A stretch of DNA of 64,000 nucleotides from NCBI GenBank assembly GCA_027574665.1, contig CM050658.1:20348317-20412316 (forward strand), given 5' to 3'. How positions within the stretch are numbered: the stretch's first letter is position 1; every line of letters begins with the position of its first letter. Shown here piece by piece: positions 1 to 64,000 of the stretch. Both the position numbers and the translations under genes were made by a program. The DNA comes from Rhynochetos jubatus (lineage: Eukaryota > Chordata > Aves > Eurypygiformes > Rhynochetidae). Under the pieces are notes generated by a model. It made no database searches and was not told the origin of the DNA. It worked only from the letters and a program-made list of their open reading frames with translations.

Positions 1-427
1 CAGGATGAACTCCTCCATGGGAAATGCTTCTGCCACAGGACTGGCAGTTCGTTGGATGTGGAACCAAAGCGTGTGGAGCAGATTGGAACGCTCTGCAGCC
101 CACCTGGTTATTAACCCAGAGGTTTCTTCCAAGGGCCCTTTGAGTACGGGTCCTCACGCCAGCCTGAGCTCCCCAAGAAACAAACGTTCCTGCTTACCCT
201 GTCGATCACGGCACAGCCTAGCAGAGACGGTAGGCTGACCGGGTCCTTGAGTGTGGGTCAGCAGCCCGGGGTGTCGGTGAGGATATGCTGTTGGGAAGGT
301 TTGTGCTGTGTGAAGTGCGTGACAGGAGATAGAACGGGGGGCAGTTGTGTGCGAGGGGAGGGTGTGACAGTTGTAAGTATCTGGAGGACATGTGCATTCT
401 AACAGGCCTGTTCTGTCTTTATACCAG

Positions 428-3400
428 CAGCATCCAGGAAACAAAGAGTCCCAGGGTGGACTTGCACATCCATTCGGATGTTCCATTTCAGATGTTGGAT
501 GGGAACAGCGGTCTGAGCTCTGAAAAGATCAGCTACAACCCCTGGAGCCTGCGCTGTCATAAGCAGCAGCTGAGCCGCATGCGGTCGGAGTCCAAGGACC
601 GGAAGCTCTACAGTATCCTTTGGGAAGCAGAACTGAGGGTGTTGGGTCGCTGCTGCCCTGACATGCTGACGCCCAAGGCAGCTAGGCCTGCATTCCCTTT
701 GGCTTTCCGGTCCCTCACAACCAGGTGTATGGTGTTTGTTTTTCCTGTTCCTTCCTGCTTCCCGTACAGTGACGCCAACGTCTGGCACCGATGCTCAGAG
801 GAGCCGCGTTACTGACTACAGCCCCTGTTTTCTTTCTTCTCCGGCCCTTCTCTTCACTGACTTGTGTTTTGAGCTGTCGTTTTTCACGTCAGGCTTTGCC
901 CAGCAGCAGCTGTAGCTCTACCCTGTTCAGTAATCCCCTGGGAGGGAGTCGTGTGCGTCCTCGTCACCGTTCTGGAGCCTCTTCCAGTTCTACCGTATCC
1001 GTCTGGAGACTGACCAGAACAGCACGCAGGGCAGAAGGTGCGGGCGAACCGGGGACTTCCACTGGTGTTTAACGCTGCTGCCTTTGGGCAAACTTGCGGC
1101 CTCGCTGTTGGCTCGCTTCCCTGGATCACTTGTTGAGCAGCCGGATCTCCACACGTGCTGCCTTGGCCTGGAAGACCGGGCCACCTTGCAGTTCCCCGGG
1201 TCTCCGCAGCCCAGCGTTGCCGTAGCCCGTTCGGCCTCCTGGCGTTACGGTGTTGGGTGTTAGGCGTCTCTTCTCCGTTTGACGTGCGATCTCTTCTCTT
1301 GGCATTTCAGTTGGAGAATTCTCTGAACTCGGCGTTCTGGTTTGGGAATCCCCTAAGCTCTTTCCCAGTAAATAAAGCAGCAAAATGCTACTTCTCTTTT
1401 TAGGGGGTCTCCTCACGCGCCCCTCCCCTGTAGCTCCTGTCGTACTTTGTCTTTTAGCAGTTCGGGCGGCCTGACCGGCTGCTTCGTGTGGTCCAAGAAG
1501 GATTTGTTATTCTCTGTGCCTTTGCAAGTGACTCCTCCTGCTTTTGTCTGGAACTTGACGGGTTGTGGGGTTGTTTTTTTGTTTCACCCACTGGCGCTCG
1601 ATTGTTTTCCTCACGTAGAAACAAACGGAATAGCTGTATTCTTTGGAATTTTAACTGTGTGAACTTCCTTTTCCTATCCTCAACATCTGCTTTAGCCTCC
1701 AGCCGTTATTTTTGAACAGCCTGCCTCACCTGCAGAGAAGTAACTCTTTGGCTGCCCTGTTCTTCTTAAGCACGCTTCCTTATTTTGATGAAGTTCCTCC
1801 TTCAGAATCACACGCTGTTGATGGTAGGGTTTTCTGAACGGCAGACTTCCTTCCAGGCTCGCTCTGGCTGCTGCTCTGGCCTGGCGTGCTGAACCCTGCC
1901 CCGCCGGGCTCTTAGGGCAAACTTCAGGGCTGTGTTTTCCCCTCTGGGAAAAGCTGCTCTGCCGCTTGTCTCGGGTTCGTTCCCAGCGCCGTGCCCTGCG
2001 GAGGGTTTGTCCGCTGTGCGGGCTGGCAGCCCGCGGCTCCCGTTACGGCTGTTTCCTGGCCGTTCCCCCCGGTGCCGCGTGGCTGTTCTGGGCAGGCCCG
2101 GGGCGACAGTGCTGTGCTGTTGCTGGAGCCTTGAGTTTTCCATCCATGATCGGATTGCTTATCCCTGTGGGTAAATGGTTAATTTGATTAGACTTTAAGC
2201 TCTCCCCGAATGTATCGGCGATCTTACTGGGTACCGTGCCGTTCCCCACGCTGAGTTTCCTGCACGCGCTCCCCTTGCTCGCCATCGGCCTGTCCACTTT
2301 CCGGGCCGATTTCTTCTGCCAACCATCCAAGCCTGGCCACTGCTGTTGGGGTTTTGTCCTTCGCATCCCCAAACGGTTCTTTCTCTCTGCCCTGTGGTTC
2401 CCCGTGGTTTGCCGACGCTAGGCCGCGTCCCTGCCTGCGGTGGCCCCGGGGAGGGGTGTCTCTCACGGGTGAGCCTCCTTGACGTGCCTCCCAGAGTTCC
2501 TTCTGCTGGAGAACGTGGTGCATCACTTCAAGCTTCCCTGCGTACTTGATCTGAAGATGGGGACCAGACAGCACGGGGATGACGCGTCCGAGGAGAAGGC
2601 TGCTCGGCAGATGAAGAAGTGTGAACAGAGCACTTCCGCCACCCTGGGCGTGCGTGTGTGCGGGATGCAGGTAGGGATCCCCCGGGATGCAGCCTGTTAC
2701 ACCTCCCAGGTAGCATCTCGAGCTCTGAGTGACAGTCTCCCACGTCAGGTAGGTACACCAGCGCTCACGCCACGTGCTTGTCTTCGTTCCTACCCCTGGA
2801 ACAAAGGAATCTGCCTCTCCTGAGGTGCCTGCTTTATCCAACGCTCTTTTGTTCACAGATAATTAGGGGATTTTCTAATAAAACTATTTGTGTGGGTTCA
2901 GCCTGAAGCATGGTGCCCGGTGTGGGGGTGTCCCTGCGCCCCACTGTCAGCTGACGGGTGTGTCTGTGCTGTACTGGGGGTTACAAAAAGCTGCTCTCTC
3001 GTGGCTGGGCCCTGCGCGTGGGGGTTTGCCGTTGTGCAATCGTCCCTCCGTGCCCCACCTGCAGATCTTCACCCATGGGCTCTGAAGGCATCAGAGCCCC
3101 TCGGTAGTCACGAGCCACAGCAGCAGCCGCGCTTGCCGGCAGCTCCCCCTGCCAGAGGGTGTTGGAGGTGCTCTCAGGCTTTGCTTGTTACACCTCAGGG
3201 TCGGTTGTGCCATGCCTCTTGGGGATGCTCAGAATGATGAGCTGCCTTTTGGGTGTCCTGGGAGAGAGCCGGTGCTTGGGCACCCGACAGTGACTGTGGG
3301 ATGCACCCGTGAGCCGCTTTGGGGAACAAGCGGAGCCGCTTCCTGCTCCCTCGGGTGTGCTGGGGGCAGAACGAGCTCCCCCTGCCCTGTCAGCGCAGGG

Positions 3401-3985
3401 AGGGAGAGCTCCGGGCTCTCTGCGTGGCCTTAACCTGTTGCTCCCACTTGATGTGCGTTTCCCTTGGTGTTCTAGGTCTATCAGCTGGACACAGGGCATT
3501 ACTTATGCAGGAATAAATACTATGGACGTGGTCTTTCCATCGAGGGCTTCCGCAACGCCCTCTACCAGTATCTCCACAACGGGATCGAGCTACGCAAGGA
3601 CCTCTTTGAGCCTGTCCTCACCAAACTGCGAAGCCTGAAGGCGGTTTTGGAGAGACAGGCCTCCTACCGCTTCTACTCCAGCTCCCTTCTCATCATTTAC
3701 GATGGGAAGGACAGCAGGGCAGGGATGTTTGTGGAGCGCCGGCCGGAGATGCGCCTGAAGCGGGTGGACGGCTCCCTCCCAGAGAGCCTCCAGGATGGCG
3801 GCAGCACGGAGCCCGGCTCCTCGGCCCAGCCCAAGGTGGACGTGCGTATGATCGACTTTGCGCACAGCACGTTCAAAGGCTTTCGCGACGACCCCACTGT
3901 GCACGACGGACCCGACATGGGCTACGTTTTCGGGCTGGAAAGCCTCATCAACATCATGGAACAGATGCGTGAGGAAAACCAGTAG
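428..3985 (+). CDS. IP6K1: Inositol hexakisphosphate kinase 1, C-terminal three exons (5' part outside window)
   Basis: Three coding exons are visible: 428-612, 2495-2670 and 3476-3985 (stop TAG 3983-3985). The joins keep frame (phase 1 after 612, phase 0 after 2670) and give about 290 residues; earlier exons lie left of the window. The middle exon carries the inositol-kinase signature PxxxDxKxG (PCVLDLKMG, 2536-2562). The last exon carries the SSLL and IDF motifs that, in this family, help form the ATP/metal site, and ends [17 protein letters not shown], close to vertebrate IP6K1. The enzyme converts InsP6 to the pyrophosphate 5-InsP7 using ATP, in cytosol and nucleus. The stretch after the MRLK motif (about 3765-3835) differs from the mammalian linker as I remember it, which is the usual variable part of IP6Ks. 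IP6K2 or IP6K3 is less likely because of the neighbours GMPPB, RNF123 and AMIGO3. Confidence 0.95.
613..2494 (+). other. IP6K1: IP6K1 intron
   Basis: Intron of 1882 bp with donor GTATCC and acceptor CCTCCCAG. I see no further exon, RNA gene or recognisable repeat in it. The bases before 428 and the shorter intron 2671-3475 are likewise unremarkable intron sequence. Confidence 0.8.
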
Positions 3986-5765
3986 CTCCGGGCTACGGCT
4001 TCTTCTTGTCCTGGTGGCAGGAGCAGATGCGACCGCCTACTACCACAGGAAACAAGCAGACAGCTTTGGTTTTAAACAGTCGTATCGCTGTTGTTTTTAA
4101 ATGTACTTGGATAGAAGAGCTGAGGGGAGGCACGATGGAAGAGCTCCTCCTGCCCCCCGGATGCTTCTGAGGCCTAGCTCTGCCTTCCCTTCGGAGGAGG
4201 CTCCGCGGATGCCTGCTGGGTGTTGGGCATCCCGGTTCTTCGCTCAGCGCGTGTGCGTTCCGGCGGGAGGACCTGGATGCAGGGAAGAGAAAGGAGGAGC
4301 GCACGGGGCTCTTTGAGGGGGCTGGAGCTGGGGCGTGAGGAGCCTCCTGCCTCAGGAGCCCCCGGGAGAGCCTTCCCTTGGAAATTCTCCTGGGTTTTTC
4401 GGAAAGGGTGCTCGACTAACGGTCGGCAGCGTCTGCGGGGCCCAAGGCGGGCGGCGCAGGCCGCTGCGTGCGGCGGCGCCAGCTCTGCCCCGGGTTTTGC
4501 CGGTGGGGCTTTGCTTTTGACGCTGCCTCTTCCTGCTTTTTGGGCACTGTGAGTAACCGACCCAACCACGGAAACAAAATGACCAAATGAACCCCTGGCA
4601 GAGCCGCGGCCGGGAGGGAATCCGCACCCCGGGAGTCGTGCTGGAGCCCGGGGCCTGCTCCCTCCCTGACGGGGTGGCACGGGGCTCTGCCAGCGTGACT
4701 CTGCCCTGGACCACTGACCAAGCAAGAACTCGGCTCGCGGGCTAGCAATAGTACCTGTAGCAGTTAACGCCGCCCCGGCTGCCCAGCGGGGCGTTCCGGA
4801 CCATTTCAACCCCTCCCGTCTGCAGCGTCGGTCCCAAAGGATGCGCGAGGATCCCCCTCCTGCGGCCGGGCCCTGGGGGCAGCGGTACCAGGCTGCCCTC
4901 CTTCCCCTGCCGCGCACTATGCCCTCCAGCCCCTGCTGTCCCCCCGGGGGGTGAGAGGGGAGGCCAGGGTGGGGTCGCTGGGGGGCTGCGAGCGCGGTGT
5001 GCCAGCGCCTGCCCGTTCAGCTTTGCTTCACCCAGTCCCTTTTTGGTCTTTTCCCCGTTTGTGGCTGGAAGGGCCAGCCGGGCAGCGCTCCTGCCCGCAG
5101 CTGGCGCTTTACCGGCGGCTTCCCTTGACGAGGGCATTAACGTTTGATGCTGTGGCCCGGTGGTACCGAGCTGTACCCTGCTGTGCGTCACCCCCCACCC
5201 CCCCCGTTTCTGTGCCGGGAGCCCCGCTCGCTCCCTCCCCGCCATCCCCCCTTGTTCACGGCGTTACCCTTACCCTGCCTGGGTGCCGGCCAGGCCGGGC
5301 TTGGGCCCGCGGTTGGTTTTGTCACTTCAGGAAAGCTTGTTGGGGGAGCGTTGGCGCGTAGCCTGCGTGCCGGGGTGCTGCGTGCGCGGGAAGCCTTCCC
5401 GCTCGGCTCTGGGGGTGGAAGGGGGCAGGGGCAGCGCTGCCCTTGTCCTAAATCGCGCCCCTGCCGCTCTCCCAGCATCACCCAGGCCACCGCCCCGCAT
5501 CCCCGGGTCAGGACCTTCACGCCTCCCGCACCCCTCTCCTTTGTCATGGCTTGTGGCGAGGTGCTGCCCCCCTTACCCAGGCTCAGGGGGGTTTCAGGGA
5601 ACAGGCTTGCCGGAGGGCGCGAGGCTGGCTGAGCCCCTGCCCCACGTACCCACGGCAGCGCCCCGTCCCCGCGTGTCCCTGTCCCCCGTGGGCTGCTCCC
5701 CACCGACCAGGCGTGGGCAGGGCTCCTTTCTCCCCTTCGGGCCGCCGCGGTGGGACCCCGCAGCT

Positions 5766-5773
5766 TGTACATA
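5766..5773 (+). promoter_or_regulatory. Pumilio-type response element in IP6K1 3' UTR
   Basis: TGTACATA matches the PUF-protein consensus UGUANAUA exactly and lies about 65 bases before the inferred poly(A) signal, in the locally AT-rich end of the UTR. A single 8-mer match can arise by chance, so function is inference. Confidence 0.35.
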
Positions 5774-5838
5774 GCCTCGACCCGTTTGTTTTTACATGAA
5801 TAATCGCCCCGTTCGTGCTTCACAGAGAACCAAAAACC

Positions 5839-5844
5839 ATTAAA
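5839..5844 (+). terminator. IP6K1 poly(A) signal (ATTAAA)
   Basis: The common variant hexamer ATTAAA is followed within about 10-25 bases by a T/GT-rich element (GTTTTTGTCC and on), as expected for cleavage and polyadenylation. It is the last such signal before the CpG island of GMPPB. Confidence 0.65.
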
Positions 5845-6094
5845 GGGTCCGTTTTTGTCCGTGGTGTGCGAGCCTGCTTGCCCTGCCCTGTCCCGCGGGG
5901 GGGGGCGGGTGTGGACTCTTCCCCGTCCACCTTCCCTCTTCTCAGCGGGGATCCGCCCGGGGGAGGGTGCGGTGGGCGGCCCCTGGGGTGGGGCGGGGGG
6001 CGAGCGGGACACACACACTCCCACCCCCAGCGCGGTGGGTGCCCGCTGTGCTGCTGCTCTGAGCTTGCCTTTCCTCAGCGCCCAGCCTCGGGCG

Positions 6095-6440
6095 GCGGCG
6101 GGCGGTAGGATGCGGGGCGGGCGGTAGGATCCGGGGCGGGCTGTAGGATGCGGGCGGCAGGACGCGGGGCGGGCGGCAGGACGCGGAGCGGGCGGGCGGT
6201 AGGAGCCGGGGCGGGCGGTAGGATGCGGGCGGCAGAACGCGGAGCGGGCGGGCGGCAGGACCCGGGGCGGGCGGTAGGATGCGGGCGGCAGGACGCGGGG
6301 CGGGCGGCAGGACCCGGGGCGGGCGGTAGGACCCGGGGCGGGCGGCAGGACGCGGGGCGGGCGGCAGGACCCGGGGCGGGCGGCAGGACCCGGGGCGGGC
6401 GGGCGGTAGAACCCGGGACGGGCGGTAGGACCCGGGGCGC
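6095..6440. repeat. GC-rich minisatellite upstream of GMPPB
   Basis: About 18 imperfect head-to-tail units of 17-23 bp built on GCGGGCGGTAGGA / GCGGGCGGCAGGACSCGGG. The units differ mainly at GGTAGGA versus GGCAGGA and by an inserted GCGG. The array ends about 80 bp before the GMPPB start codon, inside its CpG island. The long minus-strand open frames rich in Pro/Arg/Ala over this stretch come from the repeat and are not genes. Confidence 0.85.
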
Positions 6441-6521
6441 GCGGGGGGCGTGTCGGTCGTCGGTGACGCGGAAGGCGCGCGCGGCGCTGACGTGTCGGTG
6501 CGGGCGCGGGGCGGCGGGGGG

Positions 6522-9028
<2,507 letters not shown>

Positions 9029-9066
9029 CAGCCCCCGGTGGGCTCGACGCTCCCGGCTCCGCTTGG

Positions 9067-9072
9067 ATTAAA
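9067..9072 (+). terminator. GMPPB poly(A) signal (ATTAAA)
   Basis: ATTAAA 38 bases after the stop codon, followed by a T-rich stretch. It gives a very short 3' UTR of roughly 60 nt. RNF123 ends from the opposite side only about 120 bp further on. Confidence 0.75.
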
Positions 9073-9192
9073 TATTTATATTTCCATCTACCACCGAGCG
9101 TCATCCGAGCATGGCCAGCGCGCTGGGTCGCTCGCCAGGGCCCCCTTGGCTTCCCCTCCCCACATCGCAGGGCACCGCGTAAGGAAGAATAA

Positions 9193-9198
9193 TTTAAT
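9193..9198 (-). terminator. RNF123 poly(A) signal (ATTAAA on minus strand)
   Basis: Plus-strand TTTAAT reads ATTAAA on the minus strand, about 330 bp past the RNF123 stop, giving a 3' UTR of about 350 nt (roughly 9175-9527). No other canonical hexamer is seen between the stop and the GMPPB tail. Confidence 0.65.
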
Positions 9199-9527
9199 GC
9201 TGCGTTTCATGAAGTCAGCCCCCGGCAAGGGGCGAGTTAACAGCCCGAACGCCCAGCCCAGCCCCCCTGCCCTGCCCCAGGGCTGCTGCGTGTCCCCAGA
9301 GGCGCTGAGTTGGGCTCCCCTCCCTGAGAACAGCCCGGGGGGCAGGAGAGGCTGCTGCAGTGAGGGAGGGGTGCTGGCCCCAGAGCCTGGCATTGGGCCT
9401 CCCCCTGCCAGCCTCTCCCTCCCTGCAGCCCCCTGACCCCACTGCGGCCTGGCGCTGCGGCCTGGCCTTGCATGAGGGGAGGGGGCGCCGTGCTCAGCTG
9501 GGGGAGCCTGTGGTGCGGGGCTGGGCG

Positions 9528-12500
9528 CTAGGAGCTGGCTGGCTTGGTGAAGTCATCGACCCCCGTGATGGTGGCCTTGCAGAAGAAGCAGTCCTTGTTG
9601 TTCATCAGGTGCTGGTTGATGCAGGCTCTGGGACAGGAGGGAAGAGGGTGAGCTCCCCGGCACGGTGTGGGGAGCCGGCGCGGGGGGGCTGGCAGTCATC
9701 CCGAGGGGAGCTGCACGTATGGGCTACTCACTTGCACGACTTGTGGGAGCAGGGTCTGAAGATGGCCGAGATGGGGTGTGCGTAGCAGATGGGGCACAGG
9801 TCTTCCTCGCTGGTGGGCTGTGGGAGGTCACCAGGGGGTTAGCAGCGGCGGCAGAACGCCCCTCCCCGTCCCAGAGCTGCGTGGCAGCTGTGCCAGGAGC
9901 CGAAGGACAGGGCCAGGGGGGACTCACCAGCGTGGTGGCAGCCGCCTGCTTGGACTCCTCGCTCAGGTGGTTCAGCATCTTGTCCACCTTTGCCAGCTCC
10001 TCAGTGCTGATGTACTCCGTGTCTGGGGGGACAAATCGGGGGTGGAGGGGTGAATGTCACCTGAGGGCGTGGGTGATGCACAGGGGGATGCAGGTGTCCT
10101 TGGGGACCAGAGAGGACAGGGACCCTGGCGCTGGGGACAGAGATCCCCCGTGCTGGAGACAGCAAGCCTGACGCTGGGCACTGCGAGGGGACGAAGCTGC
10201 CAAAACTGGGCCCTGGCCACAGCCCCATCCCAAGCGCCACCGCTGGGGGACAAGGGGGGAGCCACAGCCCCATGTCCCCAGTCCCTATGGGACCGCAGCA
10301 GACCCATCCCGCGGGTGGGTGGCCAGCCCAGCCCAGCTCCCAGCGCGGTGCCGACACTTACAGGTGTGCAGGGAGAAATGGCGCTTGTCCGCAGCCGGGG
10401 CAGCCGCTGCCAGGGCCGAGGGTTCGGCATGGCCCAGCAGGTACTGGATGGAGCGCAGCTGGAAGCAGGGGTCTGCCAGCAGCACCGCCGTCGCGCGCTC
10501 GGCCCTGCAAGGGGACAAGGTCGGGTCTGCCCTAGGTATGGCCCACCCTGCGGTCACCAGGTCACCCAGCTGTGTCCCCAACCCCCCACCCAAGTCCTGG
10601 CAGCATCAAGCCGGTGAAACATGCTCAAATGCAGCTGAAGGGCAGCAGCCTCCCCCCCGCCGGCCCCCAGAGGCTCCGGGGATCGATACGGTGCATCAGC
10701 ACTTGCTGAGGCTGCAGCCCTCGCACCCCGGTGCCTGGCCGAGCCCCGGCAGCTGCACCTCCGGGGCGGCCGGCATCGCCCTCGCTTCGCGGCGACGCGC
10801 ACGGCGGCCTCGTGCCAGGGGCTGCAGCACCGCGGGGGCGGCTCAAGGTGCCCCCGGGCCCAGCGGGTGCCCCCGGGAGGATGTGGCTGCCCCGGGAACA
10901 CCGGCAGGACAGCTGAAGGGCACCTCAACGGGCATCTCCATCGCCGCAGTGGCCTGTCCACGGCCCCGGGCAAGGAGCAGGGCTGGCTTCGTGGCCGGCC
11001 CTGGGGCAAACACAGGGAGGGGGGCGAGGGGGAGCCCGGCTGAGCCTGGCCGGGGCGCAGGGGGTTAACAGCCCCTTGGTGCAGCAGCCGCAAATTAGCT
11101 TCTTGCTGCCCTAATGGAAAGCAATTCTCCAGCCCGGCTTTCCCGCTTCCCACCAAGGAGCCCAGGCGCTGGGAATGTCATTCCCGCACGTCCTTCACGC
11201 CGCGGACCCCCTCCTCCCCACGGACACCCCACCGGCGCTGCTCCCCGCCCCCGCGGCCGGGGGTCCCTGCTGGCACATGCAGGGGGTGATGGGGACAAGC
11301 GGAGGGTCCGCGGCGGGGTACGGGGGGATATGACAGCCATCCCCGCCGGCAGCCCGGGTGCGAGAGGGGGCAGCGGGGGTCCCCGAGGTGATGCCAGCCC
11401 CCTCCCAGAGGCTGGAGCGGCCGCCCTGGGGCTCGCAGCCGGCGGTGGGGGCGGTCGGTGCGGTGGCCCCGAGCCCCCCCGCCCGGGACGAGCCACCAGG
11501 CAGAGCCGGTGCCGGCTGCGCATCGCCCTGCCCACCCAGGGAGAGGGGGAGGAGGGAGGGGGGGCACGGCCGCGGCCACCCCTCCCCACGCCGGGACCAA
11601 TGGGCTCCCGCCCGGCCCACGCGTCGCGCCCCGCCAGCGCGTACATAGGGCCCGGAGCGGGCCGGCGGACCCGCAGCCAGCCCGGTCCCGCCGGACGGGA
11701 GCCAGACCCAGCTCGCCGGGGCCGGCGGTGTGGAGCCCCGCGGACGCGGCGGCGGGGAGCAGCGAGGCGTTCGCCCGGCCCGAAGCGCAGCCCCGGGACG
11801 CCGGAGCATCCCGATGCCGGGGACCAGCCCGTCCCCCCGCCCGCGGGTGCCGGGCAGCCCCGGGCCGGCGGGAGCGCAGGTACGTGGCGGCCGCCCCTGA
11901 GACGCGGCGGGGCTGGGCAGGGCGATGCCGCCCTTGAACGCGCGTCGAGCCCCACGGCTGGAACCGGGATCCTCCCGGGCGGGCTGCGCAGGGGCGCCTG
12001 CGGATGCCCGCTAGAGCCCCCCCGCCACGACGGCACCGGCAGGGGGGGGAACACGCACCGGTTTTCTCCCGCGTCTCGCCGTGCCCGGCCCGGTACCATG
12101 TCCCCGCGGGCGGCCGCAGCGCCGCTCGGGCCGTGGGTGGCGAAGGTGGTGCTGCTGTTCCAGCTGTGCACCCGCAGCTGCATCGCTCCAGCGCCGCCCC
12201 AGCGCTGCCCCACCGCCTGCATCTGCACCTCCGACCTGCTGAGCTGCAGCCGGCAGGCGCTGCAGAGGGTGCCCCGGGCGCTGCCGCCCACCGCCACCAC
12301 GCTGGACCTCAGTCACAACGCCCTCGCCCAGCTCCACGACCGCTGGCTGGCCGCCCTCCCGCACCTCGAGGCCCTCCACATCAGCCACAACCAGATTAAG
12401 GACCTGTCTCCACAGGCTTTCCACAATGCCTCCTACCTGCGGCACCTCGACCTCTCCTCCAACCACTTGCGCGCCGTGGAGACGCACTACTTCGACGCGC

Positions 12501-15500
12501 TGGTGAGCCTGGAGGAGCTGCTGCTCTACAACAACCACATTACGCGAGTGGACGAAAACGCCTTCGCCAAGCTGAGCGGCCTGCGGAAGGTCTACCTGAG
12601 CTGGAACAACCTCACCGCCTTCCCCTTCCGCTCCGTGCAAGGGCTGGGCAACTACAGCCTCCGCACGCTGGACCTCTCCTCCAACAGCCTGAGCAGCATC
12701 CCCGTGGAGGAGCTGGCCGCTCTGCCCGAAAACATCAGGAACGGCTTGTACCTGCACAACAACCCCGTCAGGTGCAGCTGCCCGCTCTACCTGATGCTCC
12801 AGCGCTGGAAGCAGCAAGGTTTCAGCTCCGTGAAGGACTTCTTCGAGGAACACACCTGCAAGGTGTCCGACAACGTGCCCCGGTCCCTGATCAAGTTCCT
12901 CAAATACAGCCACATGTTTGAGAACTGCTCGGCGGGCCCCGAAGACGCGCACCCCGTGCCCTTCCCCGCGATGGTGGGCCAGACCCTGCTGCTGACCTGC
13001 AACACCAGCCTGCCGGCCGCGGCCACCACCTACATGTGGATCTCCCCTCGCCACGAGCCCATCAAGCACCCGGGGAACAGCAACCGCTCCTTGGAGGTCT
13101 ACCGCAACGGCAGCCTGAAGATTGCGGCGGCCAAGCCCTGGCACTCGGGGGTCTACGTGGGCTTGGCCATCAACAGCCCCCGCAATTTCAGCAGGCTGTG
13201 TGAAGTCAACGTGACGGTCCACTACCCCCGTCCTGACGGGGAGACCTTCAGTACCGGCCTCACGACGCTGCTGGGGTGCATCGTGAGCCTGTTGCTCGTG
13301 CTGGTATACCTGTACCTCACGCCCTGCCGCTGCCCCAGCTGCTGCAAGAAGACGGCTCCTCCCAGCCCCCGCCAGGAGTGCAGCGCCCAGTCCTCCATCC
13401 TCAGCACCACTCCTCCCGCCACCGACGGGCCAAACCGCAAGGTCAGCGCCAACAAGCATGTGGTCTTCCTCGAGCCCGTCAGGGAGACGCAGAACGGCAA
13501 GATCCGCCTGGCCCTCGGCGAGGACTTCCCCGACGCCAAGCACCCCAAGGTGCTGCAGCTCAAGTCGGACTCGGAGTCCATCAGCTCTGTCTTTTCGGAC
13601 ACCCCCATCGTGTCGTAGCGGCACAGAGCTGGGAGGAGCACCGGGGCCCCCCAGGAGCTGTTCTCCTCCATTGCTGCTAGCAGCGGAATTACCGGGCACC
13701 CCGAATTCCCAGCTGCACTGCCACCTGTGAGCGTGATCAGCATTGCCCGCAACCGCTTCAGCCGTGAGCTCCCGGTGGGTTTTGGGCCGGGAAACATGGG
13801 GTCCCGGCAAGAGCTCCTTGCGGAAGCCGCTGGCGACAGCCTCGTTAGCACAAGGGTAATGCTGATGAACCCAGCACGCCTGAGAAACCGCCACTTCACT
13901 CGGGCAGCCAAACTCCCCGCCGGTGACACTGGGCCAGCGGTCTGCCACGGCCCCGGGCACACGAGACCCAACCCGGCGCCACCGCCACGCACCCCCAGGC
14001 CGAGGAATAGCCATGACAAGCGGGGCAGCGTCCGCGCTCACGCCAAGACCCCCGGGAGTGGCGGTGCCACTGGCCCCTCCTACCCCGTGCCGGTCCCCAT
14101 CGGCACGCTGTGGCCAGGAGCAGGGGGAGCGTGACCCTGTCACAAGGGGGGGGTACGCAGGAGGGAGGGAGCTCAGTGCCCGACCAGCCACGCAGCCAAA
14201 CGTTACAAGCTTTTGCCTCCCGCGAAGCTGTAAATAGTCAAGGCAGGATTAGGTGATGCGACCCAGTGCCCCGGCCCGCATTGCTCCCTGTGCCACCAAG
14301 GACGATGCGGGCTCAGCTGCACCGCCCTCCTCCGCCGCTTCTCCTTGCGGCGGACAAACGCTGCTAAGGCACGGCTATTTAGGCAGTAATCTAATAAGCC
14401 TATCGATAAATGTGAGTAATCCTCTCTTGGGTCGTAATTCTCTAGTTACATTGGAATAAAAATGCCTATTTTTTTAAGCTCACCCTGGGCTGAGCGTCTC
14501 CTTGCCCTTGCAGGGCAGCGGTGTGCAGCCGCCCTGCAACCCACAGTGGGGGTTGGAGGGAGCCCCGAATTCCCACTGGCCCAGAACACGGAGCCAGGCG
14601 ACTGGCCCTGGGCTCGCAGCCTCTGTTCCCATCAAATGGTGTCAGAGCGGTCTCGGTGAGGGGGTTAAATGTGGGATGGAGCTGGTGGCCTGGGGGTGGT
14701 GTGAGAGGAGTGTCCAGTGGCTTGTCCCCAGGAGGGCAGGTCTCCAGTGATGCCTGGGAGCTGGGGAGGGAGCAGCACCAACCAACAGAGGGGCACATCC
14801 AGATCCCAGCAGGGATAAGCAGGATATAGATATGGGGGAGGGACCTTGGGGAGACCCGCTCGGGGATGGGCTAGCCCTGCTTTGGCTGAGTCCTGACACC
14901 CTTTGCAGTCAGGAGCCCCCCACCTCACCCTCCCCAGCACCCAGCTTTGCAGCTGCCTGCAGCACAGGGGCTGCTGGGCCCTCCCCCCAGCTGGCAGGAG
15001 CGCAGCTCAGACGCAACCCAAAACCAGGGACCAGAACCCTTTGCAGACCTTCCCCCTGGCCACGTGTCCCATCCCCAAGAGCTGCTGGCAGCCCTGCGAC
15101 CGGTGGGAGGGGGGGGGTCCCTGTGGCATGTGGACAGCACTAGCACCCATCCTCCAACTGTTTCAGCCAGGAAGCAAGCAGCTCTTCTTCCCAGCCAAAA
15201 GTCACCCGTGCCCAAAGTGGCTGTCAGAACCCCCCTCCCTCCAAGGAGGGGAGAGCAGTTCTCCTGAGACAACGGCAGCCACCCCGTGCCCCTCCTGACA
15301 CCAACCCTGCGCCCAGCTTCACGCGATACGCGCCCCGCGGCCACTGCTTGGCAGCTGGTGGAGGCGATGGGAATGCGGAGCGACAGGCCCTGCTGGCCTG
15401 CACTCTCGCTTCCGCATGCACCCGCTGCTGCTGGCCCTGTCGCCTGGCATTAGCGCAGCGCTCCTGACGAGCCCAGGATGCTGCGATGGAGTGCTGCGGG

Positions 15501-18500
15501 GGTGGCGAGGTGCTTCGGTGTTGGATGGATGGGTGAGTGGTACCCTGCACCTTGGGGATGGAGCTGAGGTGATGCCATCCCCTGGCTTTGCACCAGGGCA
15601 AGAATCCCACAGGAAGGATGGTGTGAATTTGCCATGGGAACATCTAGGAAAGAGGAGACACCGCCGAGAGGGCACTATCCTGAGCGTGGTCCCGGCACGT
15701 CGAGATGGTGCTGAGCCCATGCCCATCCAAGCACATCCTCCTCTAAAAGGGAAGGTGCTCTGGCTTCAGCACCCGGAGTGGGTGCTACCCACTCGCTCCT
15801 CTTTTGTCACCATCCCTGTAGGTCTCCTCACAAATCTTCCACCTCCAACCTCAGCTTCCCAGGCATTAGTGCTCCTGCAAATCTGCATCCTCAGCCAAGG
15901 CTGATGTCTGAAGCTCAGGGAAAGCTCAGACAACTGGAGTGTAAGAAAAACTCCCAAGGGACACTGCAGGGACACACCAGCCTGGAGAAGCCCAGAAGAG
16001 CTCTTCTAGTTTGGATACAATTCTCCTATCCCTACAGGAAGGCTGAGCCCCACTATGCCAGGGATGGCATAGCCGAGAGTTGTATCAGTGCTGCTCCAAG
16101 GGCTGCCCGCTGTCTTTACCAGGGAAAATCCTGCTGCTGTCTTCCACACCTTTCTGGTGCTCGGAAATGACCCTGCACCACATCGCTGCTCCAACGAGCA
16201 AGGCAGTTTGAACTGTCAAAGCAGTTCACTGAAGCAGCCTGCAAGGCAAATCATCTCAGCAAGGAAAAACACAGCCACGAGCACAGCCTCCCTGACAGGC
16301 AGGAGTTGGGAAATGTAATGGATGGTCCCTGAGGAATACATCGTCCTCTTGCAGCAGCCATCTGCACCATTACTGCCCCGGCTCGCTGCCAAACTGGCCT
16401 CCCGCTCCTTGACTCTGCAGGGCAAAGTAACGGGTCAGCACGAAGCACGGCGTCCCCGGCACCCAGGGACCCACGCCTGTGCTCACGGCGATAAGGACTG
16501 GTGCTGGGGACCAGCCACCAGCGCTGACTCCTGTCTCCCCTGGCACTCGCGTCTCAGCCGTGGGTGCGCTGAATGCCAGTCCCTCCCCGTCCTCCCACCG
16601 CTGGGGCTGGACACGCGATGTGCGTGACTGAACCTGGAGCCTTTCCTTATGATGCTCGTGGTTTTCCAAAGAGCTCAAAGCAGCGAAGCCTGGTGCTTGT
16701 CAGACCGATGCCTGCTCCTGCCTCCCAGCGTGTGCCCAACAGATCCCAGGGGCTGGGAGATCCAGCCGTGCCAGTCCCACTGCCCGGAACATAGCGTTTG
16801 GAGCTGGCAGCTTCTAGAAACACTGAGACCACTAAGGTCAGGCTCCTTCTTTAACCGTGAAACCTAGGTCTGAGCTAGTCACTCCACCATGTGTGTGTGC
16901 TTATACTCACCCCAACACACTATGCACCACAAGAATTGAGTATCACTCATTTTCTGAGGTTTTAGGGCAAGGTAGCAGGGACTCTTTTAGGCTGAGTGGT
17001 CCATGAAATGTCTGCTCACACACCTCCCTTTGCCGCGGCACGCTCATCCATACGTGTGGAAGGAGCGCTCCTGTTTAACTAATCGGTAATGGGACTGCAG
17101 GGAACCACCCTGCCCAGTGGGGACCAGCCCAGTGTCCCAGCAGGGCTCCAGCATACAGGTGTGTGGCCAGGCTGTGTTTAGGAACCTGAAGACTGGGATG
17201 TTCTGTGACTTTTCCAGTGGAGGTGACCCCAAAACCATCTAGCAATCGAACAGAGTCTGCTGTGCCTGCCTTCCCCACGTGGCCTCGTCCCTACTCACCT
17301 TCCCACTCACCAACGTGTTATTCCTGCTGTCTCCCCCCTCCTGCCAGTCCATCCCTCTGCACCCATCCTTACTATGTGAAGGAGTGCACAGACCCAACCA
17401 GAATTACCCCAACATCACGTCAGCCCCGTGCCGCTCCTCCTGGCAGGTCCTGCTGGCTCGTGCTCAGCATCCCACAAACACAGTGTGGCTGTTTCTGGCC
17501 CAGCATCCCTGTCCTGTGCTCTGCTGGCTGGTACCACCATGCTCCTGGTGACCACAGTTCTCTTCCCTCTGTCCTCTCCACCTTTTGGGCAGAAGTCCCT
17601 GGGAGATGCACCCTGAAGGCTCCTTAGGTCTTCTCTTGTGCAGTTGTGCTGCAGGCAAGTTGGCTGGCTCCCTGCACACGCCCTAACCCTTCGGACTCAC
17701 AGAGAGCATCGGCCGTGAGCAGGGATGGGGAGGGCTGGGGAAGCCCGAGGGGTGGAGAGGCGGCTGATCCCGGCACAACACGGCTCATCCCCGCTCTGGG
17801 ATGGCCACTCGCTTTCCATAGAGCCTGTTCCAACCTACATGCCCGGTCCTAATTACAGCGTGCCCTTGCACACAGGGGACCAACAGCCTCACCCCTTCCC
17901 CTGCCGCTGGCTCTCGCCTGGATCCTTACACAAGCTCTGGCCAACGCCGCTCCATTAGCTCACTCCAAAGGAGGCTTGATAGAAAATCTGCTCAATTATT
18001 TAGCAGGCAAACGGGGGGATGATACCGGCTGAAGGCAGCCAAGGTCTCTGGCGCTGACCCAGAGATTCAGCCCAACTCCTGGCTCAGCCTGCCAGATCCT
18101 GCCTTCCCTCTCCCTGCAGAGCCAAGGCTCAGTCATTAGGGCCTGGCAACGGGGCAGCATGAGGGCAGCCTGGCCACCGTCAGACCCCGAGATGGGAGAG
18201 GGCAGCGTGTCCGGAGGCCTGAGCAGACCCAAACCACCACCGCAAAGGCCAAAGTGGCTTTAACCGAAGGAGCTGTTGCCTGTTGCTGAGCCAGCCCAGC
18301 CCCCGGTGCCAGGCTGCCCCGCTTTCGCTTGCCGACAAGGTGTAGCTCCCTCCTGTCAGCAGGACAGGGACAGGCAGCTCTGACAGGAACCAGAGCTCCT
18401 GTTGGGAACTACAAGACGCCCTGCTGAGAGACCCCAGTTCGAGACAGCAGCCTCCCCATCTGTGCCCCACACTGATGCTCCTCTGCCCCTCTTTGCAAGG

Positions 18501-21500
18501 CTTACTACACCCTCCGAGGGAGATGCACCAGGAAATCCCCAGGCCCCGCTCTGGTTCAAGTCCTCTGCTCTCTAAGGGTGCTCTAGTTATTAGCACAGGG
18601 TTTTCCTTTCCACACTCCAGCCAGCATTTGGGAATTAAGTGACCCATGGAGGCTTCAAAGACCAGTACGCCTGGACAAGGTGGGCCCGGAAGTTCTGGTT
18701 AACCACGAGCAGCACCAGCCATCCTGCCAGACCCAACGAGGAAACGCATTTCTTCTCTCTCCAAAGCACAGCCTGCTCCATCCAGGGACTAGGGTGTACG
18801 ATGGATCAACTGTCTCATCACATCCCAGCCTGGGCAATGTTCCCTTTTCTTGTCCTTAATGGCTCTGTTTGATGCCAGGAGTCCGTAGCAAGAGGACTTG
18901 ATGCCTGGCTGAGTGTCCTGTGCTGGGCAAGGAGCAGCCGAGGCATCCAACTGCATCCTGGTAACACGGCTGGATGAGTCGGCAGGGCCCCGGCTCTCCT
19001 TGCTCCCACACCTTGCTGCTGGAACCTTTTGGCTCTATAAATGGGACCTCATTCCCCTGCCCCCCCTAGATGAACCCATCCTCTCTGCCCCAGGGTAAAG
19101 CTTGCAGCATCTCCCAGCCAAGCACCTGGCAGTGTTGGCTCCCTGGGTTAGAGGCCACCAGAAAAACCACCACCAAGCCAAGGAAGTCACCCGAGCTCCT
19201 GTCCCCTGTCCCTCACAGTCTCCCCACCGGGAACCAGTAAGGGTAACAGCTAGTGTCCTAGGTAATTCCCACAGAGAAGTTCCTACATGCAAATGTGGGT
19301 TGGATAATCTCTGTTAATGATTTCTGGCCATCTGGGAGTTGCCAAGTGGGACCTGGAAGAGATTTCTACCTGCTTCCCTCACTGCCCGGGCAGAGTGCTT
19401 CCGAGGAAGGAACAAAGCTCGTCTTGTTTTCCTGCTGGCTGCACTGAGAGGAAGGGAAAAAGGAAAAGTATCTCCTCTTGAGTTCAGATAAAATGGGTCT
19501 GCTCTGGAGAGCCTGGTTACTTACGGGATCCCTTAAATCTCTTCAGCTACTTCCTGCAGCAACACGACCCATGGCAATCATCTGCCGTGGGAGCACACAG
19601 ACCTGAGGAAGGTTTAAATTCTCCTTTTCTCTTCCACTTGCAGACGGAAGCTTCCCATCACCCTGCTCCGGGCCAGCCGTTGTTGACCTGTACCATCTCC
19701 CTGGTTTTTGTGTGACCGTGGGGAGGACGGTGCAGCGATGGTGCCAAGAGGCTTGCAAACAGGATCAAATCCTCAAGGAACACCAAGGCAGCAGAAAGGC
19801 TCCTGTGTTTCCTCTCATACCTCCTCTTTTTCTCCACCCTGTCCAACTTTGCTGTTTTCTAATGTGCCTGTGTAGAGCAGAGCCATCCCATAAGGGGGTA
19901 CAACACTTGCACTCTGCCGCACAGAGGGTGGGTGGCTCAGTTTTCCCTCCGGTGTCCAGAACCGTGCCTGAAGCCACGCTGACTTCTGCTATCAGGCTGC
20001 CCATCCCCTCTGCTCAGGTAGTGGCAGAGGGTCTCCCAGCCACCAGCCTTGGTACTTTTGTCTTGACTGACCTCAACATTCCCCTGCAACGCTGGCTTGC
20101 CTTTTATAGATCGGTGACGTATCAAACCTCAGTTTTAGTGCAGGGTTTGCAAAATCACATAGAAGCATTTTCTTTTATAGACATTTTTCCCTGGACTTTC
20201 TCCTGTTTCACCTTGTGCTTCTCCAGCTCAACCAGGTTCACCAGAAGGACATGATGCTTTTCTCGCATCATTCCCCCGATTCGTATTTATTTCTGCTTTC
20301 CAATGCCCAAGGAGGTGACTATCAAGCCCTTGAAGATCAGTCGGAGACTCGTCACTTCCCAGCCACACGCCCCAGGACACGGACCCTCTGGTTTGTGATC
20401 ATGCAGCCCACCGCTGCCCACAGCGCGGAGAAGGCTGCTGGCAGACAGGGGACAGTGCCACATGGCCCCTTTCATACCAGCTGCCCAGGTTTCCCTAACC
20501 CAAAGCACAACTGGCTTTTCAGGTAAAGGAGACAGGATCTGGAAGCTTTTTGTCTCCTCAGGTCTCCCTGCAGGCTGGGGAGGATGTGTTTCCTCACACT
20601 ACCATCTTCCCAGTGCTCTTCCCAGGGCCAGAGAAACAGCTTTCCCCTCTTTGACTCCACAAGTGACCTAGTCGAGGACAGATGTTCAAGGGACAGGGAG
20701 CCAGGGAAGGACTTCTCATCCTGCCTGACATGCAGGGAACTGCTTTATCACCTCCCTCCTTCCCTGCAGGAGGAAGTGTCTGGTTGTGGTGTCAAATTCA
20801 TGACGTTTGCCCTTTCCAGGGAGCAGGATTCTGAGGGTGAGCAAAATCCACCCCCATTCACAGTCCGGAAAGACCACTGATCAATGACCTTGTGCTAAGC
20901 TCTTAGCACTGTCACACTTGGGGCTGCGAGACTGGTGCAGCAGCCACGGGAGGCAGGATATAATTAGATATATTTGTGTACATCTTTGAGTCCTTGAGAG
21001 AAGAAACTGAAAAACTGGCTGCAGGGCTGAGCCGCTTGGCCAGATGGGGCTCCGCTCTCCGCAAAGCCAGAGACTATCATGTTCTCCAAACGCGAAAACA
21101 GGCAGGGCTTGCAGCGCAGACAGCACAGCCCCATCTCCTACGGCACAGTGGCCTGGCAAGACACCACAAATGACACGGGGAGAGCACAAAGGCAGGGCTG
21201 CAGAGGTTATCAGCGTGAGTCTGTTTTCAGGACTTGGTACAACAGGCACAGACACACATAAACCAACAGGTCAGCTCTTGCTTTGTCCAGTCACATCATT
21301 CCCCCAGTGCTGTCTCTCTGAATATCTGGTTGCCACAAACACAGGACAATTTGCTTCATCTGAAAATCAGCATCACCTACGTGCCTGGACAGGGTTTGTC
21401 TCACCCTCATGCCACAGGTCTGGGCAGCCAGAGAGCTCTGCACACATTCTGATGCCTTCCTGAGATGGGCCCAGAGCGAAGGAGCTTTAATGACCTCTCT

Positions 21501-24500
21501 TGCATCCATTGCGGTGTGCTGCAGCACTATGCCTGCGTCACCACATCAGCACAGACCTTTACATGCGGTGCTCACAACCTCAGTCACACAGGGTGCCAGA
21601 CCCCATCTCGGGGAGGAAGGTACGTGTGTGCTGTCAGTACAGCACCTCACAGCTACCTCTCACGAGCACGAGGGCTTTCCCGCACCACGGGAAGGAGCTT
21701 AGCACCCAGCAGTAGCACTGGGATGCAGTTGCTTCTGCTTGCTCCACGCACTTCTGCCTTGCCTCGCTCCGGTCCCCATGCACCCACATCGCTCCTGCAA
21801 CACCTCGCACGGCACTGGCTGCTGCAGCGCCCGAAGCAATGCCACGCGCAGCGACTCTGTGCTTCCCAAGTCAAAAGCCACTCACCCCTGAACGTCAGTG
21901 TCCACCAGCAGCCGGACCAGTATCCCCGTCACGGCCACGAGGATCGGGTAATGGTCCACGCTTTCCAGCCCTACGGAAGCAAAAGAGAAAGATAGAGCTG
22001 CTGCCATCGTATGACAGGCAGAGTAGACAGGGCTACTTCCAGACTTGTTGCTGGAGCAGTCCAGGAGGTTGGCACCGTGACATGGGCTCTCCGGTGGGCC
22101 CAAGGACAGAGGAGTCTTTCCCACTAACACAAACCCCAGGCTCACTGCTCTCATGATGGAGCACCTCTGCCTCTTCCAAGCCTCAAGAGGAAAGGTGGTT
22201 TGTCCCTTCCTAAGCAGGCAGGAAAATCCAGCTGCTGTACTGGAAATACAGGATACTCACAACACAGCACCTGGAGCCAGTCTCTGATAACAGGCACAGC
22301 TCAGCTGCCCACAGTCGCTTCCACGAGGGAGAGGGCTGAAATTGGTGAGAACGGCTTCGCCCAGCAATTCAGTGCACCCTTTACCCAATGCAGGGCACAG
22401 CAACCACATCTGTTGCCTAAACTGCAACCTGTCCGGGACTTTGAGCCTAACAGCTCCCACCTAACCTGTGTCACGCCAGTCCCTGCAAGGCATCTCCCTG
22501 CCCAAGCACAGCACAGCTGCCACTTCCACCATGGACAGCCATCAGCTGCCTTGTGAGGTCAAAGATCCTGGAGGGAACCGCAGCGGACAAAGGCTAAGGG
22601 CCTAGGAAGAGCATCAAAGCTCAGGTTTGCGTGGAGGATTTACATGTCTCCTGAAGACAGCACTTCTGTGGCAGTCTGCAGCACCAGAATGCCCTCCCAG
22701 CCAGGCATGTGGCAGGCCTGAGGTCTGATCCCACACACCTCTGCACCGACCCTCCCAAGGGCACACTTTCAGCAAGTTTTCAACGGAGAGGGACAGAGTT
22801 AATGCACAGACCCACCTGGCAGACGGAGGTTGACCACTCTGTCAAACAAGTTCCTTTCTGCTGTCACACGGTTCAGCACCTGGTTCAAGAGCTGTGGAGG
22901 GAAAAACACAGAGGGTTTGTATTTTCTGGATGTGCCTTCCTGTGAGCAGCATCCAAAGGGTATGCTTTGGGGCAAAATCTCCTTATAGCTCAGGCTCGGC
23001 ACCTGGGAGCTGGTGGATGCATGGAGGGAGGCTCGCAGCACAGTCCTAGCTTGGCCCTGGCACAGAGGGAGGTGGCACCACACCACAGTGGTTTTACCAG
23101 ACCCAAACCTCCCAGGGAAGAGTCAGTCTGAGGTCAAGACACCTGAATCTCAGCATCTTTCACCTGAATCTGCAGATGCCAAGCTAATTCTGTGGATAAA
23201 AGCTCCTGGGAAGCAGAAGCTACAGTCCCTAGGATGGCCACAGCCCATGAAAAGTGAGCTGACAGCTGCTGCTGGGCAGAAGCCGTACCAGCGGAGTGAA
23301 GCACAGTCCCGGTCCTGCCCTGCCTGGAGCTGGCAGCAGGACGGACCTACGGGCCCTGAAGCACAGAACAAGCGCAGAGAGCAATCTGCTTCTCTGCTTG
23401 ACAGAGCATCACCACAGGCAGAGATTTCTGCCTACGACCAGCACAGAAGGAATCAACTGTATTAATTAGCTACCATTAGCTCTCACCCAAACCCCCAGCG
23501 GGATGAGCGGGGACTGCTCCAGGCTTGACACAACCGCTGCACGCTGTGCACGGGCTCTCAGACGCAGCATCCCCCTTCCTGTCGCCCTCATGCATGGAGA
23601 GCAGAACTGCACCCCTCTGCGGGCACGTTAGGTGGTGGGGCACAGCTTCATGGCAGCATCAGGACATGAGGGAGATGCTACAGCACCTCGCACTCTGTGG
23701 CTATTCCCCAGCTTGCCCAAACCACCTGCTAAGGGGCCCTCGCTTTCCTCCTCGCACAGGGAAGGTCCCAGGATCCCATGCTGAGCACTTCCGTCAAGGT
23801 TGCCATACTAGACCCCACTGTGTCTTGCTTTGCCTCATCTGCTCAGCGCCCTGAGCCTCAACCCTTGGAGAAACCCACCCCTGCGGTAGAGGTAAGGTGT
23901 GACTGCTCTGCACCAGGCTGGCTCATGCCGGAGCACCTGCATGTCCCCAAGGCTTTCCAGGGCTGCTCATGCTTTAGAACAAAGCCTAATTTACTGGAGC
24001 CTAAGGGGTGTTGTGGGTTGGAACCAGCTTTCAATACTACAGCATTTGCAGGAGGAGTCCCCGTGTCACAGCACATCTGGAGAGAGGGCAGAGGGTCCCC
24101 CAAGCCCCTTCCGAGGACAGCTCTTCACAGCTCGTGAAAAGATGATACCTGGGCGAGCCTCCGAAGCAGCAACTCTGATGACGGGCGATTCCAGTCGAGG
24201 AATATCTCTGGTGCCAGCGTAACGGTCATTTCCAGAACCCTGAGCAAGCTGACCGACAGGTCGAAGCAGGTGGCACACACCTTCAGCTGGCGGCTGTCCA
24301 CAAAGTTCCTCTCCAAGCGCTCTGCTGCCTGCTGGATCTGCCAAGCAACGGAGAGAGCTCAACAAGGTGCCCCTTCCCAAAAGGAAGGCCACGACCCCCC
24401 AGCCCAGCTCAGCTACCACGGATGCCGAGGAATCGCTGCACTCCCAAGCCCAAGAGTTGTGCCTTGAACCTTGCTGCGTGTACGACACGGACACCCATCG

Positions 24501-27500
24501 AATGCCAGACCCCGTAGCACACTCACCTCCTGAATCATGCCGATGAACTCGGAGAAAGCCCAGTTCAGCTGGTTGAGGACGCTGTTGAGGAAGCTGGGAG
24601 CCAGGTCGCGGTCGCTGCGGAGCAGGTCTGCCATGTGTCGCTGCAGCAAGGTGGAGGGACAGGGCTCTGAAACCAGACAGTGACAGCTTCAGTGGCTGGG
24701 TCCCGCAGCAGCCGCGGGCGGTGGGCAAGGACTAGTATGAGCAGAGATCTTGCTTGTCAGGCCTCCAAGCACTTTTTTGCAATGCCAGCCTGAATTAAGC
24801 AGGGAAGAGCCCTGCATACTCGCTGCTGCCCATGTGCACGGGAGTGCTGCCCTGCAGCTCAACATCCCTCCTGCTTGGCTCTGCAGAGGCCCACACTCAG
24901 CTCAGCATTAATTGCTCCCGATAGCAGTGTGGCAGCCGCTGCCCAGAGCCAGCACAGCCATCCCTGGCCTCATGTGGCTGTGCCTGCCTGCCCACATCCG
25001 AAGAGGCCTTCCTGGCAAATCCCACTCCTGAGAAACTTCTGCATGGAGCTGGGGCTGGGCTCTGCCCTTGGCAGGCTCAGGCAGGGCTGCCCATGCTCCC
25101 GGGCCAGGCTGAGTCCCAGCACAGACACAGCCCTGTGATATGTGGCATCTCGCCTTTTTCACTGTCAAGAGCACAGATGGGGTCAGACCCAGCAGCAGGG
25201 AAACACAGAGTCAGGGCTGCCTGGGGCACTGGTCCCCACGGACAGGCAGGGAAAGGAGGGGGTACGCCCGGAAGGGTACCAGAGTTCAAACCACAGACTG
25301 AACGTCAGGGCTTGGAAAAAGAAACAAACAGATTTACCAAGTATAAGAAAAAAAATTCAACTACTTTTCCCTCTACTATAAGCTGTTAGTGAACTCTGGC
25401 AGCACCGGCACTGTAGTTCCCAGAGGAACAAGCCATGCTGTGACTGCTGAAGGTCTCTGGGATGGTGGCCTGCTCGAAAGGTCAGCACGGGCAAAGGAAA
25501 CATGGGGCAACCTCCATCACATCCCTAGGGATCAAGAAGCAAGGAGTAACTACAGGCAGATTGTTAGCTGTGATTAGCAAAGCCAGCGAGGGATGGCAGG
25601 AGACCATCAGCTCAAATGGGAATGGGATAAATTATTCTGTAAATACCCACTAGCAAGTACAATGAGCTTCTGATCTTATGGAGGACACACTCTGATGTCT
25701 CACAGTGCATAATCACTCCGGGCAGGCCAGAATCCTGGCTCTGATCCTGCCTAAAAGCACATCTTTGGGGAGGGATTTCATCACGACAAATGTTTTTGAT
25801 GTCTTACTCCTACCCGCAAGTCCTTTCCCAGCCCTTGGCTACACATGGCTCAGGGAATGCCCAAGCCAGATGTCCCTTTTATGTATTTAGTGATCCTCAG
25901 TAGATTTCTTGTCCAGTGCCCTGAAACTGTGTAAGCCTTTAGCACTGAAAATGTCCTGGAGCAACATTTCACAGCTCAATTGTGTGCAGTGGGAAGAGTC
26001 TGGATTTGTGCTTGGTTTCTACTTCCCTTATTTGATGATATTTATTCTTCATAGCCCCCTCCTTCTGGTGGAAAAGACAGAGAGAGATGCTGCTCTCCAG
26101 TCATTGACTCCAGCTAGCCATGACTCCAGACCTTTATGATGGTGTTTCTGGTGGGAACAGCTCCAGCCTGTGCACTTTCCCATACAGAAACTCTCACAGC
26201 TTTGGCCCCTTCACCGTCTCTCCTTGAGTCTTGCCGGTTCTCCCAGTTGTCCTTCAGAGAGGTGGAAGCAGGAGCGCACGCAGCATCCAGACGACAAGCT
26301 CATGGCAGATTTGCACAAAGGCATAATGTGGTTCAGTTTTGTTCTGGTTTTCCTTCCTCATAATTGTTGTTGTGTTGTTCTTTTGACTGGGCATCAGGCT
26401 GATACTTTCCAAAAGATTACAATAGGATGACGAGTCAAGGATAACCCTTTTGTAAGGATTATAGTTCAAGATCCTCAGAACTTGCTGGTCACAAGGGGCA
26501 GGTGGAGAAGTCCAGGCGTCAACACTGGAGCCCACCTTGCTGTCCTCCCTGTCAGCAATGGACGGTGGGGCACAGCACATGCTTACCGAATGTGCAGATG
26601 ACACTAAACAAGGGGCTTTGTTGAATGTGCTAGAGGCGCCTGAGAAACTTGGGGGCTGGCACAAAAACCATGACCGTATTCAAGAAGCAGGAGAAGTCCT
26701 GTTGGTCTGTCACCAACGCCTCCTTTACCAACATTTCAAGCCATGACCGATCTCAACGTGAATTGCCCAGCCAAACTGTCTCTCGTTTGAAGGATGCTCT
26801 TACGCTTGTAATAACTTGCTTCATTCTGATTTTTCACCAATGACTATTTCCTCGTGGTCTTTTTCCAATAAGTGGTGTGAATTTGCTCCAAATCTCCAAT
26901 TCTAGGTTCTTAAATGCTTTCCCTGCTGCTGGCAAAAACTGTCCCAGTCTATAAAAGCATTAAAAAGTTGTGCCCCTTGTCAAACTTCTCCACAGTTATG
27001 TAGTTTTCTTAAGGTTTTAAGCTAACACCAAGAAACAGTGGGCTTCCTTGGCTTGTTTTGTTCCCTACAGGATTGTGAATCTAAAGACACTGCTTCTTTT
27101 AGAAAGCAACATAAGGAACGAGCCCTGGGCTACAGCAAGAGCAGCTTCATCCCTTGCATGAGTTCCCAGATCAGGTTCCCCATGGGGCAATCATTAGTGG
27201 TACCTGGAAACCTAACCCTGGTTAGGTGTTCATCCTAATCTGCAAAAAGTTCACCTTTAGTGAGACATTTCCACCCAACTCCCTCACGTCCCGGTTCCCA
27301 CTGCCCTTACGTGTGCCGTTTCAGACAGGGATGTCATTCCATCGGGAGTCTGGATACTCACTGATGTGTTTATTTCTTGATCTTGGCAACAGTATGTCGT
27401 GTTTCTAAAACTCGTAACTCCCTAACACAAAAGCCACTCAATCTTGGCTTAGCCTTCATGATGACAGATAAAGATCAGTCACTGGAACAGAAATCGGTGG

Positions 27501-30500
27501 TTTTCCAAGGCCAGAAATTATGACCTCAATACATTTAATGTGGGCAGCAGAGTGTGGCCCCAAGCGGTTATAGATGTATCCGACAGAAACGTCCCCGCAA
27601 AAATATAAGCAAAATAATCAGAGGGGAAAAAACCCAACATATCTAGGTGGGAGGAAAACAGTGAATGAAAACAGAGTTCTGCCAGAAGATTATTAGGCAG
27701 CCAGAAAGCCCCAGTGCCACAGCAAACACTCGGGTGGAAAGGTTCACCAAGACCAGGATGAAGCAAAGATGTAAGTTAAAGCGTAGAAGGCGAAGTGAAC
27801 GCGATCAAACACAGCCAGCAGTGGATGAAAGCAAGGAGAGAAGGGCTAATAGATGGAGGAGACATAAGAGAAACATCCAAGACTAAACTGGCTACATGAG
27901 AAGTTTCTTCAACTACAGGGAAAAAATCTAACAGGATTATTAAAACTAGCAGTAAGGGGAGAAAGTCTAACGGCATCAAAGGCTCCTTACTAGAGAGAGT
28001 TAAAAATTAATAAAGCAGGCAACGTGGAAGCCTTCAATAAGTGCTCCTACTAGATAATTGTCAAGAAGCAGGGTCATGTACTTTCACCACAGGAAGATAA
28101 TTATGTACTTTATAGTTTGCTAATGACCCGGGAAGATTTACACCGGGGCTGTTTGTGAGACTCCTTGGTCAGCAGCCCAAGGCGGGCTCTGGATGCTGCA
28201 GCATTTACTGGGAGCACGGAGAGGGAAAGCCCCAAACGGACCAGATTCAGGGGCAAAGCTGTCAACCCAATGCAAATCTGAGTTTTTGAAAGGATCCAGA
28301 TGTGGACGTGAAACAGCTGCTGCCCAGTGGCTGTCGGGCCGTTGGAACAGCAGTGAAAAAGGGACACTGGGGATGCAGCGATCCACGTCACTGGTAAACT
28401 GTGCCTGTTCTAAGCTGTATTTAGAGGGGACCAAAGGAAACGTTGCAGGGTGGGGCAGAAGGAAAACAAGTGGCTTTCTGAGAATGATATCAGTAAGGGC
28501 AAGCGCAATAAGGTCGGGATGCCCCAGCGTGTGGCTGGGACCCGCACGCACCTCCGAAGCGGAGTGCTGGCAAACAGGCTAATGCAAGTCTTGGCTCCAT
28601 GACCGGCAGATCAGGGAGGCGTTTGAGCCAGCATGACACTGGCACCTCTGGGGCTGCTAGAAGCGTGGGAAGGATGAACAGCAGGGCTCACAGAAAAGCA
28701 AACCCGCTTCTTTTCAGCATTAAAAAGGACCAAGAAGTGAGTCTACCCTGGTACACAAGCGCTTTTGAAGAGTAAAATGTTACAATGTGCAGAGTTTACC
28801 CCAGCAGAGAAACGCAAAGCAGCAGCAGTAGAAGATGGAAGATGAGGTCAGGAACATTCCCATCAGGAAAAAGTGCTGGGCTTATTTCTGAGGGTGAGGA
28901 ACCACCATCACAAGGGCTTGGACAGTTCAACTGCCACCAGCTGATGCTTTTGGTGTTGTCAGACCGAGATGGGATTTCTTCCTGAAAGACCTCTTTGGCT
29001 TAGGCAATTTGCTGGACTTGGAAAGGGGACGTGGGTGAACTCTCTGGCCCACATTGCACAAGAGCTCAGCTAGATGATCTCATACACCCATCCACCCACC
29101 CTCCACCATTGATGGATGCGTGGGCAGAGGGCCTGGGGTGGAGGAGCCCTGTGCTGCAACCTGAAGCCACACCGCAGCTCCGTAAAAGAAAGACAGGCTG
29201 GACCTGGCACAGGGCCACCGCTGCTGCTCACCGTGTGCGTTCCATAACGGCACCCAGCCCTGCCTGCAAGCCACGATGAAAGCAAAACAAGTTCCTACAG
29301 CAGCCACCCACCAGAACTGCCCTCACCTCTGAACGGAGTCTCCCTCTGCTCTCAGGAGCCAAACTGGAGCAGAACCCTGCCTGCACAAGAGCCGTCTGGT
29401 GTCAGCAGGGCTAAGGAGCAAGTTGGGGCAGGCAGGAACATATGCGGCCTTTCTGAGCCTCTCCCCTTCCCTGGGCTGAGACAGGCAGCCATCTCTTGCT
29501 CACCATCAGTGAGCACAGGCAGATCTCAGCAAAGACCAGGTGCTCTGTGGGTTTGGATACGGAGAGGCAGCGCCTGCATACCTGGCTGCCTGTTCAGAGT
29601 CCTCCAGGGAAGCATCCCCAAAGCAGGACAAGGCTGGAGGACCAGAGAAGAGGCCCAAGCTCCCTTCAGATTGGCCTGCAGAAGCAGGGCCAGACAAACA
29701 GGGATTTCCTTCAGCTCAGCGGTTTGTCCCCTTGTCCCTGCCAATGCTCAAATTGTAACAAGGCGAAGACTGATGGGTGGGAAGGTGCGGGGTCATGTCC
29801 TCCTCCTTCCCTGGGCAGCATCTCAAGGACACCTCTGAGTTCCATGTCCCTCTTTAATTAAATCAGCATTCATTATTGATTTGGTTGCACCTTAAAATAG
29901 CAATCCCAGGAGCAAGTCCCCAGTAGCCAGCCCCAGCCCACTCCGGGCACAGACTGCACGGAGCCACCTGGAGATGGATGGAGAGAGGCCTTGAAAGCTG
30001 AGGAGCTCTGCCTCTGCCCCAGTGCTCCCTGGGATGTGGGGAGCTCAATCACCACCCCACAGGACTGGTGGCAGACACTTGAGGGCTTGCTTGTGCGGTA
30101 GGACAGCGAGGGGACAGTCGTGAGGTCCCTTCTCCGTGTGTACCAGGGCTTCCCCATCGTCCTCCAATAATGCAGCTGGGCTCTGATCCCAGAGGTAACC
30201 CCAGTAAAACAGCTGGAAGGACGGGTCTGTGATACATCCTGAGAGACTGCCATGTGGTCCCCAGTCCCCCTGGCATCTCCCAGGGATGTAGCTGAGAAAA
30301 GCGATCATTGTGTGAAGCACTCTGTCCCCCCAAAAGAAGGGTCACTCTAGACAGAAGAGAGGAAGGAGGGAACTCTCTAAAGCTACTTCACCAGACAAGA
30401 GAGGAGGACACAACAAACTTACTCTGGAAACTAGCAACAGAGAGATCTCCTGGGCACCCACAGGCAGAAGAGAGAAAGAGAACAAGAGTGCTGTTAAAAC

Positions 30501-33500
30501 AGAGAGGCAGCTCTCCCCACTGGACGGGGATCGGCACCTGCCTCCAATGCTGCCTGCCCATGTCAGGCTGCAGCACCCCCTGTCCCCCATCCCTGGGCAG
30601 CTCTCCAGGGGCAAGGTCTGGCACAATGCCTTTCCCACCGCAGAAGGGGGTCAGGAATGTATCCAGACAGGCCCAGACCCTACTAGGGTGAAGCTGGGGA
30701 TGTTCTTCAGCACAAGAAAGGTACCTTCTCCTCCCCACATCCTTCTCAGCTGCAACAAAGCTGAGGCACCCCTTAGTTCGGCAACAGTGCTGAGAACCAA
30801 ACTGCCATGCCAAAGGCAGGACAGGCTCTGCCAGCCTCTGAGATGCCTGATTAAAAGATTCCCTGCTTGCAAACCTGTCCAGTGCCCTCAGGCACCTGCT
30901 CCCTCTTACAGGGTAACTCCTGCTTGGCATACTCGTCAACTCTTCCCACAGCAGCTGCTCACTGCAGACATCTGAGAGGCTTCTCCCAGCCTTTCATTTT
31001 GGGGTAAAGCTCTGGTGAGGGCCTCTCACCTCTCCTTTGAGGTGCAGAACCCCTCCTTGTGATGGATCTAACCCACCACCCAGCATGTAAGAGTCACCAG
31101 CCAGGGCAGAGAAACTGGGGATGTACAGAAAAGTAAATGTTGGCTAAAAAAATCAGGCTTGTATCCTTGGCCAGGATCCCCCGGCTTAAGCAGCCATCTC
31201 ACCAGCTGGCCTGGCCCACAGCAGGGATGGCTGCTGGGGACGAGGCCAGTCCTTCCTCACCACCCATCATCACCCTGAGTGCCAGTCCCCTGCCCCACTC
31301 ACTCTGCAGGCTGGGGAGGCTGGCGTCCTCAGGCTTGGTTTTCAGCAGGTGTGGGAGCCGCGTGTATCTGTACCCGAAGCCACAGCCCTGGTACAAGAGA
31401 GAAGGAAAGATATGAGAGGCTGGAAAACAGCTGGGTTATGCTGCTACTGGAAGGTGAAATGCTCAGTGTCCAACAAGCCCCAAATGTTGAGAGGGGCAGG
31501 GACGCAGGACACTCACCCGCCACAGCCTGACGAGGATCCAGTTGGTCTGTGCCCAGGGTCGCTGCTCATAGGGAGCCAGGAGGTTCTTCATCATGGAGAT
31601 CCGCCTGCCAGATGACAGACAGTGGTCAGCCACAAAGGGTTTGGGGACAGGGGACTGAATAGCACCAGGGCCTGTACTGACAGGACAAAGGGTAATGGGT
31701 TTAAAGTGAAAGAGGGCAGATTTAGATTAGATATCAGGAAGAAGTTCTTCCCGGAGTGGGTGGTGAGGCACTGGGACATGTTGCCCAGAGAAGCTGTGGA
31801 TGCCCCATCCCTGGCAGTGTTCAAGGCCAGGCTGGATGAGGCTTGGAGCAACCTGGTCTAATGGAAGGTGTCCCTGCCCATGGCAAGGGGGTGGGCTTTA
31901 AGGTCCCTTCCAACCCAAACCATTCTATGGTTCACAGTAGGACCCATCGAGCTGGGACAGAGCTCCATGGTATAGTCACTGATAAGTCACTTGTATAGGG
32001 GTGACAGGGACCAACTCTTGCTGCAGCTTCTGGACCTTTGGTGATGCTTGGCAGCTCGCCTGCTCCCTCATCCAGCCTTGTCACCACCCCATCCCTGCTC
32101 CAGCTCTCCGGGAACCGGCAGAACAGCACTTACTGCTCTTCTGGGATCCTCTCTACAGCACGCAGCGAGTGGGGGTAGCAGACATAGCTGGCCAACGCCT
32201 GCATCAATGAGTCCCGTATGTCTGTGGAGGAAAGAGAAGGGGCTAAGCCAGGCACCCAAGGACACGCAGCATGCCAGGGAGCATCTGAGCACCAGAGGTG
32301 AGGAGGGACTGACTCGCACTTGCAGAGGTTCGGTGTCCCGGCTGATGGGGAGAGCGTGCCTATGCTCAGGCAGCTAAGAAGCAACCCCAGATTTGACATG
32401 GAAGTAGTTGGGACACAAGTCCTGCTCTCAAAAGGGTAACCTAGGTCATATATCTAACCCTGGAATAAGCAGGACGCACTGGACAAGGGCAGTGCCCAGG
32501 CTCTGTATGTGGAGGCATAAAGCACTCAACAGAATCAGCAGGTAATCCCAACAGAAGCCTGGTGAGCTGGCAGTGGGACCGGCCAGGTGCACCATTATCA
32601 ACCCACAGCGGAGGAGTGCAGCTTTACCCGTGCCCACGATCCTCGAGTCAGCAAAATGCTTGGCCAGGATGGCAGCGAGGCGCATCAGGGTCTCTTCGTA
32701 GCCTGTGAAGAGAAGGAAGGAGCAGGGGTCAAGCCAACTGCCTGATAGGCAGCCCTGCATTCCCAGCATCCCTGTGGACATGGCACAGGCCACGGGATTC
32801 ATTCTTGCTGCAGCTAACCTCGGAGTTTTGCCTAGTTGGGAAGGCACATTCTTCTCCAACAGAGCTCCTCGCCTCAGTCTGCAGAGTCCTAAGCAGTTAC
32901 TCAGAGAAAGATAAAACCCTGCAGCCGAGTCAGACAGCAAGGGAAAGATGCCCAGTGCTGCAGAAGAGGCTGAGCAACTCAAATAACACCCTAGATCTAC
33001 GCAGAAAAGCCATGTCCAGCCTGCAAGCCCTGAAGAAAACTGCTATCACTTAATTCTGCTGCTCCCTGAACAGCAAGCACAGCCCCCACTTAATGGATGT
33101 GAACGCTCCAGCTATGTCTTGTTGGCGGGAACAGAAGCTCTTCTTACCTTCACGGGCCCTGGAAAGCACAGAACAATTTGCTAAGAGCTCGCTGGGATCA
33201 ATTAGTCAGGAGAAGCACAGAACATGCATGGAGAGGATTCACCTAAACACAGACTCCTGGCATCAACTGGGTGGTCATCTCCACAGGGACATGTCCAAAT
33301 CCTGGAGGATTCGAAAGCAGTCCCAATTCCTGCGCTCATGGCATGTTTTCCCCCACCCAGAGACCAGCAGGCAGTGGCATGCATTCCTAGGGTAATCACA
33401 TCTTCCAGCCTCCTTGGAAACAAAATCTATAGCTGCCAGTGATTTTCACTAACGGACAACCCCGTGACAGCTTTGGGCAAGGAACGGGCTCCCTGCCTAA

Positions 33501-36500
33501 GCTCAGCAACAGCCACGACTCAGCAAGGGGTACCTACTCGAGGAACAGCGCTTGGCACCTGCCCCACAGCACACAGAAGATGTACTGGTCCAGCACATCA
33601 CAGCCAGGGACGGGTACAGAAGGGATGAAGTACAAGAGATAACATAAGAAGGATATTCTCAACACAAGAAGGGTATTGACCAGTTGGGAGCAAGTCCAGA
33701 GGAGGCCATGAAGATGCTCTGAGGGCTGAGGCACCTCTGCTATGGAGAAAGGCTGAGAGAGTTGGGCTTGTTCAGCCTGGAGAAGGGAAGGCTCTTGGGA
33801 GATCTTATAGCACCTTCCAGTGCCTGAAGTGGGCCTACAAGGAAGTTGTGGGGGACTTTTTACAAGGGCCTGTAGTGACAGGACAATGGGTAATGGGTTT
33901 AAAGTGAAAGGGGGGAGGTTTAGATTGGATATCAGGAAGAAGTTCTTCATGGAGAGGGTGGGGAGGCACTGGGACAGGTTGCCCAGAGAAGCTGTGGATG
34001 CCCCATCCCTGGAAGTGTTCAAGGCCAGGCTGGATGAGGCTTGGAGCAACCTGGTCTAGTGAAGGGTGTCCCTGCCCATGGCAGGGGGTTGGAACTGGAT
34101 GGGCTTTAAGGTCCCTTCCAACTCAAACCAGTCTGTGAATCTATGATTCTATGCCCAACTACCATGATTTCAACATAAGGATGTGGCTTGCTTTAGACTT
34201 TCTCAGGCCAGGATTAGCAAGGCTTCCCCATCCCCTCACCTGGGAGTTCCTCCATGCTGTTTACAGGGCTGAAGTAGTTCTTGAGTGCACTGTAGCTATT
34301 CATTGCCACGCTGAGGTAGAACTCGGGCATGAAAGCGAAGAGCGAGCCCGTCCTGTCTCCATGCTCAATGGTGCGGATGCACACTCGCAGCAGCCAATAT
34401 ATGTCCTGCATCTTCTCCTGCCAAAGAGAACACAACAATCCCTGTTCAGTTTTGTCCAGCTTCTCTTTGGAGAATCCTAACAGTCAGCACCACGCTTAGA
34501 CCTCAGAAACATCCCCATGTCCGACGTGTTCCTCAGACCACTGCTCTACGTTCGTTAACCAGACCTGGGCCATTCGGTCTTTTCACAGAGCTACAGAAGC
34601 ATCAGGGAGAAGGAACGATCAGAGATATCTATGTCAAGCTCAGAGCACGACCATCTGCAACGTGACATCAGGTCAACTGTGGCGTTGTCTCACTGAGCCT
34701 TGAAACCCCCCCAAGAGCTGCTCCTTGGTAGGGCACATCTGACCACACAGGCCTGATTGTAAAAACGGGCGTGCTAGTTTTTATTCCAAGAACACGGGCT
34801 GAAGGAGGGCAGGCACTAGCAAAACTAGCATAAATCTGCTGGAAAGAAAGCTGCTCCTTCGTAGGAGTTAAAGGAGAACAGGCTGAAAGCTCATACCAGC
34901 TCAGATCTTTGCAATAGGCGGCCACAGCCTTTCAGATTCTGTACCAGCCATTCAACCAGACTTACTGTCCTGAGGAACATCAGCCTCTTGCATCTCTAAG
35001 CAAAAGTCAGGGGGTCCTAAATTAAAACCAGGAAATTTAAGGGTATCTACATAACTTTAAGCTATAAAAATCAGCACCTACAAAGCCATAAAAAGAGGAA
35101 ATATTACTTCATATCCTGCAATGCCAAGAAATATCAAAAGCAATAACAATTTGCACTAGAACAGATGGAGGATTATACTTCTAATAAAAAAAACAAACGT
35201 AAAATCAGGGGTGCAGATAAGTGATTTCATTTGCTTAGCGGCTTTTCTAAAGTGTGTGGCTACCATCTTTGGGAGCCTTACCTGAGTTTGTTCAGATTAA
35301 CTAGTGTAAATCAACTCAACTGACTAAAAGACCTCTTTATCTCAACACTGACTCGGCTCAGCTGCTGCTTTCGGGATAAAAAGCAATTGTGCAGACAACA
35401 TTAAGGTAAAGGAAGCTGCATTTGGTTTTATTAAGACTTCATAACCTCAAAATGTCATCTCAGGTACTGCCAACCTAGCAGAAAGCCTACACCAAGAGGA
35501 TATAAAGATGTGATTACCCACAGCGTGGTGGATAAATACAGCATTGTAATAAAATACGCTGAAATGGTCTTCCCACAGGGATGTTTTGAAGGTGGGATTA
35601 TCTACTTTAAAACTAAGAGTATTTTTAAGGTGTAGTGCTCCCTTTCGTCTAACCTTGAACCCCTCAGCTTAGAATGAACTAGTGACTCATTCCCCTGAGG
35701 AAGGAGCAGCCCCTCGGTGCTCTGACATCTCAGCACAGAGCGAGACTTCACCCCTGGACAGAACCAGTCTCTTTTTCTCCCCCAGCATCAGCAATGCCTG
35801 CAACACTCGCACTGATGTGTCCCTCCAGTGCGTACAAGTCCCAGGGACGCAGCAGCCTGCTGAGTGGATGTCTCCATCGGGAAGCAGCAGGGACCTGTGA
35901 CGGCTGCGAGACGGAGCCCTGAAGGTACAGGCAGTATGGACAAGCTCCTCCGTGCAGCCACGTTTCTCTCCAGAGCGAGCGAGCTCGGCTCCTTGGGCAC
36001 ATTTCACAGCCCGAGCCAGCTAGGGACCTGCTCTCTCTGCCGGCCAAGCAGACCAAGGCAGGCACACAAGGCTGTAACCTTCACTCCCAGACGCTGCTGA
36101 TTCACCCAGAAAGGTGACACCGCAGTCTGATGGGGGGTGCTTAATACGACACTGGTGTTTAATACAACAATAGATCACCCAGAGACACGACCAGTGTTTC
36201 CACATGGGCCATTGCAGCACTACCTACAATGCACACTGGTAATGCCCCTCCGCCTTTCAAGAGTGGTCCGGGAGGAAAGGTTTATTTTCTGGCAAGCACG
36301 GGCTGTGCTAATGCAGCTGGAGAGCTTCTGCGGCGCAACACTGCGCTTTGCAATCCTGCTCTGAGGGAAGGAGGGGACGAGCAAAGAGGGCCTGAGTCAG
36401 GATCTACCACTGCAGCTCTGCCAGGCGTGTTCGTAGGAACTACTGCTCCTCCCCTCCCTGCTTCCATCCCGGGACATGTGCAGAGACCCTGCTACCACTG

Positions 36501-39500
36501 CGTGTTCAGGAAAACGTGTCTTCCTCCCCAGCACAAAAAGGCTACAAACACAGACGGGGCACTGCAACGTGCAAGGGGAGAGGAGATCTGTGGAGCATAA
36601 CAGCACAAACTACTCATAAGGAAACAGACCAGAGACTTTATCCCGGAAAATGGCGAATGCAGGGAAGAAGGGACAACCTGTGCAAAAAATCACTGCGTTA
36701 CTAAATGCAGAATGCACTCTCCCTATGTGGGAACCAAGTGAAGAAGGGGAGAACACCTGAACAAAAAGACCCCTAGGCTTGGATCCTGCAGATTTCAGGA
36801 GGAGCAGCATTAGTGAGGCTCTCCTGCAACGCACAGCCCAGCTCAAGGAAAGGGTTCACAGTAGGCTCTGTCCTCTAGACATGCCCCAAGAACTGAATCT
36901 CCCTTTGCTCAGCACCCTTGTAGTTGCAGTGCTGAGGCCTGATGTCCCAAGGGAAAGCCTACACCACCACACACAGCTCAGAACAGACTGGGCTGGGTCC
37001 TAACAAACACTACAGGACCAAGTCGTAGACAGGAGGGAGTCCGGGCCTAGGAATCAGTCTCTGATGCACAAGAAGGGGAGAAATAACACCCAGAGATCAT
37101 CAGCATTGCTCCAACACCAGGGAAAACGACACTGGTGACATGTGAGCCGAGCAGCACAGATGCAGGGGCTCGCTTGCTTGGTCTCCTCCGCGCTGCTCAC
37201 ATTATGCTCCTGCTCACCTTTGAATAAATGGTGACATTTATCCAGGCGAGGCGTCGGCTTAGGTGATTGAGCTTCTCAGAGAAGACCTTTTGGCTCTTCA
37301 GCAGTTCCTCGTGGATGTCTCTCCTCTGAAAAGAGTGTGGAGATGTGAGGGCAGATTTCACTGCCATTTATAGCATCCTTTTTCAGAGCTGGACAAACAA
37401 TGCAAAAGCAAATACCGCCTTGGGGCTAGTTAGGGAATACTGACAGGAGGGAAAGGGGTCAGCAGCCCTTCTGTGGAGGGAGTGGGAAGCAGTGCTATAA
37501 AGAGCACTTATCAGTCTCAGATGATGCACATGCAGGTCCAGTGTGGTCAGCTGCTGTCAGGGATACTTTTTTAATGCATCATCAGATACAGTCAGTCTCT
37601 AGCAGCTGGAATAGGACAGATGCGTCTCAAGTCCAGCACTGGAGGGTCCCTACCCCAGGAGATTGGCTCTGAGGTGTCTGTTGCATATGGAGGTTTGCAA
37701 GCTGATACAGTTTTTCTGGGAGAAGCTGAAGCGGTTCCTTTGATCCCTCTGTTCCTTGCGGCAGTGGCATAACAGGCTGGCACAGTATGAACCATGGCTG
37801 CCAGCTCTAGGCAAGGGTCACTACCCCATCCAAGACATTCACTGCTCCAAGGCTGGAAACCACCCACTGTGCTTCATCCTTTCTGCCAGATCCTGAGATG
37901 CTACCAGAGAAGGAAGCTGGGAGTCCAGAGACACTTACCCTCTTTGGGCAGCGGCTGATTTTTTCCTCTGTGTCTTTCAGTGCCATGGCGTATTCATTCA
38001 CATCATCTGACACACCAACCATCTGAAAAACAAGAAGATTCCAACAATAAACGAGGGTATTTTTTTCCCCAGACACATAAGCATGCAATCAGATCCCCCA
38101 CGGGGGTTAGAAGGAGAAGGAAAGGGCACACACCGTCACTAAATAAGCACAAAACAGTCCGTGGGGAAGAGTGGAGGTTGGGGAAATGGATTCCTGCATA
38201 GCGTGTGCTGCTTACCTTCCCAAGCTGCTGGTGGACACTGAGGTTGTACATCATCACTATCCCATCCAGGACTTCCAGGAGGGAGTTCTCTGTGATGGGC
38301 TGGTCTGGCTCCTCTGGGGGTCTGCCCAGTAAGAGACCCTCATTTCCATGGCTGCCTTCAACTGCAAATGCATCCCCAAGACAGGAGAGATGTTCTCAGC
38401 AAGGCATTTTGGCACCTCAGCTTCTGCCTACACTGCTGTAATGCAGTGCTCCTTCCCAGCCCATGCCACTCACTAGATACATTAACACACCGTTCCCATC
38501 TCCCTGCCTGCACCAGGCTGACATCCAGATCTGCTCAAACAGACCCAGGCCATGCATGTCACACTTCCTTGAGCTCTGTACGTGTTCCAGAGGCCTGGCC
38601 TAGCTGCACATCATCCTCTGTCTGGCCTGCGTTCAGAGCAAACGTGGCTACAGCTGCCTCTGAACTACCTCCCTGCAAAGCCTCCCTGCGATCGCCAGAT
38701 CCAAGGCAGCATCTTCTCACAAGCAGAGAGTGACAGCATCACAAGTGCCATGTTCAGGTGATGAACTGTGGACTTGTGGCTGTCAGCATGCCCTGGGATT
38801 GGGAAGGAGCAATGCTGACAGAAAATAGATTGCATTCCTCTTGAGAGAGCTGGGGGCTGGAAAACATCATTCTCTCAGGGACCACCTGGGCCACGCTAGG
38901 ACACAGCAGTACTCACTGTCCTCCTCTGTCCGCTGCTCTACACTTAGCGTGCGCACTTTGATCTTCTCCAAGGTGCCAAGAGGCCGCCGTGGGTTCATCA
39001 GGCTGACGGCTGCCGTGCTGAGGAAGCGGTTGGCACGGCCCAGGGTGGGGGAGCTGAGCCAGCCAGGTCTGGCAAGAGCTCCCCCAATGGCCAGGGCGGC
39101 AGAGGGACGCTGAGACTGAAACGAAATTAAGGGAGAAACAGTCCTAGCTGTTTGGCTTCCTGTTATTCTTCCCTTGTCCCTGCAAGGGTGCTGGTACAGT
39201 GGTCACTGGAAGGTGAGAGGATACCCTTCCTACCACGGTGGGGCCAGCAGTGCTGGGTTAGCCAATGGATATTGCTTCCTCTAAGGGCACCTGCCAGGTA
39301 CAAGCAGCAGATCTGCACAGCAACAAGCTGCTCTGTCTGCAGCTGCCTTGCAGCCTTTCAAATGCAAGCACCAAGAGCTGCCATGGAGGGGAGGGGCCAC
39401 GTTCAGATCAGTGGGCAGTGAGAGAGCAGAGCAAAGAAAATTTTGCTGCTCCAACCTGGTGCATCCAGGACCTTGCTGATCTCCAGTGACTCTCATGCAA

Positions 39501-42500
39501 GTTCAGCCATTTATCTTGTTGCCCATGGACTGGTTACTGTTCCGGCCCAGACACTGCCTTCCTCTAAAGCAAACCTTTTCTAGCCAGAGGCTGAGCTTGC
39601 TGCCTGGCACCAGGGTGAATAGCAGCATATGGCTCACCTGTGCTGCCGATGTTGCTGATTCCTCATCCTCATCGAGATCGTCCATGGTCACTGCCTGCAG
39701 CTCCGCAGGGTCGATAACGACATTGGCTTTTGCAGCCAGGTCATCTGCACAGAGCACACCAAAGCAGCTGTGAACACAGAAGTCACCCTGCGCTTCCCAC
39801 GAGGCAGCCATAGGCTCATCCTCTTCCCTCCTTCTTGGCAGCAGAGAAGCTGAACGCTGCCTCACAGCAAGCTTGCTTTCCCCCCAGCTTCCTTACGTGG
39901 ACCGGGTCTGCCCTTGCTAACACAGCAGAGACCAAGCAGTGATGGATGCTGCTCACCCAGGCACCATTCCTGTTCCTGGTCCCACCAGCAACAAATAGAA
40001 TGACTGAGAAATCAGGACACAACTGCCAGGGCCAAACGGGACTTGAGCAGGGAAAGAAACTCAGGGCCTCAGACCATTTGTTAAGCATTCAGCTCTTCAA
40101 CACTGTCCCATGATATGTCCTGAAGTCACTAGGACTGCAGGTCCCCTCCCAAGACTCAGGCCAGAAACCACTCTCAGCCCAGAGGAAGGCTGCACTGATG
40201 GATGTGTGGTACAAAGCCTGAACGATGTGCCCTCTAGTCCATAGCCCTGCCGTTAAAGCTGGCCAAGACAACCCTGGTGAGAGACCAGAGGGGATTACAT
40301 GGTTCTCAAGTTAAGTAATCTAATTTCAAACAGCCAAGGATCAACTTGAGAGGGAAAATGGTCCTAATCTTGCAAACACACTGGGGAAGAGCTCTCACAC
40401 TGAGAGCTCCCAGCCCTCGGCTGTGGTGCAGCAGGAGCACCACTCCAGAGGGTATTCCCAAACTACCTCCTTCCGCCCACCAGCCACAGGCCCCATTCAG
40501 GGATATAGGAGAGTAAACTGTTAACTTAAAGGACGCTCCATCGAAGAGGGATGGTGTTTTCTACAGGGTAACTTGCACGTCATTAAAATACAAATCTCTT
40601 CTCCTTGAATTTAATCACAATTTATTACCCATGGCTCCCTCCCTGGGATGTCTCCTGGGTGACCTCCAGCCAGGAACTGGATGCAGGTATTAAAAATAAG
40701 AGCACTCACCTTTCAGAGTCTTCTTGAGATGAGACAGGAGACCTCCAAGCCGCTGCAGGTCAAAATAATCCACCTTCCCATTATAGAAGAGTTGAGGAGG
40801 GACATACGCCTCTAAAGCAGAGGGAGATTTGTTTTCTCCACGAGTCCTGTGCACAGGACCCACACAGAGGTGTAACCCGTCCTGAGACAGACACCAGGGC
40901 CCTGTCTGGACCCACGTTTGGTGACAATTTTTGTGGTCATAAAAGCACACGTCATTAAGGCAGAGGTGATTTCCAAGATGAAGCAAGCACTACCGCCACG
41001 CAGAAAGAGAAGCGACACCGATGACAAGCCTCCCAGTGCTTCCTTCCTCCCAAACCCGGCAGCTCTGCACCTGGCTACTCCAGCTCTGTCCCTTAGTCCC
41101 ACAGGGACTGTAAGGCACTTACTGAGTCTTGAGAAAGGGTCAGCCTAAAGCAAGAACAGGGAGTGCAAAGCAGATTGTGGCAGGACAGGCAAGGCAGGGT
41201 TTGAGGGTAGGAAAGCAACTGGCACTGACTGGGTTTCTCCTTAACCCCACGGTCTGGGAGCCATGAAAACACAAGTATCTTCCCCTAAACTTTGACTGTG
41301 GGTCACTGAGCTGCCCTCCTACAGACCCATCATCAATACTGGACTCTGCTCCAGAGCATACAGTGCGAACTAGCAAACGGTACAGGTGCTCCCTTGCAAG
41401 TCTCAGGTCTGGATGTTAACTGGAACAGATTTGCACACAGGAATTTCCCAGGGTGACTGGGAACTACAGACATAGGGTGACAGGAGGATCAAGCAACCCT
41501 GAGAAACGTAAAATTTCCAGCATCCTGGAGAGCACTGCCAAGAAGCAAACTTTGTCCTAACCACAGAAATGCCTTCAAAGCTGCTCCTCCAGGCCTTACC
41601 TTCACTACTCAGCGCAGCTGGGGTCTTTGCCTTGTGGCCATCCCAGAAGAAACGCAGGGCAGTGATAAGTCGGTGCAGGAAGCACACCATGTACTCCGGC
41701 GGGCACAACACAGTCAAGTTCTAGGGCAAGAATGAGAGTTCAGCCATCAGGGCAGGTGCGAAATTGCATCTTAGTCCCAGTGGCCACACAGAGCAGGCAG
41801 AAACTGTGTGTTCTCAGCCTTGCTAGCATCTCCAGCTTCCAGCACTGGGAGAGAGCCCAGCCCTGATGACAGGCAGCAGTTTCCACCTCTAAAAAGTCCT
41901 AGGCAATGAAACAACTAGCCGGTCTGACACACAGGATGGATAACACGCGCTCTGCCACGAAAGATGGGGCTGATCATGAACACAGAGATGCAGGTAAAAA
42001 GTTTCCTGCAACAGTGGATCCTATCCCCCAAAGCTGCAGTCCAACAGCCTGATCCAGGGCCAGAACAGCAGTCCCCACCCAAGCTGGGAAGAGGATGACA
42101 AAGCCAGTAGGCCAGTTGTGGCAGAGCACACCACAGCCATGCTCCCCAAGAGGTTTTAGGTGGGTGTTCAGCTCCCACCCAAGACGGTTTCCAAGGAATG
42201 CTTTCCCATAAATCACTGCACTGAACTTGGATAAGCTGCCCAGTTTCTAGCCTCAGATCTTCTCCCTCCTCCCCACTCCCTACCGTAGCTAGACTTCAGC
42301 TGATCAACTGCTGGAAGCAGCCCAGCCAAAAGGGCAAGAACTCCCAGCCCGAAGGTGCCAGAGAGCTCGCAGGGTAAGGCTTGCGGGAAGGCTGCCCCTC
42401 TGACTTACCCCTCTGTTGCTAGCGTTCTCCTGAAGAAACCTGCGGAATTTGTTTAGGAAGATGTATCTGGAGGCTTCCCCCTGGCAGGAGGAAAAGCAGG

Positions 42501-45500
42501 TGCTAAACCTGTACCTTACAGGCCACGTGATGTGGAGCTGCAGCAGCAAAAGATCCACAAAGCACTTACCCCTCCCCTGTCCTTGTTGTTCAGCAACAGC
42601 TTCAGAATCTGAACCTGGAGACCTTCCACCACTAAAATGGGGACACGTCTGCCATCAGAAAACAAGCACTGGAGAGCAACCACCCATACTACCCCAACTG
42701 CAGTACCCTGTCCCCAGAAGAAAGGCTGCCTCCTCAGCAGAGGGGGCCCAGAGAGAACCAGTGCCAGCAGAATGCTAATCCCATCCCTGTGAGAATTTTC
42801 TCCTCTGCCACCCAGCAATAAAGCCATCCACAGCCAATAAACAATGCCTCTAAAGGAGAATTCCGGGTGGCTCATGCCCCATGGTGGGATGCTGCAGGTG
42901 TGCGCAGTGGGGTCCCAGCACTCACAGCCCTCCACCAAATAACGGCGTGGCTGGCCCCCGCCTCTGCAGCACAGCCTGTCCTGGCAGGAACACAGCCGGA
43001 CTGCAGGTTGTGAAGGGGACCTGGAAACAGCTCAAGGGTTGGTCCCCCCCGGCTACACAAAAGGTATGGGATCCTGAGAATTGCTCTCCTTCCTCACAGA
43101 CCTTCAATGCGTTTCTTGAGCCGCTGGCAGCCTCTTTCATATGCCCGCCGCCTCAGTCTCTCCTCGGCATTCTCCTCCTTCACGTCCTTATTCTCCTTGC
43201 CCTGGTTGGAGGACAGACACCAGTTAGCAGGAGACCACGGCACAGGGTAAATGTCTTGTCCAAGAGAGAGCAGAAACCCACTGAAACAATGTGTGAGTGT
43301 GTGACTGCAGCTGGCAGCACACCCGGACAGGCTTTGTAACGAGTAAGGGCAGGAGATCTTCTGAGGACACACAAGTCAACCGGTAATTCCTTAGACACTG
43401 TGGAGTTCCCTTCCAAATCCGTTGCCACAGATAACTGTCCCCCTCCCCTGTCCTCAGCCGCACACCTCAAACATCCCCTCTAAGAGGACAATAAAGAGGA
43501 CAGGGCAAAGGAGAGGTTACAGCTCTCACACAGCTCTGCAGGGTCCGCCAGTGCTAATGCAGCTGGAAACACGGGCCATCCATTTCCTCAGCCAAAAGAT
43601 GATGGGCCCAGCAGGCCACAGAATTTCCTGCCTCTTTCGTGGCCGTACTCACCTCCTTGGTGAAGCGGTTTGGCCACCACGTGGTGGGGATGAGCTCCTG
43701 CAAACCAGCCTCCTCCACACGCAGCGGGCTCTTGATGTAGAAGAACACAACCGAACGGAGCACGTCGAAGCTGTGGCCAAGTTAAAGCAAGCACAGAAGC
43801 TATGGTCGGAGAAGGTACAGGTCATGTTTCCAGAGCTGTACTGAAAGACCCCTTTCCAAACAGCTGCTCAAAGCTCTGCAAGATCCAGAGCCCCCTACTC
43901 TTGGGAGCAGCCCCACGCAGTTAGCACAGCAGCTGCCCAAATGCTAGCACGGCAGCTGGACTGCTCTGAAAGGCTTTTTGCTCTAGGGACATTAGAGAGG
44001 TCAAGCAGGCAGAAATGAAGGCCTGTGTGTTAGAAGGATGTGACCCGTACAGCACTGCTCCCCCTCCTCAAAGCAGGACTTTGTAGTGAATGGTGTGAGG
44101 CAGACAGAGGAGACCTGAGAAATCAGAAACGAACTCTCAAAGATAAGGTGGCTTCTGCCTCCCAGGACCTGCAGATCCTTGCAGTCTCCTTGGCTGCATT
44201 ACTGAGGGTGCAGAGAACTGAGAGCAGAGGAGGCACAAAGGATACAGAACATTGCTGAGTAGATATTTCCTGGATTTCTCATGCTTCAAGACTGCAATAG
44301 TGAGCCGGAGGTAGTGAATCTAGGGCAACAGGAGAAGCAAAAGTGACTCCATACAGCAGGATATGACTCTTAATTGGTACACTGTTCCAGAACTGCTCTC
44401 TCTGGATCAAACAACTCCAACTCCAAACCACTGTGTCCCTTTGGACAAGGGGACGTAACAGAAAGCTGCCTAGTCACAGATTCCTGGGGATTCAGAAGTG
44501 CAACTCACTTGTAATCCCAGGTCTGGGATGATGGGAGAGAACCTGTAAGCCCGCAGCAGGGACATCAGTAGCTGCTTGAGGCACTCGTGCACTTCATACT
44601 CCTGAGAAAATAAAAACCACATTGAACAGCAACAGCATGGAGTCGGGAACAGCTACAGTTCCCAGCGGATTCCCCTTGGAATGAAGCATTCACTGCTGAA
44701 CTGACAAAGCAGGTGCTCTGAACTTACAGCATTTGTCCGTCTGACTCCCACAGTCCTGCACACTACAGCTGATCGCTCGGGGCACACGGTGGCATTTAAG
44801 ACCACCACAGTCACATAAGCATTAACAATATCCAAGCAGGAAGTTACTCAACATCACCGGTTCCTTCAGCAGCAGGAGAAGCTGCTGTTTGTACCAGGAA
44901 GAGTGTGGGCAGCAGGAGCAGGGAAGAGACCGTCCCCCTCTACTGGGCACTGGTGAGATCGCACCTGAATCCTGGGTTCAGTTCTGGGCCTCTCACTGCA
45001 AGAATGACACTGAGGGGCTGGATCACGCCCAGAGAAGGGAACGGAGCTGGGGAAGGGTCTGGAGCACAGTTCCTGTGAGGATCTGCTGAGGGAGCTGGGG
45101 GTGTTCAGCCTGGAGAAGAGGAGGCTCAGGGGAGACCTAATCGCTCTCTGCAACTCCCTGACAGGAGGGTGCAGAGGAGGGGGGCTGGTATCTTCTCCCA
45201 GGTAAAAAGTGATAAGAGGAAATGGCCTCAAGTGGTGCCAGAGGAGGTTTAGATTGGATATTAGGAAAATTTTCTTCACTGAAAGGACTGTGAGGCATCA
45301 GAACGGGCTGCCCAGGGAAGTGGTGGAGTTGCCATCCCTGCAGGGATTTAAAAGACGTGCAGACGTGGCGCTTAGGGACACGGCTTAGCGGTGGACTTGG
45401 CAGTGCGAGGGTGACGGCTGGGCTTGATGGTCTGAGGGGTCTTTTCCAACCCAAACGACTCTATGATTCTACGATTCTAAGCTTAGAAATGCCTTGCTAG

Positions 45501-48500
45501 CTCACTGCCAGTGTCACCATTACAGATTTCTCTGTCTTCAACCCTTATTCCCTGGGTGCAAAGTAGCAGCCAGATGACTTAGGTGAGGGCAGGATACCAC
45601 AAAAAAGGGATCTTGCCACCAGGAAGAAAAAGAGGCTGATCACTACCAGCATGTTCTAGGGAAGGTTCCTGTCCTCAGCACCTCCCAGGGCCTCCCTGTG
45701 ATCCCTTGGGAGGAACTAGCACCCTAGCAACTCACCTCCATAAGAAGCCACATGAGATCCAGCAGCTGCTGAATAAGGGGATGGGCCTCCACTGCCCCTC
45801 CTCGTTCCAGGATGCTCAACAGGAAGGTCATCAGCACATCTTCCACCAGGTACACCTTGCACTGCAGAAAGCCAGGTCAACAGTCCTCCAAGGCACAGTC
45901 ACTCGCCAGCGAGAGCTGAATGTTCACCGCCCCTTGCAAGCACCATAACAGGCACCTACAGAAGCTCACAGTGGGCAGGCAAAACTCACCATGAGGGGAG
46001 AGAAGTAATTGAAGATGTGGGCTAGTGTAATCAACACCGTGGGTTCTCCCTGCAGCTGCCACATGGACGTGTCCTTCTCCACCAGCTTCCCCTCCTGCAA
46101 TGACAAACTCAGAAAAACACCTGGCTTGGAGCCAGCTCAATCCACCCATACCCCAGTGACTGGATGAACTGGAGGCCTGGAGCAGCCGCTGTTGGGTGCT
46201 CCATGCCCAACTGCAGTAAAGACCCTGAACTTGGGAATTTGGGATGGCAGAGCAGCCAGGCCCATGCCTCTGGAGAGCTGTAGTGCAGTCCAGGTGTCAG
46301 TTACTCTCAGCCACATGCAGGCACCTTGACAAGGTTTTTCCAAAAGGGTTCAAGTGTACATGATAATTTGTAAATTTGTAAATCCCTACAGCTGACAGGA
46401 GGTCAGCTAGTAAAGCAGGCCCCCAGCCCAGCCAAGAGCATAGCAGATGGCATTCCCTATGCCTTGGGCATAAACAGATCATCTCTTAAGCTAGCAGAAA
46501 AAAATGGTTCCTCCTGAACAGTCACAGCCAAAACAATTCTCAGGGCAGACCTGCCAGAATTTCATCACGTCATCGCGCCAGTTTAGGGTATGAACAAGCC
46601 TCTTTCAATGCTGCAAAATCAAATCCAGCAGCTCTGACCTTGACAAACATCACCTCTTGCATACTGGGAATGCAAATTCACAGGACTGAGAAGAACACAG
46701 CCCAGTGTGATTTAACTTTAGACCTGGAACTATCAGGAAACCCATTTTGCAAGCCAAAGAGCTGCAGGGACACGCGTGCTCCACGCAACAGCACGCCAGC
46801 ATTTAGAGTCTCGGGTGTGTGGAAACATCTGAGCTGCCAACATGTGCTGAGAAGAGCAGAACGACATTTCCCAGCATGGTGCCCCCAAGATCCACCCAGC
46901 GGCATTAGCCTACCGTCACATCTATTCCAATATGGATCACGTTCTTCAGGTAGCCTAACAGCTTGTGAGCCTTCACTAGGTCTGCAACAGGAGGATCTTG
47001 CAAGGGGTGGTAACCTTCCACTGGATAGGTAGGTAAGTGTTAAGGCAAAATGCAGTCTGATGCTTTCAGAACTTCTTTGTGCAAGGAAAAGACTGTCTCT
47101 GTTTACACTGTACTCACGCTTGCCTCAGTCACAGTTCAAACCACAGTGCCGTCTAAATGGACGATAACCCACAAGCTCTTATGCCCACTTCCTCCATATG
47201 GCAAGCAGTGAGTATTTCACGTCACACTTCTGCTCTCATCCAAAAGACTGACAGGAGCTGCCACTACAGCTATCGACAGGCACACCAGGACTGTTCCGAC
47301 AGGAGCTGCGGTTCTCAGCCTTCGCCCAGGAAAGCAGCAGGCAACGCTCCTACCACGTCAGAGGTCCTGAGTGGCTGGGAGGCAGAAGAGACCAGTGGGC
47401 AAGAGGCTCAGCAGCACAGCAGCATTAGGGTTTCCGAAACTGGAAAGTGAGATCTTTGCTGGATCTGAGTGCCTGGGAACGGGCAGCCCCCAGCTGCAGC
47501 AGTAGCTGCTGATTCAGAGCTGAAAGCCAATCTCATTTCACCATCTGTTGGGGACTGGCACTGACGTTCGTGCCCTGCAGCTCTGCTCCAGCTGAGGGGT
47601 ATCTGCTTCTTCTCTCCTTGACACTGCTCTCAGCATAGGTGCCAACAGAAGCAAGTGAACTGCAGTCAGGTATGTATATTCTACAGCCTCCAAAGATGGT
47701 CTCAGGATAGGCTCTTCTCCCTTCAGATCTCCTCTCCCCACACCTAAAGGATATCGGAGTGGACGGCTTCCGAAGTTAAAAGCCACGGACTCTTTGAAGG
47801 AGAGGCTGATGGCAGGGAAGTAAGCCATCCCAGCACCCCTTGTGATGTTATCAAAAGCGGTTCCCAGAGATATGCCGTTCCTGTAAGAAGGAAAACCCAA
47901 GATTTTAGTCACAGCAGGAGGGTTTCCAGGCCAGCTGGGCAACCCAGGTATCTGCATTTCCCTTCCAGCAACTTGCCAACAAGGACATTCACGCCTCCTG
48001 TCACTCTTAACCTGGCCACATGCAAACGTCACAGCCTTGCTGAGTGACAGCCACGGGAAGCACAGCAGCACTCCCCTTTTCTTACAACGGCACAGGAAGC
48101 CACTGGAGTCTGCACAACATGCAGAGCTCACTCAGCTTCAAGGGCAACCCAAATCCTTACGAGGTGACTAACCAGCCGGACATTTTAAAGGCAGGTGACA
48201 TTTTTGGCCTCATCCCTTTGACGTTGGTGGAAACAGAAGGATAGTGCTCTCAACCTACTCTTCTCTAACAGATCACATGAAGCATTTAATTCCGTCTGGC
48301 TTGTGGCAGGCTGTAGTTTAGGGCCAGGGAACAATTCTTATTCAGGCTGGCCAGTGCTCCTTGTGCACAGGAGTTGGAGGCTGGAGATTTATCAGCCTTT
48401 CCACAGCTCCTTGTAAAGAACCTAGGGCACGCAAGGCCTACACTGGCCACAGAAGCAATCAGTGTGGCCCAGCCAACTGTAGTATTAAGCATCATGAGAG

Positions 48501-51500
48501 ATCCCCCTCTCTTCCAAAATCCTAGCAAACGTTACACAGACTTCATAGCTTGAACATCTTTCTGCCAAATGCTCCCACTGAACTTAGGAGACTCAACAGC
48601 CTGTTTAGATGGTTTCTGAACACAAAGCAGAAAAGCAAAGGCTGGAACTACCAAGGAGCTTAAAGGGGAGGGGGCAGAAACAGGGCTCAGCAACCTGCTG
48701 AGCAGTGAGGAAACCTTTTTGTTACACACAGACATCAACAAAGCAGGGAACTGGGTCAAGATACTTACAAGCAGAAAGCGATGGTGCCCTCATCAAGGTC
48801 TATCAGACAGCTGACGATGTCTCCTGCTGCCCAAGACTGCAGTAAAGGGAGAGAGAAGGTTAAACATATATCCAGGGTGTTCCCACATCAGAAGAAAGAC
48901 TGCAACCCCAGCAATCCCTTGTGATCCAGCGTTGAAGAAGAGTGTTCCTTTTCACAGCAGCTCACGTTGCATTCTCAGGCACTTCTGGAAGCTGCACATA
49001 AGCCACTGGTTGGGAACTGTTTTTCCCTCCAGCACCAGGAACATTCACAGGATCAAACTTATATTTAACATGGCATCATCCTCTGATGTGCTACAGAGAA
49101 CCACAGAGACCAACAGCAACACTGTGCTAGGAATCAGTCTGCTGGGGCTGCTAAACAAAGCACACACATAGCATGTCCAGCACCCCCAGATTAGAAACAA
49201 TTGCCGGCACATAGCTGCTCCACGAGCAGACTGAAGCAGACAGGACAGCTTAAAGGCATTTCACAGGGCCCAGCAGAATCTAGTGAGCAGGAGGAGCCAT
49301 CTGCTTTCTTCTCCTGACTCTACATCCCATTCCTGGGAGGACAGCTACTCACTTTGCCATAGTTGGTAGTAGTCACATTCCACTTGCGCACCCGGTTTCC
49401 ATCATAGGCATATGAATCTGGCGTATCTCCAACCCCTTCCTGCATCGAAGTATGAAAGAGGAGACTTGAACCACACCAAGCATAGAGGATCCCTCTCATT
49501 GCAAGATCGGCTTTATTTCTGGGGAGGGGAAAACCAGGGGGAGACCAGCAGATGGGAAGAACAGCTCTGTCTGGAAAAAGCCCAGACTAGGAGTGAACCT
49601 AATGGCCTGTGATCTTTGGTTCAGAGAAATACACCATTCCCTACTCATCTTGGGGTCAGAAGAATAATACTGGCATACTACACTTCCACATTCTGTCAAA
49701 GCGGGCCCCAGGATGCCCATCACCTCCCCTGTCACGTGTTGCAGAGTGGCAAGTCACTGAAGCTCTGCAGCTGACGTCCCTTCCCAGCATCAAACATCCC
49801 ACACTGCCTGAGAAGAGCTGGCCTGGGCCTGCCTCTCCTGGGCAGCACCGGCTGTTGAGGGTTATCCTGAGAGACAGGCTGCCAGCACAGCAGTCCCACA
49901 CACTCTCTGGAGAAGATGCCAGCTGAAAATCAACACGTAGCAGTGGCTACATGCAGCAAGAGCACAGTGACGCACATCGCGTGCAGGGCTTTCACACTGT
50001 GCACCATCCTGTGAACACAGACCAGAGAGTCTTGTAAGGATTTTTCAAACAGCAAACCTGGTATTTTGTGTGTGCACCAAATGTCAGCAGGGCAGGAGCA
50101 CAGCACCAATGTGATGCTCCATGCTGACCTCAAAAGTAGTGGAGGAACAGAGAGCAGCCCTGTGCCATGTACAGCAGTTACACTACCTCCTGATTAAATC
50201 TGCAGTTGAGAGTACACCAGCCAATCTGCATGAGTCCCTGGGAGGAGATGAGCACCTCATAAATCCATTTCCCTGAAAGAAAAAGAGATGTCACACAGTA
50301 AATCCCTGTCACCTGGCTCATCGTTAGAGAAGCAGAACCTGACACTGCTCCCACAGAAATAAACGTGGCACACAAAGGAGCTTCAGGACGTCCCCAGCAT
50401 TCCCCTCCCACCTCTGCACTCCGGCATCACATAACTCTTCATCCTTCTGACTTCCTGGAAAAGCCAGCGGATGAACTGGGGAAGAAGAGGCTCAAGATTT
50501 GGAACTGCAACTTATTCAAGATTTCCTGAGCTCTCTAGTTGTGTAACTCTCCATACACTCTTCCCAGAGTCTTTGCTTGTTGTGGACCAGCTGGACAGGT
50601 CAGGTTCTCACGACCAGGTTCTCACAAACTGCACAAAGAGCTGAAGGTCTTGTTCTCACAAGACACGTGAGGAATTAAAAATACAGGATGTTGACACCAA
50701 AGGGGCTCAAGTCACAAGCTTGATAAGCTAACTGTAAGGCACTGCAGAGCCAAGCTTACAAAAGTTACAGTTATCAGCCTCACCTTTTGCAAAACACTGG
50801 GAGGGGTTTAGACTGCGGGAAACTACTGAATCTGTCTATAAAAACCCACACTGTAAAACAATAAACGATCTCGCTTGGTGCACATCATGCCGGGGTCCGT
50901 GCCCTCAAATCTCCGACATTTGCTCACAGCATCACTGGTTTATCTCCTCACCTTTATACACGCACGTCGTGGCCCTGATGGACCCAAAGTTACTGTGGCC
51001 AATCACCTGGACCAACAAACAAAAGGTAATTTAAAGTCAGACAAAAGACAGTTTTGCTCACCTTACCCATTCCCTCTGTCCTAGCCCTCAAAACCAAGCA
51101 CCAGGTAGACCTATTCACAAGCACAGTGTAGGGAAGGGACGGGACATCTTCCCCATCCCAGCAGCTGTACTCGGAGCAGACAGACCCTGGAGAATGATCC
51201 AGGTCCTCCCCACAGCTCACCTGTACTTGATAAACCTTTGACAAACCAGGGCAGCCTCCTCTGCTAGAGGTAAAAAAGGATATGTAGATTAAGAAGGGAA
51301 CGAGCATGGGAGCATGGGATGTGCATGCCCAGCGAAGGGGTGAAAGGAGTGCAGAAATTACTGAGGTAGGAAATGATTAAATGATTAAATGATTAAATTC
51401 TTTCAGCTGATGGTCTGCATGAGGAACATCAGCTAAGGAGCAAGCGGGGAGCTAGTGCAAACAAAGGAGAAAGGAAAGCCTCAGCTTCAGCCTCTTGGCA

Positions 51501-54500
51501 CCATTAGAGAAGACCAGAAGGAAGGAAGGAAGAGGCAGTGTGCTGGAGGGAGGGACAGGAAAACTGGCTGCTGGCCTCTCCTCTGCTTAACCAAGCTCTG
51601 CAGTGAGCCCCGGGGCCAGGGTAATCCTTTCACTCCCTCACAGCTCCACTCAGAGCTTTCTGAGACTCAGGGGTCCTGCTAGACCTTTCCCCAGGAGAGC
51701 TCATGTCCTCCAGGATCCAGCAGCTTTCTGGGCAGACTCCATTAACAGCACGCTACAAAGCCAGTGACGGAGATCTGTTATGAAGAACAAACCAAGACGC
51801 CCAAAATGCTTGTAGTCCCACACAACCATTTTCTGCCGCACCCAGCGTCACACTCACCCCAAGTAAGTCATCATCGACCAGGAGGAGCCCCTCAAAACCG
51901 CTCGTGTGGTCCAACACCACGGCAGCGGGACCAAGCCGGCCCTCTGCTACCTGATCTGAAAGGAGAGTTGCAGAAAACCCCTTAGGGAAAGTTGTGCGGG
52001 ATTTAACAGTACACCTCCAGCTAGACTACGACAGCACCTGGATTCCGCTGCAGTGGAGGAAGACTAAACCAGTGTTACCCGTGTTAGACCACGAGCACCT
52101 CAGGAAAGGAGACGCCAGTGAGGTCGAAAAGTAAGTTGTCACAGCAACACACCGGGTCTTAGCTATGCAGCATTCAGGTCGTACGTTGTTTTCCACGTCG
52201 CCTGAAAATGTCACTCTGGCAAAATTCAAAGACCAAACTAAACTCTGCGCCAAATATTTAGCCAACGTGTCACACTTCGATTGCAGCCAGCAAGAAAAAT
52301 TCTTTTTAAGAGAGGAGCCAAGTCGTATCCTGCCACATCCTGACTCATTCACGGAAACGGATGCTAGCAAGAATACAGGCTACAGCGTGAGGCTCAAAGT
52401 GAATACCTACAGTGGAGACCAGTATGTAAAAATTGTCAGCAAGCCTCTGCATTTCCCACTGAGGATAGCACTCCACACTGCTGGTCACAGCAATGGCTCT
52501 GCGTGTCGTTAGCAGTGACATACCTCCAACATTTGCCCCAAAACTGCTTTTCCAGGCATTTTTGCCTGGAAATATGCCTCCTCCATCCGCAAGCAGGCCT
52601 GTTCCAGGGCTGGATGATGAGGTACCCACCGGCAGGATTTAAAGGCACAATAAATTAGAGCACAGGAGGGCAGAACAACGCTCACTCAGGGAACTGCCTT
52701 TCATGATACAACTTGTCCTCCCAGTTAGGCAGCAACAAGCAGAAGCACAAATTGGACAGACACTCAGTGTCACCTACCTCGACTATCTTCGGAGCCATTC
52801 TCTGCTAGCAACCGGTCAAGGTGTTCCTGCAGGTTCTGGAACGTCAGGTGCTTCCTAGGGAATAAACGTGCACAGGAGCTCTTGAGAAAACTCTGTCTCC
52901 AAGTTTTAAAGAGTTTCAGCCCAGAAAACTGTGTCTGCACAGTCCTGCACTGAGACATGAACCGGGAAGTTCTGTCGATCTGTGTCTCTGGTCATGCATC
53001 AGGACTGTGCTGCCCAGCGTGTTGGGCAGTGAATGAACCAAGTACAGCGTGAACAAGCAAAGTAGTTAACAAAGGATCTTCAAGCCTTCAGTCTGCTCGG
53101 GAGTATTTTGTGGCAGTATGAAAACTGTAAGAAACAAGCTGCACCACCACCAACTGTGCACCTTGATTTTGCTGCAGTCAGCATCATACCATCATGGCAT
53201 AAGTCAGGATTAATCTGTTTCCCTCCCCAGGTATCTCATAATAGGAAAGAAGAGAGAAGACCACACCAGCAGCTGTAGCAGTTCCGATGAAGGTCAGGCT
53301 TGCCCAGCACCCTGACAACAGCCAAAACCATTTTGTTTTCATACGGAGAAGTTTCTCCTGCACCCTCCCTGGGCCACTGTTTTAAAGAACTTTCTCACAC
53401 TGTCCTCCCCCAGTTCTTTCTTTCCAAGGATTGTTTACTTAGCTATTCCTTGTACAAGAGCCGCTCCAGATGTGCGACTTGCTCTTACCCTGCCTCAAAA
53501 TCTCTGCTGCTCTAAAATACACTTTTGGAGTTGGCGAGACCAGAAGCACATGTTACTCGAGATGAGGGTAAACCACAAATTCATCCAGTGGCATAATGAT
53601 TTTCCTTATCTTACATCCCATTCCTAACAATTCCTAACTTCCTACTTTCTTCTTCTGACTTACTGAAGTCTTAGTATTCCCACCCCAACCTCACTCCTAC
53701 GCAGTAAAAATCAGCTCAGGGCCCAGCATCTGATGCACAACACTGAGGCTGTTCCCCTTGCAGTCCCTCACTCCGCATCTCCCTACGCCGAGGTTTGCAG
53801 ACCATTTCACTACCCGCTCACTCTCACAGCCACGTTACCTCTACAGTGCAGTTTGTAACAGCAGCAAACCTTCCCACCTCATGCTCTCTCCCTTTCCAAG
53901 TCTCCCAAGGATACATGGAACAGCACAGGTCATGCTGCAGGTCTTTGAGGGACCCCAGCAGCACCTCCTTTTACTGTGAGTGGCTAGTTGTTCCTATCCC
54001 TGCTTCCCATTTCCAAAGCCGCCTGTGGAACAACTTCCTGCCTCTCCAGGACTAGGGGTTTCCCTAAGACTGCGCTGAGAGGCATTTTGGAAGCCTGACG
54101 GATGCGAAGGTGCACAGAAGTGCAATCAAACCACATCGGTTTTGGTTGGCATGAGAGAGAGTGGCTTCAGCAAAGCAGCTTAATCGTCAGCTAGCATGGA
54201 GGAGAAGGTCTGGAAGGAGGTGAGATGGGCATGAGACAGCCAGAGAGATGTCTGCAGCAAGCTCCCCTGTGAGGAATTTAGGCCTCTGAAGAGAAGTTTC
54301 TCTCCATAAAAGCTGCTCTCACATGGCAAATGCTATTATCAAGACCTATTTGACTGCTACTGGGCTTTCTGCAACATAGCCAAGACTAGGGAAGAGGGTG
54401 GAAGGCAGGAAAAAAAGAGAGAGAGAGAGAGTCCAGTCCAACAAACTATCAGTTCTGTGCTTTCAAGTCATTAATCACCACACAAAGAAATTAGGAATAC

Positions 54501-56601
54501 TGAAAACCAAAATGCCCAGGCAGATGGAATATTCCGAGGCACGCTGGCAGGAGAGCTCTGGCAAAGTAACCTGACCCACTTTGCCTCCCCCCTGCCACAA
54601 ACCTAGCTCACCAAGAGCAGAGGGCCAAGGGCTATTTTTAGCAGCTCTGAGCTCACATTTGAGCTGGCAGTACTAAGTATAGCCCATGGAATGTGACCCC
54701 AGCCACTCTGCAGCACAGCCAACCAGCAAGAGCTACAGGCCTGCCTGGCTCTGCCACACTCCTACCTGCCCTGAACCTGTCTGACTCGCCCCTGGCAAAA
54801 GAGCTAAATGCAAGGAAATTTTTTTTCTCATCCAAAGCTGTAAGTTTCTGGGCTACACGGTGAAGGAGAACTGAATACAAATATAAGAAAACAGACACTA
54901 AACAGGAATTTTGTGTTTCTTTTCCCTTGGTGACTATGACTAAAAAAAGTACCAACAGTTCCACAGCCTAAGAAATGTACAGTATTCCACAGATAGTAAT
55001 AGCCTTGCCTTCAGTTTACAGGGCACTGACAACCTGTTTTTCATTCCTGTACCTAAAACTTGTGCACTTTGCACTTCCTTACACATGAAGAGGGAACAGA
55101 AACAATAAAGCAAATGCCTGCTGGCCTATTTATTTCAGAAATATTGCCTAGTGATCTTGTATATGGGGCTTTTCATACAAAAAAAGTCTGAAGAATCCTC
55201 CCTGGGAATGCTTGCAATTTGAAAAATCCATTAAAGGACAAGACCTGTAACACGGTGCTGCTGTGCTTTTAACAAAGATCACTGTGTGGCACTGAAAGAT
55301 CTTTCCTTTCACCGCAGCCTTGTCTGCCTGGGGACTGACACAGAATTGCTTGCCATCCAGTGAATGAGAAGGGGTCCGATACCTGTAAGCAGCTGCAGGC
55401 TGGTTCCCGTCAGCACTGGTAAAGACACGATGCAGATAATCATTCAGCAGCCTGCTGTTCACGATCCCTTGGGAAAAACCAGAAGGGAAATAAATTTACG
55501 GAGTCAGGAGGTAAACTCAAACATTAATTTCATGTACAAGCAAGAAATTGGTAACTACGGGAAAACGATGCTCAGGTTTGCAGATCAACACAGTGGAAAA
55601 CGCAGCTTCAAGAAGTCATTTATCACCCAACTGTCTTCACTAGCAGCCCTAGACTCCAGCATTATGGGGCACCCCTCCACAACGGGGCTCTTTCCAGTTC
55701 GAGCTGCAGATACAATAGCCAACGGGAGGCTATAAATTGGTCCCCACAGGTAGAACTACATCCTCAGGAATCCTGCTGTACCACTTCCAGATAAAGTAAC
55801 TTCAAAAGCTGGAGATGGGAACCCAATTTCATTACCAAAAAATAAGAATAAACTTATCACTACTACAATTCCTGACGCCTTATTCGTACCTGGGGCATTT
55901 TGAGTACCTACATCTTTTAACCGCACTAGAAGATGCTGAGATAGAAAGGCTTGTGGATGCAGCTCATCTCATCTAACCCACAGCCCTCTTTAATGACGTA
56001 TGCCTCGCTTTAGCTTCCACTGCGCAAAACAATCCCTAGTGTCACATTGATGCAGCATGTTTTATTTCTGGGTGCAACAGTGCCCTCAGATGCCAGATTT
56101 GTGGTCTCACAAGCACGCTTCCGCTGGATTGGTGAGTCCAAGAGAAAACAGACTGCCTAGCAGGTACCAGAATTTCCCAAAAAGGATTTCTCAGAACTCG
56201 AGAAGCTGTCCATCCTGGAAAGGGAATTCCCTGAATCAGATGGGACAAAGGCAGGCAACTCCACATTCTCCAGTCTCATGCGGCAGGCCTGTGTGCTGAA
56301 GAAAGGGCACTGTGACATGAGCTTCTGAAGTCCTTAGCACTACAGGAACACCCCTCCCAAAATCACATTTCAGCTCAGGGCTTTACTCAGTTTCGGCCCC
56401 ACCACACCTCGCATCAGCAAGACAACTGCAACTGGAAGGCAGCTGAGCTCAGGCGAGGCAAGGGGCACTCACCCGATCCACACTGGTCCTGCTTTTACAC
56501 AGCATGCACAGGCCCATACCTGTGACCTTGGACTTCTCTGGCTCAGTGCTCAGCCTGTAGTTCTTCCTCGAGAAAACAGTCCCAGCACCTCTGGACGTCA
56601 T
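9528..56601 (-). CDS. RNF123: E3 ubiquitin-protein ligase RNF123 (KPC1), complete coding region
   Basis: Thirty-eight coding exons run from ATG 56601-56599 to TAG 9530-9528. Their lengths sum to 3927 nt, an exact multiple of three, giving 1308 aa against 1314 in human. Visible parts: a short N-terminal region; a B30.2/SPRY domain at about 85-255; a long conserved helical middle; and a C-terminal C3HC4 RING with ligands C1255, C1258, C1270, H1272, C1275, C1278, C1289 and C1292, all present. In mammals KPC1 pairs with KPC2/UBAC1 to ubiquitinate p27Kip1 in G1 and processes NF-kB p105 to p50; it is cytosolic. Those roles are family knowledge. A non-coding first exon is expected in the CpG island near 59020-59110. 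The gene hosts AMIGO3 on the opposite strand in its fourth-last intron, as in mammals. Exon edges are in the three exon-block entries. Confidence 0.96.
10505..12097. other. Non-coding region upstream of AMIGO3 (RNF123 intron)
   Basis: GC-rich sequence, becoming a CpG island from about 11180. It contains an AT-richer island at about 11080-11135 with homeodomain-like TAAT/ATTA cores (CAAATTAG, CCTAATGG). A strong splice donor CAG|GTACGT at 11880-11885 may end a non-coding first exon of AMIGO3, but no clear matching acceptor is visible before the ATG. No other gene is seen. Confidence 0.5.
11180..12120 (+). promoter_or_regulatory. CpG island and probable AMIGO3 promoter
   Basis: About 0.9 kb of dense CpG and GC-box-like sequence directly before the AMIGO3 start, with no TATA box. 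The open frame upstream of 12098 is an artefact of the composition. The start site cannot be fixed from sequence alone. Confidence 0.55.
12098..13618 (+). CDS. AMIGO3: Amphoterin-induced protein 3 (LRR/Ig transmembrane adhesion protein)
   Basis: Single uninterrupted coding exon of 506 aa; human AMIGO3 is 504 aa and also has one coding exon. Order of parts: signal peptide about 1-30; Cys-rich LRRNT; six leucine-rich repeats about 60-215 ([39 protein letters not shown]); LRRCT starting [11 protein letters not shown]; one C2-type Ig domain about 285-370; transmembrane helix about 386-408; and a cytoplasmic tail ending [11 protein letters not shown], typical of AMIGO proteins. The chosen ATG has A at -3 and is followed directly by the hydrophobic signal segment. 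AMIGO proteins are plasma-membrane homophilic/heterophilic adhesion molecules, best known in neurons; AMIGO3 can pair with the Nogo receptor. AMIGO1 and AMIGO2 are excluded by position inside RNF123. Confidence 0.96.
   Translation: MSPRAAAAPLGPWVAKVVLLFQLCTRSCIAPAPPQRCPTACICTSDLLSCSRQALQRVPRALPPTATTLDLSHNALAQLHDRWLAALPHLEALHISHNQIKDLSPQAFHNASYLRHLDLSSNHLRAVETHYFDALVSLEELLLYNNHITRVDENAFAKLSGLRKVYLSWNNLTAFPFRSVQGLGNYSLRTLDLSSNSLSSIPVEELAALPENIRNGLYLHNNPVRCSCPLYLMLQRWKQQGFSSVKDFFEEHTCKVSDNVPRSLIKFLKYSHMFENCSAGPEDAHPVPFPAMVGQTLLLTCNTSLPAAATTYMWISPRHEPIKHPGNSNRSLEVYRNGSLKIAAAKPWHSGVYVGLAINSPRNFSRLCEVNVTVHYPRPDGETFSTGLTTLLGCIVSLLLVLVYLYLTPCRCPSCCKKTAPPSPRQECSAQSSILSTTPPATDGPNRKVSANKHVVFLEPVRETQNGKIRLALGEDFPDAKHPKVLQLKSDSESISSVFSDTPIVS
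14455..14460 (+). terminator. AMIGO3 poly(A) signal (AATAAA)
   Basis: Canonical AATAAA about 840 bp after the AMIGO3 stop, followed by a T7 run (14468-14476). It closes an abruptly AT-rich block (14375-14470) in otherwise GC-rich sequence, giving an inferred 3' UTR of 13619 to about 14480. Confidence 0.6.
14480..21885 (-). other. RNF123 intron downstream of AMIGO3, no gene seen
   Basis: About 7.4 kb of unique-looking intron sequence without a convincing exon, tRNA or CR1 element on either strand. The short open frames show no recognisable family. One AT-rich patch at about 17955-18010, with ATTAG and AATTATTTA cores, stands out as a possible regulatory element. Confidence 0.55.
24667..31302 (-). 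other. RNF123 6.6-kb intron, no gene seen
   Basis: Second largest RNF123 intron. The part from about 25600 to 28800 is clearly AT-richer than its flanks and may consist of old, decayed transposons, but I could not name a family. The run 26575-26645 (CAGATGACACTAA and on) resembles an internal CR1 fragment only weakly. The Lys/Arg-rich open frame at 27665-27886 has no known domain and is not called. Confidence 0.45.
31655..31935 (+). mobile_element. CR1 LINE 3' fragment (copy 1)
   Basis: About 280 bp matching the 3' tail of avian CR1: GACAGGACAAAGGGTAATGG, then GTTGCCCAGAGAAGCTGTGG, CTGGATGAGGCTTGGAGCAA, GGTCCCTTCCAACCCAAACC and the terminal ATTCTATG. It is 5'-truncated as usual and lies in the RNF123 intron between exons 28 and 29, antisense to that gene, about 50 bp from the acceptor of exon 29. 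Confidence 0.9.
33640..34153 (+). mobile_element. CR1 LINE 3' fragment (copy 2)
   Basis: About 510 bp in the same orientation as copy 1 and clearly the same subfamily, extending further 5' (AGGAGGCCATGAAGATGCTC, GTTCAGCCTGGAGAAGGGAA). It ends in the CR1 terminal repeat CTATGATTCTATG (34141-34153). It sits about 85 bp from RNF123 exon 26. The first part (33640-33710) is more diverged, so the 5' edge is uncertain. Confidence 0.9.
44925..45480 (+). mobile_element. CR1 LINE 3' fragment (copy 3, different subfamily)
   Basis: About 550 bp of CR1: GGGTCTGGAGCACAGTTCCT, TTCAGCCTGGAGAAGAGGAG, GAAATGGCCTCAAGTGGTGC, GGGCTGCCCAGGGAAGTGGT, TTAAAAGACGTGCAGACGTG and the terminal GATTCTACGATTCTAA. The tail differs from copies 1 and 2, including the short block GGACTTGGCAGTGCGAGGGT, so it belongs to another CR1 subfamily. 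It lies between RNF123 exons 12 and 13, antisense to the gene. Confidence 0.9.
51371..51399. repeat. Short 8-bp tandem repeat (ATGATTAA)
   Basis: Three to four copies of ATGATTAA in the RNF123 intron between exons 4 and 5. A GGAA run follows at about 51520-51535. Simple-sequence repeats of no evident function. Confidence 0.7.
54413..54431. repeat. (GA)n microsatellite
   Basis: A short poly-A then GA dinucleotide run in the 2.5-kb RNF123 intron between coding exons 2 and 3. Nothing else recognisable is seen in that intron. Confidence 0.75.
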
Positions 56602-56662
56602 TCTTCACAGGCACCACTTCCAGAGCGGACATAAGACAGACAGATGCCTAGATCAAAACCTG
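56602..56662 (-). other. RNF123: RNF123 5' leader in first coding exon
   Basis: The best acceptor upstream of the RNF123 ATG on the minus strand is CGTCCTCCCCAG ending at 56663, which would give a 61-nt leader segment in this exon. A weaker alternative is GATCTAG about 15 nt nearer the ATG. The leader must start in an upstream non-coding exon. Confidence 0.5.
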
Positions 56663-58379
56663 CTGGGGAGGACGCTGCCTTTACACTTCTCCCTTTCTTG
56701 GAGGTTGAGGCACCTGGATTGAACAACAGGGATAAGCCAAAAACATAGCCAGAGTCCTTGCACTAACGCCATCATACAAGAGCCCAAAGCCCACTAACTG
56801 CCAACCCTGCTCCCAGTCCCAGCTGTCCAACAGCGCAAAAATCTTCCCAAAGCAGATGAGGCATTAAGTCACACTCCAGACAACCACAGGCCCCCCTCCA
56901 ACCAAAGGCACAAGGCAGAACCAAGCCAGAAACACAGGCAACCTTAGCACCGAGTTTGAGCCAGAAACACTGAGCCAGCACGGGGCCGCTGCTACCACCA
57001 CTGCCAAATACCGTGAAACTGGCAACTGCATGGCACTTCCAGTCCTGCCCTGATGAGGCACTTCGGCCTCTCTCTCCCCCACTGTGTTCTTTGAGACAGA
57101 AATACGCACCTGGTTCATCTTCTGTTTAACAGGTTAGTAGATTATTCTGCTATCCAAAGCAGAGAGAGAGAGGGAAAGAGAAATGCAGATGAACTGGACC
57201 ACAAAAGAATGTAACTGACTACAAAGCAAAAGACCCAGAGACCGGCTGTCAGTTCTATAGGGGCAAAAGCAGATGCAAGTAGAAATACACAGAAGTGTTT
57301 ACAGGTGAAAACCTACCACGAGACTAAAGATTTGTGACCCTTCCTGGTATCACTAGAACGCAAAGGATCCCATCAGAGCTTATCAGACGTGTCAGGACAA
57401 AAACAACCAATTCAAGTTGCTAGTTCCCTCCAGCTTCAAAACGTTAGGTTACACTCCTCTCCTGTTTCTGATTGCCCCAGTAGCCAACCATCACTGGAAC
57501 TCTCTCGTTCACTAGACAGCCAGCTGACAAACCACTTTGGACTGACAAATCACACAGCAACAGGAAAATGCAACAGGAGCAAAGGCTGTGGGCATTAAAT
57601 GCTGGCTGGCAATCTCATACAGAGCAGAGGCTAAGGTGAACCCAAGAAAAGTTAGTGAACCTGCCGAGTGACGCAAATGCCACGGCAACTCCACTGGCAC
57701 TTGAGCTTCAGCTAGACTCGGGAAAGGATTTCCTAATGCCCCTTTTTTCAGGGCCACCCCAGCATCCAGCACTGGAGCAGCACTGCCCGGCATCCCTCCT
57801 GCAGCACTGCGGCCGAGCAAAACTGCAGGAACAAAGCAAAAAACAGCTTGGATCAACGGCCCTGAACGATCCGCATCCGAGACTCAAAACAAGGAATAAA
57901 ACAATTAAACTACAAACACAATGATTACTCCCAAAGCAGAGCAGACCGATGTGTACTATCCTCATAGTTCTCTAAACATGAAGACGTGATTCCACCTCTG
58001 TCAGGACAAGTTTAAAACACTCGAGGGTGGCGGGGAGTGCCCCCAGCTCTTCCCGAAGGTGGGCGGCTGGGTACCCATGCTGCTGAAACAGCCGGAATGC
58101 CCTGGCACAGAGCGCAGCATGGCCACACGGGCACCGTATGGGATGCACTGCTGCAGTGCCAGGGTGGGTTTTTTTCGGACGGAGCAGATGCTGCTTTCAG
58201 CAGGTCAGAGAAAGGGCAGGGCAGGGCAGGGGGACACACGGCTGCCCCTTTGCTGCTCCCATGTGCGAGTCACCACGGGTTAAACTCCCTTCTCTGGGCA
58301 GTGGCAAGCAGCTTCCAGCACAAGGGTAGAATAAACAACACGGGGGAAGCCAGATCTTAAACTGAGCCGAGAAGCTGGG

Positions 58380-59260
58380 CCAGCAACCACAGTTTGGTCC
58401 ACCAGCTGCAGACCCAGCCCCCCGCTCTGGCCAGGACGGCGGGCAGGAAGGCGGCAGGGACACAGCCGGGCGGCAGAGGCCCGCGCGACGCTCGGGATTC
58501 TGCCCTGTGATCGCGGCAAAGGCGGCTGTCTGCGACACCCCCAACCTGGCGGCACCCCCAGCGCAGACACACCGGGCAGCATTGCGCAAACCCAGGAACG
58601 GCCGTTAAAACCGGGCACAGCCCGTAGCCACAAGCCGGCGGTATGCGCCGAGCCGAGCCAAGCCCAAACCCAGAGACACCCTTAGACTGGGAAGCCCTCC
58701 CCGCGGCCACAGACAAACCCGGCGGCATCCTCCACGCCCAAAAACACGCCCCAAACCGGGGGTGCCGCTACAGCGGTCCGCAACCCCCACAGCCCAGAAT
58801 CGCCACCAGGCGCGGAGGCACCCCCCACCCTGGCACCGCCCCCCCAAAAGCGAACGATACTACCCGAAACCGGCAGCACCCTCGAGACGCCCCTGCCCGG
58901 CCCCCAGATCCGCGGTGGCAAGGGCACTCAGCGGGCCGGAACCAGCGAGAGCCCCGCAGTACCGGGACCAGAAGAGGGGCAGCCAACAGCGACGCAGGCC
59001 CTGCAGCTGCCGCACTCACCGCCGGCCCGGCCCCACCGCCTCCACCGCGGGGCTACGGCGAGCCGCGAGGGCCATGCCGGGCAGGCGCGCGCGGTCCGCG
59101 TTGCCGGGAGACGGTCGGCCGTGGCGCCCTCCAGTGCTAGGCGCTCGGCTCTGGGGGCGGGCCGAGCCGGGCCGGGCGAGGCCGCCTTCCCGGGGGCAGG
59201 GGCAGGGGCAGAGCCCCCCGGTGCCGGGGGTGGCTGTGAAGTTCCCCCGGGGAAAGTGAG
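58380..59260. promoter_or_regulatory. CpG island and probable RNF123 promoter
   Basis: Dense CpG sequence without a TATA box, containing a minus-strand splice donor GGCG|GTGAGT at 59020/59019, a good end for a non-coding RNF123 exon 1 (about 59020-59110). GTTGCCGGGAGAC at 59100-59112 resembles an RFX X-box half-site pair. The PHF7-like gene ends only about 350 bp upstream. The island's left half, to 58876, recurs at the right end of the window. Confidence 0.6.
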
Positions 59261-59450
59261 CAGGCTGCGGGGCCAGCGAGACCCAAAGCACACGGCCGTG
59301 GCGCTGGGCAGCCGACCAAGACCAGCCCGCAAGGAGGGAGGCCTGGGGAAGGTGCTGCCAAGCCCCGGGCTCGAGACGGCCCTCTGGGCCCAGGAGGAGG
59401 AAGCCGACAAAGGAGGGTGGAATCTCCCAGTGCAGAGATTAGCGGCCAGC

Positions 59451-59456
59451 TTTATT
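59451..59456 (-). terminator. PHF7-like poly(A) signal overlapping the stop codon
   Basis: Plus-strand TTTATT reads AATAAA on the minus strand, and its TAA (59454-59452) is itself the in-frame stop of the PHF7-like gene. This leaves a 3' UTR of only about 20-25 nt. Confidence 0.8.
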
Positions 59457-61370
59457 GTGCCGGTGGAGGGGGGTCAGGGCCAGCACTCGGGGACGGCGCA
59501 CGTCTGGTCCCGCGGCGGCGTGCAGGCCGGGTGTAGGGATTTTGGGCGCGGCACTGCACGCGGGAGAGGTCTCGCACCCGCTCAGGCCCAGCTCGGCTGG
59601 AGCGTCTGCTGCTCTGCAGCGCTGGGGAGCTGCAGGAGGACCCCAACGGCAGCTGTCTGTCGGTGCTGGGGCTGCTGGTCTCCGGTTGGATGGAGCCGTG
59701 GGACGGCCCCAGTGCTGCCAGGCTGGGGGTGCTGCTCTCAGCACTGGGTGCTGGCAGGCGGCTGCTCCCACGGCATCTTCTGCGCCGCCTGGAGGGATTT
59801 CGGGCCTGACGGTGTAACCGGGAGCGGTCTCGCACCCGCTGGGGCCCAGGGGGGCTGGAGAGGCTGCTGCCCTCGTGCTGTGGGGAGCCGGGGGACGACC
59901 CCGATGCCGCCTGGCTGCCGGGGCTGCTGGTCTCGGGTGCCGCGGAGCCGTGGGAAGGCCCCAGCCCTGGCTGGCTGGCAGCGCCGGGGCTGGCGAGGTC
60001 GGAGTCGGCACTGGAGACTGTAGGGGGAAGCAGGAAGGTCAAGGGCATGGCCCCTAGGCCCAGGGCAGGACAGGCCAGGGAGGTGCTCCCAGCCCTCCTG
60101 GAGCAGAGAGGCTCTGCCAAGCCCACGCTGGGCACCCGCTGCCAGGCCTTGCCTGGTCCCTGGCCCCAGCCCAGGGGCACCCGGGCGCTTTGCCTCTTAC
60201 CGGTGCCCAGGCTGGCACAGCTGTCGCACTGCCAGCTGGCCGTGCTGTCCCTCAAGGAGGAGCAGTGCCTGTGGGTGCTGTCGCCAGCGCAGGAGCAGCA
60301 CAGGAGCAGTTGCCAGGGCCTGGGGAAGCAAACGGGTTCACGGCTGTGAGGACAAAGTGACCGCAGCACGGGATGCTCCGCCCGAGCTCTTGTTCTCAGT
60401 TCTCCCCCTTCGAGCCCTTGGCGAGACAGAGGTCCTGTGCAGAGCCCCGGGGTGCAGCTTTGGCAACTTACCCCTCCTCCTCTGCGTGCTGCCTGCCTTC
60501 TGGGCAAAGGCACTCGCTGGCATTGCAGCGGCTGTGCCCCTCGCTCAGTTCTGCAAAGTCGTGGCTGCTCTCCCATGTTGGTAATCTAACGGAGAAAGGA
60601 AAAGGGATGAGCCCCTGCTGCCCCGGCAGAAGGCAGACGCGGGGCACTCCTGCTCTTTGCCCCCAGCCCTGCTTCCGACTCCTCCGTGAAGCTGAAGCCC
60701 AGGCCCGGGGCACAGCGGAGGGCGGGGATGGCTGGGGCAGGCCCTGGCACGGCAGAGCACTTGCACCCTCTGCTCTTGTGAGCTGGGCAGAAGGACACCA
60801 ACCTCAAGGGAACTCGGATCCCCATGTTGAACATTTCTGAGAGAAAGCAGTCCCTGTCTCTACAGAGGGGGCAGCGGAAGCACAGGATGCCCGCATTCAC
60901 AGCCTGTCCCTGCAGGAGAAACAGGAGGAGCAGGAGTGAGGCCCCGGTGCTGCTGAGCGCCTGCCGCGCCCCGCGCGCAAGGGAACGGCTCCTACCTGGA
61001 CGCAGCCCCTGTGGAACCAGGCTGATTTGCAGGCTGGGCACACCATGGTGCTGTAGGACATTCTGTCGCCCACAGGCTCCAGGCACATGAGGCAGGCGGT
61101 GTTCTCCTCTGGAGCCGCCTCCACTGTCTGCTCTGGGCGGTGCTCCCAGCAGAAGGCGCTGGGGGGCAGAAGAGAGGGATGGGTGAGCTGAGAAGCGCTG
61201 GGTCTTTCCCCAGTGGCGTGGTGGCCAGGAGGGGACAGGAGGTACCTGTACAGAGGGCCGTAGTGCGTGACGCATTCGCCCTCCGCGGCACAGGGCAGGT
61301 GGAAGCTGCGGCGGCAGCCCTTGTGGCAGCAGGTGATGGCGGCCCAGCGCTCGCCACAGACGAAGCAGTG
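59452..61370 (-). CDS. PHF7/G2E3-like PHD-finger protein, C-terminal six exons
   Basis: Exons in transcript order: 61246-61370, 60996-61158, 60803-60909, 60472-60585, 60201-60319, 59452-60017. Frame is kept across all joins (1194 nt, 397 residues). The first two encode the second half of an extended PHD module (HCFVCGERWAAITC, then CRRSFHLPCAAEGECVTHYG) and the next Cys-rich unit (CLMCLEPVGD, VCPACKSAWFHRGCVQ). Exons 3-5 hold a third PHD/RING-like unit (CPLCRDRDCFLSEMFNMGI; LLCCSCAGDSTHRHCS; WQCDSCASL). The long last exon is Ser/Pro/Arg-rich with two internal repeats. Mammalian PHF7 is a testis chromatin protein with histone ubiquitin-ligase activity and G2E3 is its relative; function here is inferred. 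The third exon uses a weak donor, GTTGGT. The usual N-terminal zinc-finger exons are absent: the duplication junction at 61438/61439 lies 68 bp upstream of the first visible exon. Confidence 0.85.
59470..59990 (-). repeat. Internal tandem repeat in PHF7-like last exon
   Basis: Two units of about 80 residues. Each starts LGPSHGS, runs through PETSSP and a serine-rich stretch, and ends RVRDxSR followed by A(R/Q)NP and an arginine cluster (first about 59770-59975, second about 59480-59710). The arginine clusters could serve as nuclear-localisation or nucleic-acid-binding segments; that is inference. Confidence 0.75.
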
Positions 61371-61438
61371 CTGGAAAGAGCAGAGCAGCCCCCGTCAGCG
61401 GCGGCCTCACGGCCACCACAGCCTGCCCCACAGCTCCC

Positions 61439-64000
61439 ACATGAGCTTCTGAAGTCCTTAGCACTACAGGAACACCCCTCCCAAAATCACATTTCAGCTC
61501 AGGGCTTTACTCAGTTTCGGCCCCACCACACCTCGCATCAGCAAGACAACTGCAACTGGAAGGCAGCTGAGCTCAGGCGAGGCAAGGGGCACTCACCCGA
61601 TCCACACTGGTCCTGCTTTTACACAGCATGCACGGGCCCATACCTGTGACCTTGGACTTCTCTGGCTCAGTGCTCAGCCTGTAGTTCTTCCTCGAGAAAA
61701 CAGTCCCAGCACCTCTGGACGTCATTCTTCACAGGCACCACTTCCAGAGCGGACATAAGACAGACAGATGCCTAGATCAAAACCTGCTGGGGAGGACGCT
61801 GCCTTTACACTTCTCCCTTTCTTGGAGGTTGAGGCACCTGGATTGAACAACAGGGATAAGCCAAAAACATAGCCAGAGTCCTTGCACTAACGCCATCATA
61901 CAAGAGCCCAAAGCCCACTAACTGCCAACCCTGCTCCCAGTCCCAGCTGTCCAACAGCGCAAAAATCTTCCCAAAGCAGATGAGGCATTAAGTCACACTC
62001 CAGACAACCACAGGCCCCCCTCCAACCAAAGGCACAAGGCAGAACCAAGCCAGAAACACAGGCAACCTTAGCACCGAATTTGAGCCAGAAACACTGAGCC
62101 AGCACGGGGCCGCTGCTACCACCACTGCCAAATACCGTGAAACTGGCAACTGCATGGCACTTCCAGTCCTGCCCTGATGAGGCACTTCGGCCTCTCTCTC
62201 CCCCACTGTGTTCTTTGAGACAGAAATACGCACCTGGTTCATCTTCTGTTTAACAGGTTAGTAGATTATTCTGCTATCCAAAGCAGAGAGAGAGAGGGAA
62301 AGAGAAATGCAGATGAACTGGACCACAAAAGAATGTAACTGACTACAAAGCAAAAGACCCAGAGACCGGCTGTCAGTTCTATAGGGGCAAAAGCAGATGC
62401 AAGTAGAAATACACAGAAGTGTTTACAGGTGAAAACCTACCACGAGACTAAAGATTTGTGACCCTTCCTGGTATCACTAGAACGCAAAGGATCCCATCAG
62501 AGCTTATCAGACGTGTCAGGACAAAAACAACCAATTCAAGTTGCTAGTTCCCTCCAGCTTCAAAACGTTAGGTTACACTCCTCTCCTGTTTCTGATTGCC
62601 CCAGTAGCCAACCATCACTGGAACTCTCTCGTTCACTAGACAGCCAGCTGACAAACCACTTTGGACTGACAAATCACACAGCAACAGGAAAATGCAACAG
62701 GAGCAAAGGCTGTGGGCATTAAATGCTGGCTGGCAATCTCATACAGAGCAGAGGCTAAGGTGAACCCAAGAAAAGTTAGTGAACCTGCCGAGTGACGCAA
62801 ATGCCACGGCAACTCCACTGGCACTTGAGCTTCAGCTAGACTCGGGAAAGGATTTCCTAATGCCCCTTTTTTCAGGGCCACCCCAGCATCCAGCACTGGA
62901 GCAGCACTGCCCGGCATCCCTCCTGCAGCACTGCGGCCGAGCAAAACTGCAGGAACAAAGCAAAAAACAGCTTGGATCAACGGCCCTGAACGATCCGCAT
63001 CCGAGACTCAAAACAAGGAATAAAACAATTAAACTACAAACACAATGATTACTCCCAAAGCAGAGCAGACCGATGTGTACTATCCTCATAGTTCTCTAAA
63101 CATGAAGACGTGATTCCACCTCTGTCAGGACAAGTTTAAAACACTCGAGGGTGGCGGGGAGTGCCCCCAGCTCTTCCCGAAGGTGGGCGGCTGGGTACCC
63201 ATGCTGCTGAAACAGCCGGAATGCCCTGGCACAGAGCGCAGCATGGCCACACGGGCACCGTATGGGATGCACTGCTGCAGTGCCAGGGTGGGTTTTTTTC
63301 GGACGGAGCAGATGCTGCTTTCAGCAGGTCAGAGAAAGGGCAGGGCAGGGCAGGGGGACACACGGCTGCCCCTTTGCTGCTCCCATGTGCGAGTCACCAC
63401 GGGTTAAACTCCCTTCTCTGGGCAGTGGCAAGCAGCTTCCAGCACAAGGGTAGAATAAACAACACGGGGGAAGCCAGATCTTAAACTGAGCCGAGAAGCT
63501 GGGCCAGCAACCACAGTTTGGTCCACCAGCTGCAGACCCAGCCCCCCGCTCTGGCCAGGACGGCGGGCAGGAAGGCGGCAGGGACACAGCCGGGCGGCAG
63601 AGGCCCGCGCGACGCTCGGGATTCTGCCCTGTGATCGCGGCAAAGGCGGCTGTCTGCGACACCCCCAACCTGGCGGCACCCCCAGCGCAGACACACCGGG
63701 CAGCATTGCGCAAACCCAGGAACGGCCGTTAAAACCGGGCACAGCCCGTAGCCACAAGCCGGCGGTATGCGCCGAGCCGAGCCAAGCCCAAACCCAGAGA
63801 CACCCTTAGACTGGGAAGCCCTCCCCGCGGCCACAGACAAACCCGGCGGCATCCTCCACGCCCAAAAACACGCCCCAAACCGGGGGTGCCGCTACAGCGG
63901 TCCGCAACCCCCACAGCCCAGAATCGCCACCAGGCGCGGAGGCACCCCCCACCCTGGCACCGCCCCCCCAAAAGCGAACGATACTACCCGAAACCGGCAG
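61439..64000. repeat. Tandem duplication unit, copy 2 (runs off the window)
   Basis: A 2562-bp direct copy of 56315-58876 with no indels. I found two substitutions: 56510 A versus 61634 G, and 56954 G versus 62078 A. That is about 99.9% identity in non-coding sequence. The window ends inside the copy, so whether a second PHF7-like gene follows cannot be seen. Confidence 0.93.
61644..61725 (-). other. Second copy of RNF123 first coding exon
   Basis: Identical to 56520-56601, including ATG, 27 codons, phase-1 end and the intact donor GTATGGG. On the minus strand it lies upstream of the PHF7-like exons. It could act as an alternative first exon for RNF123 by splicing over the PHF7-like gene to the exon at 55467. 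Splicing instead to the PHF7-like exon at 61370 would be out of frame (phase 1 into phase 0). Whether it is transcribed is unknown, and it may be an assembly artefact. Confidence 0.6.

Follow-up and report, generated by a model that had tools for sequence, protein, structure and literature searches.

The array described here joins a series of large PHF7 families that have previously been reported from birds. One study predicts 63 PHF7 co-orthologues for chicken, 38 for zebra finch, 17 for turkey and 6 for duck, and reports that the chicken copies are expressed in testis (PMC6609395); others give 60 chicken copies, of which 16 lie on chromosome Z (PMC12794477), describe an expansion in turkey and cite chicken clusters on five chromosomes (PMC10360393), or state that the expansion was not found in the canary (PMC4373106). 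Loss of PHF7 is reported, in a review, to leave male mammals infertile (PMC12751476). By analogy with the function described in the literature, the PHF7 of this study would be an E3 ligase that ubiquitinates histones in the testis or male germ line. Tandem gene arrays under concerted evolution, the other system relevant here, combine a homogeneous interior with more divergent edges.

The window analysed is a stretch of 64,000 nucleotides from Rhynochetos jubatus, and its right end is very probably the edge, on the RNF123 side, of a young tandem array which comprises 34 copies of PHF7 and which grew by a founder duplication, deletions, exchange and conversion. As in the other avian expansions, the copies are many and their clusters lie on more than one contig (34 on C13, which holds the window, and at least 11 on C22). 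Unlike those expansions, the repeated unit contains the 5' end of RNF123 and appears to have exchanged sequence with the native gene. RNF123 sequence within a PHF7 array was not named in the titles and starts of abstracts of the literature matches listed, and the only paper found to carry both gene names mentions them in lists of genes that are unrelated to each other. As in arrays under concerted evolution, the interior is homogeneous and the edges are more divergent; unlike in such arrays, one edge consists of a promoter region that belongs to a single-copy neighbour, and similarity was not seen to fall with distance inside the array.

Extent and composition of the array

The window corresponds to positions 20348317-20412316 of a 26.2-Mb contig (C13) in a genome of 1.33 Gb, so that its right edge is arbitrary, and its last 14 kb were therefore examined together with the next 200 kb (214,000 bases, with no N). 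The sequence-only reading had claimed a near-identical repeat at an offset of 5124 bp, and this repeat is indeed real: 56315-58876 matches 61439-64000 over 2562 bp, with two substitutions (56510 A/G; 56954 G/A) and no indel. Similarity is lost abruptly to the left of 56315/61439, while on the right the match stops because the window does, and both copies run on beyond it; that 5124 equals twice 2562 is a coincidence set by where the window was cut. Unit 1 of the array (56315..61438, 5124 bp) comprises the native RNF123 5' end and PHF7 exons 4-9, and unit 2, which begins with a second RNF123 5' end (61439..64000), continues to contig position 20414878. Compared over all 5124 positions, these two units show 15 differences.

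Searching with the 5124-bp unit, we found the PHF7 part 34 times and always in the same orientation, copy number and order being those of a single assembly. The array spans 20404631-20588446 (183,816 bp), between RNF123 on the left and, on the right, a flank which encodes a Shisa_N domain and whose gene we take to be SHISA5. All 5124 bases are kept in units 1 and 2 only. Unit 25 keeps bases 1-1749 but not 1750-2806, and the remaining 31 units lack both 383-1623 and 1750-2806, with 15 of the 31 also lacking 1-266. In the window, the 1241-bp segment 383-1623 lies at 56697..57937 (present in units 1, 2 and 25, missing from 31 of 34) and the 1057-bp segment 1750-2806 at 58064..59120 (missing from 32 of 34); loss of the latter removes most of a CpG island (see below). 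An origin from a retrocopied, spliced RNF123 transcript was rejected, the two missing segments being without GT-AG ends.

The units also differ in what lies 5' (to the right) of the PHF7 body. RNF123 sequence follows directly in 11 of 34 units, at a junction between PHF7 intron 3 and RNF123 intron sequence which in the window falls at 61438|61439, this occurrence being one of the 11. A 2.4-kb piece, X, is found there in 15 units, X plus a further 4.8 kb, Y, in seven, and in the last unit (34) X continues into the right flank. Breakpoints are shared among units: 5124|1 occurs after 11 of them, X|267 follows 15 and Y|1 seven. X measures 2404 bp (2364 in unit 29) and carries PHF7 exons 1-3; Y consists of about 1 kb of right flank followed by RNF123 sequence of window positions 51262-54428 and 55688-56314. 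The segment 51262..54428 (minus strand) is thus present in the seven 10-kb (X+Y) units, and the founder duplication proposed below has its left end at position 51262 of this segment's window coordinates. A three-unit pattern, consisting of a 267-type unit without exons 1-3, a 1-type unit without them, and a 1-type unit with X or X+Y upstream, occurs three times in succession in units 14-22 (C13:20465244-20494516).

In a genome-wide protein search for PHF7, in which 135 of 375 candidates were scored, all PHF7-like rows among the matches listed were on C13 or C22. The C22 cluster (10.110-10.150 Mb) comprises at least 11 places spaced by 3.8-4.9 kb; the main stretches of the four examined out of 11 are 98.4-99.6% alike and encode PHF7-like exons, and one of these four has a further 0.5-kb piece which is 94% alike to the others. 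Other repeats of the window include two GC-rich minisatellites, at 6974-7540 (52-bp unit, 10.8 copies, 92% matches) and 6092-6444 (19-bp unit, 18.7 copies, 76% matches), and a dispersed pair at 31664-31926 and 33862-34134 (89% identical over 273 columns), which has a further relative beyond the array.

PHF7 copies and the neighbouring RNF123 gene

An alignment-based exon model of PHF7 was built from the last unit and comprises nine exons and 476 residues. It contains PF13771 (zf-HC5HC2H; residues 41-128, 54.6 bits versus a cut-off of 29.1), the related PF13832 staying under its cut-off (25.8 versus 27). The zinc-finger gene that had been read as PHF7-like is PHF7 itself, since it matches the solved structure 8jwj_A over query residues 12-285 of 288 (E 1.2e-62), the sole non-PHF7 protein among the matches listed being PHF6 (E 1.5e-7). 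The model resembles the solved PHF7 structures (8jwj, 8jwu) along the zinc-finger part, which presumably consists of an extended PHD, a RING and a second PHD, and departs from them in exon 9, which encodes a long serine-, proline- and arginine-rich tail outside the aligned query. In unit 1, whose PHF7 copy is without exons 1-3, the gene lies on the minus strand and starts with exon 4 at 61246..61370, followed by exon 5 (60996..61158), exon 6 (60803..60909), exon 7 (60472..60585), exon 8 (60201..60319) and the last coding exon, exon 9 (59452..60017), whose stop codon overlaps an AATAAA.

Exons 4-9 are open and of equal length in all 34 copies, with AG and GT at every site. Exons 1-3 are kept in 23 copies, and RNF123 5' sequence takes their place in the other 11, hereafter called headless. 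As exons 1-3 encode residues 1-79, the 23 complete copies alone have the entire extended PHD; these exons are intact even in unit 29, next to a 40-bp deletion in X. The GC-rich bins of X at 1601-2000 (GC 0.74-0.82, CpG observed/expected 0.70-0.89) are, from their composition, possibly PHF7's own promoter.

On the RNF123 side, a human RNF123 N-terminus, used as a tblastn query, matched successive exons on the minus strand at 46995-56601, and the N-terminal exons and SPRY domain were found in the expected order (PF00622, E 8.9e-30 for manually joined exon fragments). A PDB search with these fragments gave no RNF123 among the best 60 of 63 matches, those listed being SPRY domains of other proteins, with ryanodine receptors first. 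The first coding exon, which the sequence-only reading had placed in the unit, indeed lies at 56520-56601 and, as an identical second copy, at 61644-61725, both on the minus strand, with 82 coding bases and a phase 1 donor; the second copy points into PHF7 exons 4-9 of unit 1. Upstream on the same strand, a CpG island at 58401..59200 (GC 0.67-0.82, CpG observed/expected 0.77-0.95 in four 200-bp bins) is, judged by composition, the probable RNF123 promoter, and most of it is deleted in units 3-34. Only unit 1's PHF7 copy has the RNF123 5' region upstream of it in full, CpG island included, the ten further headless copies having an upstream RNF123 remnant without most of the island.

History of the array and rival explanations

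The structure of the present array is observed in the assembly; the order of events that we infer from it is as follows. PHF7 would ancestrally have stood between RNF123 and the SHISA5-like gene. A founder segment of about 13.6 kb, from window position 51262, inside RNF123, through PHF7 to contig position 20591864, would then have been duplicated in tandem at a 4-bp microhomology; TGCT is indeed common to the right flank and RNF123 at the founder joint. One copy would next have lost three RNF123-derived pieces (about 1.26, 1.24 and 1.06 kb), including most of the CpG island, to give a 10.0-kb unit. Two further deletions would have produced a 4.9-kb unit with PHF7 exons 1-3 and a 2.8-kb unit without them, the 61438|61439 junction being the breakpoint of the latter. 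Unequal exchange would have mixed and multiplied these unit types, and conversion from the native RNF123 5' end would finally have brought RNF123 sequence back into unit 2 and, partially, into unit 25. The near-identical pair at the window's end may thus be a consequence of the conversion of unit 2. A young segmental duplication, one of the two readings proposed earlier, is upheld in that PHF7 travels together with the RNF123 5' region and first coding exon. The RNF123 pieces of all seven X+Y segments are 99.12-99.21% identical to the native gene (16-19 mismatches in 3170 columns) which, at neutral rates of 2-4e-9 per site and year, suggests an age of the order of one million years, to be taken as a lower bound because conversion resets divergence.

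The last step is suggested by the distribution of differences. Units 1 and 2 differ at two of the 2966 positions 1-2966 and at 13 of the 2158 positions beyond (2967 onwards; Fisher p 8e-4), and at seven sites of the body unit 1 stands alone versus unit 2 and the other 32 copies. Unit 25 is identical to native RNF123 over bases 1-1749, whereas 3170 columns of the RNF123 piece directly to its left show 17 mismatches (Fisher p 7e-4) and a further 627 columns show 2. These tracts are consistent with the native RNF123 5' end having converted array units, a direction which we infer. A rather unlikely alternative, which leaves the remaining history unchanged, is that unit 2 never lost its RNF123 segments and was kept like unit 1 by repeated exchange: unit 2 does adjoin the native gene, and the left boundary of its tract depends on a single polymorphic site, position 196, where unit 2's base occurs in nine of 16 short-type units and the native base in seven. 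However, differences are about nine times as frequent in the adjoining body as on the RNF123 side, and a native-identical stretch is likewise present in unit 25, inside the array, both of which argue for conversion. The least probable reading is that of an artefact, in which two haplotypes or an overlapping contig end were wrongly joined, as the sequence-only reading had offered, or the array was inflated by the assembler. The source is a single assembly and exact duplicates exist (31 of 34 body sequences are distinct), but a haplotype join would give two copies rather than 34, the copies fall into several unit types with both shared and private variants, and the array sits inside the 26.2-Mb contig with no N in 214 kb, so that a faulty join is not supported.

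Two readings give RNF123 a larger part than does the growth of a PHF7 array. It had been proposed that PHF7 spreads with a borrowed RNF123 promoter, and the corresponding explanation here is promoter capture, in which unit 2's RNF123 promoter was retained to drive unit 1's PHF7 as a chimeric gene. The structure of that copy fits: the complete 5' region of unit 2, with CpG island, first coding exon and donor, immediately precedes unit 1's PHF7 exons 4-9, which are open and share its orientation. The other 33 copies are without a complete RNF123 5' region, however, most of the CpG island being gone from 32 of 34 units, and unit 1's PHF7 copy is without exons 1-3 and hence without part of the extended PHD. 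On the protein side, the donor of the RNF123 first coding exon has phase 1 whereas the acceptor of PHF7 exon 4 has phase 0, and the fusion, translated for three of the 11 headless copies (native RNF123 exon with units 1, 3 and 10), is predicted to run out of frame and to meet a stop at codon 140, so that the PHF7 frame is lost and no PHF7 fusion protein is expected. Promoter capture is accordingly very unlikely. Somewhat less improbable, though still unlikely, is that RNF123 is coupled to the array, its native promoter and first exon serving as the terminal unit and exchanging sequence with the rest, and that the headless copies are transcribed from RNF123-derived starts.

Variation among copies and its meaning

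Under the favoured history, the 23 complete copies would raise PHF7 dosage in the male germ line and the 11 headless copies would be by-products. Across exons 4-9, the 34 copies hold 25 codon variants, 11 synonymous and 14 nonsynonymous (pN/pS 0.40), and exons 4-8 alone hold four and three, respectively (0.20). The ratio is 0.35 in headless copies (8 and 9 variants) versus 0.49 in the 23 complete ones (7 and 11); headless copies thus look no more decayed than complete copies, which does not favour the by-product reading, although recency and conversion could leave them undecayed. Purifying selection is not apparent from diversity, which among the 34 copies is not lower in exons (0.0040) than in non-exon columns (0.0037), introns alone giving 0.0013.

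Some copies are exact duplicates, and mean divergence is higher at the array edges (0.0088 in unit 1, 0.0063 in unit 2 and 0.0048 in unit 34) than the median of the other 31 units (0.0034). Divergence rises weakly with distance when each of the 34 copies is included (rho 0.153, a value reached in 24 of 2000 permutations); with units 1 and 2 left out, no rise was found (rho 0.056, 359 of 2000), and local exchange inside the array is therefore not supported.

If RNF123 were indeed coupled to the array, its 5' end would differ between individuals, and headless transcripts might yield, for example, regulatory RNA or an N-terminally shortened PHF7. The array keeps traces of its own growth, in the form of a founder joint, nested deletions and conversion-like tracts, from which the expansion of a family of this kind can be reconstructed; it also lets the effect of exchange on a single-copy neighbour be tested.
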